A DNA stretch of 64,000 nt. Origin: an uncultured Sphingorhabdus sp. (GTDB taxonomy: Bacteria > Pseudomonadota > Alphaproteobacteria > Sphingomonadales > Sphingomonadaceae). The DNA is taken from positions 412,578 through 476,577 of the forward strand of contig CANLOL010000001.1 in the NCBI GenBank assembly GCA_947492905.1. Direction: 5' to 3'. Of the stretch, positions 1 through 64,000 are shown piece after piece. The notes beneath the pieces were generated by a model. It made no database searches. It saw nothing but the letters and a program-made list of their open reading frames with translations, and had not been told where the DNA came from. The first letter of the stretch is position 1, and each line of letters starts with the position of its first letter. The translations under genes were made by a program, and so were the position numbers.

Positions 1-338
1 GTATATGCAGCCAGAGTTGTTGGATCAGCTAAATCAGGGCTATCCCAACCCTCATGTATTACTGATATAAACTCATCCATAAGATCTGAGACTTTATCAA
101 AATGTGGAGGTATATGATTTCCAACATATATTGGTTGTCGTCTGAAACGCCCGCCATGTTGACAAATATTAGCAGTAGCCGCAGCATTTAAGGCCCATAG
201 CGTGTATTTATCAAAAGCATCAATACCTTTTTTAAGGCCAATTTCGATACAATTGGTTAGTAAGTCATATTGTCTTAATAGATTTTTTTCTTCTATGCTG
301 GTATATAGTTGGCTGTCCTCTGAATTTCGAACTGACAT
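1..338 (-). CDS. Fic family protein, N-terminal part (runs off the window)
   Basis: Only the first 112 codons are present; the gene continues past the left edge. The visible part carries the stretch that precedes the Fic catalytic core: a GG-FR motif followed by V-VG-HIPPHFDKV and LMDEFI, and later a LAAY segment. In Fic proteins this leads into the HxFxDGNGR loop, which would lie outside the window. Fic enzymes usually transfer AMP from ATP to a target protein. The ATG lies 5 bp after the stop of the 68-aa gene at 344-550, so the two are probably co-transcribed as a toxin-antitoxin-like pair. The family call rests on the pre-core motif only. Confidence 0.8.
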   Translation of the reverse strand, partial: MSVRNSEDSQLYTSIEEKNLLRQYDLLTNCIEIGLKKGIDAFDKYTLWALNAAATANICQHGGRFRRQPIYVGNHIPPHFDKVSDLMDEFISVIHEGWDSPDLADPTTLAAY

Positions 339-343
339 AACAG

Positions 344-550
344 TTAAGCTATCAATCTATTACTACTAGCTGATTTTTGCATTGAGGCTTTTGTTATTCG
401 TGAATCTTCACCAGCATTACCAAACGCAAAGCTTACGCGCTGGGTAGCTAAAACATCTTCTGTGATTTCTCTGTTTTTATCTACTTGCAATGCTTCAATA
501 AGTTCAGATGTTGGTTCATACTTTTCTACAAATTGCTTTCGGTCTGCCAT
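344..550 (-). CDS. small protein upstream of fic, candidate Fic antitoxin
   Basis: A 68-aa, charged, soluble protein with a clear ribosome binding site (AAAGGAG) before its ATG. It sits 5 bp upstream of the Fic gene, the position expected for a class I Fic antitoxin. Such antitoxins inhibit through a helix with the motif S/T-x-x-x-E-G/N. Here the closest match is SFAFGN at residues 40-45, which has Gly where the motif needs Glu. It is therefore either a divergent antitoxin or an unrelated helper. The gene is real by position and ribosome binding site; the function is inferred from context alone. Confidence 0.6.
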   Translation of the reverse strand: MADRKQFVEKYEPTSELIEALQVDKNREITEDVLATQRVSFAFGNAGEDSRITKASMQKSASSNRLIA

Positions 551-673
551 CCGTATTCTCCTTTATTTAAACCCTTTATTGTCTTTTTTATAAGTCTTTG
601 CAATTTACTTTTTTGCAATTTATCGTAAACGATTCATTAATTTAAGTTTTATTTTTATATCAATTAACGTTAA

Positions 674-994
674 TCAAAAAACGCACCCTGCAATCGTGCC
701 TGCATATACATCCCATTGCTGAATTTGCACATAGATAAAGCCAAATATGCCCGCTGCTAATGTCCCCAATGCAATCCATGCAGACGCCATCCATAAACGC
801 ATGCCAAAGGCCACCGCAATAATCCCAGGGACAAGCGGAATGAAAGCCCGCGCGCTTGGCGTATTGATATTGCCGCAATCGCTTGGCGTATTATATCCCA
901 CCATATAAAGTGCAATAATCATCAATATACTGCCAATTAACACCAATATGGTCGCTGGCATTTTTTGATTTGGAGCATTGTGATTGGCCGACAT
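674..994 (-). CDS. small integral membrane protein, function unknown
   Basis: A 106-aa protein with three predicted membrane helices (about residues 13-33, 50-66 and 70-90) and a short hydrophilic N-terminus. A purine-rich ribosome binding site (GAGGGGAAA) precedes the ATG. It lies just downstream of prfC on the same strand with a 32-bp gap, so it may be read as the tail of that transcript. No catalytic motif is visible and I do not recognise the family. Confidence 0.6.
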   Translation of the reverse strand: MSANHNAPNQKMPATILVLIGSILMIIALYMVGYNTPSDCGNINTPSARAFIPLVPGIIAVAFGMRLWMASAWIALGTLAAGIFGFIYVQIQQWDVYAGTIAGCVF

Positions 995-1026
995 AATATT
1001 TCCCCTCTGAAAAAGCTGCGCGCCAA

Positions 1027-2607
1027 TTATCTCTCTTTGGTGGCGCTAAAATTCAGCTTCGGATGTTTCTCTTGCTGATAATTGACATCCCAAGGCGATT
1101 TGGCAAGAAAAACCGCATTATCATCTCTATCTTTGGCCATATTGCCGCGATTAATATTGGCAAAAGCATCAATATCCGCATCATCACCAATCAGCCAACG
1201 CGCGGTTGCAAAGGGAGCAGCCTCTAAATTACTCTCTACCTTATATTCCGCAGATAAACGCGAGGTTAGCACTTCCAATTGCAATTGGCCGACAACGCCA
1301 ATCACCCAATTGCTGCCAATCTCAGGATAAAAAACCTGTATCACACCTTCTTCGGACAAATCATCTAGCGCTTTACGCAGCTGTTTGGTTTTTGTTGGAT
1401 CTTTCAGGGCAATACGCCGCAAAATCTCTGGCGCAAAATTCGGCAGCCCCGTTATGCGCAAATCATTTTTTTCCGACAAAGTATCCCCAACGCGCAGCGT
1501 CCCATGATTGGGTATGCCGATAATATCACCGGGATAAGCTTTATCGGCAAGCTCGCGATCTTGCGCAAAAAATAGGATAGGCGAGTGAATAGCAATCGGC
1601 TTGCCATGCCCCGATGGGGTTAATTTCATACCGCGTTTGAACGTGCCCGAACATAGCCGCATAAAGGCAATTCTATCGCGATGCTGTGGGTCCATATTGG
1701 CCTGTACTTTGAAAATAAAGCCGGTCACATTGGGCCTATCGGGCGATACATTTTCTGGTTCAGCAGGCTGTGGACGCGGGCTAGGGGCATGCTGCGCTAT
1801 CGCTTCAATCAGCTCTTCTACGCCAAATTGTTTCAGCGCAGATCCAAAATAAACGGGCGTCAAATCGCCATTTTGATAAGATTGCAAATCAAATTCGCCA
1901 TAGCCGCCCTTCGCCAATTCACCTTCGTCATTGAGCCGCTCTATCCCATCAGCAGACAGATGATCGCTCAATGCTGTATCATCCATACCGTCAAATTGAT
2001 GCGCGATATTCTCATAGGTTTTGCTATCGCCCGTTGGTTTATGCAATTGGTCGCGGGCAAAATCATAAATGCCCTCAAATTGCCCACCCATGCCCACGGG
2101 CCAGCTCATCGGTACAACATCAAGCGCCAATTTATCCGCCACTTCGTCGAGCAATTCAAACGGGTCACGCCCCTCGCGGTCAACTTTATTCACAAAGGTG
2201 ATGATGGGCACATTGCGCAATCGGCAGACCTCAAACAATTTCAATGTCTGCGCCTCTATACCGCTAGCTGCATCAATCACCATGATCGCGCTATCGACAG
2301 CGGTAAGCGTGCGATAGGTATCTTCGGAAAAGTCCTCATGCCCCGGCGTATCGAGCAGATTAAACGTAATGCCGCCGCGTTCAAACGTCATCACGCTAGA
2401 CGTTACCGAAATACCGCGCTGCTGTTCAATCTTCATCCAATCGGAGCGCGCCCGCCGATTATCACCGCGTGCTTTGACCTCGCCCGCTAAGTGAATAGCA
2501 CCGCCTTTCAGGAGGAGCTTTTCTGTCAGCGTCGTCTTACCCGCATCGGGGTGAGAAATAATCGCAAAGGTTCTGCGCGGATTGATCGTCATAGGAATTG
2601 CTTTCAT
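1027..2607 (-). CDS. prfC: peptide chain release factor 3
   Basis: A translational GTPase that removes RF1/RF2 from the ribosome after peptide release. The 526-aa length is normal for RF3. The G-domain motifs are intact: the P-loop HPDAGKTT at residues 19-26, DTPGHEDF at 86-93 and NKVD at 140-143. The stretch around the switch I threonine (RGISVTSSV) is also typical. Domain II and the C-terminal RF3 domain (QLQLEVLTSRL) follow. The G-domain spacing separates it from EF-G, which is longer. It lies 13 bp downstream of pheT on the same strand. An upstream in-frame start is possible, since MTINPRR at residue 6 also has a plausible context. Confidence 0.97.
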   Translation of the reverse strand: MKAIPMTINPRRTFAIISHPDAGKTTLTEKLLLKGGAIHLAGEVKARGDNRRARSDWMKIEQQRGISVTSSVMTFERGGITFNLLDTPGHEDFSEDTYRTLTAVDSAIMVIDAASGIEAQTLKLFEVCRLRNVPIITFVNKVDREGRDPFELLDEVADKLALDVVPMSWPVGMGGQFEGIYDFARDQLHKPTGDSKTYENIAHQFDGMDDTALSDHLSADGIERLNDEGELAKGGYGEFDLQSYQNGDLTPVYFGSALKQFGVEELIEAIAQHAPSPRPQPAEPENVSPDRPNVTGFIFKVQANMDPQHRDRIAFMRLCSGTFKRGMKLTPSGHGKPIAIHSPILFFAQDRELADKAYPGDIIGIPNHGTLRVGDTLSEKNDLRITGLPNFAPEILRRIALKDPTKTKQLRKALDDLSEEGVIQVFYPEIGSNWVIGVVGQLQLEVLTSRLSAEYKVESNLEAAPFATARWLIGDDADIDAFANINRGNMAKDRDDNAVFLAKSPWDVNYQQEKHPKLNFSATKER

Positions 2608-2620
2608 GCGAATAAGAGGC

Positions 2621-5134
2621 TTAGCCTCTCAATTCTGCTCCAAATTTACCCGCTGATGCGATGATTTTATCGGAAATTGCTGCCAAATCTTCGTCGTTGA
2701 AACTGGCATCGCGCGGTTGCAATGTCACTTCTACCGCTAGGCTGATTTTACCATCGGGAACGCCTTCGCCCGCAAAACGGTCAAATATACGCGCATCGGT
2801 AATATTCGCCTTATCCGCGCCGCGAATTGCATTGATAATCTTTCCAGCCTCTATTGTCTCATCCAGCAAAAATGCGAAATCACGCTTCACGCTTTGCAGC
2901 GATGGCGGCGCATAGCTACTGCGCATGGTAGCGCGGGATTTGGGCAGCGGAATATTGTCCAAATATATTTCAGCGGCCATCACATCGCCCTTAATGCCAA
3001 AAGCTTTTTGCGCGGTGGGATGCAGCGCCCCAAATGCAGCCAAGATATTTTTTGGTCCCAAACGCAGCGTTGCCGATTGGCCGGGATGATAATGCGACCC
3101 TGCTTCGTCCATCACCATCAGGCGCGATACATCGACGCCAGCGGCAGATAATATTGTTTGCGCAGCTGATTTTGCATCATAGGGATTGAAATTTGATGAT
3201 TTGCCAGACTGCCAATCGCGGGGCATTTTATCGCCGCTTAATACGATGCCCAGCGTCAATTTCTCATCGCTCGAACCATCTTTCGCTTTGAAATAGCGGC
3301 GGCCAATTTCGAACAATCTAACCGATGAAGCGCCGCGCCCAATATTGCGCTTTGTGGCCGACAATAGACCCGGCAATAGCGATGTGCGCATGACTTTTAA
3401 GTCTTCGGAAATCGGATTAGCAAGCACCCAATCGCCGCCAAATAAAGCCGCTTCTTTTTCAGAGATAAAACTCCAATTAATCGTTTCATTCAGGCCCGAT
3501 GCCGCAGCCGTTCTGCGCAATTTACGCTCTAACACTTGCAGAGGCGTCGCCGTCGCTGCAGCCACCGTCACGCTCTTTGGCAGAGCAACGGGCGCAATTT
3601 TATCAAGGCCTTTGATGCGGATAATTTCTTCGACTATATCTGCGCTGCCAACAACATCGCGCCGCCATGTTGGTATAGTGATTGACCATATATCGGATGC
3701 TTGGTCGACACCAAAGCCAAGCGCATTTAATATCTGCACTTGATCGTTACTATCGACATTGATGCCCCCCAATGTGCTGCAATGATTAGGGTTGTAATTA
3801 ATGGTACGCACCTCATCAGGCGCAGTACCAGCCTTGGTCATTTCACTAGCTTGACCACCGCAAATATCCAAAACCAATGCTGTTGCAATATCCAACCCAT
3901 CGGCCAAAAATGCAGGATCAACGCCGCGCTCAAAACGCTGGCGCGCATCGGATGTAAGCATTAATTTCTGCCCTGTTTTGGCAATGCTTTCTGGTGTGAA
4001 ATAAGCACATTCGATCAAAACATCGACCGTATCATCGCCAGCACCCGTTTTCTCACCGCCCATAATGCCGCCAATATCATGCGCACCATCATCATCGGCA
4101 ATCACCGTCATGCTATCATCCAGCGCATAAGTTTTGCCATTAAGCGCCAGCACTTCTTCGCCAGCATTGGCTTTGCGCGCGACCAAATTTCCATTGAGCT
4201 TGGCCATGTCATACACATGCAAAGGCCGCCCATGATCGAGCATCACATAATTGGTAATATCCACCAAAGCTGAAATCGGATTTTGGCCAATGGCGCGCAA
4301 TCTTTGCTGCATCCATGCGGGCGATGGAAGATTTTTCACGCCTTTAACTGTGGTAGCATAAAAAGCAGGGCAGCCGTCGCTATCTTCGCTGCGCACGTCT
4401 GGGCCATTGCCGTTGCGCGGTATATTGCGTATATCCAAACCCTCAAGATCCGTGATAATTGTACCCGTTCGCCCTGAGCTTGTCGAAGGGTCTTGCGCAT
4501 TGCGTGTTTCGACAGGCTCAACACGAACGGTGTTTGAGAGTATATTTGCCGTCACCTCACCAAGCGGTTTTAATGTCCCAATGCCCGATGCAGCCAAATC
4601 GCGCGCAATGCCGCGCACGCCCATGCAATCTTGTTTATTCGGTGTTACCGACACATCAATCACCGGATCATCTAGCTGCGCATAATCGGCATAGCTCATG
4701 CCAATGGGCGCATCATCGGGCAGCGCGATAATGCCATCATGCTCATCGCTAATCTCTAGCTCTTTTTCGCTGCACATCATGCCGACGCTTTCTACGTCAC
4801 GTATTTTGGTGGCCTTAATCGTGAAATCTGCACCCGGCACATAAGTCCCGGGAGGCGCAAAAACGCCAACCAAACCCTCTGCCGCATTGGGCGCACCGCA
4901 CACCACTTGCCATTGATCACCGCTGCCATCATCGACGCTCAATAAGCGCAATTTATCAGCGTTGGGATGCTGCTGCGCGGATATGATTTTGGCCACGGTG
5001 AAGGGGCGCATCGCATCCGCAGGATTTTCAATGCCTTCTAATTCCAAACCTATATCGGTCAATTTTTCAGTAATTTCGGTCAAGCTTGCATCTGTATCGA
5101 GATGCTCTTTGAGCCAGCTTAATGTGAATTTCAT
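2621..5134 (-). CDS. pheT: phenylalanine-tRNA ligase beta subunit
   Basis: Beta subunit of the alpha2-beta2 synthetase that charges tRNA-Phe. Visible parts are the N-terminal tRNA-binding (EMAP-like) domain at about residues 40-150, the B3/B4 editing region at about 230-390, the B5 domain, and the C-terminal ferredoxin-fold anticodon-binding domain beginning near [12 protein letters not shown]. The start overlaps the pheS stop as ATGA, so translation is coupled. It is 837 aa, slightly long. The excess is explained by an in-frame palindromic repeat element that encodes about 22 residues at about 202-224 (positions 4464-4530), in the linker between the tRNA-binding and B3/B4 domains. The rest of the frame is intact, so the enzyme is probably functional. 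Confidence 0.97.
4464..4530. repeat. palindromic repeat element inserted in frame in pheT
   Basis: An inverted repeat with 22-bp arms and four mismatches. The left arm contains CCCTGAGCTTGTCGAA; the right arm contains TTCGACAGGCTCAACACG. They are separated by about 16 bp and both outer ends read CGTTCG. The same core occurs in four further copies at 10868-11107. Here the element is read as part of pheT and gives residues like VEPVET...STSSGRTG. Insertion preserved the frame with no stop codon. Confidence 0.9.
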
Positions 5135-6270
5135 GCTGCTGCTCCTTTGCCGCTTAATCCGCCCGATAATGTCGGTACATCGTGCGCATCAAACCCATAA
5201 TGCCGCGCCCAACGCAGATCGCCGTCAAAAAATGCCCGCAAATCATCCATACCATATTTGAGCATCGCCAAACGGTCGATACCGCAACCAAAGGCAAAGC
5301 CCTGCCATTCATTAGGATCAAGGCCGCAATTCTCAATCACTTTCGGATTGACCATGCCGCTGCCAAGGATTTCCATCCAGCCGCCATTTTCACCGCCCTC
5401 TTTGCCTTGGCGATCACCGCCAATGATGCGCTTGCCTTTTTCTACTGAAAAACCAACATCAACCTCGGCTGATGGCTCGGTAAAGGGGAAATAGCTGGGG
5501 CGCAGGCGCAGCTCAATATCATCGCGTTCAAAGAAAGCCCGAACAAAGGTCTCCAGCGTCCACTTCAAATGCCCCATGTGAATAGCCTTATCAATCACAA
5601 GCCCCTCTACCTGATGGAACATCGGTGTATGCGTCGCATCGCTATCGCTGCGATAGGTGCGTCCCGGCGCAATGATACGGATCGGCTCGCCTTTGCCATC
5701 TGTACGCTTTGCGACATCCATCATTGTGCGAATTTGCACGGGTGATGTGTGAGTGCGCAGCAGCATTTCGCGCTCCTGAGCATCCTTATCGGGGAAATAA
5801 AATGTGTCATGCATAGCGCGCGCTGGGTGCGTTTCGGGAATATTGAGCGCTGTGAAATTGCGCCAATCATCCTCAACCTCTGGCCCTTGCGCCACGGCAA
5901 AACCAAGGTCGGCAAATATCTCGGTCAGCTCATCCATCACTTGGCTTACGGGGTGAACGCTGCCGCTATGTCGTTGCGGCGCAGGCAAGCTCATATCGAG
6001 ACGCTCGCTTGCAAGACGCGCATTGAGCGCTGCTGTTTCCAAAGCCTCTTTGCGCGCTGCGATTACATCGGCGATCATAGTGCGCGCGCCATTGATAATA
6101 GGGCCCTGCACATTGCGCTCTTCGGGTGTCATTTTTCCCAAAGTTTTGAGCAGCAAACTTATCTCGCCTTTTTTGCCAATGGCATCCACGCGAATAGCAT
6201 CTAGGCTCTCTATATCAGCAGCCGCTTCTACTCTCGCTAAATAATCATTTTGAATATTTTCAATGTCCAT
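5131..6270 (-). CDS. pheS: phenylalanine-tRNA ligase alpha subunit
   Basis: Catalytic alpha subunit of PheRS, 379 aa from the chosen start MDIENIQ. The N-terminal coiled coil comes first. The class II catalytic core follows from about residue 110, with the motif 2 region [10 protein letters not shown], the phenylalanine-site region GSGMVNPKV, and motif 3 GIDRLAM. The open frame extends upstream to 6324, but those 18 extra codons are read from a palindromic repeat at 6281-6305 and give the typical nonsense peptide [11 protein letters not shown] therefore take the ATG at 6268-6270. The stop overlaps the pheT start by four bases. Confidence 0.96.
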
Positions 6271-6280
6271 ATTTTTTCTC

Positions 6281-6305
6281 GTCATTCCCGCGTAGGCGGG
6301 AATCC
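6281..6305 (+). repeat. GTCATTCCCGCG palindromic repeat, left copy
   Basis: A perfect-looking short palindrome: GTCATTCCCGCG, then TA, then GGCGGGAATCC. It lies between the pheS start and the end of the GIY-YIG gene. An inverted partner copy lies at 6683-6718. Confidence 0.85.
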
Positions 6306-6310
6306 ATCCC

Positions 6311-6643
6311 CTATTTTTTACCAATTACCAATGACGGTAATCGCTTAAACCCAAAATCCAGTGCTAAATCCAGCCAATCTTTATTGTCAGCCTCTATCAG
6401 ATTGATCTTCCACTGCCTATTCCATTTTTTAATGCGTTTCTCTCTTAAAATAGCATGCGCCATAGTTTCGTGCTGTTCAAACCAAACTAATATTTTAGTA
6501 GCTTTATCTTTGCTAAATCCTGGATAAAACCCTTCTCGATGCTGCGCCACTCTCTGCATTAGATTTGATGTCACACCAATATATAAAGTACCATTTTTGC
6601 GATTGGCCATAATGTAACAACAAGGACTAAATTCTCTGTTCAC
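6311..6643 (-). CDS. GIY-YIG domain endonuclease-like protein
   Basis: A 110-aa single-domain protein of the small GIY-YIG (UPF0213/YhbQ-like) group. It has [19 protein letters not shown], where YIM and YIG form the two signature strands. [11 protein letters not shown] follows with the conserved Arg and His. The acidic residue sits in VWFEQHE, then comes [16 protein letters not shown] chose the GTG at 6641-6643, which has AAGGA six bases upstream and gives the normal family length. The frame stays open to 6739, but that part runs through a repeat. An ATG at 6608-6610 is also possible, but it would cut into the YIM strand. The gene lies between two inverted palindromic repeats. Confidence 0.85.
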
Positions 6644-6682
6644 ATATATTCCTTGGTGAAAATTTTTAGAAGTTAGATAATA

Positions 6683-6718
6683 GATTCCCGCCCCCTTATT
6701 TTTTGGCGCGGGAATGAC
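6683..6718 (-). repeat. GTCATTCCCGCG palindromic repeat, right inverted copy
   Basis: Read on the minus strand this is GTCATTCCCGCG, a 14-base AT-rich loop, then GGCGGGAATC. It is the inverted counterpart of the copy at 6281-6305, with a longer loop. Together they flank the GIY-YIG gene. Confidence 0.8.
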
Positions 6719-6752
6719 TTTACTAGCATAATGCTCCAACTTCTTTAGCCAA

Positions 6753-6788
6753 GAAAAAAGCGCCGAAAGTTTTCACCTCGGCGCTTTT
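6753..6788 (-). terminator. Rho-independent terminator after rplT
   Basis: On the minus strand AAAGCGCCGA and its complement TCGGCGCTTT form a stem around an AT-rich loop, followed by a run of T. It lies 20 bp past the rplT stop, so it ends the rpmI-rplT transcript. pheST would then need another promoter or read-through. Confidence 0.85.
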
Positions 6789-6808
6789 GAATTTTGGTAA
6801 CTCGACGA

Positions 6809-7171
6809 TTATTTTGCGTCTAGAGCATCCTGCGCTTGTTTAATGATTGTTTTAAACACTTCGCCTTCGTTCATTGCCAAATCAGCAAGAACTTTACGAT
6901 CCAAGTCAACACCAGCCAATTTTAGACCGTGCATGAATTGACCATAGTTAAGGCCTTCTGCGCGCGTTGCCGCGTTAATGCGCTGAATCCACAGACCGCG
7001 GAATGTGCGTTTCTTAACCTTACGGTCGCGATATGCATATTGACCAGCCTTCTCTACCGCCTGACGGGCGATACGGATGGTATTTTTGCGGCGGCCATAA
7101 TAGCCTTTTGCCTGTTCTAAAATCTTTTTATGTTTTGCGCGGGTTGTAACACCCCGTTTGACACGTGCCAT
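6809..7171 (-). CDS. rplT: 50S ribosomal protein L20
   Basis: A 120-aa early-assembly protein of the large ribosomal subunit. The N-terminus [16 protein letters not shown] is diagnostic, followed by the basic [19 protein letters not shown] helix and [12 protein letters not shown]. Length and charge are normal. It lies 54 bp downstream of rpmI, the usual partner, and is followed by a strong terminator. In many bacteria L20 represses this operon at the mRNA level. No L20-binding structure was recognised here. Confidence 0.98.
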
Positions 7172-7225
7172 TATCTATATCCTTCTATCTCTTAAATTGC
7201 TGTGAGAAATCTCAAACAGCGAAAA

Positions 7226-7426
7226 TTATAAACCGTAAGGCGCCCATTTTTTGATTGTGCGCGCATCTGCATCAGCGGCTACGCTGGTACCACGATTTTG
7301 ACGAATATATTTGCCATTGTGGCTGATAAGGCGGTGACGCTTGCCGGCTACGCCGTGCTTCACTTTGCCTGTTGCGGTGATTTTGAAGCGTTTCTTCACA
7401 CCACTTTTGGTCTTCAACTTGGGCAT
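7226..7426 (-). CDS. rpmI: 50S ribosomal protein L35
   Basis: A 66-aa basic protein of the large ribosomal subunit. It begins [15 protein letters not shown] and contains [14 protein letters not shown], both characteristic of L35. The ribosome binding site AAAGGAGA lies seven bases before the ATG. It precedes rplT. infC, often found directly upstream, is absent: the next gene upstream is an unrelated secreted protein. Confidence 0.98.
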
Positions 7427-7567
7427 TTTGGTCTCCTTTAAAAGTTACCGTTAACGGACGCTGGTGGCAGCCCACACTGGCCAGAGCATCACTAGGAACA
7501 TGCGCTATTAAAGGGATTCGTAAATATTGCAAGCAAATATCTATTGAAGAGGCCCGTAAAGACAGGC

Positions 7568-7984
7568 TTATTTATGATCGACCTTCATAGTTATGGTGAA
7601 ATCACGATTATAGGATAGGCTGTTGCGCGGTACACCGCCCACTATCACCACATTGCGGTGAAACGGCAAAACCATATTTTCTTGCATAACCAACGGGCGA
7701 TGCTTGCCGGTTACAACATCCATTTTCCAGCGCACATGCGCTTTTCCGCTGATGGCATGAACATTGGTTTTCATTTTCATCACCGGATAATTGGGATAAT
7801 TCAGGGTAAATCGTGCATCATTGCCATTACGCACAACCATATTGGGGCGATCGACAATTTTATCCCCATCGCGCACCACCATTGATATACGGTAAAGATC
7901 ATTGCCCGTATTGGTCGCATCCATCGCTGTTAAAAAGAAGAAAGCGAATAGCGCAGCGCATGATGATAATATGGTTTTTTGCAT
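7568..7984 (-). CDS. secreted beta-rich protein, function unknown
   Basis: A 138-aa protein with a clear signal peptide (residues 1 to about 22, with an AFFFLTAMDA core). The mature part of about 115 residues is rich in valine, asparagine and basic residues in an alternating pattern, which suggests a small periplasmic beta-sandwich. No cysteines or catalytic motif are obvious. I do not recognise the family. It is separated from rpmI by about 140 bp containing the rpmI leader, so it is probably its own unit. Confidence 0.65.
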   Translation of the reverse strand: MQKTILSSCAALFAFFFLTAMDATNTGNDLYRISMVVRDGDKIVDRPNMVVRNGNDARFTLNYPNYPVMKMKTNVHAISGKAHVRWKMDVVTGKHRPLVMQENMVLPFHRNVVIVGGVPRNSLSYNRDFTITMKVDHK

Positions 7985-8089
7985 GATTAGTCCTTTGCCA
8001 AGATCAAAGGAAAATATGCGATTATGGTTAATTATTGGTTAAGTTGGGGTGTGCCTATCCCAACCGAAAATTACTATCTCATAAAATAT

Positions 8090-8116
8090 CGTCACCCTGA
8101 ACTCGTTTCAGGGTCT
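8090..8116. repeat. palindromic repeat with ACCCTGAA / TTCAGGGT arms
   Basis: GTCACCCTGAACTCGTTTCAGGGTC is an interspersed palindrome with 8-bp perfect arms (ACCCTGAA and TTCAGGGT). It lies between two minus-strand genes, just past the stop of the ART-like gene, and could act as its terminator hairpin. It belongs to a different repeat family from those at 4464 and 6281; one copy was seen in this window. Confidence 0.65.
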
Positions 8117-8131
8117 ATTGTTTTGAAATTA

Positions 8132-8737
8132 TTAAAATGGCTCAATTGGGAAATCAGGCGGAAAAAACACCCCTTTAATACATTGAACATTCCTTACAGC
8201 TATTTGAACGTGGCTTTTTTCATATATGTCACTGCCCTCATAAACTGGATCGCCTTCGACAAACATTCCGCGCACTGTATCATATGCATCGAAACCAAGT
8301 CCGCTCTTAATTCTCATCTCAATTATCTTATGCAAATGTCTAAAAACAGCACAGTCCAAATAACGCAATACACGGTCTTCGTTGTTGTCTCCACTTGGGT
8401 TTTTATTTTCCGGAATCGGTAAACCCGATTTTTCCTGTATATCAATAAATGAATGGTATGCGTATTGAAGTACTTCAACATCTTCGCGATTTGTTAGATC
8501 AAGGCAATGTTTTAAATCAATAACCGCACCAATTACAGAAGGCTCATTGTAATCTTTCCAACGAGCCCATTCTAATGCGCGCAGAGGATCTGCCTCCCAA
8601 AAATAAGCTCCTGGGCCAAGCCAATCATAATCTCTATCACTTTGTATAATTTCAGCGCCATCTAGAACAGCTTTTTTAGCAACTGATTTATCACAGCCAT
8701 GATAGCCAAGCACGAAGGATGTTGCTAATTGACTCAA
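8132..8737 (-). CDS. putative ADP-ribosyltransferase-fold protein
   Basis: A 201-aa soluble protein. The order of motifs fits the diphtheria-toxin/PARP-like ADP-ribosyltransferase fold: YHGCD near residue 12, the loop DYDWLGPGAYFWEADP at about 37-52 (compare the GxYF of PARPs), and a late segment EKSHVQIAVRN followed by an isoleucine-glycine turn. This gives a His-Tyr arrangement with an uncertain third residue. It starts at TTG, overlapping the stop of the upstream 56-aa gene as TTGA, so the two are translationally coupled. That arrangement suggests a toxin-antitoxin-like pair. The fold assignment is by motif order only; activity is unproven. Confidence 0.55.
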   Translation of the reverse strand: MSQLATSFVLGYHGCDKSVAKKAVLDGAEIIQSDRDYDWLGPGAYFWEADPLRALEWARWKDYNEPSVIGAVIDLKHCLDLTNREDVEVLQYAYHSFIDIQEKSGLPIPENKNPSGDNNEDRVLRYLDCAVFRHLHKIIEMRIKSGLGFDAYDTVRGMFVEGDPVYEGSDIYEKSHVQIAVRNVQCIKGVFFPPDFPIEPF

Positions 8738-8904
8738 GCAGCTGTTTTTTCTTTACCACCAAATTCAGGCATTAATTCTCCATTCTTAGAGTAAATGCCT
8801 TCATCAATCAGTGTTTTACGCGCAATCACCTCTGACACAGTTGCACGTTCCGTTTCTTCCTTGATTGCTTCAAGAATCTTTTTGTTACGCTCTGCATGAG
8901 TCAT
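8734..8904 (-). CDS. 56-aa protein coupled to the ART-like gene, candidate antitoxin
   Basis: This short gene starts at ATG 8902-8904 and ends at TGA 8734-8736, overlapping the TTG start of the next gene by two bases. It has a strong ribosome binding site (GGAAGGTGGTGA). The product begins MTHAERNKKI and continues with LEAIKEETERATVSEVIARK; the C-terminus is Lys/Ala rich. It is small, mostly helical and highly charged, like many antitoxins. The coupled start of the larger protein is the main evidence of joint function. I do not recognise a family. Confidence 0.7.
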   Translation of the reverse strand: MTHAERNKKILEAIKEETERATVSEVIARKTLIDEGIYSKNGELMPEFGGKEKTAA

Positions 8905-9070
8905 TAATCACCACCTTCCAAAATTCAAACAAGTAACCTTAGTCTACAAGACATTGATTAACCTATTACGAATATCGTAAGATTAGTGGGAAATATCCTA
9001 CTTTTCAATGAAAATGTAATATATTTTGCAATATTTCTAAATCCCTTGTTATGCAGTATTTTCTATACAA

Positions 9071-9856
9071 TCAATGATGGCAAGCGAGGCCCTCCAAAAC
9101 ATCTTCTAATCGCGCGGGGTCGCCCACGGCAATCACATGGCCGCCGTCTTTTTCGCTGCCTTCGTGCAATGGTTCGCCATTCCAATCGCACATCAAACCG
9201 CCTGCGCCTTCGACAATTGGGATGAGCGCCGCCATATCATAGAGCTTCAAACCGCTCTCAACAACGATGTCGATATGCCCGCTAGCCAGCAGGGCATAAT
9301 TATAACAATCGCCGCCCCACACAACGCGCTTTGATGTTTTTTCCGCCAGCGCCATAAAATGCTGAGCGCTATGATCGTCAAAATATTGCGGTGCAGAGGA
9401 TGCCAAGACAGCATCGGAAAGTTCGCGGCATGGGCGTGTTTTTACGGGCGTACCATTAAGCGTCGTCTCGCGCCCCGTAACGCCCACCCAACGTTCACCC
9501 GCTATGCATTGATCGAGCACACCCATCACTGGCCAACCTTCATTCATGAGGGCGATCAGCGTGCCAAATATCGGGCGGCCCGCCATAAAACTGATCGTGC
9601 CATCGATAGGGTCAAGCACCCATGTGCGTTTGCTGTCTCCAGCTTTTACGCCAAATTCCTCGCCAATGATGGCGTCATGAGGGCATTCAGCATCCAATAT
9701 ATCGCGGATCGCTTGTTCGGCTGCGCGGTCGGCTTCGGTCACGGGCGATGCATCGCTTTTGGTTTCACTATCAAAGCTGCTACGAAAAAATGGACGAATG
9801 GCATGGCCAGCCGCATCGGCTAGACGCTCGGCTAATTTTATATCTTTTGGTGTCAT
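9071..9856 (-). CDS. hisN: histidinol-phosphatase, inositol monophosphatase family
   Basis: A 261-aa Mg-dependent phosphatase of the inositol monophosphatase fold, related to the HisN form that makes histidinol. Metal site motifs are present: GEEFG at residues 65-69 and the signature LDPIDGT at 81-87. A late YDMAALIPIVEGAGG carries the last acidic ligand. The ATG context (TTTTGGTGTCATGG on plus) was also used to recognise a broken 5' copy at 10748-10779. A monophosphatase acting on another sugar or inositol phosphate cannot be excluded. Confidence 0.85.
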   Translation of the reverse strand: MTPKDIKLAERLADAAGHAIRPFFRSSFDSETKSDASPVTEADRAAEQAIRDILDAECPHDAIIGEEFGVKAGDSKRTWVLDPIDGTISFMAGRPIFGTLIALMNEGWPVMGVLDQCIAGERWVGVTGRETTLNGTPVKTRPCRELSDAVLASSAPQYFDDHSAQHFMALAEKTSKRVVWGGDCYNYALLASGHIDIVVESGLKLYDMAALIPIVEGAGGLMCDWNGEPLHEGSEKDGGHVIAVGDPARLEDVLEGLACHH

Positions 9857-9912
9857 GGCTGTCTTTTATGACGGCTTATCATAGATTGCTAGCGGTTAAT
9901 TGCGCCAAAGCC

Positions 9913-10083
9913 TTATTCAAAAGCTGTTAATGCTCTTGCCTCATTAATGCTAATTTCACATCCTACGCGGAAATCGAGATTTTCAAATGGAGAGGAGAGG
10001 CCCTGCGCGTGGCCACATCTTTTTACCAAATAGTTTAGAATATGTTTCGTCCGAATAGGCGATAGACATTTATGAAGGTTCAT
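9913..10083 (-). pseudogene. internally deleted arylamine N-acetyltransferase remnant
   Basis: A 56-codon open frame starts at ATG 10081-10083. Its first part matches the N-terminus of the intact nat gene at 11159-11953. It has M-N-L at the start, then GHAQGLSSPFENLDFRVG and EIS, against GHRLSIPFENLDVRLG and GIS in the intact gene. It then jumps to the C-terminus, ALTAFE-stop against ALNAFE-stop. About 200 residues, including the catalytic Cys, His and Asp, are missing. The shared bases continue past the stop (CCTTATTCAAAAG). It is a decayed nat copy lying directly upstream of hisN. Confidence 0.85.
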
Positions 10084-10148
10084 ATCGATTCGATTAAATT
10101 ACTCCTGTTAAATATTCTACATGTTTAGGCTTCAATAATGCTACGCTT

Positions 10149-10192
10149 ATTACAATTAGAAAAGTTGTAATTTTTATTATAATATTACAACT
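10149..10192. promoter_or_regulatory. alternating ATTACAA / TTGTAAT inverted repeats
   Basis: ATTACAA at 10149, TTGTAAT at 10165 and ATTACAA at 10184 alternate, so two mutually exclusive hairpins or a set of operator half-sites can form. The longer pair AGTTGTAAT and ATTACAACT has 9-bp arms. It lies 60-100 bp upstream of the TPR gene in very AT-rich DNA. The rest of the 9857-10251 intergenic stretch holds only the nat remnant. Confidence 0.45.
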
Positions 10193-10251
10193 ATAATAAA
10201 ATTTGACTATTATATTAATTTAAATTAGCCTTAACATAATTAAAGGAGAGT

Positions 10252-10701
10252 ATGATGGTATTAAAAACAAAAATCTTCACATTAGTGTCCGCTTCTGCCG
10301 TTTTATTATCAGGCACACATTTGTCGGCACAATCCTTCAGCCCAAACCCTGCTGCCGCTCAAACCAGCATTGGGGTCCCTGGAGCAAGTGGGAAATCTCC
10401 TTTCTCAACTCCAACAATAGGCGCTAGCGACAGCCGAATTGTATCTAAGCTCTATAGAAATGCCAGAAGACATTTAAACAATGGGGATTATAATTTGGCC
10501 ATAGTAGATCTTGAAAAAGCACTTAGATTCGCTCCCCAAAATGCGCACCTCAATTACACTATAGGGGGTGCCTATTATGCGCTTAGTAATAATGATCGTG
10601 CGATTTCATTTTTAGAAAAAACGTTGGCATCCGATGTCGATCCAATTCCAGATAACCTTCGTACCATTGCACAAAAAATGTTAGCGGAAATTCAGACTTA
10701 A
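10252..10701 (+). CDS. secreted TPR-repeat protein
   Basis: A 149-aa protein with an N-terminal signal peptide ending near SGTHLSAQS (residues 20-28). After a low-complexity Ser/Pro/Ala stretch it has two tetratricopeptide units: YRNARRHLNNGDYNLAIVDLEKAL, then NAHLNYTIGGAYYALSNNDRAISFLEKTL. A good ribosome binding site (AAAGGAGAG) lies before ATGATG; either ATG may be used. TPR units mediate protein contacts, so this is probably a periplasmic adaptor. It is the only plus-strand gene between hisN and nat. It lies between decayed copies of prs and nat, so it appears to have been inserted into that junction. Confidence 0.75.
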   Translation: MMVLKTKIFTLVSASAVLLSGTHLSAQSFSPNPAAAQTSIGVPGASGKSPFSTPTIGASDSRIVSKLYRNARRHLNNGDYNLAIVDLEKALRFAPQNAHLNYTIGGAYYALSNNDRAISFLEKTLASDVDPIPDNLRTIAQKMLAEIQT

Positions 10702-10710
10702 ATAATGTGA

Positions 10711-10779
10711 ATCGAACTGACTCGATACACTGCTTTCATCGGCAAAGCGCTCGGCTAATTTTATATCTTTTGGTGTCAT
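10711..10779 (-). pseudogene. hisN start fused to prs end, relic of a duplication
   Basis: Reading on the minus strand from ATG 10777-10779, the first residues MTPKDIKLAER equal the start of hisN, then [10 protein letters not shown] equals the end of prs ([11 protein letters not shown]). At the DNA level 32 bases at 10748-10779 are identical to the hisN start, and 28 of 33 bases at 10711-10743 match the prs end at 11968-12000. The join is at CATCGGC, present in both parents. The prs stop codon has changed, so the frame runs on for a few codons. Confidence 0.85.
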
Positions 10780-10867
10780 AAAGCTTCATATATTGGTGCT
10801 TCGTGATTTCAGCAAATGGTTTCTGTAAAAAGCGAATAATTATCTAAGGTGATTGAGTTGCTTTCAT

Positions 10868-11107
10868 GCTTCGACAAGCTCAGCACGAACGGAGATTTTT
10901 TTGCGCAAATAGATTATAAAATTAAGTGATTGATGGGCTTTATGCTTCGACTAGCTCAGCACGAACGGTGATTTGTTTTGCGCAAACAGGTAATGAAATA
11001 AAGTGATTCATGCGATACATGCGATACATGCTTCGACAAGCTCAGCACGAACGGGGGGTTGTTACACCTAATGTGAAGTCCCGTTCGCCCTGAGCCTGTC
11101 GAAGGGT
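10868..11107. repeat. cluster of four GCTTCGAC...GAACGG repeat copies
   Basis: Three direct copies of the core GCTTCGACAAGCTCAGCACG ending in AACGG lie at 10868-10892, 10944-10968 and 11030-11054. A fourth, inverted copy lies at 11081-11107. The first two copies also share their downstream bases (TTTGCGCAAA and AGTGATT), giving a tandem unit of about 76-86 bp. A short ATGCGATAC tandem sits just before copy three. Copies three and four can form a long hairpin. The stretch 10702-11158 holds no intact gene, only these repeats and the hisN/prs relic. The same element is inserted in pheT. Confidence 0.85.
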
Positions 11108-11158
11108 GATCAATAATTGAGCATGATGGTTTTGCGAGATGTTTATGCAAGCAAGACC

Positions 11159-11953
11159 TTATTCAAAAGCATTTAATGCCTGCACATCATCCATGCCCAT
11201 ATCTATGCCAAAATGCTCGCGCAATGCGTTTTGCAATGCGGCTTCATTGGGCAATTTCTGCTCTTTATGCGTATCATCTATGGTGGTTTTCAGCATAGCA
11301 TTATTGAGATTTATCATGCCCTCTGGGGTGGAGATATTGACAATCACGCTGTGCAAAAATCGCGAAAGCGGCGATGTAGCTGTCCAATGGTTGGACATGG
11401 CCAAATCCAAATGCGCAACCTTATCAAGCGTGAAGCTAAATTCATTCTTAAATGCGCTTTGCCCGGCCAATTTAATTTGCAGCATCCAGCCATGGTCTGC
11501 ATCAATGACCAAGCGATGTTCGGCGCCATCTGCTCCCTTTACGCATGCGCCCTCATGCAGCGGCATGGGCGGACAATAACTGCTGCCGAAACCCGCATCA
11601 GCAATCCATTCATCGCCATTGATCGTCACCAAATTAAGCGTGTGCGTTTTGGGCGGTGTTTCAGTGGCAAACAACCAGACCCGCGCCAACAATGGGCGCA
11701 CATCAAATCCTATTTCGCGCAAAGCCCAGCGCAGCAGCGCATTATGTTCAAAGCAATATCCGCCGCGTTTTTTGGTGACGAGCTTATCAAATATCGCTTC
11801 ATCATCGACGCTAATACCGCGCCCCAAACGCACATCCAAATTCTCAAAGGGAATGGAAAGGCGATGCCCATGCTGAACATTGGCCAAATCTTCTACAGTA
11901 GCGCGGGGTTGATCCCCAATGCCGATACGAAAGAGATAATCCTTTAGATCCAT
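11159..11953 (-). CDS. nat: arylamine N-acetyltransferase
   Basis: A 264-aa cytoplasmic enzyme that moves an acetyl group from acetyl-CoA to arylamines or hydrazines through a cysteine intermediate. The catalytic triad is intact: Cys67 in RGGYCFEHN, His104 in THTLNLV and Asp119 in WIADAGFGS. The substrate-side motif IPFENLD lies at residues 34-40. The gene follows prs on the same strand with only 11 bp between, so it is probably co-transcribed with it. A deleted second copy lies at 9913-10083. Confidence 0.93.
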   Translation of the reverse strand: MDLKDYLFRIGIGDQPRATVEDLANVQHGHRLSIPFENLDVRLGRGISVDDEAIFDKLVTKKRGGYCFEHNALLRWALREIGFDVRPLLARVWLFATETPPKTHTLNLVTINGDEWIADAGFGSSYCPPMPLHEGACVKGADGAEHRLVIDADHGWMLQIKLAGQSAFKNEFSFTLDKVAHLDLAMSNHWTATSPLSRFLHSVIVNISTPEGMINLNNAMLKTTIDDTHKEQKLPNEAALQNALREHFGIDMGMDDVQALNAFE

Positions 11954-11964
11954 ATGCTAATCCA

Positions 11965-12900
11965 TCAATCAAATAGGCTCGATACGCTGCTTTCATCGGC
12001 GATACGGCGGATGGCTTCGCCCAATAAAGACGCCATCGGTAAGTGCCGAATATTATGCGCCGCTGCCACAGCTTCGGTGGGTTTAATACTGTCAGTAATA
12101 ACCAATTCTTTGAGCGATGAATTGGCCACCCGTTCGGCTGCGCTGCCCGATAAAACACCATGCGTACAATAGGCCACCACATCGGATGCGCCCTGCGCTC
12201 GCAGCGCATCAGCCGCATTGCACAATGTACCGCCGCTATCGACAATATCATCGATTAAGATGCAAAAACGGCCATCGACATCACCAATGATATTCATCAC
12301 TTCGGATTCGCCCGCTTTTTCACGGCGTTTATCCACGATAGCCAAGGGCGCATTATCAAGCCGCTTTGCCAAGGCACGGGCGCGCACAACGCCGCCAACA
12401 TCGGGTGAAATCACCATTAATTCTTGGCTGCCATAGCGCGACAATATATCCGCGCTCATCACGGGTGCGCCATAAAGATTATCGGTGGGAATATCAAAGA
12501 AACCTTGAATCTGCCCTGCATGCAGATCAACCGATAACACGCGATCCGCGCCTGCTTCGGTAATAAGATTGGCTACCAATTTAGCCGAAATAGGGGTACG
12601 CGGTCCGGGCTTTCGGTCTTGGCGCGCATAGCCAAAATAGGGAATGACTGCGGTAATGCGTTTGGCCGATGCACGTTTCAGCGCATCAATCATAATAAGC
12701 AATTCCATCAAATTATCATTGGCGGGATGATTGGTGGGTTGCACCACAAACACATCTTCGCCGCGCACATTTTCATGAATCTCGATAAAGATTTCATCAT
12801 CGGCAAAGCGGCGCACGCTTGCATTGGTAAGGGGTAATTCCAAATAGCCAGCAATGGCCCGAGCAAGCGGCAAATTACTATTGCCAGATACGATCTTCAT
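11965..12900 (-). CDS. prs: ribose-phosphate pyrophosphokinase
   Basis: Makes PRPP from ribose 5-phosphate and ATP, feeding purine, pyrimidine, histidine, tryptophan and NAD synthesis. The 311-aa length is normal. Key segments are present: [10 protein letters not shown] near the N-terminus, the flexible ATP loop [17 protein letters not shown], the metal-binding region [12 protein letters not shown], and the PRPP-binding loop [10 protein letters not shown]. It leads the prs-nat pair; the preceding 200 bp, divergent from nadE, must hold its promoter. A broken piece of its 3' end lies at 10711-10743. Confidence 0.97.
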
Positions 12901-13099
12901 AAAATTTACCCCTGTTAATTTTCTATGCTTAGCGGCTAAATCTAATTTTCGAAAGACTCTTTCCTAAAACTTCCACAGCTTTTTTCAGAGAATATCACTA
13001 GGATATTATCCTATCATGCTGGCTTGTTTCATCATGAATATATTAGCCTTTGGTTGAATAGCCCCTTGCCGCCATCTTAGCGCGCGCCTATTAGAAACT

Positions 13100-14764
13100 A
13101 TGAGCAAAAAAATAACCATCGCCATTGCCCAATTAAACCAACGAGTCGGTGATTTAACCGCCAATGCAGATGCTATGCTGGCATGGCGGGATAAAGCGCT
13201 AGAGCAAGATTCATCGGTTGATTTAATCGTCTATCCTGAATTGCAATTGGTTGGTTATCCGCCAGAGGATTTGGTATTAAAACCCATATTTGTTGAGCGC
13301 GCCCACAAAGAATTAGAGCGTATGGGAAAGGCCAGCATCCAAGGCCCAGCGATGTTGGTGGGCAATATATTCTTGGACGAAGGCACGCTTTATAACGGCA
13401 TAGCCTTATTAGAAGGCGGCGCAATACAACAAATACGCTATAAATATGAACTGCCAAACTATGGTACATTTGATGAAAAGAGGCTGTTCAAATCTGGCCC
13501 TCTGCCCGAACCCATAGAGTTTCAAGGCGTCAAAATTGGCGTTCCTATTTGCGAAGATATTTGGTTCCCGACCGTTTGTGCGCATCTGAAATCACAAGGG
13601 GCAGATATATTAATCGCCCCGCATGGCAGCCCCTATGAAATCGATAAAGATGATCGGCGTCAGTCCCAAGTGGCGGGTGCGCGTGTCTCTGAAAATAAAT
13701 TACCAATGATATTTTTGAACCGCGTTGGCGGACAAGATGAATTAGTATTTGATGGATGCTCTTTCATTCTTAACGCCGATGGCAGCACCGCCCATCAATT
13801 GCCCGATTGGGACGAACATTTGCGCATCACCAAATGGCAAGAAAATCAAGGCGCTTGGTCCTGCGATAGCGGAGAGATTTGCATATGGGATGAGCATCCC
13901 GCCGATATATATAATGCGATGATCGTTGGTTTGCGCGATTATGTGAACCGCAATGGATTCCCCGGCGTTGTGCTGGGTTTATCGGGCGGTATAGACAGCG
14001 CCTTATCGGCGTCCGTTGCTGTTGATGCCTTGGGCGCGGATCGCGTTTGGTGCGTCATGCTACCGAGCCGCTATACTGGCAATGAGAGTTTAGAGGATGC
14101 TGAGGGCTGTGCAAAAATGCTCGGTTGCAAGCTTGATACAATCACCATCAAACCTGCTGTCGAGGCTTTTGATACTATGTTGGCGGATTGTTTTGAAGGC
14201 CAAGAGCCCGATACCACCGAAGAAAATATTCAGAGCCGTACGCGCGGACTAGCACTTATGGCGCTGTCCAATAAATTTGGCCATATGCTGCTCACCACGG
14301 GCAATAAAAGCGAGATGTCGGTTGGCTATGCCACTATCTATGGCGATATGGCGGGCGGTTATTCGGTGCTAAAAGATGCCTATAAACTGACCGTATTTGC
14401 ATTATCGCGTTGGCGCAATGCCAATAAACCATCCTTGGGTCTTGGCCCAGATGGGCCCGTGATGCCGATGAATGTGATTGAAAAACCGCCAAGCGCAGAG
14501 CTGCGCGATGACCAAAAAGATAGCGATAGCTTGCCGGAATATGAAGATTTGGATGCTATTCTCTACACATTAGTCGAGGAAGAAGGCAGCGTCGATGATT
14601 TGGTAGCGCGCGGATTTGATCGCGCGGTGGTGGAGCGTATTGAGCGATTGCTCTACATTGCCGAATATAAACGCCGCCAAGCGCCGCCGGGAGTTAAATT
14701 GGGTAGCCGTAATTTTGGCCGCGATAGACGCTATCCCATCACCAATGCATTTCGCAGCGGGTAG
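13100..14764 (+). CDS. nadE: NAD+ synthase, glutamine-hydrolysing
   Basis: A two-domain enzyme that amidates deamido-NAD using ammonia released from glutamine. The N-terminal nitrilase domain (residues 1 to about 260) has the Glu-Lys-Cys triad: Glu47 in YPELQL, Lys115 in YKYELPN and Cys151 in PICEDIWFP. The C-terminal synthetase domain has the ATP-binding LGLSGGIDSA. The segment TTGNKSEMSVGYATIYGDMAGGY is typical. The 554-aa length is normal. It is divergent from prs, so two NAD/PRPP genes share the 12901-13099 promoter region. No strong ribosome binding site is visible before the ATG. Confidence 0.97.
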   Translation: MSKKITIAIAQLNQRVGDLTANADAMLAWRDKALEQDSSVDLIVYPELQLVGYPPEDLVLKPIFVERAHKELERMGKASIQGPAMLVGNIFLDEGTLYNGIALLEGGAIQQIRYKYELPNYGTFDEKRLFKSGPLPEPIEFQGVKIGVPICEDIWFPTVCAHLKSQGADILIAPHGSPYEIDKDDRRQSQVAGARVSENKLPMIFLNRVGGQDELVFDGCSFILNADGSTAHQLPDWDEHLRITKWQENQGAWSCDSGEICIWDEHPADIYNAMIVGLRDYVNRNGFPGVVLGLSGGIDSALSASVAVDALGADRVWCVMLPSRYTGNESLEDAEGCAKMLGCKLDTITIKPAVEAFDTMLADCFEGQEPDTTEENIQSRTRGLALMALSNKFGHMLLTTGNKSEMSVGYATIYGDMAGGYSVLKDAYKLTVFALSRWRNANKPSLGLGPDGPVMPMNVIEKPPSAELRDDQKDSDSLPEYEDLDAILYTLVEEEGSVDDLVARGFDRAVVERIERLLYIAEYKRRQAPPGVKLGSRNFGRDRRYPITNAFRSG

Positions 14765-14766
14765 AT

Positions 14767-15264
14767 ATGAAAAAGTTTTTACTTATTCTTTTGCTGCTAT
14801 GCTTACCAATTACTCCAGCATTTGCATGCTTCATCCCAAACCCGGAACTCACCAGCGATTCTGAAATTAAACAATGGTATGATGCGCAAAAAACAATCTA
14901 CCAAGGAATAAAATTAGGCGTAACTTATGATAGCAACGGTACTTATGATGTAGTTTTTATTACAAGAAGTTTAAGAGGTGCCAATAAATCTTTTCAAATT
15001 ATAAATATTAATGCCCCATCATTTTGCGGACCATTTGCATCTCGTTTTGATAATGGTTTATGGGGAATCGATGAAGGTAATAATAGATATTATTATTTGA
15101 ATGATACGGCATTAGATTCCCTTGTAAGACAAAATTTGATCCAAAATAATTATCTAATTAGCATTTATGCTTTTATTTTATATGCCATGCTATTTTTATT
15201 CGTATTGATGTTCTTATGTATCAGAATCATAAAATATTTTAAAACTCATAAGCCCAAATCTTAA
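14767..15264 (+). CDS. exported protein with C-terminal membrane anchor, unknown
   Basis: A 165-aa protein two bases downstream of nadE. It has a signal peptide (residues 1-20, ending PAFA before Cys21). Then comes a periplasmic domain of about 105 residues with few conserved features, a membrane helix at about 128-152, and a short basic tail. The composition (Asn, Ile, Tyr, Lys rich) is more AT-driven than nadE, hinting at fast evolution or transfer. I do not recognise it. Cys21 after a possible lipobox-like PAFAC is noted, but the -3 residue is not typical of a lipoprotein. Confidence 0.6.
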   Translation: MKKFLLILLLLCLPITPAFACFIPNPELTSDSEIKQWYDAQKTIYQGIKLGVTYDSNGTYDVVFITRSLRGANKSFQIININAPSFCGPFASRFDNGLWGIDEGNNRYYYLNDTALDSLVRQNLIQNNYLISIYAFILYAMLFLFVLMFLCIRIIKYFKTHKPKS

Positions 15265-15310
15265 TCAGATATTACTCCGCATATCAGCCTAATTTGTAAT
15301 TTATTAAATG

Positions 15311-15326
15311 TTATGTTATAACGTAA
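15311..15326. promoter_or_regulatory. palindromic operator-like site, copy 1 (Zur-box-like)
   Basis: TTATGTTATAACGTAA is a 16-bp near-perfect palindrome centred on GTTATAAC, 68 bp before the 87-aa gene. A second copy precedes tonB at 15683-15698. The GTTATAAC core resembles zinc-uptake regulator (Zur) sites of alphaproteobacteria. The match to Zur is an inference. Confidence 0.5.
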
Positions 15327-15328
15327 TT

Positions 15329-15374
15329 TCTTGTGCAGCCTTTTGCACAAGACAGCAGCTTGAGAGACTGCTGA
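15329..15374 (+). other. two adjacent hairpins in the 5' leader of the 87-aa gene
   Basis: CTTGTGCA and TGCACAAG form an 8-bp stem with a 7-nt loop, followed at once by CAGCAG and CTGCTG arms around GCTTGAGAGA-like loop bases. They lie between the palindromic operator-like site and the ribosome binding site AAAGGAGAGAG. They may stabilise the mRNA or mask a site; no T-run follows, so a terminator is unlikely. Confidence 0.4.
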
Positions 15375-15393
15375 AAATCAAAGGAGAGAGACT

Positions 15394-15657
15394 ATGAGTT
15401 ATGAGAATGAACCTGCGAGCATAAAACAGCGCATAATATTCATGAGCGCTATATTGGGCGTCATGGCCATTATATTATATTTTGTCCTGAACGCAGAGGG
15501 CATTGCGCCCAAAAAAGATGCAAAACCACCTGTGGCACAAGGTGCCAATCACACAATGGTCGGTGTAGCTTTTCGCATTATAAGCAGCGCCAATTTCACT
15601 AACAATTATAACAGCAATTATAAAAGAAACCTTCATGGCAGATCTGTTTTTGTCTGA
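15394..15657 (+). CDS. small single-pass membrane protein, possible decayed TonB N-terminus
   Basis: An 87-aa product with a strong ribosome binding site (AAAGGAGAGAG). One membrane helix lies at about residues 14-31, followed by a Lys/Pro stretch KKDAKPPVAQG, as after the anchor of TonB. Both this gene and the next start MSY and share an upstream palindrome. It lacks the TonB C-terminal domain, and its tail looks random (Asn-rich). It may be a paralogue of tonB that has lost its 3' part, or an independent small gene. The call is tentative. Confidence 0.45.
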   Translation: MSYENEPASIKQRIIFMSAILGVMAIILYFVLNAEGIAPKKDAKPPVAQGANHTMVGVAFRIISSANFTNNYNSNYKRNLHGRSVFV

Positions 15658-15682
15658 AATCATATTATTTAAACTAAAAAGG

Positions 15683-15698
15683 ATATGTTATAACGTAA
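15683..15698. promoter_or_regulatory. palindromic operator-like site, copy 2, before tonB
   Basis: This site shares TATGTTATAACGTAA (15 bases) with the copy at 15311-15326. It lies 21 bp before the tonB ATG, close enough that a bound repressor would block transcription or initiation. Two copies before two neighbouring MSY-starting genes suggest one shared regulator, possibly Zur. Confidence 0.5.
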
Positions 15699-15719
15699 GA
15701 TAAGAAAGAGAGAGAAAAT

Positions 15720-16403
15720 ATGAGTTATGCTAATCAACAAACAACATGGCTACAAAAACAAAGCAGCATTGGCGGGGCTTTCATCATCAATGGATTGCTT
15801 GTCGCTGGATTAATGCTCACCAATCATGTGGTGCAGCCCAAACCAGAAGAAGGCGGCACAACCGTCATTGATATTCCGTTGGCCGAAAAACCAGAATTTA
15901 TAGAACCTGATATTACGCCAGCTTTGCCGCCCATCGCAGTCCCAAAGCCGCCAATTTCTCCGCCCGCGAAAAATGATCGCTACATAGCAGAGGTAATCGA
16001 GCGACCAGTCAGCACGGTTGCCGCAGGTACGGCGAGCGGAGAGGATATAATATCCGATTTTCCTGTGCCAATCGAACCGGTGATTGAACCGATTATCGAA
16101 CCCGTGATACCAGACCCAATATTCATTAAGGCGCAAAAAGATCCGAAATATGCGGATCGCTTTCAACCCATTTATCCTGGCACATTGCTGCGTCAAGAGA
16201 TTGAAGGCACAGTGCGATTAAGGTTTCTAATCGGGGTCGATGGGCGTGTGAAATCGGTAAATATATTATCCGCATCGCACCCTAGATTCGCGGCAGCAGC
16301 GGAGAAACAAGCCCTAAGAAAATGGCGTTTCATTCCCGCCACTCGCGATGGTCAAGCCGTTGAACAATGGCAAACAATAACCGTTTCCTTCAATTTAAAT
16401 TGA
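15720..16403 (+). CDS. tonB: energy transducer TonB
   Basis: A 227-aa inner-membrane protein that passes proton-motive energy to outer-membrane receptors. It has one N-terminal membrane helix (about residues 17-36) and a proline/glutamate-rich periplasmic linker with repeats such as PVIEPIIEPVIPDP. The C-terminal TonB domain starts near YPGTLLRQEIEGTVRLRFLIGVDGRV and ends with LRKWRFIPATRDGQAV. No exbB or exbD is adjacent. The 15683-15698 palindrome directly before it suggests metal-responsive control rather than a tie to the alginate receptor at 28-31 kb. Confidence 0.92.
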   Translation: MSYANQQTTWLQKQSSIGGAFIINGLLVAGLMLTNHVVQPKPEEGGTTVIDIPLAEKPEFIEPDITPALPPIAVPKPPISPPAKNDRYIAEVIERPVSTVAAGTASGEDIISDFPVPIEPVIEPIIEPVIPDPIFIKAQKDPKYADRFQPIYPGTLLRQEIEGTVRLRFLIGVDGRVKSVNILSASHPRFAAAAEKQALRKWRFIPATRDGQAVEQWQTITVSFNLN

Positions 16404-16417
16404 TAAGATTTTGCGCA

Positions 16418-16476
16418 AAGGCGGTGATGAGAGCATATTTATCATAACATTATTTATCTCTAGCAATCACCGCCTT
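16418..16476. other. 11-bp inverted repeat after tonB
   Basis: AAGGCGGTGAT at 16418-16428 and ATCACCGCCTT at 16466-16476 are perfectly complementary, with 37 bp between. They start 15 bp after the tonB stop and end 20 bp before the next ATG. No T-run follows, so it may be a processed or regulatory hairpin rather than a strong terminator. Confidence 0.45.
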
Positions 16477-16495
16477 AGCAAACTATTAGTGAGTC

Positions 16496-16978
16496 ATGTC
16501 TTTTGCAAAAAACATATCCCCCCGCGGTGCTTTTAGCGATTTGATGGGCGTATTACGCGCAAAACAAGATTATAAAGCTCTGTTTTTTCTGGCCGCTGCT
16601 GTACCCCCGCTGTTAATCATAACGATGTTTTTCTTGGACCAAGAACGGCTCAATAAACCGCCGCCGCCAGAAGTATTTTATTTTGAAAGCTGGGACAAAA
16701 GCCGCAACTATCAAGATATTGTCGCCGAGAGAGAGGCCCGCCTGCGCCTGCGCGAAGCATTATTAGAGGAAAGACGGCAAAAATATAAAACCTTAGGGCG
16801 CGCATCCGGAATCGATGTTGATAAAATCGACAGAGAAACTGCCGCTGCTCGGGAAAAAGTTGCAAAAGAAAGAGCCGCTCTGGAAAAACAACTCATAGAA
16901 AATGCAGCCGAGCGTCAAAAAGAATTAGAGCGAAAAGACGCCATCATCGAAGAATTATTCAACGATAGCGCACAATAA
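16496..16978 (+). CDS. membrane-anchored coiled-coil protein, unknown
   Basis: A 160-aa protein. A cytoplasmic N-terminus is followed by one membrane helix (about residues 32-50), a PPPPE stretch, and a long charged helix (about 75-158). That helix is rich in Arg, Glu, Lys and Ala with heptad spacing, so a coiled coil is likely. It sits two bases upstream of ribD and is probably co-transcribed with it. Similar small anchored coiled-coil proteins occur beside ribD in sphingomonads as far as I recall, but I know no function. Confidence 0.65.
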   Translation: MSFAKNISPRGAFSDLMGVLRAKQDYKALFFLAAAVPPLLIITMFFLDQERLNKPPPPEVFYFESWDKSRNYQDIVAEREARLRLREALLEERRQKYKTLGRASGIDVDKIDRETAAAREKVAKERAALEKQLIENAAERQKELERKDAIIEELFNDSAQ

Positions 16979-16980
16979 TC

Positions 16981-17958
16981 ATGGGCGCGCTTAGATCGCA
17001 TGAAGATTATATGGCGATGGCGATTGCATTATCCTATCGCGCGCGCGGCAACACCGGCCCTAACCCCAATGTCGGGTGCATCATTGTTCATGAAGGCGAA
17101 ATTGTTGGCCGCGGCTGGACACAGATGTCAGGTCGCCCTCACGCCGAAGCCATGGCATTAGAGATGGCAGCGGGCAAAGCCAAAGGCGCAGATATTTACA
17201 CCACATTAGAGCCATGCGCCCATGAAAGCAGCCGCGGACCAACCTGCACCACGTCCATAATCAACGCCAAGGCTAAGCGCCTAATATGCGCAGTCCAAGA
17301 CCCCGATCCGCGCACCAATGGCCAAGGCTTTGCCAAATTACGCACCGCAGGGATTGACGTAATAGAAGGCATCGAATCTGCAAAAGCGCGCATAGCTATG
17401 GCGCCTTTTTTGATGCGCAGCGAACATGGCCGCCCCTTTATCACGCTTAAACTGGCGATTTCATTGGATGGCTCTATCGCGCTTCATGATGGCAGCAGCC
17501 AATGGATAACGGGGGCAATCGCCCGTAATCATGGGCATTTGGAACGCGCGCATCATGACGCCATATTGGTGGGCAGCGGCACAGTGAAGGCCGATAATCC
17601 TAGTCTTAATGTGCGCCTAAAAGGATTAGAGGATCGCTCCCCTGTGCGCTATCAATTTGGAACATCACCCGCTCCTTCAGGGTGGGAGAGGCTGATAAAT
17701 ATAGATAGCTTAAAAGAAATTCCGCATAATAGCATATTGGTCGAAGGCGGCGCACAAACCGCCACTGCATTCATGAAGGCCGATTTGGTCGATAGAATTT
17801 TGCTATACCGCGCGCCGATAATCTTGGGCGGAAGACCCTGTTTGAACGATTATGGTATAGAGCATCTCAATGATGCGCATGATATTTGGCAATTGCAAAA
17901 AACACTGATGCTCGGCAAAGATAAGCTAGAAATATATGAGCGCCGTGCCAAAGCATAA
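16981..17958 (+). CDS. ribD: bifunctional diaminohydroxyphosphoribosylaminopyrimidine deaminase / reductase
   Basis: Carries out the second and third steps of riboflavin synthesis. The N-terminal deaminase domain has the zinc ligands His54 in HAEA with the proton-shuttle Glu56, Cys79 in LEPCAH and Cys89 in GPTC. The C-terminal reductase domain begins near FITLKLAISLDGSIA and includes HDAILVGSGTVKADNPSLNVR and ILVEGGAQTATAF. The length of 325 aa is slightly shorter than the usual 360, reflecting a compact reductase domain. It starts two bases after the coiled-coil gene. ribE follows after 48 bp. No FMN riboswitch is visible upstream. Confidence 0.95.
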   Translation: MGALRSHEDYMAMAIALSYRARGNTGPNPNVGCIIVHEGEIVGRGWTQMSGRPHAEAMALEMAAGKAKGADIYTTLEPCAHESSRGPTCTTSIINAKAKRLICAVQDPDPRTNGQGFAKLRTAGIDVIEGIESAKARIAMAPFLMRSEHGRPFITLKLAISLDGSIALHDGSSQWITGAIARNHGHLERAHHDAILVGSGTVKADNPSLNVRLKGLEDRSPVRYQFGTSPAPSGWERLINIDSLKEIPHNSILVEGGAQTATAFMKADLVDRILLYRAPIILGGRPCLNDYGIEHLNDAHDIWQLQKTLMLGKDKLEIYERRAKA

Positions 17959-18006
17959 GGCGTTTGTAATGAATCGCCAGAGAATCTTAAGAGATAAGGA
18001 TATATT

Positions 18007-18621
18007 ATGTTCACAGGAATAATCACCGATATAGGCACTATATCTTCGATTGAAAATCGCGGCGATATGCACATAAAAATCCTATGCGCTTATGATATGG
18101 ACGGCGTTGATATTGGCGCATCTATAGCATGCAGCGGTGTTTGCTTGACGGTGGTCGAAAAAGGAAATGATAATGGCCAAAATTATTTTTCCGTCGATGT
18201 ATCGCAAGAAACCATCAATTGCACCGCCGATCAGTGGCGCGAAGGTGCTAAACTCAACCTAGAGCGATCCTTAAAAGTCGGAGATGAACTGGGCGGTCAT
18301 ATCGTATCGGGGCATGTCGATGGCGTTGGCACGATCAGCCACTATGAAAATATCGGCGGATCATGGGCGCTCACTATAAAAGCTCCCCAAGAGATTGCAC
18401 CCTTTGTCGCGCCCAAAGGCTCTATCACCATCAATGGCATTTCATTGACGGTTAATGCCGTGCAAGACGATGATGATGGCTGTTCTTTTACGCTCAACAT
18501 CATCCCCCATACCGCTGAGGTTACGACTTTGGCCCATGCCAAAACTGGCGATAGCGTTAATTTAGAAATAGATGTGCTGGCGCGTTACATGAAACGCATG
18601 ATGGCAGTAAAAGCGGTTTAA
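18007..18621 (+). CDS. ribE: riboflavin synthase, alpha chain
   Basis: Joins two lumazine molecules to give riboflavin and the pyrimidinedione. The 204-aa protein starts MFTGIITDIGTI, diagnostic of the family. It contains two similar lumazine-binding halves: GASIACSGVCLTVV and LGGHIVSGHVDGVG in the first and second, and GSITINGISLTVNAV in the second. The trimer-forming C-terminus LARYMKRM is present. It ends the rib pair; ribBA and ribH are not in this window. A bidirectional terminator follows at 18645. Confidence 0.96.
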   Translation: MFTGIITDIGTISSIENRGDMHIKILCAYDMDGVDIGASIACSGVCLTVVEKGNDNGQNYFSVDVSQETINCTADQWREGAKLNLERSLKVGDELGGHIVSGHVDGVGTISHYENIGGSWALTIKAPQEIAPFVAPKGSITINGISLTVNAVQDDDDGCSFTLNIIPHTAEVTTLAHAKTGDSVNLEIDVLARYMKRMMAVKAV

Positions 18622-18644
18622 TCATACCAACAATGGTAAAATAA

Positions 18645-18668
18645 AAAAGGAGGCCGCAGCCCCCTTTT
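18645..18668. terminator. bidirectional terminator between ribE and eipA
   Basis: AAAAGGAGGC and GCCCCCTTTT pair with one mismatch around a CGCA loop. On plus it lies 24 bp past ribE. On minus it lies about 34 bp past the eipA stop and is followed by a T-run, so it can serve both convergent genes. Confidence 0.8.
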
Positions 18669-18701
18669 GTGAACAGCCTTATGTGGCTACTTTTTATGCA
18701 A

Positions 18702-19475
18702 TTAAAATGGTAATATTTTGCGTTTTTTGCGAAACTTCATATAGCCCGCGTTCACGCCAAGCCGCGCACCAACGCCCAAACGAATGGGGATAAGCACCAC
18801 ATCGCCGCGGCGCAGATAGCTCGCGTTAAATCCGCCGACTAAATAAGCAGCGCCTTCGCCTGCTGGATAGCGGCGGTATAAATCTTCGCTATCATAGAGA
18901 TTATAGACCAATACAAATGTACTTGCCGCATTGGCGCCAGCGTCGAAGCCAACCGATGGGCCATTCCAATATACTGGGCGCTCGCCCTCTATTTTATGAT
19001 ATAATGTGCCCGAACCATAGCGCAAACCAAAGACTAAGGCAGCGCCGCCTTCGCGACCCACAATATAGCCATTCGGCTCGCCTTGCTTTTTGAAAATATC
19101 TTCAACGAGACTCGCTATGCCCTCAGCCCCTTTGCCAAACACACCCGTAGCTGCTGCTATCACATCATCTTTTTGATAGGTAGTAGAGCGCTGCGCATCG
19201 CCAATAGGGTCTGCACTTGGAACATTTGTATCGGGCGTAATAACATCTGGCGTGCCAATATCAGGAGCGCTAATATCATTCTCTGTAGGCAGCTGCACAT
19301 CTGTTTCAGGCAACACTTCAGATGGCGGCGGTAATTCGCTCTCATCTGGCGCTTGTCCAATTACATCATTAGGATCAACTTGCTGCACTTGCGCAAGCGA
19401 TGAACTTAGGGGGGTTGCTGCTAATCCAAATGCAGAGAGGATGAGCATGAATTTTGTTAAAGCTGATTTGGCCAT
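18702..19475 (-). CDS. eipA: EipA family (DUF1134) periplasmic envelope protein
   Basis: A 257-aa secreted protein. A signal peptide (residues 1 to about 28) is followed by an acidic Pro/Asp-rich linker. The DUF1134 domain runs from about residue 105: EDIFKKQGEPNGYIVGREGG, LRYGSGTLYHK, PSVGFDAGANAAS, LVGGFNASYLRRGDVVLIPIRLGVG. EipA of Brucella and Caulobacter is a periplasmic beta-barrel protein needed for envelope integrity. The tail KFRKKRKILPF is basic. It stands alone, convergent with ribE. The family assignment is strong; the cellular role is by analogy. Confidence 0.88.
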   Translation of the reverse strand: MAKSALTKFMLILSAFGLAATPLSSSLAQVQQVDPNDVIGQAPDESELPPPSEVLPETDVQLPTENDISAPDIGTPDVITPDTNVPSADPIGDAQRSTTYQKDDVIAAATGVFGKGAEGIASLVEDIFKKQGEPNGYIVGREGGAALVFGLRYGSGTLYHKIEGERPVYWNGPSVGFDAGANAASTFVLVYNLYDSEDLYRRYPAGEGAAYLVGGFNASYLRRGDVVLIPIRLGVGARLGVNAGYMKFRKKRKILPF

Positions 19476-19840
19476 AATGTTTTCCTAAATAAAGCCATGA
19501 TTTTATAAGATATGGTGCATCTTCTTTGTAAGACGCAATATCTCTAACCATATACAGTCGTAAAATATGCCCAGAGTAGATTACTCTACAATGAACGGGC
19601 GACAGAATGAGTCTTATTCACGCTCAAACGAATCATTTTGCTGCTTTTTCCTAGAAAATGGCCATAAATTTAAGGCTATGAACCCATTTTTGACCAAAAA
19701 TATTCAGCTTTTTAACTCGTGAAGCGGGATGAAAGTTGCAATATTTCATCAAAGTTGCAGAATTTTTATCTTTGATGCGAATATATCATTGCAGCCTAAG
19801 CCAAGCCTCGCTATATCGCCTGCTTAGCCAATATGCGCGT
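19476..19840. other. gene-free stretch between eipA and tRNA-Ser
   Basis: 365 bp hold no convincing open frame on either strand. It must contain the eipA promoter (minus) and the tRNA-Ser promoter (plus). A TTGCAGCCTAAG-like string near 19791 recurs after the tRNA at about 19947, where AGCCTA and TAGGCT could form a weak terminator hairpin for the DUF2939 gene. Confidence 0.4.
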
Positions 19841-19932
19841 GGACACGTGGGTGAGCGGCTGAAACCACCTCCTTGCTAAGGAGACAAGGGCCTCACGGTC
19901 CTTCGAGGGTTCGAATCCCTCCGTGTCCTCCA
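19841..19932 (+). tRNA. tRNA-Ser, anticodon GCU
   Basis: The acceptor stem GGACACG (19841-19847) pairs with CGTGTCC (19922-19928); CCA is encoded at 19930-19932. The anticodon loop TTGCTAA gives GCU, reading AGC and AGU codons. A long variable arm (AAGGGCCTCACGGTCCTT) identifies a serine class tRNA. The T arm is GAGGGTTCGAATCCCTC. The base before CCA is T, where bacterial tRNA-Ser usually has G. Confidence 0.95.
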
Positions 19933-19970
19933 TTTTCTATTTTATTGCAGCCTAAATTTTATAGGCTAAA

Positions 19971-20519
19971 TTATTGCAGTGACGGCAATTTTACGCCCGT
20001 CATATCTATCTCTGATAATTTCCAACCCAATCCATCGCGCTGAAATATCAATACCGGCGTTTGATCATCTTTGGGATTTGTCAGGCGGAATTCAGAGAGG
20101 CCAATGCGCTCAACCTCCCAATCATCAAATTTATCATTAGCTGTATTTTTATCTTCACTAGCAACGACATTGCCGACATTTTCTGATTTATCTTTTGAAA
20201 TCTTGATCATCTGAGCAATGCCGCTGGGCGTCATCATGCTATCGAGCATCCCATCAACCACCCGGTCTGCCATCAATAGCCCCGCCGTTGCCAAAAAGGG
20301 ATTAGCATCCTCTTTTGCAGCTTCTTCTTTCAATTTGGTTTTAAATTCACCTTTGATAGATTCGCGCAACGAAGAAAAGTCGACATGATCTTCTAAACCA
20401 TCCGCATCGCCCGCCGCTGCTGCATCGCGCAATCCAGAAAGCGAATAATAAGGCGATGCCGCATACCAAGCACCAAAAACAAGCGCCAAAGCGACAAGGA
20501 TTGCGATAATATATTTCAT
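19971..20519 (-). CDS. DUF2939 family protein
   Basis: A 182-aa protein anchored by one N-terminal membrane helix or uncleaved signal (residues 2-20). It is followed directly by the DUF2939 hallmark WYAASPYYSLSGLRDAAAAGDADGLEDHVDFSSLRES. A Lys/Glu helix and a C-terminal beta-rich part (FRLTNPKDDQTPVLIFQRDGLGWKLSEIDM) follow. The family is common in Proteobacteria and has no known function; a periplasmic or membrane-attached location is expected. It is a single gene between the tRNA and the alginate locus. Confidence 0.85.
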   Translation of the reverse strand: MKYIIAILVALALVFGAWYAASPYYSLSGLRDAAAAGDADGLEDHVDFSSLRESIKGEFKTKLKEEAAKEDANPFLATAGLLMADRVVDGMLDSMMTPSGIAQMIKISKDKSENVGNVVASEDKNTANDKFDDWEVERIGLSEFRLTNPKDDQTPVLIFQRDGLGWKLSEIDMTGVKLPSLQ

Positions 20520-20617
20520 AGATTACGCCTCTTAATATTCACAAAGAGCATGATGATATTTATGTCATGAGTCAATCTTGGCACATCACTCTTGGCGTAT
20601 GATAGGGATATTGGATA

Positions 20618-20645
20618 TAAAAAGGGGGCATAAAGCGCCCCCTTT
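20618..20645 (-). terminator. terminator of the alginate operon
   Basis: AAAGGGGGC at 20621-20629 and GCCCCCTTT at 20637-20645 make a perfect 9-bp GC-rich stem with a 7-nt loop. On the minus strand a T-run follows. It begins 21 bp past the SDR stop, marking the end of the PL6-PL17-MFS-SDR transcript. Confidence 0.88.
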
Positions 20646-20666
20646 CATAGTCAAAATCTCTCTTTA

Positions 20667-21422
20667 TTAAGAGAAGAACATACCGCCATTAATGTCGATA
20701 TTCGCACCGGTGATAAAGTTTGAATCTTCTGATAATAAATTGGCCACTGTCGCCGCAACTTCCTCTGCATTGCCTTGACGGCGCACAGGTGTCGCATTGG
20801 CAACATTTTCACGAACAGCATCTTTGGTGAATGTGTCATGGAAAGTGGTGGCAATCATACCTGGGCACAGCGAATTGACGCGAATGCCTTGTGGGCCAAG
20901 CTCTTTCGCCATGCCACGTGTAAAGGTCATAACCGCACCTTTTGATGTAGCATAAGCGCTAGCACCTGGGCCTCCGCCATCGCGGCCAGCCTGTGATGAG
21001 AAGTTCACAATCGCGCTGCCTGCTGGCATATGCGGAACAACCGCTTTGGTCAGCAAAAATGTAGAGGTCATATTCAAACGCATTACATGTTCAAAGAAAT
21101 CAAAATCCATTTCGTCCAATGTTTTGCGCGCGACCATACCGCCCGCAACATTGACCAACATGTTAATCTCTTCGCCAAAAGCGCTTTGGGTTTCAGCAAC
21201 CACAGAGGCCACATCTTCTGGTTTCATCATATCGCCTTGGGCGATAATCGCGGTGCCACCAGCTGCTGTAATCACGCCCAACACTTCATCGGCTTGATCT
21301 TTATTATTGCAATAGTTGATAACAACTTTAGCACCTTCGGCGGCGAGTTTAATGCAAACGGCGCGGCCAATATCTCGGCTCCCGCCAGATATAATTGCTA
21401 CTTTATTGCTAAATTTAGTCAT
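20667..21422 (-). CDS. SDR oxidoreductase, probable DEH (uronate) reductase
   Basis: A 251-aa short-chain dehydrogenase. The cofactor motif GGSRDIGR lies at residues 13-20, NVAGG at 91-95, and the catalytic Ser142/143 with Tyr157 and Lys161 in AYATSKGA. Its place at the end of an alginate lyase operon points to reduction of 4-deoxy-L-erythro-5-hexoseulose uronate (DEH), the monomer released by PL17, to KDG. The Arg/Asp after GGS and the N in NYCNN at the end of strand 2 bear on NADPH or NADH choice, which I cannot settle. A KduD-like role is the alternative. Confidence 0.82.
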   Translation of the reverse strand: MTKFSNKVAIISGGSRDIGRAVCIKLAAEGAKVVINYCNNKDQADEVLGVITAAGGTAIIAQGDMMKPEDVASVVAETQSAFGEEINMLVNVAGGMVARKTLDEMDFDFFEHVMRLNMTSTFLLTKAVVPHMPAGSAIVNFSSQAGRDGGGPGASAYATSKGAVMTFTRGMAKELGPQGIRVNSLCPGMIATTFHDTFTKDAVRENVANATPVRRQGNAEEVAATVANLLSEDSNFITGANIDINGGMFFS

Positions 21423-21483
21423 GTTTTTTCCTATTTCTTAGTTTTTATGTTTGTTAATTTTATGGTTGTTTGATTTTATTATT

Positions 21484-22812
21484 TTACGTCTTTGGTTTCA
21501 ACGGTTTGATGTCCCCGCATAGGAACCACACCGCAGCTATAGCAGATAATGCTAAGCCAGCACCAAGCACGAACACTGAGTAATAATTCGCACCAGCCGT
21601 CATAATCGGCACAAGATATGTTAGTGCAGCAGCAGTCAATTTTGCTGCCATACCAGCCAAGCCAGACAAAGTACCGACCGTTTTTTTGCTATACAAATCG
21701 CTAGGAAGGGTTTGCACATTACCAATAGCTGTTTGAAATCCAAATAGGATGATGAACATCAATGTTAATGCTAACCATGGTGTAGAGGCCGCCGAAAGGG
21801 CCAATAATGCTGGCAACATAATCAAACAGCCTAATGTAATGGTGAACTTGCGTGTTTTATTAACGGTCCATCCTGATTTTAGACGGTTTTGCGCCAAAAG
21901 ACCACCAAACCAAGCGCCAAGCATAGCGCCCACATATGGCAACCAGCCAGATGCGACCAAATCTTTTACGTTAAAATTATGGACTTCAAATAAATATGTA
22001 GGAATCCAGATAATGAATAACCACCATATAGGGTCAATCGCTGCTGAAGCTATAATTACGCCCCAGCTTTCTTTGCGCTTGAGAAGCTCGCCAGTAGATG
22101 GATTATAACCCTCTCCATCGTCATCAGAACCTTCATGCTTTTGTCCTGTAAGAATATATTCACGCTCTTCATCTGAGAGCCAATCATGCGTTGCAGGTGG
22201 GCCTTTTACGATGACCAACCAAGGAACAAGCCAAAGCAAACCAACAAGACCAACGATGATAAAGATTATTTTCCAATCAAAATAAAGCGCCATAAAGCCG
22301 ATCAATGGGATAGAGATAATGCCGCCAATGGCTGCCCCTGAATTAAAAATCCCTTGGGCTAAGGCACGTTCTTTGGTCGGAAACCATTCTGCATTAGCTT
22401 TTGCTGCACCTGGCCAGTTACCAGCTTCGGCAACACCCAATATTGCACGGAAAAAACTGAAACTTAGCACCCCTTGAGCAAAGGCATGAGCCGCCGTTGC
22501 CAAAGACCAAACACCGATTGATAAAACAAAACCCAAGCGCGTCCCGATCCAATCAAATATCTTGCCAAAAATAGCCTGTCCTGCGGCGTAGGCAAAAATA
22601 AAGACAGTAGAGATAACGCCCAATATATATTTATGCCCATCAGCATCCATTTCTGGAAAAAGATCGGGCGCAATATGTTCTGGCCATAATACATTGATGG
22701 TTTGCCTATCAATATAATTGATAATCGTGGCTATAGCGACGAGCCCTACAACGGCCCACCTCAATTTTCCGGTCGTGCTAGTACCCCTCGCTTTTTCCGT
22801 CTCTGAACTCAT
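21484..22812 (-). CDS. MFS transporter, hexuronate / alginate-monomer type
   Basis: A 442-aa major facilitator protein with about twelve membrane helices, of the anion:cation symporter group that includes ExuT. Typical segments are INYIDRQTINVLWP in helix 1, the loop GKIFDWIGTRLGF after helix 2, and EAGNWPGAAKANAEWFPTKERALAQGIFNSGAAIGG around helices 4-5. The open frame extends further upstream, but I chose ATG 22810-22812: it lies one base after the PL17 stop and has GGAGAG upstream. In this operon it most likely imports unsaturated uronate (DEH) or short oligo-alginate from the periplasm. Confidence 0.88.
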   Translation of the reverse strand: MSSETEKARGTSTTGKLRWAVVGLVAIATIINYIDRQTINVLWPEHIAPDLFPEMDADGHKYILGVISTVFIFAYAAGQAIFGKIFDWIGTRLGFVLSIGVWSLATAAHAFAQGVLSFSFFRAILGVAEAGNWPGAAKANAEWFPTKERALAQGIFNSGAAIGGIISIPLIGFMALYFDWKIIFIIVGLVGLLWLVPWLVIVKGPPATHDWLSDEEREYILTGQKHEGSDDDGEGYNPSTGELLKRKESWGVIIASAAIDPIWWLFIIWIPTYLFEVHNFNVKDLVASGWLPYVGAMLGAWFGGLLAQNRLKSGWTVNKTRKFTITLGCLIMLPALLALSAASTPWLALTLMFIILFGFQTAIGNVQTLPSDLYSKKTVGTLSGLAGMAAKLTAAALTYLVPIMTAGANYYSVFVLGAGLALSAIAAVWFLCGDIKPLKPKT

Positions 22813-22813
22813 A

Positions 22814-25000
22814 TTAATTCTCTCCCTCTGCTGCGCCATCAGATAATGGGACTGATGCCGCAAAACCGCTCCATTTTATTGTTTGATTTTTGAAGCTTAC
22901 TTCATGTTCTTTATTAGAATCCTGATCATATGAAACCGCAAAAGCCGTTTTCGCCCCTGCCAAAGTTTCGATGATCATAATGTCATTACCATCGATGCTC
23001 TCATACGATAGTGATTTAATCTGACTATTGCTATTGACCGTTTGCTCGGCTGCTCCATCGGTCAGACCGTGCCTCTCCAATATGCTGGCAAATACAGTGT
23101 TTTGGCCATTACGCCGCGCCATGATAATGGGTTCACGCCGTAAATTGAAATTCGGATCATTGGCGCCGCTTTCCGCCAATATCATCTGCGTATTTTGTGC
23201 ATTGGCCATGCGATAGGTATAAAAACGATCGCCCAATAGCCATGTGATAAATGCATTTTCAGCATTAGGCGACCCAATAGCATCGACCCAAATATGCTGA
23301 TAACCATTTGCACCGCCCAGCACAGGGCGCGATGTCACATTGTTCGCCGTATCAAAACCAAGGCGCATGATTTGGCCGCTATAATGCAACGGCAGATCAT
23401 ATTGATGCGCTGCTGCTGAATCCGCACGAAATATATCAACGATAACAGGATGCTCTAATCCCGCAACATCAACAGAGGCCATAGTGCGCGTCATCTTTAC
23501 GCCATCATAAGCGGTATCGATCATCGCACTGCTAATTTGTGCGCCTTTTGCATCGCTAAAATAGAGCTGCTGCGGTGCGAAATTTTCAGCAATGCTCAGC
23601 TTGCCTTCGAAATGGCTAGCGCCATCGACAACCAATGTATTATGAGCAACGCTTTGCTTGCCCCACGAAGTATTTTCCGGCAAATAAATGCCGCCTTCTT
23701 TGGCCTCAATATTCAGAAAGCGCACCGCGCCATAGTCCCGAACAATCTCATTACCATTGTCGTAAAACTGCCAACCCAGCTTATCGAAATGCCCATGGCC
23801 CAGCCCTTGCGAGCTATTTTTGATAACCATCACACTTGATTTTGGACCAGCGCCATCTCGGATTACCGCCACTGCGCCTTGATCCCCTTGCGGGCCATCA
23901 CGCAGTAAAATGCTCTTAAAGGGGAAAGGTTCTGCTTTGCCCGCGGCCAAATCATCCGATACTTTTTGCCCCGCCGGCGTTAAAACCGTTCGGCCTTGCC
24001 CCTTTGCTATGGATAATAAACCCGGGTCGCCTGTTTTATTATAAGCAATAGAGATACCATGATAAAGCTCTTCGGTGTTGAGGCTTTTGTCGCGTATAGC
24101 ATCATTAAACGGAAAGAAATATCCGCCATAGGTTAATTGCACCGTGGTGGTTAAAGCTTTGAGCAAAATACCATCGCGATGTTCAAATATTTTCTTATCG
24201 GGGTCATTGCGCTCTATCGCATCGGCAAAAACCATGAAGGGCATAAGCGCATAACGCTGATAATAAGGCCCCTCGCCATAATATCCTTCGGGTGAAAAGA
24301 GCAAATCGGTTTGCTTAATAAAACCAACTTTACCGCTTTTGTCGCTGCCATATAAAGCGCGGTCCACCATATCTTGATCGCCCAGCAAATAACCGGTCAT
24401 ACCAACACCAGCAGTGGCCCAAGTCGCATGGTTATGAATACGATCAAACGTCGCTTGCGATTCCACGGATAGAAATTCTACCGCTGGACGGAACAATTGA
24501 TCGTCTATGATTTTGCGGTCTTTTTCATCCAATTCATCCCGAATATATTCATAGCCTTGGATGCTATTGACCAACCAGACGGCATCATTCAAAACTTGCC
24601 AAAATATTTTGCCGTAATTTTGTTTCTTTTTTGCAGGATGCGGCCCTAATGTCGGATATAATTCTGCATAGCCCAGCAACATTTCGCGCACATAATCTTT
24701 ATATTTTGCATCGCCGGTAATCTTATAAAGTTGGCCGCCTTGATACATAGCCTTATAATTGCGTTTATGCTGTTCATGCGTATATCCGCCGCCAGGATCT
24801 TTTGGCACAGGGATAACAATGCCCTCTGCCATCATATCGGCAAGAAAAGCCTCTGAGCGCGCTTGTTCGCACTCAAATAATGTCGCATCGCAATTCACAT
24901 CACCATTTGCTATAGTGTCATTTGACTCAATTTTTTTACATCCCGCCAAAGGCAGAGCAAGGGCAATAGCGCTCGCTGCTAAGAGAGTGGATATTCTCAT
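22814..25000 (-). CDS. PL17 oligoalginate lyase, lipoprotein
   Basis: A 728-aa exolytic alginate lyase. A lipobox (LAGC, Cys21) indicates a lipid-anchored periplasmic or outer-membrane enzyme. The alpha/alpha-toroid domain has HNHATWATAGVGM with Asn190 and His191, and SPEGYYGEGPYYQRY near 236-250. The heparinase II/III-like beta domain begins near 385, with GLGHGHFDKLG (His402, His404) and YLPENTSWGKQSVAHNT (Tyr439). These match the Asn/His and His/Tyr catalytic pairs known for PL17 enzymes such as Alg17c. It releases monomeric unsaturated uronate. The ATG overlaps the PL6 stop as ATGA. Confidence 0.92.
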   Translation of the reverse strand: MRISTLLAASAIALALPLAGCKKIESNDTIANGDVNCDATLFECEQARSEAFLADMMAEGIVIPVPKDPGGGYTHEQHKRNYKAMYQGGQLYKITGDAKYKDYVREMLLGYAELYPTLGPHPAKKKQNYGKIFWQVLNDAVWLVNSIQGYEYIRDELDEKDRKIIDDQLFRPAVEFLSVESQATFDRIHNHATWATAGVGMTGYLLGDQDMVDRALYGSDKSGKVGFIKQTDLLFSPEGYYGEGPYYQRYALMPFMVFADAIERNDPDKKIFEHRDGILLKALTTTVQLTYGGYFFPFNDAIRDKSLNTEELYHGISIAYNKTGDPGLLSIAKGQGRTVLTPAGQKVSDDLAAGKAEPFPFKSILLRDGPQGDQGAVAVIRDGAGPKSSVMVIKNSSQGLGHGHFDKLGWQFYDNGNEIVRDYGAVRFLNIEAKEGGIYLPENTSWGKQSVAHNTLVVDGASHFEGKLSIAENFAPQQLYFSDAKGAQISSAMIDTAYDGVKMTRTMASVDVAGLEHPVIVDIFRADSAAAHQYDLPLHYSGQIMRLGFDTANNVTSRPVLGGANGYQHIWVDAIGSPNAENAFITWLLGDRFYTYRMANAQNTQMILAESGANDPNFNLRREPIIMARRNGQNTVFASILERHGLTDGAAEQTVNSNSQIKSLSYESIDGNDIMIIETLAGAKTAFAVSYDQDSNKEHEVSFKNQTIKWSGFAASVPLSDGAAEGEN

Positions 25001-27270
25001 TCCGTCTCTCCTTCAACATAGACATTATCGTTTAATATGACGCGCTGTTCGCCTTCATAATTAAGCTCAGCAATATTGACCTTTGGTGTGGAAATAAATT
25101 TATTATTGGCGATGCGCGTTTGCGGACGGCCCACCGTATGATTGACCAAAATAGGCGCGGATGCGACAAATTGATTGTCCAATATTTTGGTATATTGCGC
25201 ACCGTGCAACACTATGGCGCTCTTGCTCTCATTATTTTTATCCAGACCGACATTGATAAGCATATTATCTTTCAGATCGAAATGCGGGCCAAATGTACTT
25301 TCATCACGCCCCCCGCGATACAGATTCACAATAGGGCCGCCAATATTTTCAAAATTGGAATCCCTAATATCAACATATTCAGCATTATATTGGCCATAAT
25401 CTTCGGTTTCCGAAGCCGCCAATAAGATTGAGCCGCTAATATTGGTGAATTTGCTATCCTTTATCACCACATGGTCGGCAAAGGTGCTTTTGCCCAATTT
25501 GATAACATCAAAAAATTTATTCACCGAAAGATTGGAAATTTGCACACCTTCCATTTCAATCAGGAAATTACTCTGAATAGGATAGGATGTGGTGCGAATA
25601 AGCGCATTTCCAACGGAATCGGGCGCCAATTCACCGTCAATGGCCAATCCCTCTAAACGCAAACTGCCGCCTTCTGCTATTTCAAACAAAGATGGGCGAT
25701 CAAATAATATTTTCGTTTGGCCGCTCCCTTTAAGGGTGATCGCTTTATCGATGCTAATGGTTTTGCTGACAATATATTCGCCGTCCGCCAATACAATAAC
25801 ATCGCCGCCCTTAGCATTGGAAATGGCTTTTTCAATCACCCCTTCGCTTGGCGTGATAGCAATATCAGAACCGCCATCAAATTTATTGGCTGCGGCTGGT
25901 TTTGGATACCAAGATGCACCCACTTCTTCTTTTTTAATGGGCTTTAGATCGCGCGGCACGCCATATTTTGAAAATTTAGATTTGCGCGGATAGAGCAATC
26001 CATTTTTAGCACGCACCAATTTGGCTTTGATCGTTTTTATGCCATCAGGGTGGTTCGCATGGGCTGCACCAATTCTGGCGTTTTCAGAAAATGTAATCCC
26101 GCTAATATCATCTTGAATGCGAAATATCGGGCCATCCTCACCTGCTGTGATTAAATTACCGCTCATCACACTATCAATTGGCGGAGCGCTGCGCTCGGCA
26201 TCGGCGCCACCGGCTAATGTGATGACATCGCTATTATAAACGCTATTGCCAATGATTTTTGCATCAGACACTTGCACATAACGGTTAACAGGCGAATTTG
26301 GCACACCATTCATAACCGTCAATGCGCTAGCGAAACCGCTGCCGCGCAATCCTTCCATATAATTATGACGGACGGTTTGCCCTTTATTGATAACACGAAT
26401 ACCGCCAGTATGGTCTTTTCCATTGCCCATAAAGACATTGCGTTCCACCAGATTATTATCACCGTGGCGCAATGTTAAAGTGCCGCTGCTTTCAAAGAAA
26501 ACATTGCCGCGCAAAATATTGCCGCCGGATTTAGAGGAAATAATCTCCACCTCGCCATCAGTGCGATCGAAAAAATTATTCTCTACGATAGTGTTGGAAT
26601 TATATTGGGCAAATTTGCTTGTCCCGATACGCAATGTTTCACCACCATTTGAACCAAGTACAGGGCGCGGGCCAAAATAATTATGGTCTATTTTATGGTT
26701 ATTCTCACGGCTATCGGCGCTGTTCAAACGCACCGCAAGCGTAACGCCTTTATTGCTTTTGCCGACCAGATTATTATGGTCAAAGCGATTATTCTGGCCA
26801 TAAATACCGACCCAATAATCATTATCAAAGCGATCAGGCTTGTTAAAATGGTCAACCACAACTTGTGTAATTCGGCTGTTAAATGCCAATTCATTTTTAT
26901 TGCGGCGAAACGAGATTACTTCACCAGTTGGACTATATCCATCCTTAAAAACAAGACCAGAAACTATCAGATAATGCCCGCCAATACGCAAATTGGACTG
27001 ACCAGAGATTATCACCTTGCCTGGCGTTTGTGCTTTCAGGGTGATGGGTTTTTCTGCTGTTCCTTTTGCGCTCAGCGTGATTTCAAAATCTTGCCAAACG
27101 CCATTGGATAAAATGATCGTATCGCCAGCTTGCAGCTTTTTTTCTGCGGCAAAATAATCGCTTTGATTTTTAACGAGATAGTCTGTTGCATGGACGGGAA
27201 CAATCGCCATCCATAGACATATAATTACACCACATGCACGTTGTAACATTCGACTCTCCACACCCATCAT
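24997..27270 (-). CDS. PL6 alginate lyase with second beta-helix domain
   Basis: A 757-aa secreted polysaccharide lyase. The signal peptide ends near VPVHA (residues 23-27). ATG at 27249 (MLQRACG) is an alternative start giving a more standard signal. Residues about 30-400 form a chondroitinase-B-like parallel beta-helix. It carries the PL6 catalytic Lys247 in ISSKSGGN, Arg268 in LTLRHGDNN, and NNF/NYF turn motifs. Residues about 465-757 form a second right-handed beta-helix (GEYIVSKTISIDKAITLKGSGQTKI). Two-domain PL6 enzymes are known. It would cut alginate, perhaps MG blocks, into oligomers for PL17. It leads the lyase-transporter operon. Confidence 0.9.
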   Translation of the reverse strand: MMGVESRMLQRACGVIICLWMAIVPVHATDYLVKNQSDYFAAEKKLQAGDTIILSNGVWQDFEITLSAKGTAEKPITLKAQTPGKVIISGQSNLRIGGHYLIVSGLVFKDGYSPTGEVISFRRNKNELAFNSRITQVVVDHFNKPDRFDNDYWVGIYGQNNRFDHNNLVGKSNKGVTLAVRLNSADSRENNHKIDHNYFGPRPVLGSNGGETLRIGTSKFAQYNSNTIVENNFFDRTDGEVEIISSKSGGNILRGNVFFESSGTLTLRHGDNNLVERNVFMGNGKDHTGGIRVINKGQTVRHNYMEGLRGSGFASALTVMNGVPNSPVNRYVQVSDAKIIGNSVYNSDVITLAGGADAERSAPPIDSVMSGNLITAGEDGPIFRIQDDISGITFSENARIGAAHANHPDGIKTIKAKLVRAKNGLLYPRKSKFSKYGVPRDLKPIKKEEVGASWYPKPAAANKFDGGSDIAITPSEGVIEKAISNAKGGDVIVLADGEYIVSKTISIDKAITLKGSGQTKILFDRPSLFEIAEGGSLRLEGLAIDGELAPDSVGNALIRTTSYPIQSNFLIEMEGVQISNLSVNKFFDVIKLGKSTFADHVVIKDSKFTNISGSILLAASETEDYGQYNAEYVDIRDSNFENIGGPIVNLYRGGRDESTFGPHFDLKDNMLINVGLDKNNESKSAIVLHGAQYTKILDNQFVASAPILVNHTVGRPQTRIANNKFISTPKVNIAELNYEGEQRVILNDNVYVEGETE

Positions 27271-27304
27271 TAAGACTGATAGTTATAAGCCAAAGCCAAT
27301 AGGT

Positions 27305-27357
27305 GTCAACCAATTGACTCTACCAATTATATTTTATTTAATACCAATTCTCATTGG
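27305..27357. promoter_or_regulatory. candidate GntR operator region before PL6
   Basis: The gap between the PL6 start and the regulator's stop holds GTCAACCAATTGAC (5-bp arms), TACCAATT at 27321, and ATACCAATT leading into CCAAT-tctc-ATTGG at 27344-27357. ATACCAA / TTGGTAT half-sites are typical of uronate regulators of the UxuR/ExuR type. Similar half-sites recur before the TonB receptor at 31446-31494. Binding is inferred. Confidence 0.45.
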
Positions 27358-27364
27358 CAAAATG

Positions 27365-28102
27365 CTACATGCGCGTGATAGCTAAAAAACGTTCGCGGCT
27401 CGCATTGGCTTGCTCATGCACTTTTTCCAAAGCTTGCTTTTCAGAAACATCTAACATAGCCTCGATAAGACGGCGAAAATGCCCGCGCATTGCCTGCCTT
27501 GCTGCCATAGGGTTACGCGACTTTAGTGCATCATAAATTTCTCTATGCTCTTTAACACGGCTGGTCGCGTCAATCTCGCAAACCGATTCATAAGCAGTTT
27601 TAATCTGAGATACTTCAGAACGCATTTTCCATAGCGATTTAATCGTATATACAATAGCGGAATTTCCAGTGGCCTCGGCAATTGTGATATGAAATTCATT
27701 ATCAGCGGCCGTAGCTAAAGCCGCATCATCAGAACCCATATCATTAATCAGTTCGTCCAATTTTTGCAGATCTCTCTGGCTAATATTTTGCGCCGCAAGT
27801 GCAGCAGCTTCTGATTCAACCATAGAACGCGCTTCGGTTAATTCAAAAGCACTGATATGTTGCGTATCCGAAGGCTCCGAAGGTTGTTTTTTAGAGACAT
27901 AAACGCCCGATCCGGTTCTTATTTCAATCAAGCCCTTTGCTTGCAGAGCAATTTCCGCCTCTCTAACTGTTACGCGGCTGACACTGAATCGTTCTGATAA
28001 TTCACGCTCGCTTGGTAAGCGCGCACCCGGCAAGAAAACACCTTCTTGGATAAGATTTATAATTTTATCCGCTATTTCGTGATAAAGTCGTTTTTCGGTC
28101 AT
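27365..28102 (-). CDS. GntR-family FCD-domain regulator of the alginate locus
   Basis: A 245-aa FadR-subfamily regulator. The winged HTH occupies residues about 8-75 (ARLPSERELSERFSVSRVTVREAEIALQAKGLIEIRTGSGVYV). The all-helical FCD effector domain occupies about 90-235, with the metal/ligand-binding pattern D-x3-H (NEFHITIAEATGNS) and late His residues (HREIYDAL, MRGHFRRL). Relatives respond to uronates or their catabolites. Its position between the TonB receptor and the lyases, on the same strand, makes it the likely repressor of the locus, relieved by an alginate-derived keto-sugar such as KDG. Target sites are suggested by ATACCAA repeats nearby. Confidence 0.88.
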   Translation of the reverse strand: MTEKRLYHEIADKIINLIQEGVFLPGARLPSERELSERFSVSRVTVREAEIALQAKGLIEIRTGSGVYVSKKQPSEPSDTQHISAFELTEARSMVESEAAALAAQNISQRDLQKLDELINDMGSDDAALATAADNEFHITIAEATGNSAIVYTIKSLWKMRSEVSQIKTAYESVCEIDATSRVKEHREIYDALKSRNPMAARQAMRGHFRRLIEAMLDVSEKQALEKVHEQANASRERFLAITRM

Positions 28103-28237
28103 TTGACTTAACCTTAATATATAATTCTTCTGTTAAATTTCCTAATCATGATAAGCAACTATATTACAATGTCGATCTATTTATTGGCGCAGGGTGATTA
28201 ATAAACCAACCTGCACCATAATAGAACATTTCCGCAG

Positions 28238-31200
28238 TTAGAATTTAACTCTTACGCCTGCGAAATAACGTGGGCCAAACACTTGAACTGCACCCAAATC
28301 TGCCAATGTAGGACGCGAATTGACGCGTGGCTCGTTAAATAGATTCAAGCCCTCTAATGTGAAGCGGATATTATTGTTTATTTTATAAGAAAGACGCGCT
28401 TCAAATATACCCACATCCTGAACAAAACGAATTCTGCCTGGATCAGAGATAAATTGTTGGAAATAATCGCTACGATATTTGTAAACACCTTGGAAATCAA
28501 ATCCACCAATTTGGTAGTAAACTTGCGCTGAAAGCACATGCTCTGACAGACCAAAAATCTCTGAAGGCGGTATCAGCGCATTATTCACACTCGTTGTTCC
28601 ATCTGGATTAACGGTCGTGATTGCACCCAATACATCATCTTGGAATTCAAAATCAGAGGTCGCAAAGTTATAGCTTAGTTTGAAACCAAGACCATCAAAT
28701 GGCGCTGGCAAATAGCTAAAGTTATGCGATGCTGTGGCCTCAATACCAAATATAGAACTTGTCTCATCAGAGGTTTGAACGGTGGTCACCAAAGTATCTA
28801 AATTTTGAGCTGCGCCCGTTTCATCAAACACTGTAAATGTTTCAATCTGTCCCACTGTTTCAAAACCACCGTTGAAGCTCTTATAATAAGCACCAACCGC
28901 CAAAATAGTATCTGGATTGGGATACCATTCCAGCGCCGCATCAAAGTTCCATGACAATAGCGGCTCTGTAAATGGGTTACCAAAGGCTTGTGCAGTACCA
29001 ATGGCCGTTGCAAGATCGAAAATATCATCGGTTTCATCGGTTGCATTAAATTCACGGCCAAAACCTAAGCTTGACGGATCGGGACGCGATAGCGCACGAA
29101 ATACGCCCAAACGACCCAATAGATTATCGCCTAATTCTGCCGTAAAGTTAGCGCTCGGTAGCAATTCAGTATAGCTGCCGCCGCCTTCTACTGCGACTAA
29201 GCTGTCGGTATCTTCGTTAATGCTGATTTCACCGCCAGGCCCTGTTGTTGCATTCAACGTGCCCCTGAAACCACGCGAAGTCACATCGCTGTGAACGATA
29301 CGAAGACCAAAGTTACCGCGCACTGGCAAACTGCCCAATTCACCATCATAATTGGCCTGCACATAACCGGCCCAAGTAATCTCTCTCACATCATTATTTT
29401 CAATGGAGTCAAAAGAGCCGTCTGGAAAAATCGGAATGCCATCGGAGTCAAATTGTAAAAGCCCCGTTTGATCAAATCCTTCGAGATTTTGCGCCAAACA
29501 TAAAGCATCAAATGTCGCAAATGAATTGGTTGAACCGGTCACAACACCATTTGAATCAACGGTGGTCACCAATGGAACGCCATTAGATACTGATGATAAG
29601 AAACCGCTCTCAGGAAATGAAGTGCGACAAGCTAAGCTAGCCTGGGTAAGCGCATTTTGCGGATCGCTATCACCTGGCGTACTATCAATATCTGTAAAGT
29701 TAATTTCGATACGATTGGGACCAGAGCCGCCGTTGGTATCGCGGTAGATAAGATCCTGATAGCGGACACCTGCTTGGACATTATTAATCAAACCATCAAA
29801 TGAATATTCCAAGTCACCGCGCGCAGCAAAGATACTGTTAAAGCGATCTTGGTCCAAGTCAGCGCGCAAACGCGCATCGCCCGCAAAAAGATCATGGTTA
29901 TTTACATCAAAATCTTGCAACACAACGTTGAAAATTTGCGAACCATTTTGTCTGACCTGAATAGCGGCCTCTACGCGGTCATCTTGCGTGCTGCCATCGC
30001 TTTCTCTGCCAAATGTGAAGCTATTCGTATTGCCAAAAATATCACGGCCATCCTCAAGTCTAAAACGAATTTGCACCTGCTCTTCGGTACGCGTTGTTTC
30101 GGAATAAGAGAGGTCTCCCGTCAGGCGCAATCTAGAGGTGGCCTGCACGTCAACACTTAATCCCGTGCCAATATATTCTTCGTCGCGCCGTACAAATTCA
30201 CTGCCCGTTTCAATACGCGTTTCATTGGTGAATTGTTGCAATTCACCATTAGGCCCGACAATCAAATCAAAATCTAGACGGTTGGGATCGCCCGGCCCAT
30301 CTATTCTGCGGCCTTCAGAGAAATTCAAATCATTGCGGCGCTCATCAAAAGAGCGATTCGAATATTGAAAATCCAAATTAATATCGACATTATCATTCGG
30401 CCTAACTTGCAAAGCACCAAAAAATGCATCGCGAACATCGTCCGTTATGTTCTGGCGATACACATAGCTGTTACGGGCAATCACAAAATCATCCGTCACC
30501 GAGCCATCGCGCAATCCAGCAATAGTAGTCCCGCTGGTATCACAATTGCCATCATCAAACACACCATCGCTGGTTGTTGTAGGATCAATCACACAAGGAC
30601 GAACAGTATTACTGACATTGGCCTCTTGCTCTGGGTTGGTTGCCGTATTGCGCTGATAACCAAGAGAGATACCAACTTCACCACCGCCAACTTGGAATTG
30701 ATCAACATAGCTGACTGTTCCGCGATAGCCAAAATCGCGCGAGCGCTGTTCGCTATCAATGTCAAAATTTTGCGGATTATAATTGAGCTTAAATTGCGCT
30801 TGCAAACGTTGCTTGCCATAATCAAGAGGCTTAACCGTTTCCAATGCAATTTGCCCAGCAACACCACCCTCGATCAAGCTAGCAGATTGCGTTTTGAAAA
30901 TGGCAACCTTGTTAAATAATTCTGATGGGAATTGGCTAAAGTTAACAGAACGATCGCCGCTACCATTGGTCGCCAAACGGCCATTGATAACGGTGGAGCT
31001 TAAAAAGGGCCCAAGGCCGCGAATAGCAATTTCAGTTGCCCCGCCTTGTTCACGGTGCGATGCCGCACCCGTTAATGTCTCCAGAGCTTCACCAATTGAT
31101 AATGCAGGCAAATCACCAATTTCATCGGCGGATAATGCATCCACGATCAAATCATCGCGGCGCTTAACTTCGATAGAATCTTGTATGGTTGCTCTAATAC

Positions 31201-31372
31201 CCTCAACAACAATGGCATCACCTTCTTCTGCTTGTTCAGGTGCTTCTTGCTCTTCTGCTTCTTGTGCCATAGCAGGCTGCGCAAGTAATGCTATTGCACT
31301 GCTTCCAATTAACATCTTTGTTAGATGTTTATATTTGGAGCTTCCATAGCCCAAGGGTTTTGTTGAACGCAT
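28238..31372 (-). CDS. TonB-dependent receptor, probable alginate oligomer importer
   Basis: A 1,044-aa outer-membrane receptor with a signal peptide (residues about 1-36, ending AMAQEA). After an acidic stretch comes a TonB-box-like DAIVVEG, then the plug domain (RRDDLIVDALSADEIGDLPALSIGEALE, AIRGLGPFLSSTVINGR). A large barrel follows, with a C-terminal strand ending in Phe (GPRYFAGVRVKF). Size and motifs match the sphingomonad/Caulobacter group of carbohydrate-linked TonB receptors. Its place at the head of the alginate lyase genes points to import of alginate oligosaccharides. There is a 135-bp gap to the regulator, so it may form a separate transcript. Confidence 0.9.
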   Translation of the reverse strand: MRSTKPLGYGSSKYKHLTKMLIGSSAIALLAQPAMAQEAEEQEAPEQAEEGDAIVVEGIRATIQDSIEVKRRDDLIVDALSADEIGDLPALSIGEALETLTGAASHREQGGATEIAIRGLGPFLSSTVINGRLATNGSGDRSVNFSQFPSELFNKVAIFKTQSASLIEGGVAGQIALETVKPLDYGKQRLQAQFKLNYNPQNFDIDSEQRSRDFGYRGTVSYVDQFQVGGGEVGISLGYQRNTATNPEQEANVSNTVRPCVIDPTTTSDGVFDDGNCDTSGTTIAGLRDGSVTDDFVIARNSYVYRQNITDDVRDAFFGALQVRPNDNVDINLDFQYSNRSFDERRNDLNFSEGRRIDGPGDPNRLDFDLIVGPNGELQQFTNETRIETGSEFVRRDEEYIGTGLSVDVQATSRLRLTGDLSYSETTRTEEQVQIRFRLEDGRDIFGNTNSFTFGRESDGSTQDDRVEAAIQVRQNGSQIFNVVLQDFDVNNHDLFAGDARLRADLDQDRFNSIFAARGDLEYSFDGLINNVQAGVRYQDLIYRDTNGGSGPNRIEINFTDIDSTPGDSDPQNALTQASLACRTSFPESGFLSSVSNGVPLVTTVDSNGVVTGSTNSFATFDALCLAQNLEGFDQTGLLQFDSDGIPIFPDGSFDSIENNDVREITWAGYVQANYDGELGSLPVRGNFGLRIVHSDVTSRGFRGTLNATTGPGGEISINEDTDSLVAVEGGGSYTELLPSANFTAELGDNLLGRLGVFRALSRPDPSSLGFGREFNATDETDDIFDLATAIGTAQAFGNPFTEPLLSWNFDAALEWYPNPDTILAVGAYYKSFNGGFETVGQIETFTVFDETGAAQNLDTLVTTVQTSDETSSIFGIEATASHNFSYLPAPFDGLGFKLSYNFATSDFEFQDDVLGAITTVNPDGTTSVNNALIPPSEIFGLSEHVLSAQVYYQIGGFDFQGVYKYRSDYFQQFISDPGRIRFVQDVGIFEARLSYKINNNIRFTLEGLNLFNEPRVNSRPTLADLGAVQVFGPRYFAGVRVKF

Positions 31373-31683
31373 TATATCTTCCTCCCAAAAGAATTTTTTT
31401 ATTATTTATCAATTTCTGACAGTGGCTTACAATATTGTCAAGGAACATTATACCATTTTGCAATAATATTCTATACCAATGAAACATACCAGATTTCTCT
31501 GCGCTACCTTATTGATTTATTGGTGTCTTTATTGGTTTCTTTATCGCTTGGTCCTTTTTTACATTATCTCCAAATATAATCGCTTAACAGATGATAGGCC
31601 TAACATCTTGTTACATAAGTCAATATATGTAATATAGGATTTTACATTAATATTACTTCTTTGGAAGGGACGTAATCATTAAT
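31373..31683. promoter_or_regulatory. divergent promoter region, TonB receptor / TIR gene
   Basis: 311 AT-rich bp between two divergent genes. ATACCATT near 31449, ATACCAATG near 31475 and ATACCAG near 31486 resemble the half-sites before PL6, in keeping with GntR control of the receptor. TTATTGGTG and TTATTGGTT lie at about 31517 and 31530. No hairpin terminator or small gene is seen. The boundary between the alginate locus and the signalling region lies here. Confidence 0.45.
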
Positions 31684-33234
31684 ATGAAGGGGCAAATATC
31701 TAATAATTTTGGGGCGTTCATCAGCTATAGCCATGCCGATTCTGTCATTGCGAAAAAGCTGCATAATGGGCTTGAAACCTATCGACTGCCCAAATCATTG
31801 CGCAATTTACACAATAATGATAGCGGAAAAATTGGCCCGATTTTTCGAGACAGAGAAGATCTCCCCGCTGGGAATGATTTATCCGAATCGGTAAAACAAG
31901 CGCTAGAGCAATCTTCTGCTCTCATTATATTGTGCTCGCCAGAGGCTCAAAAATCACCTTGGGTGTCACGTGAAATCACATTATTTCGTGAACTCCATCC
32001 AGAAAAACCGATTTTAGCAGCGCTTATCGATGGTGAACCAGAGCAATCTTTTCCTAAACCCTTAACCGAAAATGGCCGCGAACCGCTTGCCGCTGATTTG
32101 CGCAAAGAGGGGGATGGATGGAAATTGGGCTTGCTCAAATTAATAGCCGGTATTGCTAACGTACCATTGGATGCCTTGATTCAGCGCGATGCGCAAAGAA
32201 AGTTAAAACATGTGATGGGGATCACACTATTGTCTGGAATTGCCATGATAGTCATGGCCCTAATGACCGCATATGCCATCCAAGCACGCCAAGAAGCGCA
32301 ATATCAACAAGAACAAGCCGAAGAGCTTATCATCTTCATGTTGCGCGATTTGCGGGATGAATTAAAAGGCGCAAGCACATTGCGGGTGATGACAAAGGTC
32401 AATCAAGAAGCGATGGAATATTTCACATCGCAAGGTGATCTCAGCAATTTGGATGATGATAGCGTAAGCCTAGTCGCAGAAACATTGCGCGCGCTTGGCG
32501 AAGATCATGAAAAGCGCGGCGATTTAGAGGCTGCTCTAAAACCATTTGAACAAGCGCATCGCTTTACCGCTGAACTGTTGGAGCGTGATCCCGCCAATCC
32601 AGATCGTATTTTCGACCATGCGCAAAGCGAATATTGGGTCGGCCGTATTGACGAATTACGCGAAAACTATCCAGCCGCCCATCAACGCTATAATGCTTAT
32701 GCAGGCCTAGCCAATCGCTTATATGCGATCGAAAAAGACAGCAAAAGAGCTTTGCTAGAGCGGGCTTATGCCGCCAATAATTTGGGCATATTAGAGCATA
32801 AAAATTTCAATGATGATGATAAAGCTCGTGCCCATTTTGGGGATGCAATAGACTGGTTTGAAAAGGCTCTCGCCAATGAAACAAATAACCAAAGTATAGA
32901 GGCCGAACTGGCTAATGCTTATTCATGGTCAGCAGACACACATTATAGAGAGAAAAATTATGAAGCTGCCTTGGCTGCTAGATTAAAAGAAAACGACCTT
33001 AAATCTAAGCTTCTCAAAGCCAATCCTGATAATGCTGACATAAAAATGAAATTGCTAATAAGCGAGCGTGCCATTGCGCTGCTTGAATTACAATTGGGTA
33101 AGGAAGCAATGGCGCGCAAACGTCTCAACATCGCATTAACTGGAGCAACAAAATTGTTGGAATTAGATAAGGAAAATACCGAACGGCGTAAGACATATCG
33201 ACTTATCAAAGAGAGTTTAGAGAGCATCAAATAA
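31684..33234 (+). CDS. TIR-domain / transmembrane / TPR protein
   Basis: A 516-aa membrane protein. Residues 8 to about 160 form a TIR domain: GAFISYSHADS for strand A and box 1, GPIFRDREDLPAGNDL, LIILCSPEAQKSPWVSREI with Glu97 at the place of the NADase glutamate. One membrane helix lies at 177-198. Residues about 250-510 are helical repeats of TPR type (RALGEDHEKRGDLEAALKPFEQAH, ERAYAANNLGILEHKNF, ANAYSWSADTHYREKNYEAAL). The TIR domain would face the cytoplasm. It heads a three-gene plus-strand run (15-bp and 12-bp gaps). TIR domains either signal by contact or consume NAD; Glu97 leaves the second option open. Confidence 0.88.
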   Translation: MKGQISNNFGAFISYSHADSVIAKKLHNGLETYRLPKSLRNLHNNDSGKIGPIFRDREDLPAGNDLSESVKQALEQSSALIILCSPEAQKSPWVSREITLFRELHPEKPILAALIDGEPEQSFPKPLTENGREPLAADLRKEGDGWKLGLLKLIAGIANVPLDALIQRDAQRKLKHVMGITLLSGIAMIVMALMTAYAIQARQEAQYQQEQAEELIIFMLRDLRDELKGASTLRVMTKVNQEAMEYFTSQGDLSNLDDDSVSLVAETLRALGEDHEKRGDLEAALKPFEQAHRFTAELLERDPANPDRIFDHAQSEYWVGRIDELRENYPAAHQRYNAYAGLANRLYAIEKDSKRALLERAYAANNLGILEHKNFNDDDKARAHFGDAIDWFEKALANETNNQSIEAELANAYSWSADTHYREKNYEAALAARLKENDLKSKLLKANPDNADIKMKLLISERAIALLELQLGKEAMARKRLNIALTGATKLLELDKENTERRKTYRLIKESLESIK

Positions 33235-33249
33235 GAGGAGTGAAGCGTT

Positions 33250-34161
33250 ATGCCATTATATACGGATGAAGAATTGCAAGAATTGATTGAGGATGCTGAG
33301 AATGAACAGTTACCATCTATCAATATTGACGAGATCATAGAGTTTGCAAGCTCTATGGACTTTAATTTCCCTAATGATCGTGTTGATGAACTCACAGAGA
33401 GATATAGGTTTAGGTGTTCAAAAAAATATATAGGACCCAACTTACAAACTTATAGAGGGTGCCCCCCAAGTCACGAGAAGAAAGGTAAGTATAAAGCTGA
33501 AAAGCTATATTTTTATTACATGAAGTTTGAGGAAAGCGGGGCTCTAAAATCTCTTGTGTTTTCAAAGGATATGGCATTCAGCGATAATGAAAATGATATA
33601 AAAAATGACATTACCAAGCAAATAGACGTATGGTTAAATACTATAAATGATCCTAATACTAACCCTGATGCTAATACTAGTGTTACTTCCTATCCTTCAG
33701 AAATACAATGGAACAAACCTTGTTACTTAACATTTATGCTTGATAATGAAGATTGGAAGTTCTTTTATAGTAAACGATATAGAACTGGCGCGAATGGCCT
33801 TACCAAAGTTAATGACTCTCTTCATTTCCCTGAAAATGAAAATAACGGCATTAAATATCGCAGAAATAACAACCATTGTTTCCGCAATAGTTTTGAAATA
33901 ACTACCAATGGAAATAATAAAAAAGTACTATGTGTAGAGAACCACCATACCAAATATAGTAACGGCAAACCAAGAGAATATATCACTACCAGCAATGGAG
34001 AAGTAAGGAGTGACCCTCCTGATCATTATAAGTTTGATTTATTTTTCCGTGTAAGCACATCACCAAAAACATATATTGACCCTCAAAACCCCTCGAATGA
34101 TACTGAAAAGAAGATCACAATGATAATCGATCCTACAGGAACGAATTTTGGTCCTCCGTAA
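33250..34161 (+). CDS. unrecognised protein in the TIR operon
   Basis: A 303-aa hydrophilic protein with no signal peptide or membrane helix. The N-terminus is acidic and helical (EELQELIEDAENEQLPSINIDEI). The middle is rich in Asn, Tyr and Lys, and the C-terminus ends with HYKFDLFFRV, then TMIIDPTGTNFGPP. The pattern of beta-rich Tyr/Phe segments suggests an all-beta globular domain. Base composition is more AT-rich than its two neighbours, hinting at separate origin. Ribosome binding site AAGAGGAG precedes the ATG, 15 bp after the TIR gene. I do not recognise a family, so only context suggests joint function. Confidence 0.65.
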   Translation: MPLYTDEELQELIEDAENEQLPSINIDEIIEFASSMDFNFPNDRVDELTERYRFRCSKKYIGPNLQTYRGCPPSHEKKGKYKAEKLYFYYMKFEESGALKSLVFSKDMAFSDNENDIKNDITKQIDVWLNTINDPNTNPDANTSVTSYPSEIQWNKPCYLTFMLDNEDWKFFYSKRYRTGANGLTKVNDSLHFPENENNGIKYRRNNNHCFRNSFEITTNGNNKKVLCVENHHTKYSNGKPREYITTSNGEVRSDPPDHYKFDLFFRVSTSPKTYIDPQNPSNDTEKKITMIIDPTGTNFGPP

Positions 34162-34173
34162 AGCGATCTTACT

Positions 34174-35637
34174 ATGACCACACTCTCTCAAATTCTTTCC
34201 CTCGCCCGTTCAGGCTCGCCTGCGCGGGCTTGGGATTTATTTGCCCAATCCACTTGGGATGAAAGCGATCCAAAGGCGTTCACCCTAAAAGGGCGGTTGC
34301 TAAAGGATCAGGCAAAGGCCGCCAAAAAAGCGCATCACGCCGCCAAGGCCATGCAGCTTTATGAGCAAGCTGCCAATGCCTATGAGCAAGCCGCATTCTT
34401 AAAGTCCGACAGCTATCCGCTGATTAACGCCGCATCGCTAGCGCTGCTAAGCGGCAAACCAAAGCGGGCCAGCGAATTGGCATCGCAAGTCATCACGCTT
34501 ATAGAGAATAATCCTCATGAGGGCGAAAATGCTTATTGGCGCAGTGCTACCCATGCTGAGGCGTTATTGCTGAAGGGTGATGAAATCAAAGCCAGAGCAA
34601 TGTTGGCAGAGGCCATTGCCAAACTACCCAATGCATGGGAGGATCATGCCGCCACTATCGGTCAATTTGAGACCATATTAACCGAGCAAGGCAAAAATTG
34701 CGATTGGTTAGAGCGTCATCGCCCGCCATGTAGCGTCCATTATAGCGGCATTATCCGCCTAGAGGATGACGCCATCAAATCAGACATTGATAGCTATATC
34801 AAAACTATAAAACCTAGCTTTTTCTGCGGCTCGCTCGCCGCTGGCAGCGATATTTTATGCGCGCAATCTTTTTTGCGATATCGCGAAATTCATAATCCAT
34901 TGGCCGAATTACATATCATCCTGCCTTTTCCCATTGATGAATTTTGTCAATTATCAATCACTCCATTCGGACAAAATTGGGTTAAAGATTTTCAGAGCAT
35001 CATTGAGCAAGCCGACACAGTGACAGAAATGGGTTTGGATAATCCACCGCACCATCTTGCCGTTGCGATGGCGGACAAAATCGCTATGGGCCAAGTATTG
35101 CGCAATGCCCGTAATTTACGCAGCAGTGCAAAAGCGCTGACCATAAAAGGCAGAGGCGAAAAATTACGTCCTGAAATAGCAGCATGGCAGCAAGAAGAAT
35201 ATGATCTCACCCAATTGGATGCGAACCGGAAAAGCGGAGATAAAGGGGCATTTACATCAAAAGATAATGGCAAAAAATTGCAAATATTATTATGGTTTAA
35301 TGGCACCGATATAGTGCAAAACGATAATGATATTTTGAAAGCCCATGAAGATGGCCATTATTGGGCCGGCGATGATTTAGAAAAGGCCTATGCAATAGCG
35401 CAGAGCTTCATGAGCGATAGATGCAAAATAGGCTGTATTTTCGATATAATGCATATCCCAACATCAGACATGATAGGGCGCGCAAAAGCCATTGCCTCTG
35501 TATCAAAACCGCATGGGGTGAGCTGTGACTATAACAGCGCTATGGCGTTTGAATTTGCCAATATTACGCAGAGCATCGAAGAATTTGGTGCGCTAAAAAC
35601 GCCATGGGGTATGCAATCTTTATGGCGCATTTTATAG
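34174..35637 (+). CDS. TPR protein with SLOG-like domain and degenerate C-terminal domain
   Basis: A 487-aa cytoplasmic protein. Residues 1-185 are alpha-helical TPR-like repeats (TRAFs-binding/DUF4071-like). Residues about 188-340 resemble the Rossmann-type nucleotide domain found in TPR-linked cyclase proteins: FFCGSLAAGSDILCAQSFL at 216-234 and AELHIILPFPIDEF at 244-257, then a late PPHHLAVAMADKIAMGQ. In relatives a class III adenylate cyclase domain follows. Here residues about 366-487 keep an outline of it (LQILLWFNGTDIV, FGALKTPWGMQSLWRIL) but lack the metal-binding Asp of the usual FxDxxGF motif. So it may sense rather than make a nucleotide. It follows the unknown gene by 12 bp. Confidence 0.65.
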   Translation: MTTLSQILSLARSGSPARAWDLFAQSTWDESDPKAFTLKGRLLKDQAKAAKKAHHAAKAMQLYEQAANAYEQAAFLKSDSYPLINAASLALLSGKPKRASELASQVITLIENNPHEGENAYWRSATHAEALLLKGDEIKARAMLAEAIAKLPNAWEDHAATIGQFETILTEQGKNCDWLERHRPPCSVHYSGIIRLEDDAIKSDIDSYIKTIKPSFFCGSLAAGSDILCAQSFLRYREIHNPLAELHIILPFPIDEFCQLSITPFGQNWVKDFQSIIEQADTVTEMGLDNPPHHLAVAMADKIAMGQVLRNARNLRSSAKALTIKGRGEKLRPEIAAWQQEEYDLTQLDANRKSGDKGAFTSKDNGKKLQILLWFNGTDIVQNDNDILKAHEDGHYWAGDDLEKAYAIAQSFMSDRCKIGCIFDIMHIPTSDMIGRAKAIASVSKPHGVSCDYNSAMAFEFANITQSIEEFGALKTPWGMQSLWRIL

Positions 35638-35652
35638 CGCCGTAAGCATGGT

Positions 35653-36306
35653 CTATATCACCAAATCCTCTAGCATATTGCGTGATATAATTTTTAAGCC
35701 ATTTTCATTTTTTTCAATGATACCGCGCCGCCGCAAATGAGCAATCGCCCGCGATGCTGTTTCCCTAGAGGTTTGCGCCATTAAACCCACGGCCGTAACA
35801 ACGGGAAAAGGCGTTATCATATCGCTATCTTGGGCCAATCGTAATATTTCAGCATGCACACGCCCATCCGCAGTCAAAGAGACATGCATTGCCAGCCGGT
35901 CAATAATGGCATGATATTGATTGCCAAATATTTTCGATAGACCGCGCCCGACACTGGGATATTCATCCACTATAGCCTTTAAATCAGACGTCGAAATTTG
36001 CAAAGCAGACAGATGCCCATATATTTTGACATCAATATTACTCTGCAACGCATCAGGAAAAGCGCCGATTATCTCTCCGGCTCCTTGGGCGGTGAGCAAT
36101 GTAACTTTGCCATCAAATCCTATCGCCTGTAATTGCGCATCGCCATCTAATATCAACCAGATTTGGTCATTCATATCACCTTGATGCAGCAATATTTCTT
36201 TGTTTTTAAATTTTTTAAGAGTCATTTTCGCATTTAGCAATGCTGCTGCTTCCATTGGACATTCTAGATAAGCCGAAAGAATAGAAACACGCTCTTCATT
36301 ATCCAT
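35653..36306 (-). CDS. Crp/Fnr family transcriptional regulator
   Basis: A 217-aa regulator. The N-terminal beta-roll lies at about residues 25-115, followed by the long dimer helix and a C-terminal winged HTH (LMAQTSRETASRAIAHLRRRGIIEK at about 175-199). The phosphate-binding cassette reads GEIIGAFPDALQSNIDVKIYG: the Glu and Arg that hold cAMP in Crp are replaced, and no cysteine cluster of Fnr type is present. The ligand is therefore unknown. It is convergent with the TIR operon (15-bp gap) and could control the neighbouring signalling genes. Confidence 0.88.
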   Translation of the reverse strand: MDNEERVSILSAYLECPMEAAALLNAKMTLKKFKNKEILLHQGDMNDQIWLILDGDAQLQAIGFDGKVTLLTAQGAGEIIGAFPDALQSNIDVKIYGHLSALQISTSDLKAIVDEYPSVGRGLSKIFGNQYHAIIDRLAMHVSLTADGRVHAEILRLAQDSDMITPFPVVTAVGLMAQTSRETASRAIAHLRRRGIIEKNENGLKIISRNMLEDLVI

Positions 36307-36471
36307 AATCTACCCCACCCCTCAATAGACCCTCTGTAACATGGTACAAAACCATGTTGAATAATCAAGTCAGAATAACCGTTCATGTACCTCTATGCCG
36401 TGACATAGATCACAGTATGAGGTAGTAAATCATGATAGCCATACTCCTAAATTAAGATAAGGAATAGTAAC

Positions 36472-37917
36472 ATGAAACTATATTTAAGCAGTACAGTAAT
36501 CAGTGCAATAATGCTAGCGCAACCTGCTTTTGCAGAGGGAGACTCAGACACTGGCACGACTAATGTTTCTTTAAATCCAAATTATAGTTTTCAATATTTT
36601 ATTCCGAAAACCAAAATCGTCGCTCAAATTAAACAACGCATTACCAAATGCGAAGTCAAAGATGACAAGCTTAATATCAATATTATCTCTGAGACGTCAA
36701 TGAAAGCGGGTACGAAACCAGATTATAAACGAGTGATCACTATCAACGGTAAAAGCAGTTTTTTAGTAAATCGCAGTTCTAGATTAACATTGAACAATGA
36801 TGGCACATTGAAAGGGTTTAATGGCAGTGCAACGGGGCAAGGTGGTCCGGTTTTATCCGCAGTAATTCAAACAGCCGCTTTGGGTGCTTCGTTAGCAGTT
36901 AACCCTGTTATTGGGGCTGGAAACACTTTAAATACAATTAATAATGCTAAATCTAAGGAAAAGACTGTAGATAGAAACACTAGAATTCGTGTTTATATTC
37001 CTGAATGTCAAAAGAATATAGTCGCAGCTTTAAAAGGCCTAGAAGAAGCAACTACTGCTCGCAAAAAAATACGCAATGCCATTGCCAATGGCGAGGCAGG
37101 AACAGTTATGACCGAAGAATTAACCCGAATAGATAAAGATATAGAAAATCTAAGAAAGATTTTGACGATAACATCTAGTGTTTCTCTAATTCCCAAGGAT
37201 ATGACGGCGACCAAAAAAATTGATCCCATGACAATGAATAAAGAATATAAGAAATGGTTTAAAATTAAGAGCGAAGAGATACTTATAACTGATCAAGATT
37301 TAGTAGAAAAAAAATATACTATAATCGATCCAGGAATGACAAATATATCAGTCATAGATTTTCTCAAAGCAGAAGCTAAGAGAGAAAATAGCCTTTTTGA
37401 TTTACCAGGAATTTATGGTTTCAAAATGGAAGTTACTGCTGACAATGATGCATTGATTGCAACAAATGGGTCAAATAAAATTGATAAGAACATTCTAGCT
37501 AGTGTTTATGATGACAAAGACTTTGTCTATGTCCACCCGATACCAGCGATAGCAAAATTCTATGCCTGCGCTGATGACAAATGTACAAAAGCATCAACAG
37601 CAAAAAACACAAGCGCAATAACAGAAACATTACTCCCGCAACTTTCTAAATTACATAACATCAGCACGGGTGGCAGCATATTTGCTAGCCGCACTGTATC
37701 TGCCACATTCGGACCTTATGGCGAACCATTAACATTAGAATATACTAAGGGCGGGGGCGGTGCTCAAATTGCATCTGTTATAAATGCAGCTGGTCAAGCG
37801 GCTACTACAATTGACGGTGCTAGCTTACAAGCAACGCAAGATGAAATAGCGCGAATTACAGCCGAAAGAGAATTAGATAGACTCTTAAATGAGCCTAATA
37901 CCGACGATGAAAATTAA
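36472..37917 (+). CDS. large secreted protein, function unknown
   Basis: A 481-aa exported protein with a signal peptide (residues 1-22, ending PAFAEG). The body is Lys, Asn and Thr rich. A Gly/Ala-rich turn region (GPVLSAVIQTAALGASLAVNPVIGAGN) lies at about 123-150. A charged helical segment follows at about 182-228 (EEATTARKKIRNAIANGEAGTVMTEELTRIDKDIENL), and there is a C-terminal Gly-rich patch, GGGGAQIASVINAAGQAATT. Two cysteines at FYACADDKC could form a disulfide. A possible 9-bp hairpin (AGGCGCGCC / GGCACGCCT) lies at the stop. No family is recognised. An A-rich leader with AAGGAATAG precedes the ATG. Confidence 0.6.
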   Translation: MKLYLSSTVISAIMLAQPAFAEGDSDTGTTNVSLNPNYSFQYFIPKTKIVAQIKQRITKCEVKDDKLNINIISETSMKAGTKPDYKRVITINGKSSFLVNRSSRLTLNNDGTLKGFNGSATGQGGPVLSAVIQTAALGASLAVNPVIGAGNTLNTINNAKSKEKTVDRNTRIRVYIPECQKNIVAALKGLEEATTARKKIRNAIANGEAGTVMTEELTRIDKDIENLRKILTITSSVSLIPKDMTATKKIDPMTMNKEYKKWFKIKSEEILITDQDLVEKKYTIIDPGMTNISVIDFLKAEAKRENSLFDLPGIYGFKMEVTADNDALIATNGSNKIDKNILASVYDDKDFVYVHPIPAIAKFYACADDKCTKASTAKNTSAITETLLPQLSKLHNISTGGSIFASRTVSATFGPYGEPLTLEYTKGGGGAQIASVINAAGQAATTIDGASLQATQDEIARITAERELDRLLNEPNTDDEN

Positions 37918-37977
37918 GGCGCGCCGAGATGGCACGCCTATCATTGGATATTTAATCGCTTTTTATATTAAATATCA

Positions 37978-38748
37978 TTAGTCATAAGCTGATGTGCTGA
38001 TCATCTCAAATGCAACCAAGCTATTGCCCGTGCGTTTGTTGTAGAATTGACAATAAAGCTTCTCACTCCCCGATGAATCTGAACGCGTATTTTCTCGCGC
38101 TAAAAAGCTGACGCCATATTTCCCGCGCTTCTTTAAATCATTAACATATACCTTGGCACGGTCGCTATTTGACCCCGAGGCGCAATCTTCGATACCTTGG
38201 TCATTTCCGCAATGTAATTTCATAGCGGATGTACCCAAATATTTGTCGCTTGTGCCATTCCAATCCCAATAATCAACTGCGCCTGCTCCTGGATCATCAG
38301 ATTTCACGCACTGTAATTTATAATCTCTGCCTTTGTCTGTGGCTTTATATTTTGCTTTATCCACTTCAAAATAAAGAATCTGTTTTGATTGCAATGATGG
38401 CGCTATACAATCATTTGCAGTTCCTTTGGTGCGATTTATAAATCCTGTGCGCTTCTCTTTGGAGAAACCCTGCTGAAAAGTATAATCGCCTAAATAGCCT
38501 AATGTAACATTCTCAAGCTTTAGGCCTGAACATTTGGTTAGGCTGGTTAAGCTAGATGATGGCGTCCCCAAGGTAATATTAGAACTGCCCTTAGAAGATT
38601 TTTTCTTGCCCTTTTTCTTCTTTATCTTGCTTTTTTGCTTTTTTATTTCATTTTTCAGGCCGCCAAATTGACCATATGCAGTCGCCGTTGCCCCCAAGCT
38701 AAGCGAAACTGCAATAATCGAAACTAATAGCTGTTTTTTCATAATCAT
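37978..38748 (-). CDS. secreted protein with a poly-lysine segment, unknown
   Basis: A 256-aa exported protein. The signal peptide (residues 1 to about 26, ending ATAYGQ) is followed by an extremely basic stretch at about 30-55 (KKQKSKIKKKKGKKKSSKG). A Cys-containing beta-rich domain follows, with SLTKCSGLKLENV, KLQCVKSD, MKLHCGNDQGIEDC and EKLYCQFYNKRTGNSL; six or so cysteines suggest disulfides. The lysine run could bind acidic polymers such as alginate, DNA or the cell's own sulfated or uronic polysaccharide. ATG 38748 or the ATG two codons later may be used. Convergent with the preceding gene. No family recognised. Confidence 0.62.
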   Translation of the reverse strand: MIMKKQLLVSIIAVSLSLGATATAYGQFGGLKNEIKKQKSKIKKKKGKKKSSKGSSNITLGTPSSSLTSLTKCSGLKLENVTLGYLGDYTFQQGFSKEKRTGFINRTKGTANDCIAPSLQSKQILYFEVDKAKYKATDKGRDYKLQCVKSDDPGAGAVDYWDWNGTSDKYLGTSAMKLHCGNDQGIEDCASGSNSDRAKVYVNDLKKRGKYGVSFLARENTRSDSSGSEKLYCQFYNKRTGNSLVAFEMISTSAYD

Positions 38749-38877
38749 ACCCCTTTATAGATGATAGGAATCTAATTAAAGATCGGGGGTCTTTTGAAAA
38801 TGTACCATTTGGTATAAATGAGTATTATTTTTCAAAGTCATGTATATTATAGCTATATCTGTGGGGGGCAGATAAAT

Positions 38878-40614
38878 ATGGCAAGTGATACAGAAGCTAC
38901 AAATGCAATAGATCAAGACCTCATCAAACTGGCCTATTCGATGGCAATCGATAGAAAAAGGTTTGAAGAAATGTTCATTCTATTGAGCGATAAATTTGAC
39001 GATCTAAGCAATGATGTTCCACAGTTTGACCAAATATCATCGCCCGATTTTGTTAAATTAGAAACGCATTTTGAACATGCGCAATCCCTCATGGATGCGC
39101 AAGGACGCGAGATGGATACGGCCACCCACTCTATGAAAGTGATTGATGCCGATAATCACCCTTCCATGTTGATAGAGCCCGATGGGCGTGTTTTTTATGC
39201 CAACAAACCGGCCATTGAAATATTTGGAGTAAGAAAAGGCCAATATTTAAAAGATCAAATGTTTGAACATGGTCACCATCAAAATTTCATGAATAATTTG
39301 CGGCGTATGAAAGATTTTGAACCCAATAAAATCATTAGCATTTTCGGTATGAGCAATGTGAATGACCAAGATAATGACGAAATAATCAAAATCGCTCTCA
39401 CAAAAGCCCATACGGCAAATGGCGATATAATGGCCCATATTTCCGCGATTAATATCAGTTGGATGGACAGCACAGGGCGCGGATTCAAATCATTATTCAA
39501 TTTAACACCAGTCGAAATAGAAATCACCAAAGCTGTCGTTACGGGCGTATCGCTTAATAATTTGGCTGAAAAACGGGGACGTTCTATTGGTACAGTGCGC
39601 AATCAAACCAAAATGTTGCTCGCAAAGCTTAATCTGCGCTCTCAAACGGAATTGGCCTGCCTCTATTCTGGTTTTGCACAATATGATGGTAACTTAGTAT
39701 CGCGCCCATTAGATCCACAAAGTACTGGATATGCCGCCGTGCAAAAAATGCTGTTGCGCGATAATGGACGGATGCTCGATTATCGTACCGCAGGGCCAGC
39801 TAATGGCAGAAATATTATCCTTGTCCCATCATTATTGGGCGGTATGGCCATTACAAAAAAATTGCATGATGCGCTACATCAACACAATATCCGGCTCATA
39901 ATGCCATGGCGTCCAGGAGTAGGGGATAGCGGCATAGATGGAAAACCGTCCAAAAAGTCCTTTATAAAACATAGCGAAGATATAGCAGCGATGCTAAATG
40001 ATCTAAAAATCGGTCAGGCTCCGATCATAGGATATGTGACGGGTGCTCATTATGCTATCGCTGCGGGTCAATATATACAGGATAGAATAAGCCATATTAT
40101 CAATCTGAATGGCATTGTCCCAAGCGCCCATGGCCCGCATCTTAATCTGATAGACAAAAGAGAGCGTACCCGAATGTTCCTGTTGCGGACGACGCCAAAA
40201 ATAGGACGTATGGTCATTCAAGCGGCCATGCGATTGGTGGATTCAGGATATGATTTAGAATTTATCTCCGCCCATTTAAGGAATAGCCCCCTTGATTTGA
40301 AAACAGCTGACGAAGATGAAGTGAAACATTTATTTCGCGCAGATTTTCGGCAAATAACCAAATATGGTTATGATGGATTGATAAATGATCTCATCCTATC
40401 GGCTATGGATTGGTCCTATTTGATAGAGCAATCCCCTTACCCCATTCATAATTTGGTGGGTGCCCACAATATAGATTTCACCCCAGAGGTCATCCAAACA
40501 TATGCGCAGTCTATCGATAATTATAATGTAGAGATTATTGACAATGCAGGACATCTGGCGCTCTATCAACAGCCTGACATTATTTTCGACCGCATTAAGG
40601 CGATCATTGATTAA
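38878..40614 (+). CDS. PAS-LuxR HTH-alpha/beta-hydrolase fusion regulator
   Basis: A 578-aa protein from ATG 38878 (GGGGGGCAG upstream); the frame is open 20 codons further. A helical N-terminus is followed by a PAS-like domain (about 85-195, IEPDGRVFYANKPAIEIFGV). A LuxR-type HTH lies at about 205-265 (LTPVEIEITKAVVTGVSLNNLAEKRGRSIGTVRNQTKMLLAKL). An alpha/beta hydrolase domain fills 285-578 (RPGVGDSG, C-terminal NAGHLALYQQPD with the catalytic-type His). The nucleophile elbow reads GYVTG at 385-389, so Val387 stands where Ser is needed. The hydrolase domain is thus likely a ligand sensor joined to a DNA-binding output. Confidence 0.8.
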   Translation: MASDTEATNAIDQDLIKLAYSMAIDRKRFEEMFILLSDKFDDLSNDVPQFDQISSPDFVKLETHFEHAQSLMDAQGREMDTATHSMKVIDADNHPSMLIEPDGRVFYANKPAIEIFGVRKGQYLKDQMFEHGHHQNFMNNLRRMKDFEPNKIISIFGMSNVNDQDNDEIIKIALTKAHTANGDIMAHISAINISWMDSTGRGFKSLFNLTPVEIEITKAVVTGVSLNNLAEKRGRSIGTVRNQTKMLLAKLNLRSQTELACLYSGFAQYDGNLVSRPLDPQSTGYAAVQKMLLRDNGRMLDYRTAGPANGRNIILVPSLLGGMAITKKLHDALHQHNIRLIMPWRPGVGDSGIDGKPSKKSFIKHSEDIAAMLNDLKIGQAPIIGYVTGAHYAIAAGQYIQDRISHIINLNGIVPSAHGPHLNLIDKRERTRMFLLRTTPKIGRMVIQAAMRLVDSGYDLEFISAHLRNSPLDLKTADEDEVKHLFRADFRQITKYGYDGLINDLILSAMDWSYLIEQSPYPIHNLVGAHNIDFTPEVIQTYAQSIDNYNVEIIDNAGHLALYQQPDIIFDRIKAIID

Positions 40615-40715
40615 GGAACAGCTTTGATCCAATTAACAATCATTATCTTAAATGCGATAATAAATTCAGGCCCTAACGAAGCCAAGAAGCGTCTAATCAT
40701 ATTGGGGGATGATTG

Positions 40716-41732
40716 ATGGGTTTTCCAGTAAAAATATTCAGCAAGCTCTGGAAGGTATTGCTTCTTTTATTGATCCTATATCTGGCATCCCCCCTCATAA
40801 TGCATGCTTTGAACATGATGGGGCCTAATATCATAAATAATATATGCATCATAATAGTGATAATAATATTCTACAAAATGTTGGGCGTAAGATTTAAGTT
40901 AAGAACCCTAGAACTAACTTCCACTCAAAACCATAGTTTTAGACGGTTAGTATTAAAGGTTGTTCTTTGGTTTCCTATAGTATTTTTTACAGGATGGATG
41001 ACAGGAGAGACTGTAAATTTAAGCGTTAGCCAATATTATGTCTGGTCACCACCTGATTTTAATAAAGACGATCTGCCAAAGAAAATATATAATGGACGCA
41101 GTCTAGAAGATATAGAAGTGGATAGCATTGGTGAATTTAAAGAGTTGGTGACCCTTAATCATACACAATATGCTTATGCACGTGACTGTAAGGATTGTGA
41201 AACTGATGAACGAGAAATATTCAAAATTGCACATGTTCAAGATTCCTCATGCGACGGAATAGAAGATAAAGAGCTGATAGGTGATTATATAAGAGATGAT
41301 GTGGATATATTTCATATCTTATCCCCAAATTATGTCGGCCCTTTGATAGAAAATCCTCGAACCGGCATATCTCGTCCCTCTAAAATTAATATTTGCGTTC
41401 AATTTGAAAGAATTGATAAGATGCCTGATGATGTTTATAGTTTAAGGGCTCTGCTGAGAGAAGAAGAAGATATAGGCAATGTTGTTTTATCTAGATTAAC
41501 CTACGGGATGATACCTTCTAATAGATGGATTTTAGAAAAAAATGATATTGATTTGAATGATGATGATATTGTGCCATTTAAATATTGTATCGAAAAACGT
41601 ATTTCAAACATAAGAAACAAATTTGCATCCTTTATCACAGGTGTGCGAATTAAAAAAACAATCGAATACGAATGCCAAGCCAATAATATATCTGATCCTT
41701 CATCATCGGTTCTAACACATAACTTAATTTGA
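40716..41732 (+). CDS. multi-pass membrane protein with soluble domain, unknown
   Basis: A 338-aa protein from ATG 40716 (GGGGGAT upstream; a TTG one codon earlier is possible). Three hydrophobic helices lie within the first 100 residues (about 10-30, 34-54 and 78-97). They are followed by an acidic soluble part of about 235 residues with several Cys (RDCKDCETDE, SSCDGIED, KYCIEKR, YECQAN) that may form disulfides in the periplasm. No family is recognised. It lies between the LuxR fusion and the polysaccharide cluster, and its base composition is AT-rich like that of the other unknowns here. Confidence 0.6.
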   Translation: MGFPVKIFSKLWKVLLLLLILYLASPLIMHALNMMGPNIINNICIIIVIIIFYKMLGVRFKLRTLELTSTQNHSFRRLVLKVVLWFPIVFFTGWMTGETVNLSVSQYYVWSPPDFNKDDLPKKIYNGRSLEDIEVDSIGEFKELVTLNHTQYAYARDCKDCETDEREIFKIAHVQDSSCDGIEDKELIGDYIRDDVDIFHILSPNYVGPLIENPRTGISRPSKINICVQFERIDKMPDDVYSLRALLREEEDIGNVVLSRLTYGMIPSNRWILEKNDIDLNDDDIVPFKYCIEKRISNIRNKFASFITGVRIKKTIEYECQANNISDPSSSVLTHNLI

Positions 41733-41871
41733 ATCGGAATAATTATAAAATGCGGCATGGTTGCAAATCGGGAACAATGTTATAGTAAACCTTATAGTGC
41801 CTAAATTAACGATTTGTTAACCATATAATCGCATAGATTTGCTACATATTTGCAAATATTAAGGAAAAGCT

Positions 41872-42909
41872 TTGGCCCAATTATCATCTGCTATTTCAAA
41901 GGTTTTAATCACAGGCGGCACTGGCAGTTTTGGCAAGACCATGCTCAAAGGATTGCTGAAAGAAGATGTTTCAGAAGTGCGCGTTTTCAGCCGTGACGAA
42001 GAAAAGCAAGATATGCTGCGCAATCAAATTACCGATCCGCGCGTGCGCTTTTTCATCGGTGATGTGCGTGATCGCACTAGCGTAGACCGCGCCATGAAGG
42101 GGGTGGATGCTTGTTTTCATGCAGCGGCCCTCAAACAAGTGCCATCATGCGAATTTTTCCCATTAGAGGCGGTGCGCACCAATATATTGGGCAGCGAAAA
42201 TGTAATCCGCAGCGCAATAGAACAGCAAGTCAAAAGCTTAGTATGCCTATCCACCGATAAGGCCGTCATGCCGATTAATGCAATGGGCCTGTCCAAAGCG
42301 ATGATGGAAAAGTTGGTTCAAGCCGCAGCCCGTGAAATTGGCACCGATGCCGATACCACCATCAGCTGTGTGCGCTATGGTAATGTTATGTATTCGCGAG
42401 GTTCGGTCATTCCATTATTTGTGAATCAGATTAAACAAGGCATTCCCATCACCATTACAGAGCCGCAAATGACGCGCTTTTTAATGCCGCTTAGCGATAG
42501 TGTTGCGCTGGTGAATTTTGCTTTTGAACATGCACGCCAAGGCGATTTATTCATCAAAAAAGCTGCTGCAAGCACGATAGAAGATTTGGTCACGGGCTTA
42601 TTAGAGCTATTTGGACGCCCTGACCATGAAGTTAAAATCATCGGCTGGCGCCATGCCGAAAAATTATATGAGACATTGGCCAGCTTGCAAGAGCTTACTA
42701 CCGCACAAGATATGGATGAATATTGGCGTTTGCGCCTTGATGCGCGCGATCTTCATTATAGCGCTTATTTCTCTGAAGGTGTTGAAAAAACAGGACCATT
42801 AGAAGATTATCATAGCCATAATACGCAGCGCCTAGATGTCCAAGGCGTCAAAGATATATTGCTCGCCCTGCCCGAAATTCAGGATGAATTAAAGGCATGG
42901 AACGCATAA
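41872..42909 (+). CDS. fnlA: UDP-GlcNAc 4,6-dehydratase / 5-epimerase (inverting)
   Basis: First enzyme of UDP-L-FucNAc synthesis (FnlA/WbjB/CapE). It is 345 aa from a TTG start with AAGGAA upstream. The NAD-binding motif TGGTGSFG spans residues 14-21. It has RDEEKQDMLRN, the FHAAALKQVP loop and CLSTDKAV. The active-site segment AMGLSKAMMEK has Met where ordinary SDRs have Tyr, as in CapE. The segment VRYGNVMYSRGSVIPLF matches the family closely. It is the first gene of a plus-strand series, with 138 bp of upstream DNA for a promoter. It would act on UDP-GlcNAc in the cytoplasm. Confidence 0.9.
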   Translation: MAQLSSAISKVLITGGTGSFGKTMLKGLLKEDVSEVRVFSRDEEKQDMLRNQITDPRVRFFIGDVRDRTSVDRAMKGVDACFHAAALKQVPSCEFFPLEAVRTNILGSENVIRSAIEQQVKSLVCLSTDKAVMPINAMGLSKAMMEKLVQAAAREIGTDADTTISCVRYGNVMYSRGSVIPLFVNQIKQGIPITITEPQMTRFLMPLSDSVALVNFAFEHARQGDLFIKKAAASTIEDLVTGLLELFGRPDHEVKIIGWRHAEKLYETLASLQELTTAQDMDEYWRLRLDARDLHYSAYFSEGVEKTGPLEDYHSHNTQRLDVQGVKDILLALPEIQDELKAWNA

Positions 42910-44015
42910 TGAAACGTATTGCCATCACTGGCGCAAAAGGGCTTCTTGGGTGGCATAGCGCGGCGCATCTGCATGCCGCCAATTGCGGTGCGCGCTTTAA
43001 CGGCGATGAAGCTCCTTATGATATTATTCAAATCGACCATGCTGCTTTTGATGATGGCCTATCGGAACGTCTGCACGGAGTAGATGCGATACTTCATTTT
43101 GCAGGGGTGAATCGCGGCGATGATGTCGAAACGGCCAATCCAGAGATTGCGCAAAAATTGGTGGATGCATGTGCTAAGGCTCAAATCAACCCGCATATTG
43201 TCTATGCCAACAGTAGCCATGCCGCCTATGATACGCCCTATGGCAATGCCAAGCGCATCGCAGGGGAAATATTATCCCAATATGCCAATCGCTACACCAA
43301 TATGATTTTGCCGCATATTTTTGGCGAATGTGCGCGGCCACATTATAATAATGTTACGGCAACGCTAATTGATTGTCTATGGAATGATAAAACACCAGAG
43401 ATTAACCCAGAGGGCCGCGTTAATTTGTTGCATGCTGGGGCAGCCGCAGATAGTGCCATTGATGCGATATTGACAGAAACAATGGGCGATATTGCGCCCA
43501 AAGGCCGCGATATGAGCATTCACGATTTATATGAAAAGCTTAGCCATTTTCATGCCCTTTATCAGGATAATATCTTCCCCAATCTATCCGATGATTTTGA
43601 TTTAGCATTATTCAACAGCTATCGCAGCGCAGCCTTTCCGCATCATTACCCAAAGGCGATGAAAATCAACTCTGACCATCGCGGCACATTATTTGAGAGC
43701 GCAAAAGGCGGGAATGCCAGCCATACATTTTTATCCACCACAGCCCCCGGCAAAATACGCGGCGATCATTTTCATTTAGGACTAGTTGAGCGTTTCTTAG
43801 TCGTATCGGGTGAGGCCATCATTCGTATCCGCAAGGTTTTAACCGACGAAGTGCATGAATTTCATGTATCGGGTGATACGCCCGTAGCGATTGACCAAAT
43901 CCCATTACACACCCATAATATTGAAAATATCGGGGATGAGGATGTGATTACATTTTTCTGGGCGCATAGCATTTTTGATCCCAGCAACCCCGATACCTAT
44001 GCTGACCCTGTTTGA
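42909..44015 (+). CDS. fnlB: UDP-2-acetamido-2,6-dideoxy-hexulose reductase (CapF/FnlB type)
   Basis: Second enzyme of UDP-L-FucNAc synthesis. The N-terminal SDR domain starts KRIAITGAKGLLGWH. The C-terminal cupin domain (about residues 250-368) holds DHRGTLFESAKGG and RGDHFHLGLVERFLVVSGEAIIRIRK, with the His pair and Glu that bind zinc in CapF. I chose ATG 42909, which overlaps the upstream stop by one base; an ATG at 42897 inside the previous gene is possible. The 368-aa length is normal for CapF. Confidence 0.9.
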   Translation: MKRIAITGAKGLLGWHSAAHLHAANCGARFNGDEAPYDIIQIDHAAFDDGLSERLHGVDAILHFAGVNRGDDVETANPEIAQKLVDACAKAQINPHIVYANSSHAAYDTPYGNAKRIAGEILSQYANRYTNMILPHIFGECARPHYNNVTATLIDCLWNDKTPEINPEGRVNLLHAGAAADSAIDAILTETMGDIAPKGRDMSIHDLYEKLSHFHALYQDNIFPNLSDDFDLALFNSYRSAAFPHHYPKAMKINSDHRGTLFESAKGGNASHTFLSTTAPGKIRGDHFHLGLVERFLVVSGEAIIRIRKVLTDEVHEFHVSGDTPVAIDQIPLHTHNIENIGDEDVITFFWAHSIFDPSNPDTYADPV

Positions 44016-44025
44016 GATATAAATT

Positions 44026-45162
44026 ATGACATTAAACATCACCACGATATTGGGCACACGGCCAGAGATTATCCGCCTATCGCGGGTCATGAATAGGCTG
44101 GATAATCATGTGAACCACCGCATCATTCATACCGGGCAAAATTGGGACTATGAATTGAATGAAGTGTTTTTCAAAGATTTGGGCGTGCGCAAACCCGATC
44201 ATTTCATGGGCGTTGATACATCATCTTTGGGCAATGTTTTGGGCGGCATATTGGTCGAAACCGAAAAAGAATTACAAAATAACCGCCCTGATGCAATCCT
44301 CATATTGGGCGATACCAACAGCGCAATAGCTGCATTAATGGCACGGCGAATGAAAATACCCGTCTATCATATGGAAGCTGGCAACCGCAGCTTTGACCGT
44401 AATGTGCCAGAGGAAACCAACCGCCGCATGGTCGATCATATTAGCGATTTTAATCTGGTCTATACCGAACATGCGCGCCGCCATCTGCTCAGCGAAGGCA
44501 TGGAGCATCGCCGTATCTATTTGACAGGATCGCCCATGCGCGAGGTGCTCGATCATTATCGCGACAAAATCGAAGCATCGGATATATTATCACAGCTCAG
44601 CCTTACAAAAGGGCAATATTTTATCGCATCTTTGCACCGCGAAGAAAATGTCGATAGCAAAGAGCGTCTCATGCAGCTGATGGAAGCGCTAAATAAATTA
44701 GCTGAAACTTATGATTATCCGATTATATTATCGACCCATCCGCGCACTCGCAAACGCCTTGACGCCATCGAAGGCCTATCGCTGCATTCCAATATTAAGG
44801 ATATGAAGCCCTTTGGTTTTCATGATTATAATGCTCTGCAAATGAACAGCTTTTGCGCGATTAGCGACAGCGGCACGATTGCCGAAGAATCCAGCCTATT
44901 GGATTTTCCTGCTATCACCCCGCGCGATGCTATTGAACGGCCAGAGGCGATTGATACTGGCAGCATCATAGCAACAGGCCTCAAATGCGATGCTATATTA
45001 GAGGCGGTTCAATTGGTAAGCACGCTCCATAAAGATCGCGAGAATATTATCCCCGATGATTATCAAATCAAAAATACATCGCAGCGGGTGGTCAAATTAA
45101 TCATGGGAAGCGCGCGCCTATCCAATGATTGGGATGGCATCAGGATGCATGACTATATTTAA
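44026..45162 (+). CDS. fnlC: UDP-N-acetylglucosamine 2-epimerase family (FnlC/CapG type)
   Basis: Third enzyme, expected to epimerise C2 to give UDP-L-FucNAc. A GT-B-fold enzyme of 378 aa: TILGTRPEIIRLSRV near the N-terminus, HTGQNWDYELNEVFF, LGDTNSAIAALMARR, HMEAGNRSFDRNVPEETNRRM, and SDSGTIAEESSLLDFP at the UDP-binding site. The long version of the GN-RSFDRNVPEE loop separates FnlC/WbjD from ordinary WecB. It follows fnlB by 10 bp. With its two neighbours it makes the pathway complete, which supports the substrate assignment. Confidence 0.9.
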   Translation: MTLNITTILGTRPEIIRLSRVMNRLDNHVNHRIIHTGQNWDYELNEVFFKDLGVRKPDHFMGVDTSSLGNVLGGILVETEKELQNNRPDAILILGDTNSAIAALMARRMKIPVYHMEAGNRSFDRNVPEETNRRMVDHISDFNLVYTEHARRHLLSEGMEHRRIYLTGSPMREVLDHYRDKIEASDILSQLSLTKGQYFIASLHREENVDSKERLMQLMEALNKLAETYDYPIILSTHPRTRKRLDAIEGLSLHSNIKDMKPFGFHDYNALQMNSFCAISDSGTIAEESSLLDFPAITPRDAIERPEAIDTGSIIATGLKCDAILEAVQLVSTLHKDRENIIPDDYQIKNTSQRVVKLIMGSARLSNDWDGIRMHDYI

Positions 45163-45174
45163 AAGGGCCACTCT

Positions 45175-45777
45175 TTGACCTTATTGCAACGGGCCATAAA
45201 ACGGATGTTTGATGTCATATTGGCAATCATATTATTGCTGCTGACATGGCCAATCCTATTGATAGCCATGTTCATAGCGCGCATAGATTGCAAAGCCAGC
45301 GGCCTATTTTCGCAGTTACGCATAGGCAGGTATGGCAAGCCTTTTACCATTTATAAGATACGCTCGATGCGCGCTAATGATGCATCCAAAGAGGGTTATG
45401 TCACCGCATCCAATGATGCGCGTATATCAAAATCTGGGGCTTTTTTTCGCAAAAGCAAAATCGATGAATTGCCGCAACTCTGGAATATCATCATCGGTGA
45501 AATGTCCTTCATTGGGCCGCGGCCCGATATGCCCGGATATGCCGATAAGCTATCGGGCGATGATCGAGCAGTTTTGCAATTACGCCCAGGTATCACAGGG
45601 CCAGCGACGCTGAAATATCGCAATGAAGAGGATATTTTAGCAGCGCAAGATGACCCGCAAGCCTATAATGATACGGTTTTGTGGCCCGATAAAGTCGCCA
45701 TCAATCGCGCCTATTTGGATAATTATAGTTTCTTCGAAGATTTGCGCTTATTATGGCGCACAATCAGCGGGACATGA
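45175..45777 (+). CDS. initiating sugar-phosphate transferase (PglC/WcaJ-type)
   Basis: Links the first sugar phosphate to undecaprenyl phosphate in the inner membrane, starting the repeat unit. At 200 aa it is the minimal monotopic form, with one hydrophobic helix (about residues 13-38) and the catalytic bacterial sugar transferase domain. The latter has GKPFTIYKIRSMR, FRKSKIDELPQLWNIIIGEMSFIGPRP with the Asp-Glu pair, and LRPGITGPATLKYRNEE. The start is TTG. Given the FucNAc genes before it, FucNAc-1-P or another UDP-HexNAc is the probable substrate. Confidence 0.88.
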   Translation: MTLLQRAIKRMFDVILAIILLLLTWPILLIAMFIARIDCKASGLFSQLRIGRYGKPFTIYKIRSMRANDASKEGYVTASNDARISKSGAFFRKSKIDELPQLWNIIIGEMSFIGPRPDMPGYADKLSGDDRAVLQLRPGITGPATLKYRNEEDILAAQDDPQAYNDTVLWPDKVAINRAYLDNYSFFEDLRLLWRTISGT

Positions 45778-47009
45778 GCATGAAGATACTCATCATCTAT
45801 CGCCATTTTTGGCCCGACAGTCCGCCCTATGCTTCTATGTTGCGGACATTGGCCAGCCGCTTAGTTGAAAATGGCCATAGCGTTGAAATATTGTGCGAGC
45901 AGCCCTGCTATAAAGAGAGCGATCTCGCTAAACAAAGCCCAAGCCTTGAGGATTTAGACGGTATTGTCGTTAAGCGCCTGCGCCGTTTTCCTTTTGCGAA
46001 TATTGCCCTCATGCGCAAATTGGGCAGCTTTGCATTTGCGGGCCGTGCTCTGTGTAAATCAATCGTCTCTCGCATTAGAGGAGAGCGCTATGATTTGATA
46101 TGGAGCGCCTCTATCCCGCCCGTTGTCCAAGGCGCATCGGCAGGCCTAATCGCGCGGATTTTTGACGCGAAACTCCTCTACCATATCCAAGATATATATC
46201 CCGAATTAGCATCGCATATGGGATATTTAAAACCCAGCAATCCTCTCTATAAATTATTGGCTCTCATCGAGCGCAGCACGCGCCGCAGAGCGGACCGCAT
46301 CATCACCCTGTCACAGGATATGGCCAATAAGGTGAGCAGCCTTACCAGCAAATCTGATAATATCCGCATCATCAATAATTTTGGCCTGCAATCTTTTGAT
46401 GCCCCCGCAAAAACAGAAATCTCGCCACCTTCCGATAAGCAAAGCGAAGCAAAAAGCGATATAGTCAATTTTATCTTTGCAGGTAATTTGGGCGTATTTC
46501 AAAAATTAGAAAATGTGATTGATGCTATGCATTTGGCCAAGCGCGATGATGCTATGCTGAGCTTTATGGGCGAAGGCAAAGCATTAGATATGCTCAAATC
46601 ACGTAGCCAAAATGCTGATAACATCCATTTTTTAGCGCACCGCCCGTTTGAACAAGCCCGCCAAGAAATTGCCAAAGCCGACGTCGGAATTGTATCCCTA
46701 GAGGCTGGCGTTTATCAATATGCTTTTCCATCCAAAACATTGACCTATTGGGATTTGGGTTTGCCCGCCTTAGTGATTGTTGAACCCGATAGTGCATTGG
46801 CGCAATTTTGCGCGATGCGCGAAGTTGCTTTGGTGGTCGCACCCGATGACATAGAGGGGCTATCAAAAGCAATAACGCGCCTAAGCACAGACACGGCATT
46901 GCGAGAGCGCATGGCAGCGCAGGTAAAGATTGTCCGAGAAGAAATGAGCTTACCCGCAATTTTATCACAATGGGATATGATGATAGAGGAGCTATCCGAT
47001 GCCCAATAA
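45774..47009 (+). CDS. glycosyltransferase family 4, WbuB-like
   Basis: A 411-aa retaining GT-B glycosyltransferase. The start ATG (MSMKILIIYRHFWPDSPPYASMLR) overlaps the previous stop as ATGA; MKILII at 45780 is a second choice. The GT4 acceptor half includes HIQDIYPELASHMGYLK. The donor half has FAGNLGVFQKLENVIDAM, FMGEGKALDML and the signature ADVGIVSLEAGVYQYAFPSKTLTYW. It resembles WbuB, which adds L-FucNAc to a lipid-linked sugar, in line with the upstream FucNAc genes. It acts at the cytoplasmic membrane face. Confidence 0.86.
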   Translation: MSMKILIIYRHFWPDSPPYASMLRTLASRLVENGHSVEILCEQPCYKESDLAKQSPSLEDLDGIVVKRLRRFPFANIALMRKLGSFAFAGRALCKSIVSRIRGERYDLIWSASIPPVVQGASAGLIARIFDAKLLYHIQDIYPELASHMGYLKPSNPLYKLLALIERSTRRRADRIITLSQDMANKVSSLTSKSDNIRIINNFGLQSFDAPAKTEISPPSDKQSEAKSDIVNFIFAGNLGVFQKLENVIDAMHLAKRDDAMLSFMGEGKALDMLKSRSQNADNIHFLAHRPFEQARQEIAKADVGIVSLEAGVYQYAFPSKTLTYWDLGLPALVIVEPDSALAQFCAMREVALVVAPDDIEGLSKAITRLSTDTALRERMAAQVKIVREEMSLPAILSQWDMMIEELSDAQ

Positions 47010-47838
47010 GGTAAAATCTGCGGCTATCATCGTGAATTGGCGCGAACCGCATATGACATTGCGCGCCGCCGAGAGCTTATTACAGCAAAGCAGTCCGCTT
47101 GATCGCATCATGATTGTCGATAATGGAAGCGGCGATGATAGCGCCGAAATATTAGCACAATCATTGGAACAATATGATAGATGCACCCTGATTTGCTTGC
47201 CTGAAAATCTTGGATTTGGCGGCGGTAATAATGCAGCATTACGCATGCTATTATCTGATGGCTTTGATAGGATATGGCTGTTTAACAATGACGCTATTGC
47301 CGATAAAAATTGCCATGAAAAATTGCAACAACGCATGCATAGTGATGATGGTATCGGCGCAGTAGGCAGCACAATCTATGATCCCAAAAAGCCCAATGAA
47401 AATAACATTGGCCATTATTTTGATCTCAAATCACTCACGGCGAAAATGCTCTATGATGAGGCATCATTAAACAAAAAACCCTATGCATGGGTGACGGCCG
47501 CCTCAGTATATTTGCGCGGTGATGCCTTGCGAAAAGCAGGAATATTTGACGAGAGCTTTTTTATGTATTGGGAAGATGTTGATCTATGCATGCGCATAAA
47601 AGAGGCAGGTTATACGCTATCGGTGGCCCAAGATGCTATGGTGGAACATGAAGCAGGCACAAGTTCCGATAAAATGCCCGTACAGCGTTATTTATGGCAT
47701 TTATCATCCCATTTGCACTGGCATCAAAAACATGTCTCCACGGGTGTTGCTGCGAAGATGAAAATTAAGTCCAAATATTTGATTAAAGCAATATTTGACC
47801 GAGACTTGGAACGCGCTATCGCTCTATTCAAAGCTTAA
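46999..47838 (+). CDS. glycosyltransferase family 2, rhamnosyltransferase-like
   Basis: A 279-aa inverting GT-A glycosyltransferase. It shows VNWREPHMTLRAAESLLQQ, the donor-binding IVDNGSGDDSAEIL, LGFGGGNNAALR, and the DxD-type metal site LFNNDAIADK. The acceptor loop FMYWEDVDLCMRIKEAGY follows. This pattern is common in rhamnosyltransferases, matching the nearby rml genes. It overlaps the WbuB-like gene by 11 bases and is the last plus-strand gene before the minus-strand block. Confidence 0.87.
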   Translation: MPNKVKSAAIIVNWREPHMTLRAAESLLQQSSPLDRIMIVDNGSGDDSAEILAQSLEQYDRCTLICLPENLGFGGGNNAALRMLLSDGFDRIWLFNNDAIADKNCHEKLQQRMHSDDGIGAVGSTIYDPKKPNENNIGHYFDLKSLTAKMLYDEASLNKKPYAWVTAASVYLRGDALRKAGIFDESFFMYWEDVDLCMRIKEAGYTLSVAQDAMVEHEAGTSSDKMPVQRYLWHLSSHLHWHQKHVSTGVAAKMKIKSKYLIKAIFDRDLERAIALFKA

Positions 47839-48830
47839 ATTAAGTCCATTATAGTTTGCGCTCTGACACCAGGCGCAAATTGCGCAAGATGTTGATCTAT
47901 GCCCGATGGCACTCGCGCTATATCCAAATTCTCTAAGGTTTGCTTGTCATATATCATCCCATAATCGCCCACCGTATCGCGCAATCCGCCCACATTGCTA
48001 TGGATGACAATAGCGCCTTGTGCCAACGCCTCTAGCGCACCAATGCCAAAGCCTTCATAATGCGAGAGTTGCAGATAATATTTATGAGAGCGCAGCAATT
48101 CATATTTCTCTTTGGCGCTAATATAGCCGGTAATGCGCACGCGCTCTGCGATATTCAAACGCGCTGCCTCTGCATCAATTAGATCGCGCCTATCGTCACG
48201 GCCAATGATAGTGAAATATGTATCAGGATATTTTTGCGCCGCCAAAGCAATAAATTCTAAGGCTTCATACAGTCCTTTTCGGCGAATATTATTGGCGCTG
48301 TCCAAACCGCATATCGTCATAAAAGAGGCTGCTGTTCGAAAATCATGGGCCACTGGATTTTCCGATGGGACCTTAGACAATTTCTCCGTTACCGCAGGAA
48401 CGCCATGATAGCTTAATTTGATTTTACCTTTTCCAATGAAGGCCAATTCACGCATACGTTCATAATCGCTGGTTGATACTGCCAATATTTTTTTGGCTAT
48501 CAACAGGCCGATATAAAATAATATTATCCGTCCGATATAAGAGAATATATTGGGCGCAAATTCGCGGCGTAATTGTTCAGCACCGCCCGTCAATATGGTG
48601 CGTTTGCCGCGCAGCAAGGCAATGAAGGCAGCTAAGGATGCAAAGGAGAAGAAATAGCCAAGCAGCGCATCATAGCGGCCAAAAAACACATCGCGAAATT
48701 GCCGCGATGTCATGACACGCTCTACATCATCATGGGCGCGCAAGCTATCTGCTTCATCGGCATAAAAGCCTTGATCTAACATCGAAGATCGCGGTACGCG
48801 CGCATAGAGCAATATGGATTTACCCTTCAT
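47835..48830 (-). CDS. glycosyltransferase family 4
   Basis: A 331-aa GT-B protein from ATG 48828-48830, which overlaps the sulfotransferase stop by 11 bases; the frame is open nine codons further up. The C-terminal donor half has DTYFTIIGRDDRRDLIDAEAARL, ERVRITGYISAKEKYELLRSHKYYLQLSHYEGFGIGALEALAQGAIVIHSNVGGLRDTVG, the usual E-x7-E motif. It is tail-to-tail with the GT2 gene, overlapping by four bases. It probably adds a further sugar to the repeat unit; donor and acceptor unknown. Confidence 0.85.
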   Translation of the reverse strand: MKGKSILLYARVPRSSMLDQGFYADEADSLRAHDDVERVMTSRQFRDVFFGRYDALLGYFFSFASLAAFIALLRGKRTILTGGAEQLRREFAPNIFSYIGRIILFYIGLLIAKKILAVSTSDYERMRELAFIGKGKIKLSYHGVPAVTEKLSKVPSENPVAHDFRTAASFMTICGLDSANNIRRKGLYEALEFIALAAQKYPDTYFTIIGRDDRRDLIDAEAARLNIAERVRITGYISAKEKYELLRSHKYYLQLSHYEGFGIGALEALAQGAIVIHSNVGGLRDTVGDYGMIYDKQTLENLDIARVPSGIDQHLAQFAPGVRAQTIMDLI

Positions 48831-49689
48831 AACCAAACCGCTGTAATGTAGGGCCAATCAATTGCATAATCGCATCATCTGGCCTATCGCCGCGCCCTTT
48901 TCCAACCGAACTATGATGCACCGAAGCACAGGCTTGCTCAATAGAGTTCTTTGCAATATCTTCGCCCAGATAATGCATGATATTGCTAATTTCTTGGCGT
49001 GGGTCTGCTGTTAAATCTTCATATTTAAGGCTATGATAATCGCCCAAAGCCTCTAAATCATCCTGTGCTTTTTCAACGCAAGCGCGCCATTGCTGCACGC
49101 ATAATTCATCCAATGATATATCTTTATCTAAGGAAGCCATATCGGCAAATTGTGGCCCCCAAAAAGACATATGCGCCTTAGACCCAAGCAATAATTGCGC
49201 CCGCGCCTTGATAAAGCGCCCTCCATAAATAGGAAGATCCAGCATCGGTGTATGCCGAATTTTGGCCCAATAATAAGGCCAGCTTTGCACTTCCATCTCT
49301 CCGCGCCACCGTTTCTTAGCCGAAGCCAAGACATCAACCCCATCGCGCACAATGAACAAAAATTTAGCTTCTGGAAAAATCTCTACAATGAAGGGGATAC
49401 GCAGACTATTGGCACAGGTTTTTTCGACAATATATTGCGGTTTACCGCTGCGCAGCCATTGTTGATGAAATGCGCCTCTTATGAATTTTTTGACTGAAGC
49501 TGTAGCCATTTCCGCATCAAATTCATCATGCACAGCAGAGAGGTTACCATGACGCCAAATCGGGTTAATCTCATCACAATCCCAGGTCGTAAATCCATCA
49601 AATTTGCACAATGTATCGCGCAAAATATTGGTACCAGAGCGCCCTGCGCCAATGATGATAAGCGGCGTAAATTTTATCGCTTCGTCCAT
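48820..49689 (-). CDS. sulfotransferase family protein
   Basis: A 289-aa PAPS-dependent sulfotransferase-like protein. The 5'-phosphosulfate loop IIIGAGRSGTNILRDTL has Gly14-Thr20. The 3'-phosphate-binding segment FLFIVRDGVDVLASAKKRW has the conserved Arg, and a later KYEDLTADPRQEISNIMHYLGED is typical. It forms a pair with the GT4 gene (overlapping frames). In a polysaccharide cluster it may sulfate the polymer, a trait of marine bacteria, though deviant members act as glycan-linked enzymes of other kinds. The 49690-49916 gap to the next gene holds its promoter. Confidence 0.82.
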   Translation of the reverse strand: MDEAIKFTPLIIIGAGRSGTNILRDTLCKFDGFTTWDCDEINPIWRHGNLSAVHDEFDAEMATASVKKFIRGAFHQQWLRSGKPQYIVEKTCANSLRIPFIVEIFPEAKFLFIVRDGVDVLASAKKRWRGEMEVQSWPYYWAKIRHTPMLDLPIYGGRFIKARAQLLLGSKAHMSFWGPQFADMASLDKDISLDELCVQQWRACVEKAQDDLEALGDYHSLKYEDLTADPRQEISNIMHYLGEDIAKNSIEQACASVHHSSVGKGRGDRPDDAIMQLIGPTLQRFGYEG

Positions 49690-49916
49690 CGCCCCTCACC
49701 CTTAATAATTGACCCAATAGTCATGATAATGTGCATATCTGCGTCCATAGGGTTAATCCATGACTCTTTGATAGCGATAGTGCAATGGATTTTTCATAGC
49801 TGGCTATATATGTCGGTAAAGAATGACGGATGAAAATGATAGGATCATCATAAAGATTGACGCTATGGCGCGAGCTGCCATAAGGTTTGGAAAATTTTGG
49901 GCAAACGGAATGAGCA

Positions 49917-51077
49917 ATGCATAATATTTATCCCTCTTGGCCGCATTTCACCGATGAGGAAGCCGATGCTGTTCACAATGTGATTGCATCGAACAAAGTT
50001 AATTATTGGACGGGGCAAATCGGCCGAGAATTTGAGCGCGAATATGCGGCTTGGGCCGATAGCAAGCGTGCGATAGCATTGGCCAATGGTACTTTGGCGC
50101 TTGATCTTGCCCTAAAAGCATTAGGCATAGGCAAAGGCGATGAAGTCATCGTCACGCCGCGCAGCTTTATAGCATCGGTATCCAGCGTGGTGACTGCGGG
50201 GGCGACCCCGATTTTTGCAGATGTGGATTATGACAGCGGCAATTTGAGTGTAGAGACGATAGCGCCCAAAATCACCAAAGCGACAAAAGCCATTATCCCT
50301 GTGCATTTGGGGGGCTGGCCCGCCGATATGCCAGCGATTATGCAATTGGCCAATGCGCATGATATTGCCGTAATAGAGGATTGCGCCCAAGCGCATGGTG
50401 CTAAAATCAATGGAAAATCCGTGGGCAGTTTTGGTCATGTTGGCGCTTGGTCATTTTGCCAAGATAAGATTATGACCACCGGCGGCGAAGGCGGCATGGT
50501 TACCACCCAAGACGAAGATTTATGGCAATATATGTGGTCCTATAAAGACCATGGCAAAAATTGGGATGCTGTTTACAATCAGCAGCATCCGCCCGGATTT
50601 CGGTTCGTACATGATAGCTTTGGCACCAATTGGCGCATGTTGGAAATGCAGTCCGCAATAGGGCGTATCCAATTACAGCGAATGGAGGGCTGGCGCGCGC
50701 GCCGCACAAAAAATGCCGCCATGATAGCGCAAGCCCTTGCGCCTTTTGATGCAATTATCCGCAGACCAAAACCCAATGATGGATTTGTGCATGCCTATTA
50801 TAAATATTATGCTTATGTGCGGCCTGAAACGTCTATTGACCGTGATGCATTAGTGTCCAAATTGATCGAAAATAATGTGCCTGTTATGCATGGCACATGT
50901 TCGGAAATTTATCTGGAAAAAGCTTTTGATAATACGCCATGGCGTCCAGAAACACGTTTGCCCATAGCAAAAGAATTGGGCGAAACCAGCATGATGTTCA
51001 TGGTGCATCCGACATTATTGGATGATGATATGGAAAAAATATGCGCCTCTATCACCGAAGTGATGAAGAGCATATAA
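49917..51077 (+). CDS. DegT/DnrJ/EryC1/StrS-type sugar aminotransferase
   Basis: A 386-aa PLP-dependent aminotransferase acting on nucleotide keto-sugars. It has YWTGQIGREFEREYA, ALANGTLALDLALKALGIGKGDEVIVTP, HLGGWPADMPAIM and IEDCAQAHGAKINGKSVGSFGHVGAWSFCQDKIMTTGGEGGM. In the last stretch the Lys of QDK is the PLP Schiff-base residue. The substrate may be a dTDP- or GDP/UDP-4-keto-6-deoxyhexose; the presence of rmlB nearby makes dTDP-4-keto-6-deoxyglucose possible. It is convergent with rmlA (8-bp gap). Confidence 0.9.
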   Translation: MHNIYPSWPHFTDEEADAVHNVIASNKVNYWTGQIGREFEREYAAWADSKRAIALANGTLALDLALKALGIGKGDEVIVTPRSFIASVSSVVTAGATPIFADVDYDSGNLSVETIAPKITKATKAIIPVHLGGWPADMPAIMQLANAHDIAVIEDCAQAHGAKINGKSVGSFGHVGAWSFCQDKIMTTGGEGGMVTTQDEDLWQYMWSYKDHGKNWDAVYNQQHPPGFRFVHDSFGTNWRMLEMQSAIGRIQLQRMEGWRARRTKNAAMIAQALAPFDAIIRRPKPNDGFVHAYYKYYAYVRPETSIDRDALVSKLIENNVPVMHGTCSEIYLEKAFDNTPWRPETRLPIAKELGETSMMFMVHPTLLDDDMEKICASITEVMKSI

Positions 51078-51085
51078 TAAGCGCC

Positions 51086-51967
51086 CTAGCCTTTATTCTT
51101 CATTAGGCGCACCAAATATTGCCCATATTCGGTTTTAAGAAGCGGCTGTATATAGTCGCTTAATTGTGCATCATCAATCCAGCCATTGCGATAGGCGATT
51201 TCTTCTGGACAGCCAATTTTTAGCCCTTGGCGTTTTTCCACGGTACGGACAAATTCGCCCGCCTCGAGCAAGCTTTCATGCGTGCCTGTATCCAGCCAAG
51301 CATAGCCGCGCCCCATTTTTTGCAAATCAAGCGCGCCTTTATCCAAATATTGTTCGAGCAATGACGTGATTTCCAATTCACCGCGATGCGAAGGCACAAT
51401 ATTAGCCGCAAGTTTCGGAGCATCACCATCCAAGAAATATAATCCGGTTACGGCAAAATCAGACGCAGGATTTTCCGGTTTTTCAATGATAGAATTAACC
51501 GTGCCATCCTCTTCGAAACCAACGACGCCATAACGCTCTGGGTCAGCAACTTGATAAGCAAATACAGTGCCGCCGCTTTCTTTATCAGATGCCGCTTGCA
51601 TCAATTCAGGCAGGCCATGACCATAAAAAATATTATCGCCCAGCACCATTACCGATGGCGCTCCTGCCAAAAATTCTTCTGCCAATAAATAGGCTTGCGC
51701 TAGCCCCTCAGGTTTGGCCTGTACAATATAGGTCAGCTCCATACCCCATTGGCTGCCGTCCGATAATAGGCGCTGAAATTGGGCCTGGTCTTCGGGCGTG
51801 GTAATAATCGCTACTTCATTGATGCCCGCCAGCATCAAAACGCTGAGCGGATAATAGATCATCGGCTTATCATAGATAGGCAATAATTGTTTGGATACAG
51901 ATCGGGTGACAGGGAATAGACGTGTGCCGCTGCCGCCTGCTAAAATAATGCCTTTACGCTGTGTCAT
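51086..51967 (-). CDS. rmlA: glucose-1-phosphate thymidylyltransferase
   Basis: First enzyme of dTDP-L-rhamnose synthesis, making dTDP-glucose. The 293-aa protein starts with KGIILAGGSGTRLFPVTRSVSKQLLPIYDKPMIYYPLS, the diagnostic nucleotidyltransferase signature. It has VMVLGDNIFYGHGL with the metal-binding Asp, and GVVGFEEDGTVNSIIEKP. It overlaps the rmlD stop by 14 bases, so the two are coupled. It is the last gene of the ugd-rmlCBDA series. Confidence 0.97.
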   Translation of the reverse strand: MTQRKGIILAGGSGTRLFPVTRSVSKQLLPIYDKPMIYYPLSVLMLAGINEVAIITTPEDQAQFQRLLSDGSQWGMELTYIVQAKPEGLAQAYLLAEEFLAGAPSVMVLGDNIFYGHGLPELMQAASDKESGGTVFAYQVADPERYGVVGFEEDGTVNSIIEKPENPASDFAVTGLYFLDGDAPKLAANIVPSHRGELEITSLLEQYLDKGALDLQKMGRGYAWLDTGTHESLLEAGEFVRTVEKRQGLKIGCPEEIAYRNGWIDDAQLSDYIQPLLKTEYGQYLVRLMKNKG

Positions 51968-52832
51968 CTGCTGTAATCCTTTTTAAGCAATCGTCCAATG
52001 CAATGCGCCAATCCGGTGCGCTCAGGCCGTATAAGGGGGCAAGATGCGATGAGTCTAGCCTCGAATTTAATGGCCGCACTGCTGGCGTTGGATAGTCTGT
52101 GGTGGGAATGGCATGTATCACAACTTCTATGCCCGCTTTTTTGACAATCTCTTGCGCAAATTCTGCCCAGCTCACACAAGGCGCACCCGCATAATGAATG
52201 ATTTGCGTGCTCGATTGATAGGGTTTTTCATGCTCTTGCTTAGCAATATTTAGCAATGCCGAGGCAATATCAACTGCGCTGGTTGGCCCGCCAATTTGAT
52301 CACCCACAATGTTCAATTCATCATTCGCATCTGCAATGCGCAAGATTGTTTTGACGAAATTCTTGCCATGCGATGAAAAAACCCATGATGTGCGCATGAT
52401 TATATTACGGCCCTCTGTACCTCTAATCAGGCGCTCGCCAGCGGCTTTGCTAAGCCCATATTGGTTTGGCGGGTCGATCGGATCATCAATGCTCCAGCAC
52501 GTATCGCCATCGCCGCGAAATACATAATCGGTGGAAATATGTAGGAGAGGAATCTGCTTTTGCGCAGCCGTCTGCGCCATGATATGCGGTGCATCCGCAT
52601 TAATTTTATGCGCTAAATCTTGCTCGCTCTCTGCTCCATCAACATTGGTATAGGCGGTAGCATTGATAATCACATCACAAGGGTTATCGGCAATGGCCGC
52701 CCTAATCGCATCACCATCGCACACATCAACATCATCGCGGCTAAGCGCGGTAAAATCATAGCCTGATGCAGCGGCCTGCAACCCTAATTCGCTGGCCACT
52801 TGCCCGCTTTTTCCAAATATTAAAAGTCGCAT
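51954..52832 (-). CDS. rmlD: dTDP-4-dehydrorhamnose reductase
   Basis: Last step of dTDP-L-rhamnose synthesis. A 292-aa SDR: LIFGKSGQVASELG for the cofactor, INATAYTNVDGAESEQDLAHKINADAP, STDYVFRGDGDTCWSIDDPIDPPNQYGLSKAAGE with the Tyr-x3-Lys pair, and RTSWVFSSHGKNFVKTI. It lies between rmlB (42-bp gap) and rmlA (overlapping). Length and motifs are normal. Confidence 0.96.
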   Translation of the reverse strand: MRLLIFGKSGQVASELGLQAAASGYDFTALSRDDVDVCDGDAIRAAIADNPCDVIINATAYTNVDGAESEQDLAHKINADAPHIMAQTAAQKQIPLLHISTDYVFRGDGDTCWSIDDPIDPPNQYGLSKAAGERLIRGTEGRNIIMRTSWVFSSHGKNFVKTILRIADANDELNIVGDQIGGPTSAVDIASALLNIAKQEHEKPYQSSTQIIHYAGAPCVSWAEFAQEIVKKAGIEVVIHAIPTTDYPTPAVRPLNSRLDSSHLAPLYGLSAPDWRIALDDCLKRITADDTA

Positions 52833-52874
52833 ATCACCCCTATAAGCATATCATAGCAAAGCCTATTGAGGGCT

Positions 52875-53909
52875 TTATTTACCCAGCCTTACGCCTACGC
52901 CTTTGCGTTCCAATAAAGGGCGCCACCAGCCTTCATTATCCAAATACCATTGCACCGTTTTGCGCATGCCTTGTTCCAATGTTACCGAGGGAGACCAGCC
53001 CAATTCCTTTTCTATCCGGCTAGCATCAATAGCATAGCGCATATCATGCCCTGGACGATCTTGGACATAAGTAATTTGATCAGCATAAGGTGTGATATTG
53101 GGCACAAGATCATCCAAGATTGAACAAATAATCGTCACCAAATCGATATTACGCGCTTCATTATTACCGCCAATATTATAGGTGCGTTTATTCTCACCCT
53201 TTTCCAACACGCGCAGCAGCGCATCAGCATGATCCTCTACATAGAGCCAATCGCGAACATTAAGCCCTTGCCCGTAAACAGGGATTTCTTTGCCCGAAAT
53301 GGCATTGATAATCACCACAGGAATTAATTTTTCTGGGAATTGATAGGGGCCATAATTATTTGAACAATTGGTCAAAACAAAGGGCATTCCATAGGTTTCT
53401 CCCCAAGCGCGCACCAAATGATCGCTCGCCGCTTTGCTGGCAGAATAAGGCGAATTAGGGGAATAAGCCGTGCTCTCTTTAAACAAGCCTGTATCGCCCA
53501 ATGTGCCATAGACTTCATCGGTGGAAACATGATGGAATCGAAATGTATCCGGGCGGCCTTGCGCTTCCCAATAACTGCGCGCAGCTTCGATCATATTATA
53601 AGTACCGACAATATTGGTGTCGATAAATTCAGCAGGGCCATCAATGGAACGATCCACATGACTTTCTGCTGCCAAATGCATGATGCTATCTGGTTTATAA
53701 TCGGCAAAAATAGTATCAAGCGCGTTTCGGTCTCTAATATCTGCCTGCTTAAAATGATAAAGCGGGCTATGCGCAGCATCACCCATATTTTCGAGGTTAG
53801 CCGCATAGGTTAAACTATCGAGATTTAATATATCAACACCGCGATCGACAGCCAATCGTATGACAGCAGACCCAATAAAACCTGCCCCGCCCGTAACCAA
53901 TAATTTCAT
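52875..53909 (-). CDS. rmlB: dTDP-glucose 4,6-dehydratase
   Basis: Second step of the rhamnose pathway. A 344-aa extended [76 protein letters not shown] with Thr-Asp-Glu of the active site, and [20 protein letters not shown] with Tyr-x3-Lys. Its product is also the branch point for other deoxysugars, such as amino sugars through the nearby aminotransferase. It follows rmlC by 16 bp. Confidence 0.97.
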
Positions 53910-53925
53910 AATCTACCCTCTAAAT

Positions 53926-54486
53926 TTATTCGGTAAAGATAAATGGCGATTCAAATTCAGCAAATGATGGCGCTTTGCTGTCTTTGTCCGACAAAATTGC
54001 GCTGCCATCAAACTGCCAATCAATCGCCAAATCTGGATCATCGAATCGCACACCCCCATCGGCTTCGGGTGCATATATATCACTGCATTTATACATAACA
54101 TGCACATTTTCTTCGCATGTTATAAATCCGTGCAAAAACCCCCTAGGAACGAGCAATTGTTTGCCATTTTCTTCGGATAATAGCTCTGCCACCCATTGCC
54201 CATAGGTTGGCGATCCTTTGCGCACATCGACGGCGACATCCAATATTGAACCAATGGCGGCGCGCACCAACTTATCTTGAGCATGGGGAGGCGCTTGATA
54301 ATGCAACCCGCGCACCGTTCCTTTATCGGCTGAGAAGCTGTGATTATCTTGGACAAAATCAACCGTAATGCCTGCGGTTTCCATGGTCACTTGATTCCAG
54401 CTTTCGGTGAAATAACCGCGATTATCGCCAAACTTTCTGGGGGTTATGATTTTACAGCCCGCTAATTTGGTATCTACCACTTCCAT
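53926..54486 (-). CDS. rmlC: dTDP-4-dehydrorhamnose 3,5-epimerase
   Basis: Third step of the rhamnose pathway. A 186-aa cupin: DNRGYFTESWN, NHSFSADKGTVRGLHYQAPPHAQDKLVRAAIG with the catalytic His62, DVAVDVRKGSPTYGQWVAELLSEENGKQLLVPRGFLHGF, and YKCSDIYAPEADGGVRFDDPDLAI with the active-site Tyr. Normal length. It lies between ugd (41-bp gap) and rmlB. Confidence 0.96.
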   Translation of the reverse strand: MEVVDTKLAGCKIITPRKFGDNRGYFTESWNQVTMETAGITVDFVQDNHSFSADKGTVRGLHYQAPPHAQDKLVRAAIGSILDVAVDVRKGSPTYGQWVAELLSEENGKQLLVPRGFLHGFITCEENVHVMYKCSDIYAPEADGGVRFDDPDLAIDWQFDGSAILSDKDSKAPSFAEFESPFIFTE

Positions 54487-54527
54487 ATCATGTCCTTAAT
54501 CTATATTTAGGACGTCTCTATAGAATA

Positions 54528-55826
54528 TTAACGGCCAACGCTAGTATAAGAAAAACCAATATCTGTCATATCGCTTGCATTATATATATTGCGCAAATCG
54601 ACCAGTATATTTCCGTTCATAGAGGATAAAATACGTTCCAAATCTAGGGCACGGAAAATATCCCATTCGGTAACAATGGCCAGAGCATCTGCTCCTTGCG
54701 CCGCTTCATAAGCATCCTGCTTCATTTCCACTTGCGGCATCATATCAGCAGCAACTTGCATGCCTTCAGGATCATAAGCGCATATATGCGCACCGGCATC
54801 TTCCAATGCGCCCACAATAGCAATAGAGGGTGCATCGCGCATATCGTCTGTATTGGGTTTGAAAGTAAGGCCCAATAGAGCAATTTTTTTACCGCGCGCA
54901 TCACCGCCTATGGCCTCTATGATTTTGCGGCCCATCGCCCGTTTGCGGCTATCATTAACCTGTACAACCGATTCCACAATGCGCATTGGGCTGTCATAAT
55001 CTTGGGCTGTTTTCATCAGCGCAAGCGTATCTTTGGGAAAACAAGAACCGCCATAGCCCGGGCCAGCGTTCAAAAATTTACTGCCAATCCGATTATCCGA
55101 ACCCATACCGCGCGATACATCTTGGACATTCGCGCCCACTTTTTCGCATAAATCAGCCATTTCATTAATGAAGGTAATCTTTGTCGCCAAAAAGGCATTG
55201 GCCGCATATTTAATAAGCTCTGCGGTACGGCGACCCGTGAACAACAGCGGCGATTCATTCAAAAATAAAGGACGATAGATTTCGCGCATCACTTGGCTAG
55301 CATCTTCGTCTTCGCTACCAATCACAATTCGATCAGGACGCTTAAAATCATCAATAGCTGCGCCTTCACGCAAAAATTCTGGGTTTGAAACAACCGATAT
55401 ATTTTTTTCTGGCGCTTGTTCGCGCATAATATGTTCGACTTCATCGCCTGTACCGACTGGCACAGTAGATTTGGTGACTATCACAGCATGGGACGCGCAA
55501 TGATCCGCAATTTCAGCCGCTGCCGCATAAACATAGCTTAAATCGGCATGGCCATCACCGCGCCGCGATGGTGTGCCTACGGCTATGAAAATAGCATCAG
55601 CATTTTTAACGGCTTCGATAGAGGTAGTGAAGGATAAGCGCCCAGCATCAACATTGCGCGCCACCAGCGCATCCAGCCCTGGTTCATATATCGGCATAAT
55701 ATTATCTTCGAGCGCACTAATCTTTGACGCATCTTTATCCACGCAAATGACATCATGGCCAAAGTCAGAGAAACACGCCCCAGACACAAGACCTACATAG
55801 CCAGTACCGATCATTGCAATTTTCAT
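54528..55826 (-). CDS. ugd: UDP-glucose 6-dehydrogenase
   Basis: Oxidises UDP-glucose to UDP-glucuronate. The 432-aa protein has MIGTGYVGLVSGACFSDFGHDV at the NAD site, KSTVPVGTGD, NPEFLREGAAIDDFKRPDRIVIG, LIKYAANAFLATKITFINE, and the catalytic Cys in GPGYGGSCFPKDTLAL. The GLTFKPNTDDMRDAPS segment follows. GDP-mannose dehydrogenase (AlgD) is the related alternative, but the overall motifs fit Ugd better. It heads the ugd-rmlCBDA transcript and would supply glucuronic acid for an acidic polysaccharide. Confidence 0.93.
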   Translation of the reverse strand: MKIAMIGTGYVGLVSGACFSDFGHDVICVDKDASKISALEDNIMPIYEPGLDALVARNVDAGRLSFTTSIEAVKNADAIFIAVGTPSRRGDGHADLSYVYAAAAEIADHCASHAVIVTKSTVPVGTGDEVEHIMREQAPEKNISVVSNPEFLREGAAIDDFKRPDRIVIGSEDEDASQVMREIYRPLFLNESPLLFTGRRTAELIKYAANAFLATKITFINEMADLCEKVGANVQDVSRGMGSDNRIGSKFLNAGPGYGGSCFPKDTLALMKTAQDYDSPMRIVESVVQVNDSRKRAMGRKIIEAIGGDARGKKIALLGLTFKPNTDDMRDAPSIAIVGALEDAGAHICAYDPEGMQVAADMMPQVEMKQDAYEAAQGADALAIVTEWDIFRALDLERILSSMNGNILVDLRNIYNASDMTDIGFSYTSVGR

Positions 55827-55843
55827 AGTATCATCCGCCCATA

Positions 55844-55891
55844 TAATCTGAAACGTTATGCCCAGAAAGGTTTAAAATCACGTTTAGATTA
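55844..55891. promoter_or_regulatory. inverted repeat upstream of ugd
   Basis: TAATCTGAAACGT at 55844-55856 faces ACGTTTAGATTA at 55880-55891: 12 complementary positions with one unpaired base and a 23-bp spacer. It lies 18-65 bp before the ugd ATG. It may be an operator for the polysaccharide genes or the end hairpin of the crotonase transcript's upstream neighbour; no T-run is present. Confidence 0.4.
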
Positions 55892-55923
55892 TCATGGCAA
55901 TAGGATGAAGCAGATTTTTGATA

Positions 55924-56595
55924 TTAATATGACCCAATAGCATCGCGAATGCGTTTTAACGTATGGCCTCTCACAAATCCTTTGTTCGCATGATAAGCGC
56001 GAGACGGTAATTGTGCCAATTGCGCTGCTAATTTTTCTGCAGTCGGCAGCAAAGCATCTTCCTCAACCGCCATATCCAAATAACCAGCCTTAATGGCATC
56101 GTCGACGCCATATATTTCCGATTGGACCAAGCTGCGCGTCATATAATGTGGGTTCAGCCTATCGCGCGGCAATTCAACTGCGAACACTGGCAAGTTCATA
56201 TTATTGAGCGTTTCATTTGCGCCAAATTTATAATCGCCTTTGGTACCAATGCGCGTATCACAAGCACATAGGAAAAAACTACCCATCGCAATAGCATGGC
56301 CGCTACATGCAGCAATAATTGGCAATTTACTCTCATAGATACGGCACAGCATTTCACTCGCATCATCAAGCAATTTGCTCAATTCTTCGCGCGATGCGCT
56401 TGGTAATTTTTTCAGATTGAATCCGCCGCTAAACACACCCTTACGGCCCGTGATAATCAGCGCCTTAGCCTGATCTTCTGCTTGATCTAGCAAAGCAATA
56501 AAGGCCGTCATCCAATCCCAATCAATCGCATTTGCCTTACCATCATCCAATGTGATGGTGGCGATATCATCTTTAATATTGATCGTCATACTCAT
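55924..56595 (-). CDS. enoyl-CoA hydratase/isomerase family protein
   Basis: A 223-aa crotonase-fold protein, short for the family (about 260). The two oxyanion-hole strands are visible: GRKGVFSGGFNLKKLP at about 49-64 and CSGHAIAMGSFFLCACDTRIG at about 95-115. The usual pair of catalytic Glu residues is not clear: the second site reads LPVFAVELPRDRL. It probably acts on an acyl-CoA thioester as hydratase, isomerase or hydrolase; the substrate is unknown. It stands between ugd and an alpha/beta hydrolase on the same strand. Confidence 0.8.
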   Translation of the reverse strand: MSMTINIKDDIATITLDDGKANAIDWDWMTAFIALLDQAEDQAKALIITGRKGVFSGGFNLKKLPSASREELSKLLDDASEMLCRIYESKLPIIAACSGHAIAMGSFFLCACDTRIGTKGDYKFGANETLNNMNLPVFAVELPRDRLNPHYMTRSLVQSEIYGVDDAIKAGYLDMAVEEDALLPTAEKLAAQLAQLPSRAYHANKGFVRGHTLKRIRDAIGSY

Positions 56596-56675
56596 GCTAT
56601 ATTCCTTATATTTAATTACGCGATTAAATCACAGCTTATCGCCCAAAAGTCAAGCACGCCAAAAGGAAATAGCCA

Positions 56676-57506
56676 TTAGAGCAAAATATCTTGGAAAAAT
56701 GTCAATGTGCGCTGCATATAGGCATCATCATTCAGTCCCGACATTTGCGCATGGTTTAATCCTTCTACTATCCACAGAGCTTTAGGGCCCTTTATAGCAT
56801 CATGCATTTCTTTAACCTCGGATGGCGGAGTATAAATATCCTTATCACCGCCCAATAATAAGGCCGCGCCTTCAAATTGCGCCGCTGCTTTTACGGGGCT
56901 TATCGTGTCGGGTGAGCGCCCATAACGAATATAGGATTGATAGCTGAGCAAAGGCTCAATTGCGCCAACACGATTGCCAATCGCACGCCGTAAATCAGGA
57001 AAGACAGATTGTAATATCATGGCATCAGCCGCCAATGGCCCGCTATCGCCGATTAAGGCTGCGCTGCCGCCCAATGATAATCCCAATACGCCAATTTTCG
57101 CGCCTTGTTGTTTTATTTTCAGAAAATCAAACGCTGTATAAGCATCTATGCTCTCATATACACCATAGCTTTTTGATTCAGCTTGCGATTGCCCATGGCC
57201 GCGAAAATCAATTGCTAAGACCGCAAAGCCAGCCTCATTATAGACGCGCATGTGCCGCCAAAATTGCGCGCGCGAACCACCATTGCCATGCAACATCAAA
57301 ATGGCGGGGCTATTGTCTTGTGGACCAGCAATATAGCTGCCTTTTATTGTCACACCGTCGGGCGTGCTAAGCTCGATAATTTCTTCATTATCTGCCAATT
57401 GCGGAACATCATAGGGCGTGGCTTTATTCACCAATGAAGAAAGCGCGTAAATCATCACCAAGGCGAAAAATATCGCAAAGATTGTCAGAGATAAAAATTT
57501 ACGCAT
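56676..57506 (-). CDS. membrane-anchored alpha/beta hydrolase
   Basis: A 276-aa protein with an N-terminal membrane helix (residues 5-25) and an alpha/beta hydrolase domain. The oxyanion motif is HGNGGS at 73-78. The nucleophile elbow is LGLSLGGSA with Ser144, the acid lies in LGGDKDIYTPP and the base in EGLNHAQM. RGHGQS near 102 is typical. It resembles the BEM46/lysophospholipase-like group, with the domain outside the membrane or facing the periplasm. Substrate unknown. It lies 11 bp downstream of the phosphohexomutase and so is probably co-transcribed. Confidence 0.85.
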   Translation of the reverse strand: MRKFLSLTIFAIFFALVMIYALSSLVNKATPYDVPQLADNEEIIELSTPDGVTIKGSYIAGPQDNSPAILMLHGNGGSRAQFWRHMRVYNEAGFAVLAIDFRGHGQSQAESKSYGVYESIDAYTAFDFLKIKQQGAKIGVLGLSLGGSAALIGDSGPLAADAMILQSVFPDLRRAIGNRVGAIEPLLSYQSYIRYGRSPDTISPVKAAAQFEGAALLLGGDKDIYTPPSEVKEMHDAIKGPKALWIVEGLNHAQMSGLNDDAYMQRTLTFFQDILL

Positions 57507-57517
57507 CGGGCTTCATT

Positions 57518-58912
57518 TTAATGCCCCACAGTCTCGCCGCGCTCTAAACCCGATAATTGCAATTGCTCATCAATTTGCGCCATCAAACGCTCTAAGCCTT
57601 CTTCGCTCGATGCCTCAGCCCGCGCGACCAATACATCTTGGGTATTTGATGCGCGTAGCAGCCACCAACCATCGACAGTGTTAACGCGCGCGCCATCGGT
57701 GTTGTTCACATCCGCTCCATCCGCAGAGAGACGCTCTAACACTTCGTCAATCACTGCAAATTTACGGCTCTCATCTACTTGAAAGCGCATTTCTGGCGTA
57801 TTGATCATTTCCTTCATGTCGCTGCGCAATTCCGTCACCGATTGACCAATGCTTGCCGATGCACTCATGAGCCGAATGGCGGCATAGGGCGCATCATCAA
57901 ATCCATAATATTCATGTTTGAAAAACACATGGCCGCTCATTTCACCTGCTAATGGCGAACCTGTTTCCTTCATTTTGGACTTAATCAGGCTGTGGCCCGT
58001 TTTCCACATCAGTGGCTTTCCGCCCAATTCATCAACGCGATCATAGAGCGCCTGTGATGCCTTTACATCGGCTATAATCGTAGACCCTGGTAGCGCTTTT
58101 AATACTTCTTGCGCATAAATTTGTAGCAATTGATCGCCCCAAATCACGCGGCCTTGCCCATCAATGGCACCGATACGATCTCCATCGCCATCAAAAGCCA
58201 CTCCAAAATCGAGATTGTTGTCCGCGACACATTTTTTCAAATCGACCAAATTGGCTTCTTCGGTTGGATCGGGATGATGATTGGGGAAATTACCATCAAC
58301 TTCAGTGAACAGCATAAAATGCTCGCCCGGCAATTTCTGGGTCAATTTTTCAATGATCGGCCCTGCGGCCCCATTACCCGCATCCCAGCCGATACGAAAC
58401 GCTTTTTGAGGAGCCCCCTCCAAAATGCGCGCAACATATTGGTCCATTATATCGAGCGATTCCGACCCAGCCGAACCCGAATCCCAGTCCCCGCTAGACG
58501 CCATAGTTCCCAGTTTTTGAATGTCAGCCCCGAAAAAAGGACGCCCCTTAAACACCATTTTGAAGCCATTATAGTTGGCGGGATTGTGACTGCCGGTTAT
58601 TTCTATGCCGCCGTCAACATCATCCAATACGCATTCAGCATAATATAACATTGGCGTTGGCCCCATGCCAATGCGCACGGCTGTTATTCCGCTGTCATTC
58701 AATCCCGCGACCAGAGCTTCTTCGAGCATAGGCGAGCTAAGACGGCCATCATAACCAATCGCCGCTTTTTTGCCGCCATCGCGCGCCAATAATGTGCCAA
58801 AACCACGGCCAATAGCATAGGCATCTTTTTCGCCCAATGTTTCGCCAATAATGCCTCTGATGTCATATTCGCGCAAACTAGTGGGATGGAAAACATGCGA
58901 TGTCATTTTCAT
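57518..58912 (-). CDS. manB: phosphomannomutase / phosphoglucomutase
   Basis: A 464-aa alpha-D-phosphohexomutase that interconverts hexose 6- and 1-phosphates, feeding GDP-mannose or UDP/dTDP-glucose. It starts PTSLREYDIRGIIGETLGEKDAY. The phosphoserine loop EITGSHNPANYNGFKMV lies near 104-120, and the metal loop FDGDGDRIGAI near 240-250. The sugar-binding GEMSGHVFFKHEYYGFDDAPYAA and the C-terminal phosphate-binding RASNTQDVLVARAEA follow. Both the glucose and mannose forms are likely substrates, as in AlgC. It supplies precursors to the adjacent polysaccharide genes. Confidence 0.93.
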   Translation of the reverse strand: MKMTSHVFHPTSLREYDIRGIIGETLGEKDAYAIGRGFGTLLARDGGKKAAIGYDGRLSSPMLEEALVAGLNDSGITAVRIGMGPTPMLYYAECVLDDVDGGIEITGSHNPANYNGFKMVFKGRPFFGADIQKLGTMASSGDWDSGSAGSESLDIMDQYVARILEGAPQKAFRIGWDAGNGAAGPIIEKLTQKLPGEHFMLFTEVDGNFPNHHPDPTEEANLVDLKKCVADNNLDFGVAFDGDGDRIGAIDGQGRVIWGDQLLQIYAQEVLKALPGSTIIADVKASQALYDRVDELGGKPLMWKTGHSLIKSKMKETGSPLAGEMSGHVFFKHEYYGFDDAPYAAIRLMSASASIGQSVTELRSDMKEMINTPEMRFQVDESRKFAVIDEVLERLSADGADVNNTDGARVNTVDGWWLLRASNTQDVLVARAEASSEEGLERLMAQIDEQLQLSGLERGETVGH

Positions 58913-58961
58913 AAGGATAAGCCTTTATTTGAGTATTTCTCTAATAATACGTCTATCGCCT

Positions 58962-59396
58962 TCAATTGTTAAGACGATATTTAATCAAAGTATCTTTGGC
59001 TAAATTAATAGCTCTAGCATAATCTTCATCGCCGCCGCGATCGGGGTGATGCTCTTCTAATAATTTGCGATATTTTCTTTTTATAGTGGCATCATCATCA
59101 TCGGCCTTTACGCCCAATAAGGCGCGCGCTTGGATTACATCATCGGGTATAGGATCAGGCGAAGATAGGGAATCAGAGCTTTGTTTGAATTTCGAAGCAA
59201 TCATTTTGCGCAAAAAACCGCGCCCTAAAAAACCGGCTATTGCAGTTGTGATCGCACCTTGCGGAAATAAACCGCGCGAAAATAAAAATAGAGCCACCAA
59301 CCCCAAGATAATGGGAAAGATAGCATTTTTCGATATTTTACCAGTATAGAATAGATATGCAAAAACTGCCAAACCAATGATAAGTATGAACGGCAT
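58962..59396 (-). CDS. membrane-anchored DnaJ-domain protein
   Basis: A 144-aa protein with two short membrane segments at the N-terminus (about residues 2-17 and 27-58). The C-terminal J-domain (about 88-144) reads ARALLGVKADDDDATIKRKYRKLLEEHHPDRGGDEDYARAINLAKDTL. The His-Pro-Asp triad that activates Hsp70/DnaK is intact. It resembles the TIM14/DjlA-like anchored J-proteins of alphaproteobacteria. It lies five bases downstream of mipZ. Confidence 0.88.
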   Translation of the reverse strand: MPFILIIGLAVFAYLFYTGKISKNAIFPIILGLVALFLFSRGLFPQGAITTAIAGFLGRGFLRKMIASKFKQSSDSLSSPDPIPDDVIQARALLGVKADDDDATIKRKYRKLLEEHHPDRGGDEDYARAINLAKDTLIKYRLNN

Positions 59397-59400
59397 ATAT

Positions 59401-60243
59401 TTATGCGCTCACTTTTTTTGTAGCAGATTTAGCATTCGCCTTTGATGCAGGCTTCACGGCCGCTTGCGATTCTGGATTGCTAAAATCTGGCAGATTAAGC
59501 GCAGCCACCAATTCGCGCAATTCTTGGCGCGCAACGATATGCGCTGTCGCTAAGCCGCCAAGATGGCCTTTATCAATAAGCGTCAGGCCCGATGGAAATA
59601 ATTCACGATATATCACACGCTCATTAAGGCCCGATATTGTCCTAAAACCAGCACGCTTTGATAATTCCTCAGTGGCATTCAACATACGGCGTTGGTTGCG
59701 CGCTTCCATATTGTGCAGACGATTGCGCAACACGACCCAATCAATACTCACACCATCGGCTTTGGCGCGGGCTTTGCGCGCATCCCAGATTAATTCTGCA
59801 TAAAAGCTCAGTTTTTTGACTTTATAGGTTTCCGCATCCACTTGGCCGATCAAATCAAAATCAACAAAACTATCATTAATCGGCGTCACCAAAGTGTGCG
59901 AGCGTGTCGCAACAAAACGGGCAAATTTATCATCGCGTCCCGGCGTATCAAACAATAGAAAATCATGATCTTTTTCTAAACGGCTAACCATTTGGTCAAG
60001 ACGCGCCAGATTACTATCTCGAAAAGTTTCAACTGTTGGTGTAGGCAAAATGACATTGCGCCGTTTCATAGTATCGCGCCGGTTTTCCATATAGCGAGCT
60101 AATGTTCTTTGGCGATTATCCAGATCAATACAGGCAACACGCGCACCGCGCGCAGACAAGGCAACGGCAACATGCACCGCAGTTGTTGATTTCCCTGTAC
60201 CGCCTTTCTCATTAGCAAATACGATATGATGTGCTTTCGCCAT
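59401..60243 (-). CDS. mipZ: MipZ-type division-site positioning ATPase
   Basis: A 280-aa ParA/MinD-like ATPase specific to alphaproteobacteria. The deviant Walker A motif NEKGGTGKSTTAVH lies at residues 11-24, CIDLDNRQRTLARYMENRR directly follows as in MipZ, and the Walker B-like FLLFDTPGRDDKFA carries the active Asp. MipZ forms a pole-centred gradient by binding ParB and blocks FtsZ assembly, so division occurs at mid-cell. The C-terminal 25 residues are Lys/Ala-rich and may bind DNA. It heads a pair with the DnaJ-domain gene. Confidence 0.92.
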   Translation of the reverse strand: MAKAHHIVFANEKGGTGKSTTAVHVAVALSARGARVACIDLDNRQRTLARYMENRRDTMKRRNVILPTPTVETFRDSNLARLDQMVSRLEKDHDFLLFDTPGRDDKFARFVATRSHTLVTPINDSFVDFDLIGQVDAETYKVKKLSFYAELIWDARKARAKADGVSIDWVVLRNRLHNMEARNQRRMLNATEELSKRAGFRTISGLNERVIYRELFPSGLTLIDKGHLGGLATAHIVARQELRELVAALNLPDFSNPESQAAVKPASKANAKSATKKVSA

Positions 60244-60388
60244 ATGTTATTGCGCCCCTCATAATGCACATATCCAAGCCCATTAGGATATTATGCCGAA
60301 TCTCTTGTTATTAGTCACTAATAGCCATTATAAGCAAATATATTAACTCTAACTATTAGCATTTTTACCAAATCGGGCTGAAACACAA

Positions 60389-61231
60389 TTGAAAATCATT
60401 CATATACTCGACCATCTGCGGCAATCCATTTCCCTGTTGCGCAAAAATGAGCAGCCTATAGCCTTGGTTCCCACTATGGGTGCGCTACATGAAGGACATT
60501 TATCCTTGGTGCGCGAAGCTCAAAAAAGAACAGAAAATGTCATTGTGTCAATTTTTGTCAATCCCACGCAATTTGGTGCTGGAGAGGATTTGGATAGCTA
60601 TCCTAAGCAATTAGAGGCTGATGCAGCGCTGCTCAAATCGCTCAATGTTCCTATCATATGGGCGCCAGAAAATAGCTCTATCTATCCCAAAGGCTTTGCC
60701 ACTTCGATGCAGATAAATGGCCTAGATGATAATTTTTGCGGTGCGAAACGCCCTGGGCATTTTGATGGGGTAATATTAATCGTATCCAAATTATTCAACC
60801 AAACGGGTGCCGATTTAGCCTTTTTTGGGGAAAAAGATTATCAGCAATTGGCTATCATTCGGCAAATGGCGCTCGATTTGGATTTTAATATAGAGATTGT
60901 TGGCGTGCCAACGGTACGCAGTGCAGAGGGATTGGCGCTATCTTCGCGTAACAGCTATTTAAGCGAAGATGAGCTGCGCGATGCTCTGGCATTGCCGCAA
61001 TCCTTACAAGAGGCAGCGCAAGAAATTCAAAATGGCAAAGATGTTAGTGCCGCTCTATCACATGCCACTGATAAGATGCTGCAATCAGGCTTTGAAAGCA
61101 TAGATTATATCAATCTCATCGATGCCAAATCACTCAAAATATTAAAAAAATGGGATGGGCAAGAGGCAAGATTGCTTGCCGCTGCATTTATTGGGAAAAC
61201 AAGGTTAATCGATAATTTAGCAGTTAAATAG
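60389..61231 (+). CDS. panC: pantothenate synthetase
   Basis: Joins pantoate and beta-alanine with ATP. The 280-aa protein starts at TTG and has VPTMGALHEGHLSLVREA with the HxGH motif and SIFVNPTQFGAGEDLDSYP. It also has LFNQTGADLAFFGEKDYQQLAIIRQM and RSAEGLALSSRNSYLS with the KMSKS-like loop. Normal length. panB is not adjacent. The 145-bp region between it and mipZ is divergent and must hold both promoters. Confidence 0.97.
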   Translation: MKIIHILDHLRQSISLLRKNEQPIALVPTMGALHEGHLSLVREAQKRTENVIVSIFVNPTQFGAGEDLDSYPKQLEADAALLKSLNVPIIWAPENSSIYPKGFATSMQINGLDDNFCGAKRPGHFDGVILIVSKLFNQTGADLAFFGEKDYQQLAIIRQMALDLDFNIEIVGVPTVRSAEGLALSSRNSYLSEDELRDALALPQSLQEAAQEIQNGKDVSAALSHATDKMLQSGFESIDYINLIDAKSLKILKKWDGQEARLLAAAFIGKTRLIDNLAVK

Positions 61232-61364
61232 CTGATTTATTTTGATAAATATATAAAAAGATTTTAATTTTTTATAACAAATTATATCTTTTTACACGCA
61301 TGTTAACTTTTTGTTAGTCATCTTCTGTTGATTTGTCCTCAACGAAACAAAAGAGGGCATAGAG

Positions 61365-61661
61365 ATGGCAAACAGTAAAAAAAGTTCAGATTTTTTAATC
61401 GAAAGCCGATTAAACGATGCAGCACAAGGCGATATGGACGCGCTATATGATTTGGGCGTAGCCTATTCAACCGGCAGCGGCGGTATCGACGTAGATCTTA
61501 TCGAAGCGCATAAATGGTTCAATCTTGCTGCATTAAATGGCAGCGAAGAAGCCATGACATGCCGTGCAGAAATTTCTTATGAAATGACAGCGCGTGAAAT
61601 TGCAGAAGCACAGCGCGATGCGCGTGCATGGTTACAAGCGACCCAACGCGCAGCAGCATAA
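61365..61661 (+). CDS. small Sel1-repeat protein
   Basis: A 98-aa soluble protein with one Sel1/TPR-like repeat: AAQGDMDALYDLGVAYSTGSGGIDVDLIEAHKWFNLAALNGSEEA, followed by a charged helix (MTAREIAEAQRDARAWLQAT). A single repeat is too short to be a full superhelix, so it probably binds a partner. AAAAGAGGGC before the ATG serves as ribosome binding site. The preceding 130 bp are AT-rich and end a TTAACTTTTTGTTAG-like promoter region. The family is common in sphingomonads; function unknown. Confidence 0.75.
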   Translation: MANSKKSSDFLIESRLNDAAQGDMDALYDLGVAYSTGSGGIDVDLIEAHKWFNLAALNGSEEAMTCRAEISYEMTAREIAEAQRDARAWLQATQRAAA

Positions 61662-61779
61662 ACGCGCAGCGGCATAAAACATAGCTGCATAGATTATAGA
61701 AGCTGCGTCCTAGTCAGCGCAGCCTCAATTTGCAGCTTTGACAAGTGCCGTCATATATAATTATTGGATATTCCGTAAT

Positions 61780-62952
61780 TTATGATGTTCGCTTAAAAGG
61801 CCCCATCGAGGCCATAAATTCGATGTCCTGCGCGATGGCCCTCCTCTCACGCTGTAAATAATCATCAATGGCATCACGAAAACCAAGATCCGCGATGAAA
61901 TGGGCCGAATAGGTCACGCTCGGTTCATAGCCCCTTGCCAATTTATGCGGCCCTTGCGCACCCGCCTCAACGCGGGCCAAACCATGTTCAATCGCCCAAT
62001 CAATAGCGCGATAATAACAGGTCTCAAAATGCAGAAACTCAATATCGCGTTTAGCACCCCAATAGCGGCCATAGAGGCAATTGGGGCCAGCAAAATTAAG
62101 CGCACCAGCAACAGGATCATCATCCTGTAGGGCCAAAAATAATATAATCTTATCACCCATAGTGCGCGATATTATCTCGAAAAAAGAGCGCGTTAAATAA
62201 GGGCTTCCCCATTTGCGGGCGCTCGTATCCAGATAAAATTCCCAAAATATGTCCCAATGATGCGCTTTGATTTCATCGCCGCGCAAGATTTGGAAATCGA
62301 CTTGCTCATTTGCAATACGGCGTTCTTTGCGAATATTTTTACGCTTGCGCGATGATAATTTAGCAAGGAAATCATCAAAGCAGCTATAGCCTTTATTGTG
62401 CCAATGAAATTGGCTGTCGTTGCGAATAAGCCAATCATTTTCTTCGAAAAGATCAATCTGCTGTGCATCCACAAAGGTTGCATGGACCGACGAAAGACCA
62501 TTGCTTTGCGCTATAGACTCTGCCGCTTGTAGCAATGGCGCCGCATATTTGGGATCGCGCAATAATAATCTCTCGCCTGGTACAGGGGAAAATGGCGCAG
62601 CAATCTGCATTTTCGGATAATAGCGGCCACCCGCTCTTTCAAAAGCATCAGCCCACATATGGTCGAAAATATATTCACCCTTGCTGTGGCTTTTCAAATA
62701 TGATGGCAAAGCCCCAACCAATGCATCGCCTTGTTTCAGAATGATGGGGGATGGCGCCCACCCTGTCGCCCATCGCTTAGCAGGGTCTTCATCATGGCTT
62801 TGGCCTACGCTTTGTGATTCTTCTAATGCTGACAAAAAAGCATGGCTGGTAAAGGGATTATCCCCCGCATTGCAAGCATCCCATTGCTGCGCATCTATAG
62901 AAGCAATAGAAGGCGCAAGCTGCGCCGTTAAATTCGCTTCGTCATCATCCAT
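61780..62952 (-). CDS. FemAB-like acyltransferase (DUF482 / peptidogalycan family)
   Basis: A 390-aa protein from ATG 62950-62952 (MDDDEANLT), overlapping the GDPD stop by eight bases; the frame is open a further 16 codons inside the GDPD gene. It has WDACNAGDNPFTSHAFLSALEES, LVGALPSYLKSHSKGEYIFDHMWADAF, the basic RKRKNIRKERR helix, YLDTSARKWGSPYLTRSFFE, NCLYGRYWGAKRDIEFLHFETCYYRAIDWAIEHGL and GAQGPHKLARGYEP. These are hallmarks of the DUF482 GNAT-fold group. Proposed roles lie in cell envelope acyl transfer, but substrate is unknown. Confidence 0.85.
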   Translation of the reverse strand: MDDDEANLTAQLAPSIASIDAQQWDACNAGDNPFTSHAFLSALEESQSVGQSHDEDPAKRWATGWAPSPIILKQGDALVGALPSYLKSHSKGEYIFDHMWADAFERAGGRYYPKMQIAAPFSPVPGERLLLRDPKYAAPLLQAAESIAQSNGLSSVHATFVDAQQIDLFEENDWLIRNDSQFHWHNKGYSCFDDFLAKLSSRKRKNIRKERRIANEQVDFQILRGDEIKAHHWDIFWEFYLDTSARKWGSPYLTRSFFEIISRTMGDKIILFLALQDDDPVAGALNFAGPNCLYGRYWGAKRDIEFLHFETCYYRAIDWAIEHGLARVEAGAQGPHKLARGYEPSVTYSAHFIADLGFRDAIDDYLQRERRAIAQDIEFMASMGPFKRTS

Positions 62953-63724
62953 TGGGTTTTTCAAAAATGAGCCCATCGCTATGCTGATTGGCAACTTCAT
63001 GCTGGCCTTGGGTGCGCACAGTCCAAGTTAAAACTGGAATACCACGCGCGCGCTGATTGCTCGCAAATTTAGAGGGTAAATCCCTTATGTCATAGGCAAG
63101 AAAATCAGGCTTTGCCATCCATAGCGCAGAATGGCGTTTGGCACGGCCTCTTAAATTGCGCGTGCCTTCTTCGGTAATGACCAAACCGCGCACAATGTGC
63201 GGCGAGCTTTTACGGAACCACCGCACAATAGCAGGGTTAAATGACATGATCGCCGCTTTGCCTCGATAGCCCTCTAATGCGCGGCGTACAGAGAGACACA
63301 AAGGCGCAAAATTAGTAACATCGGATTTAATCTCTATCAATATCGGTTGGCGGCTGCCGACCAGATTCAAAAGCTGCTCCAAAGTCGGAATATTACCATT
63401 ATTACCGTTTAGCGGCGTTGCGCGCAAAACATCTAAATTGGTTTCTGAAATTAGACCATCAGCACCGGTTAGGCGATTAAGCTCTTTATCGTGAAACACC
63501 ATTGCGTTGCCTGTGCTTGAAGGCTGAACATCGCACTCCATGCCATAGCCAGCCTGTATAGCGGCCTCAAACGCGCCCAAACTATTTTCCAGAATTGGAC
63601 CATCAAACATTGCGCCATGCAAACCGCGATGCGCGAAATTTTGTTCCGACAAAAAAGCAACGCGCGAAGCTTCTGGCGGACGCGCTCTTATGGCATCAAT
63701 TTTATTCGAAAGAAATGATAGCAT
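62945..63724 (-). CDS. glycerophosphodiester phosphodiesterase
   Basis: A 259-aa TIM-barrel enzyme that cleaves glycerophosphodiesters to glycerol 3-phosphate and alcohols. Catalytic residues are visible: AHRGLHG with His-Arg, ENSLGAFEAAIQAGYGMECDVQPSSTGNAMVFHD with the Glu, Glu-x-Asp and His-Asp elements. The phosphate-coordinating EIKSD follows. No signal peptide, so cytoplasmic; the frequent UgpQ-type is similar. It overlaps the RidA-like gene by 23 bases and the DUF482 gene by eight, forming a tight three-gene unit on the minus strand. Confidence 0.9.
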   Translation of the reverse strand: MLSFLSNKIDAIRARPPEASRVAFLSEQNFAHRGLHGAMFDGPILENSLGAFEAAIQAGYGMECDVQPSSTGNAMVFHDKELNRLTGADGLISETNLDVLRATPLNGNNGNIPTLEQLLNLVGSRQPILIEIKSDVTNFAPLCLSVRRALEGYRGKAAIMSFNPAIVRWFRKSSPHIVRGLVITEEGTRNLRGRAKRHSALWMAKPDFLAYDIRDLPSKFASNQRARGIPVLTWTVRTQGQHEVANQHSDGLIFEKPNG

Positions 63725-64000
63725 CTATTTCCACCAAAGCGTTAAGAGGAAGAACAGGAACCGATACCGCGCTGCGTGCATGTTTTCCAGCATCACCAAA
63801 AATATCAACCATTAAATCAGACGCACCATTGGCCACTTTGGGTTGATCGGTAAAGTCAGCAGAAGAAGCCACAAATACGCCCAATTTAACAATGCGCTTT
63901 ACCCGTGACAAATCGCCTAAGGCAGCTTTGATTTGCGCCGCCAACATCAAACCACACGCCCTTGCTGCGGCTTGACCATCGCTTAAATCTCTATCGACGC
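63702..64000 (-). CDS. RidA family protein, C-terminal part (runs off the window)
   Basis: The last 98 codons of a gene that continues past the right edge. It reads DGQAAARACGLMLAAQIKAALGDLSRVKRIVKLGVFVASSADFTDQPKVANGASDLMVDIFGDAGKHARSAVSV, then the LPLNALVEIDAI strand. This matches the longer RidA subgroup (YjgF/YER057c/UK114), whose core enzyme deaminates reactive enamines. The Arg in HARSAVSV is the conserved ligand-binding one. It overlaps the GDPD start by 23 bases. Confidence 0.9.
   Translation of the reverse strand, partial: VDRDLSDGQAAARACGLMLAAQIKAALGDLSRVKRIVKLGVFVASSADFTDQPKVANGASDLMVDIFGDAGKHARSAVSVPVLPLNALVEIDAIISFE

Follow-up and report, generated by a model that had tools for sequence, protein, structure and literature searches.

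Remnants of a second prs-nat-hisN copy, joined head to tail with the first, in a Sphingorhabdus genome

In the stretch of 64,000 nucleotides from an uncultured Sphingorhabdus sp. that was analyzed here (the window), intact prs, nat and hisN genes are accompanied by short pieces that resemble the same three genes. A first-pass annotation read positions 9857-12000 as the scar of an old tandem duplication. How did this arrangement arise, and are the two copies sisters? The feature itself is real. Its limits were drawn too narrowly, and the span 9071-12900 takes in the intact flanking genes. In the order of transcription of the minus strand the locus reads prs, nat1, a spacer, the start of hisN fused with pieces of prs, a reverse TPR gene, a nat2 remnant and hisN. 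The six prs, nat and hisN blocks annotated before are thus all present, although the fragment of the second prs had to be redrawn within a three-part chain and the reverse TPR gene added. The features are as follows.

11965-12900, minus strand: prs, ribose-phosphate diphosphokinase, intact (Pfam PF13793/PF14572; NCBIfam PRK01259, 491.6 bits)
12797-12804, minus strand: 8-bp repeat GCCGATGA inside intact prs; its counterpart in prs' is one border of an 804-bp deletion
11159-11953, minus strand: nat1, arylamine N-acetyltransferase-like, intact, copy 1 (PF00797, E = 3e-60)
10780-11158, no strand: A-type nat-hisN spacer with REP-like repeats, 379 nt (alignment and genus-wide DNA search)
10748-10779, minus strand: hisN', hisN codons 1-11, the first 32 nt (32/32 identical to 9825-9856)
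10736-10749, minus strand: 5' piece of prs', prs codons 31-34, CGCTTTGCCGATGA, 14 nt (exact match to 12797-12810)
10710-10743, minus strand: 3' piece of prs', prs codons 301-311 without the stop (28/34 identical to 11967-12000)
10252-10701, plus strand: reverse gene for a small TPR protein with a signal-peptide-like start (Pfam TPR_19; phmmer)
9913-10083, minus strand: nat2 remnant, about 50 N-terminal codons running in frame into the last codons
9857-9912, no strand: B-type nat-hisN spacer, 56 nt, as in G013 and G023 (alignment)
9071-9856, minus strand: hisN, histidinol-phosphatase, intact (TIGR02067, 280.8 bits, above the cut-off of 275.15)

There is a single full copy of prs genome-wide (one match in G000; copy number by search).

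The joint between hisN' and prs' is made of three maximal exact matches, in a search where the background of exact matches was 10 nt. Positions 10779-10748 equal the hisN start at 9856-9825 (32 nt), 10749-10736 equal prs at 12810-12797 (14 nt, codons 31-34) and 10743-10730 equal prs at 12000-11987 (14 nt). The similarities to the hisN start, the prs end and nat were each compared with 1000 dinucleotide-preserving shuffles. The 32-base link to the hisN start, already annotated, scores 32 against a shuffle mean of 9.5 and a maximum of 18. The link to the prs end was likewise recovered (10743-10710 against 12000-11967, 28/34 nt) and was reached by none of the 1000 shuffles. A virtual chain of hisN nucleotides 1-32, prs codons 31-34 and the prs C-terminus is identical to the observed sequence over its first 50 nt, and differs at seven of the last 23. 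hisN codon 11 passes in frame to prs codon 31 with a 2-nt overlap, CG, and the joint reads ATTAGCCGAGCGCTTTGCCGATGAAAG.

The first-pass annotation had placed the fusion at CATCGGC, where hisN copy 1 and prs copy 2 would have been brought together by a deletion. We have replaced this reading. The 14-nt match to prs codons 31-34 spans the gap between the piece of hisN and the prs tail, and the junction therefore does not lie at CATCGGC. Independently of the other two matches, it contributes only CTTT, for which the probability of a chance match is about 1 in 256. The four nucleotides are exactly explained by prs codons 31-34, while fusion at CATCGGC requires three substitutions within 4 nt (TCTA or TATC to CTTT) and none in the neighboring 46. 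CATCGGC is instead the point of a later deletion inside the second prs, and it was therefore the duplication breakpoint itself that produced the hisN-prs fusion.

prs' lacks 804 bp (268 codons), in frame, between two 8-bp GCCGATGA repeats. Intact prs has this sequence at 12797-12804 and 11993-12000; prs' has it once, at 10736-10743, where it is common to the 5' and 3' pieces. Deletion between short direct repeats starts from a parent with two repeats and leaves a product with one, and the loss from prs' is of this kind with no notable difference. The repeat is lacking in G011 and altered in G013, and prs' matches the prs of the window.

We find nat1 to be closer to the nat of G013 (81% amino acid identity) than to that of G011 (73%). 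The open frame at 10083-9913 does match the N-terminal and last codons of nat, as had been noted. None of 1000 shuffles reached its DNA score of 24.5 (nearest 24.0), and its core is matched by tblastn to the nat of G011 (E = 1.5e-6). The supposed loss of about 200 codons was also close, since about 205 are gone, including the catalytic Cys region. A search for other nat2 regions in the genus gave nothing above noise. Decay was compared at sites where the parent gene of the window, G011 and G013 agree, using the best-aligned nat2 core only. nat2 is changed at 17 of 69 sites conserved in the other nats, and the joint at 4 of 66 (Fisher p = 0.004). For this reason nat2 was probably already decaying, or different, at the time that the joint formed. 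In their patterns eight nat2 sites group with nat1, nine with G011 and one with G013.

The fused and deleted pieces have kept open frames, as first observed. The hisN'-prs' joint (10779-10681) has a frame of 32 codons, in frame with both parents, and nat2 has one of 56 codons. We saw no sign of function and no promoter excess for the former, and no family match or promoter excess for the latter. Keeping the frames amounts to three 1-in-3 chances, or about 1 in 27, and is not a strong hint of function.

Among 44 other Sphingorhabdus genomes searched nat is present in three (G011, G013 and G023), once in each and before hisN, with no nat match in the remaining genus genomes. G011 and G013 have prs-nat-hisN once on a single contig, so that the expectation of relatives with this order alone was borne out twice; in G023 the contig ends inside the nat that precedes hisN. 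An ancestor with two full copies, the other form of support that had been proposed, was not found among the relatives. The order of hisN start followed by prs end occurs in no relative examined, and a second copy was seen in the window genome alone. A head-to-tail second copy is supported because this order is absent from the relatives and prs-nat-hisN is single in two of them. That the copies are sisters of one block is doubtful, given the differing spacers, the TPR gene and the decay of nat2. To this extent the proposal of a tandem duplication stands in part.

The interval between prs and hisN varies. In the 40 other genus genomes with both genes on one contig (by our count), they overlap or lie within 10 bp in 30 and are 80-92 bp apart in six; two have an interval of about 1 kb with a TPR gene, and two (G011 and G013) have nat. 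Blastomonas-like genomes also carry a nat in this interval (41-42% identical). Across sphingomonads the cargo of this interval is nothing, nat, TPR or other genes.

The top match of the TPR gene among 301 family genomes (31% identity, E = 1e-11, in G213) is itself a TPR gene in reverse orientation within a prs-hisN interval (L055). Similar reverse TPR genes were found between prs and hisN in L073, L076, L094, L040 and L041 using phmmer. This suggests that the gene in the window is the positional counterpart of the prs-hisN TPR genes of other sphingomonads, with orthology argued mainly from position because the identity is only about 30%. A random insertion of the TPR gene is disfavored; chance arrival here is unlikely because similar reverse genes occupy the same interval in other genera. 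From gene position, copy 2 would thus seem to hold an old form of the prs-hisN interval.

The two spacers differ in their affinities. The A-type spacer, between nat1 and hisN', has its counterpart in the nat-hisN spacer of G011, with about 130 of 139 nucleotides identical near the 3' end. It is far closer to G011 than is the adjoining nat (72% at the nucleotide level) or prs (84%). Without its REP core it is present, within 45 genus genomes, in this genome and G011 only. The B-type spacer preceding intact hisN has 37/56 and 38/56 nucleotides identical to G013 and G023 respectively. Three REP-like CTTCGACAAGCTCAGCACGAACGG copies lie in the nat1 spacer at 10852-11100, and their core is found at many sites in this genome, G011, G048 and G056. 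The A-type spacer was also considered as a dispersed repeat, but only the REP core is dispersed, the remainder being confined to this genome and G011.

In this region G011 and G013 share no more than about 72-93% identity with the window. Differences at four-fold sites between the window and G013 are even, at 34%, 36% and 36% for prs, nat1 and hisN. Against G011 they are uneven, at 53%, 49% and 25%. The prs-hisN region has therefore probably recombined between lineages. Moreover nat1 is nearer to G013, yet the spacer that follows it is G011-like, so that the donor is not any one of the species sampled.

The three-part joint, the remnants, and the two spacer types with their distribution are direct observations, and their history can be read in more than one way. 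To the reading that we prefer we give about an even chance. Two versions of the variable prs-hisN interval would have been joined in series by illegitimate recombination, and then eroded. Version 1 would be prs-nat1-A spacer-hisN, and version 2 prs-reverse TPR-nat2-B spacer-hisN, with hisN codon 11 of the former joined to prs codon 31 of the latter at the 2-nt overlap. The join was probably harmless because the outer prs and hisN stayed whole. The inner prs would afterwards have lost its 804 bp between the two GCCGATGA repeats; nat2 would have lost its 205 or so codons at some point. The copies would have differed before joining and, most simply, one would have come from a relative. A possible route is a homologous crossover in or upstream of prs together with illegitimate joining at the opposite end, the pattern of homology-facilitated illegitimate recombination (HFIR). 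Such a join explains 50 consecutive nucleotides as the start of hisN (1-32) followed by prs codons 31-34 and the C-terminal part of prs. It is also consistent with the G011-like A spacer and G013/G023-like B spacer, the position of the TPR gene, and the excess decay of nat2 over the joint, although the sites are few and decay rates may be unequal among segments. It sits less easily with nat1 being nearer to G013 than to G011 despite its G011-like spacer, with the 8:9:1 split of nat2 sites, and with the match of prs' to the prs of the window, including the GCCGATGA repeat.

A close rival, slightly less likely and somewhat short of an even chance, is plain tandem duplication in one genome of about 1.8 kb from prs codon 31 to hisN codon 11, which is the first-pass proposal with its joint shifted. 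It would have been followed by losses within prs' and nat2, the later arrival of the TPR gene in copy 2, and an exchange in which G011-like DNA took the place of the copy 1 spacer and of the hisN' start. The same joint is explained, the best match of prs' is the prs of the window, nat2 shares nat1-only sites by eight against two, and the even four-fold divergence from G013 (34, 36 and 36%) is as in inherited genes. The cost is extra events. A TPR gene must arrive at the same place and in the same orientation as in other genera, the spacer must be replaced, and nat2 must decay faster than the joint. We regard it as improbable that the duplication is old and goes back to a shared ancestor of the four genomes with nat, having survived in this one and collapsed independently in the other three, by hisN'-hisN recombination in G011 and through the prs or nat copies in G013 and G023. 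This would account for both spacer types being together here, but the joint agrees with its sources at 50 of 50 positions when four-fold differences between these species are 25-53%, and two or more independent clean collapses are required. That unrelated short homologies or an assembly error could be responsible is barely conceivable. The individual pieces are short, at 32-34 nt, but they form an ordered chain in which each is beyond 1000 shuffles. The contig is 2.36 Mb long, and this is not a misassembled repeat because the copies have diverged.

How does the preferred join in series compare with known rearrangements? Tandem duplications arise by illegitimate recombination, for example in Acinetobacter ADP1 and at S. 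pneumoniae patAB, with joints that share two or no bases (PMC4432121). The present locus likewise has head-to-tail copies, with intact outer genes and a novel joint that reverses the ancestral prs-hisN order and has little homology, the 2-nt overlap. Unlike those, it has an eroded inner copy, and its two copies find their matches in different related species. HFIR, which uses 3-10 bp, is documented in competent S. pneumoniae, A. baylyi and P. stutzeri (PMC6382021). A product like this is expected if incoming related DNA recombines at homology at one end and at a few bases at the other, but the overlap here is below 3-10 bp, and HFIR would be deduced from mosaic similarity alone. The variable cargo of the interval also resembles exchange between conserved flanking genes, except that here there are two cargos in series. 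It is possible, though on balance we doubt it, that the interval is a sphingomonad exchange site where nat, TPR and other genes are swapped via the conserved flanks. The two alleles in series would then reflect a lineage with a dead nat regaining a working one by an illegitimate join.

Duplications usually vanish without trace. Here the joint is still legible, as are the deletion with the repeats that bordered it and the species to which the pieces are closest, and the order of events can therefore be partly reconstructed. The scar is a well-preserved genome fossil of a known kind of rearrangement, instructive but ordinary, and it holds no new enzyme, regulator or system. It also warns that the remnants of a 'tandem duplication' are not necessarily sister copies.

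Some neighboring features were observed. On the minus strand a 201-amino acid protein (8132-8737; GYHGC...WLGPGAYFWEADPLRALEWA) is overlapped by a 56-amino acid upstream partner (8734-8904), in a toxin-antitoxin-like arrangement. Neither has a Pfam match; the larger presumably resembles an ADP-ribosyltransferase-like toxin fold. G023 has both at the corresponding position (about 66% and 57%); the G011 locus examined has neither. A tRNA gene (19841-19929) borders a 30-kb stretch (about 19937-49986) missing at the matching place in G011, where similarity stops at 19937 and begins again at 49986; with G013 similarity extends to 31498. This stretch is a possible tRNA-linked variable region. Lastly, at 7440-7443 the window is about 110 bp shorter than G011, G013 and G023 alike, and therefore seems to have lost a short piece there.

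What the first reader, a model, noticed from the sequence alone, without database searches (positions are those of the whole stretch)
31684..35637. TIR-TM-TPR / unknown / TPR-SLOG-like operon with degenerate cyclase end
Three tightly spaced plus-strand genes join a membrane TIR domain keeping a candidate NADase glutamate (Glu97), an unknown beta-rich protein, and a TPR protein with a Rossmann-like domain resembling the SLOG-type nucleotide sensor. Its C-terminus looks like a cyclase that lost its metal Asp. In Thoeris defence, TIR enzymes make a nucleotide signal sensed by a SLOG domain. The same logic could operate here, with the third protein as receptor and the TIR protein as producer. This is a candidate undescribed signalling or defence system.
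Basis: inference. Interest (0 to 1): 0.7.

Follow-up and report, generated by a model that had tools for sequence, protein, structure and literature searches.

The report
TIR receptor cassette with swappable partner
This is a conserved four-gene bacterial signalling cassette, probably an alarm or defence circuit, in which a membrane TIR protein travels with a fast-changing small partner protein, and in which an old cyclic-nucleotide relay (the enzyme and its neighbouring receptor) appears to have decayed at both ends.

Summary
TIR-TM-TPR, an unknown gene (U) and a TPR/Rossmann/degenerate-cyclase gene (T3) lie at 31684-35637. The unit is larger: a CRP-like gene (35653-36306, minus) follows T3 in 19 of 25 loci.

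The order TIR-U-T3 recurs in every relative readable on both sides. The TIR glutamate (Glu97) is invariant in 21 of 21. The AlphaFold model of T3 is good (pLDDT 89.5). Its Rossmannoid domain aligns in register with LOG, a SLOG family, but weakly (P=0.001). Six order-level T3 homologues carry a recognisable class III cyclase. Where it is intact, the neighbouring CRP keeps its cNMP-binding motif (5/5); where it is degenerate, the motif is lost (14/14).

U is not anonymous: relatives hit Pfam pNTSase1. Its model best matches SO1698 (DP-EP, PDB title "aspartic peptidase"), and it keeps an invariant C-terminal Asp-Pro. True DP-EP genes follow wHTH-STAND proteins that share the same TM-TPR module. 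The C-terminal TPR half and U were exchanged together between sister loci.

The TIR-to-SLOG logic is plausible but biochemically untested. "Undescribed" is only partly right: TPR-S and pNTSase1 are already Pfam families. Verdict: a new variant of a known kind, function inferred.

The parts
31684..33234 (+). Gene 1: TIR-TM-TPR protein, 516 aa
   Evidence: ORF; TIR_2 and ThsB_TIR; 24 homologues, most adjacent to T3
31705..32178 (+). TIR domain, residues about 8-165
   Evidence: Pfam, alignment A3
31972..31974 (+). Glu97, candidate NADase glutamate in the SxWVxxE motif
   Evidence: invariant in 21 of 21 homologues
32212..32268 (+). Single transmembrane segment, residues about 177-195; positive charges favour the N side (TIR cytoplasmic)
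   Evidence: hydropathy and charge count in 23 + 10 proteins
32296..32649 (+). Conserved juxtamembrane/TPR half, shared with wHTH-nSTAND1-TM-TPR proteins
   Evidence: profile A3 hits to those proteins 1e-44 to 1e-51; profile A9 search
32650..33231 (+). C-terminal TPR half; exchanged together with gene 2 between sister loci
   Evidence: identity falls from 84-92% to 16-32% at about residue 325 against L022; covaries with U over 21 loci
33250..34161 (+). Gene 2 (U): hypervariable partner, 303 aa; pNTSase1-like / DP-EP-like
   Evidence: window U against the pNTSase1-related subset A6 hhalign E=5e-7; 9 of 18 relatives hit PF20301; best PDB fold match SO1698
34129..34134 (+). Invariant C-terminal Asp294-Pro295 of U (IDPTGTN tail)
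   Evidence: D and P are the only invariant columns besides Met1 in 18 sequences
34174..35637 (+). Gene 3 (T3): TPR-S / SLOG-like / pseudo-cyclase protein, 487 aa
   Evidence: Pfam TPR-S; AlphaFold model pLDDT 89.5
34180..34689 (+). T3 TPR-S / TRAFs-binding-like helical repeats, residues 3-172
   Evidence: PF20308 in 21 of 22 homologues, PF13281 in 18 of 22
34705..35151 (+). T3 Rossmannoid, SLOG-like domain, residues about 178-326, with GxLAAGxDI motif
   Evidence: model topology; conserved columns; LOG match P=0.001
35269..35634 (+). T3 degenerate class III cyclase-like domain, residues about 366-487
   Evidence: homologues with Guanylate_cyc; alignment; Foldseek to 5oyh guanylyl cyclase core
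35653..36306 (-). Gene 4: CRP/FNR-like regulator with degenerate cNMP pocket (GAFP in place of FGE...R-S/T-A)
   Evidence: cNMP_binding and HTH_Crp_2; adjacent in 19 of 25 loci and motif comparison
32644..34169 (+). Exchange block (C-terminal TPR half + U) without DNA similarity to L022, between blocks of 83% and 81% identity
   Evidence: blastn and windowed identity

Best explanation
A four-gene membrane alarm circuit. Gene 1 is a transmembrane receptor: cytoplasmic TIR enzyme, one TM helix, TPR sensor. U is its variable partner, a small DP-EP-like beta protein that probably sets what is sensed, perhaps through Asp-Pro self-cleavage near its C-terminus. On triggering, the TIR domains assemble and convert NAD+ into a nucleotide signal. 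T3 receives that signal through its TPR-S/SLOG-like part. Ancestrally T3 answered by making a cyclic mononucleotide read by the adjacent CRP regulator. In this clade both the cyclase and the CRP nucleotide pocket have decayed, so T3 now most likely acts on the regulator by direct contact or through another ligand, changing transcription. Shown here by sequence: the conserved gene set, invariant Glu97, the folds, the TPR-C/U exchange, and the cyclase/CRP co-decay. Inferred: NADase activity, signal identity, T3 as receptor, U cleavage, and the T3-CRP link.
For: TIR-U-T3 order conserved; Glu97 invariant; T3 model and SLOG-like match; intact cyclase in order-level relatives; CRP adjacency in 19 of 25 loci and intact nucleotide motif in exactly the five CRP-bearing loci with a recognisable cyclase; U fold and tail resemble DP-EP; DP-EP genes directly follow wHTH-nSTAND1-TM-TPR genes with the same TM-TPR module; U covaries with the C-terminal TPR half and not with TIR or T3.
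Against: No biochemical evidence. A single TM with N-in topology would put the TPR half in the periplasm, yet only 3 of about 30 U or DP-EP proteins have a clear N-terminal hydrophobic segment. U and TPR-C are adjacent on DNA, so linkage alone could cause part of the covariation. The cyclase/CRP co-decay may reflect a single evolutionary event. The U to DP-EP profile match is weak (P 0.02-0.03). The loci sit among housekeeping genes, not in a defence island.
Confidence: 0.42

Rival explanations
1. U is a nucleotide synthetase, as the Pfam name of PF20301 predicts. It makes the signal, the TPR-S protein senses it, and the membrane TIR is the killing effector that depletes NAD+.
For: 9 of 18 U relatives hit PF20301 pNTSase1, best 1.5e-12; G059 8e-43. 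A TIR NADase as final effector is common in bacterial immunity (general knowledge).
Against: Across 18 U proteins only Met1, Asp294 and Pro295 are invariant, which is unlike an enzyme. U is hypervariable while its neighbours are about 80% identical. Best fold match is the DP-EP protein SO1698, not a nucleotidyltransferase.
Confidence: 0.18
2. A Thoeris-like anti-phage system: TIR makes a cADPR-type signal that T3 binds, leading to abortive infection.
For: ThsB_TIR and PADLOC ThsB/SAVED_TIR matches on gene 1; SLOG-like receptor domain; fast-evolving, swapped recognition module.
Against: No SIR2, Macro or other known Thoeris effector. No PADLOC defence gene among eight neighbours, where only the CRP-like gene rang through its cNMP domain. 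Chromosomal housekeeping flanks; no match in phages and one plasmid record for T3.
Confidence: 0.2
3. A housekeeping envelope-stress or surface-sensing regulator: TIR serves as an assembly scaffold, T3 and the CRP-like protein change transcription, with no NAD+ cleavage and no defence role.
For: CadC-like sister architecture wHTH-nSTAND1-TM-TPR with DP-EP partners; output gene is a transcription factor; housekeeping flanks.
Against: Glu97 and the active-site motif are invariant, which suggests retained catalysis; patchy presence and a hypervariable module suggest conflict.
Confidence: 0.17
4. Chance neighbours with no functional link.
For: None beyond the general frequency of TPR proteins.
Against: The same order in all readable relatives across several families; DP-tailed ORFs: 25 of 26 lie directly after a TM-TPR gene.
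Confidence: 0.02

Closest known systems
TPR-S (PF20308) / pNTSase1 (PF20301) predicted conflict proteins
   Same: T3 hits TPR-S above cut-off; U relatives hit pNTSase1; from memory, Burroughs and Aravind 2020 (J Bacteriol, not held in the library) proposed a TPR scaffold reading NAD-derived signals
   Different: Window U itself does not hit pNTSase1. DP-EP link, TPR-C/U exchange and cyclase/CRP co-decay were not found described in the papers I could search. The synthetase reading of U is doubted here
Thoeris (ThsB TIR + ThsA SIR2-SLOG)
   Same: TIR protein plus a protein with a SLOG-like domain
   Different: No SIR2 domain; membrane TIR with TPR; extra U and CRP genes; degenerate cyclase
Pycsar (cyclase + cNMP-sensing effector)
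   Same: Order-level relatives pair a class III cyclase with a cNMP-binding protein
   Different: The cNMP protein is a CRP-type DNA-binding regulator; TIR is in another protein; in the window both cyclase and pocket are degenerate
DP-EP family PF08985 (SO1698; DUF1888)
   Same: Predicted fold match, C-terminal DPxxxN tail, adjacency to the same TM-TPR module
   Different: Window U is longer and does not reach the Pfam model; self-cleavage untested
wHTH-nSTAND1-TM-TPR + DP-EP gene pairs of other Pseudomonadota (L091-L096, L132)
   Same: Homologous TM-TPR module followed directly by a DP-tailed gene
   Different: Output is a DNA-binding/STAND part instead of TIR; no T3

Membership tests
Thoeris | TIR protein of ThsB type | tested here: met
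   PF08937 ThsB_TIR E=1.3e-11 over cut-off
Thoeris | ThsA effector (SIR2-SLOG or TM-Macro) | tested here: not met
   No SIR2 or Macro hit in the three genes or in the eight PADLOC-scanned neighbours
SLOG superfamily | Rossmannoid fold with nucleotide-site motif after strand 2 | tested here: inconclusive
   Five-stranded Rossmannoid model and in-register LOG match P=0.001, but no Pfam SLOG hit and no PDB sequence match
SLOG superfamily | Binding of a TIR-derived nucleotide | not testable with these tools
   Needs binding assay
TPR-S (PF20308) | Score above curated cut-off | tested here: met
   35.9 bits against 27.6; 21 of 22 homologues match at E<=0.1
pNTSase1 (PF20301) | Score above curated cut-off for window U | tested here: not met
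   No hit for the window protein; related by hhalign E=5e-7 to relatives in alignment A6, and 9 of 18 family members hit it
DP-EP (PF08985) | Score above curated cut-off for window U | tested here: not met
   0 families; a TIR-linked relative (L128) reaches only E=0.009
DP-EP (PF08985) | C-terminal Asp-Pro tail and beta-sandwich fold | tested here: met
   D294-P295 invariant; top two PDB matches are SO1698, prob 0.85 and 0.75, next 0.06; model mean pLDDT only 67
DP-EP (PF08985) | Self-cleavage at Asp-Pro | not testable with these tools
   Needs purified protein
Class III nucleotidyl cyclase | Catalytic domain with both metal Asp and transition-state residues | tested here: not met
   No Guanylate_cyc hit in the window protein; 6 of 22 homologues hit; first metal Asp is Asn. 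The six keep both metal Asp but not the canonical Asn
CRP/FNR regulators | cNMP_binding and HTH_Crp domains | tested here: met
   29.8 and 32.5 bits, both over cut-off
CRP/FNR regulators | Phosphate-binding cassette FGE...R-S/T-A | tested here: not met
   GAFP with two-residue deletion
Pycsar | Active cyclase plus single-protein cNMP-sensing effector | tested here: not met
   Cyclase degenerate; PADLOC matches to the CRP-like gene cover mainly the cNMP-domain region

The most novel reading that the evidence does not exclude
A previously unrecognised class of modular bacterial transmembrane receptors. A fast-evolving Asp-Pro (DP-EP-like) partner and a TM-TPR sensor are exchanged as one specificity cassette and plugged into different cytoplasmic outputs (TIR NADase, or wHTH-STAND). 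In the TIR branch the downstream SLOG/cyclase-to-CRP cyclic-nucleotide relay has been rewired into a nucleotide-independent pseudo-enzyme/pseudo-receptor pair.
Probability: 0.3. Interest if true: 0.82.

Novelty: new variant of a known kind. Interest (0 to 1): 0.6.

Why it matters
It links three things that seem to have been filed apart: TIR/TPR-S systems, a family named by prediction as a nucleotide synthetase, and the DP-EP family with solved structures. It also offers a clean case of a second-messenger enzyme and its receptor decaying together, so one can test what replaces a lost messenger. If the exchanged TPR-C/U unit is a recognition module, swapping it between loci gives a direct way to find what the receptor senses.

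Tried and rejected
T3 by degenerate-peptide scan of GTDB contigs found no relatives; whole-genome search did. Foldseek of T3 was swamped by TPR/OGT structures, so it does not test the SLOG fold. PDB sequence search with the Rossmannoid profile gave only chance hits. Profile comparison of T3 with cpYpsA was spoiled by poor extraction of the control sequences and is ignored; my first DprA/LOG extraction ignored strand and was redone. The chance-neighbour idea was rejected. I first thought the cassette moved between sites in sister genomes; the downstream block (window 41738-46995) is shared with L022 and L023 and a short upstream block with L023, so mobility among these three is not supported. 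U to DP-EP profile comparison with the full mixed U alignment A1 or with A6 or A8 is not significant; only A7 and A11 exceed all 120 column shuffles. The TPR-S paper of 2020 is not in the library, and no held paper mentions pNTSase.
Full report
What is there. The three genes are real and tightly packed (15 and 12 bp gaps). Gene 1 carries a TIR domain (TIR_2 5.4e-14, ThsB_TIR 1.3e-11), one transmembrane segment and TPR-like repeats. Gene 3 (T3) carries TPR-S repeats (PF20308, 1.2e-8) with a weak MAP3K TRAFs-binding match. Gene 2 (U) has no Pfam, NCBIfam or PADLOC match of its own. The window lies in an alphaproteobacterial genome of 2.59 Mb that holds no second T3. The best named relative found is Novosphingobium sp. 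RL4 (Sphingomonadaceae), with TIR, U, T3 and a CRP-like gene in a row.

Conservation. T3 homologues occur in 27 of 101 relatives, 11 of 43 genera. In every T3 locus whose contig reaches far enough upstream, a TIR-TM-TPR gene and a middle gene precede T3 in the same order. Glu97, in the SxWVxxE motif, is invariant in 21 of 21 TIR proteins. A fourth gene, a CRP-like regulator, lies directly after T3 in 19 of 25 loci, usually convergent.

T3. The AlphaFold model is good (mean pLDDT 89.5, pTM 0.85): helical repeats, a five-stranded Rossmannoid domain (about 178-326) and a C-terminal alpha/beta domain. The Rossmannoid domain has the conserved motif GxLAAGxDI...AELHVVLP. Against alignments from known SLOG families it aligns in register with LOG (YGGxxxGLMG...GGxVxGIIP) at hhalign P=0.001. 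The positive control DprA versus LOG gives only P=0.02. No Pfam SLOG model and no PDB sequence rings. I read this as SLOG-like, not proven SLOG.

The cyclase end. Six of 22 T3 homologues match Guanylate_cyc, with shown E-values of 2.7e-13, 5.2e-11 and 4.9e-9. They retain FADV(R) and WGDG, the two metal-Asp sites, though not the canonical transition-state Asn. In the window's clade the match is lost, the RIGGHYGPV segment is deleted, and the first metal Asp is Asn in the window but Asp in the two closest relatives.

Co-decay. In the five CRP-bearing loci with a recognisable cyclase (L041, L043, L044, L045, L047) the CRP keeps its nucleotide cassette, (F/I)GEM...R(T/S). In all 14 CRP-bearing loci with a degenerate cyclase the Glu and the spacing are lost (GAYP, GAFP, GALP, GSYP). 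The Novosphingobium copy also reads FGAYP. This fits a cNMP relay from T3 to the CRP that was lost at both ends. It may be one evolutionary event, so it is not many independent observations.

U. Relatives of U hit pNTSase1 (PF20301, predicted novel nucleotide synthetase) in 9 of 18 cases, best 1.5e-12. In a sample of 399 genomes of the phylum that family was found in four, all in the window's order and all beside this kind of TIR gene. The window U relates to the subset A6 at hhalign E=5e-7. Only Met1, Asp294 and Pro295 are invariant in 18 U proteins. The model of U is modest (pLDDT 67), but its two best PDB matches are both SO1698, titled an aspartic peptidase (prob 0.85 and 0.75; next 0.06). 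From memory, SO1698 (DUF1888/DP-EP) cleaves itself at an Asp-Pro bond near its C-terminus; that paper was not held. DP-EP against U profiles: P=0.02-0.03 over 87 columns with Asp-Pro in register, and 0 of 120 column shuffles reach the score for A7 and A11, but A1, A6 and A8 are not significant.

The shared module. All DP-EP genes found in 399 genomes lie directly downstream of wHTH-nSTAND1-TM-TPR genes whose TM-TPR part matches the profile of the window's TIR-TM-TPR protein at about 1e-44 to 1e-51, although those proteins have no TIR domain. (Pfam domains were scanned in two of the six; the others share the same start and the same match.) Conversely, a TIR-TM-TPR gene outside the alphaproteobacteria (L128) is followed by a small protein that ends YISLDPRIVNKP and matches DP-EP weakly (E=0.009). 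Among 433 ORFs of 100-330 aa in the loci examined, 26 have a DPx(2-4)N tail, and 25 of these follow a TM-TPR gene directly or in tandem. TM-TPR genes scoring lower lack such a neighbour.

Module exchange. Against the sister locus L022, gene 1 is 84-92% identical from about residue 25 to 324, then drops to 16-32%; U is 19% identical; T3 is 81% and the CRP 83%. At DNA level the dissimilar block is 32644-34169, ending at the start of T3. Over 21 loci the similarity of U tracks that of the C-terminal TPR half (rho 0.52; partial 0.43-0.47; permutation p at most 0.0005), but not TIR (0.10) or T3 once TPR-C is accounted for (-0.04). Linkage on DNA could contribute, yet T3 is equally adjacent to U and does not covary.

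Mechanism. The best reading is a receptor (gene 1 with U) that makes a TIR product sensed by T3, which then acts on the CRP-like regulator. Steps shown: the conserved parts and their co-evolution. Steps inferred: catalysis, signal, sensing, cleavage, regulation. An unsolved point is topology: positive-inside counts favour TIR inside and TPR outside, but most U proteins lack a signal peptide.

Comparison and novelty. It works somewhat like Thoeris and, in relatives, like a cyclase/cNMP-receptor relay, but it is a member of neither: the defining effector or the active cyclase is missing. It belongs with the TPR-S/pNTSase1 proteins already in Pfam. The DP-EP connection, the exchange of the recognition unit and the double decay were not found described in the papers I could search; I could not read the key 2020 paper. 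Defence is plausible but unproven: no defence genes among eight scanned neighbours, no phage match and one plasmid record.

Noticed in passing
L024:7382-8056 and L036:7127-7975: In these two loci the middle gene lacks the DP tail and instead ends with HGGIHPP motifs (three HGGI copies in L036), a different tail type in the same position.
   Followed up: partly
window 36472-37917: 481-aa secreted-looking protein next to the CRP gene has a 26% identical relative in the same position in L024 (E=1e-21); no Pfam family above cut-off.
   Followed up: partly
window 38818-40614: Protein combining PAS-like, LuxR-type HTH and alpha/beta-hydrolase matches (Pfam E 0.0026, 0.00085, 1.5e-6), an unusual fusion.
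   Followed up: no
window 21500-31372: Block with GntR and TonB receptor genes, a transporter-like gene and two genes that look like polysaccharide (alginate?) lyases lies directly upstream; the same block is absent between the flanks in L023.
   Followed up: partly
L059-L078: Other alphaproteobacteria have longer T3 homologues (about 590-820 aa) mostly without the TIR-U pair; some lie near large STAND-like or TIR-like genes (L063, L064, L069).
   Followed up: partly
L134:6129-10979: A TIR-TM-TPR gene followed by a protein with DUF4231/SLATT matches and a weak match to the T3 Rossmannoid profile; possibly another receptor variant.
   Followed up: no
L092:6812-7733: Two tandem DP-EP genes follow one wHTH-nSTAND1-TM-TPR gene; the second has a signal-peptide-like start.
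   Followed up: no
U proteins of L022, L028 and L092: Only these carry a clear N-terminal hydrophobic segment, leaving the compartment of U unresolved given the N-in topology predicted for gene 1.
   Followed up: partly
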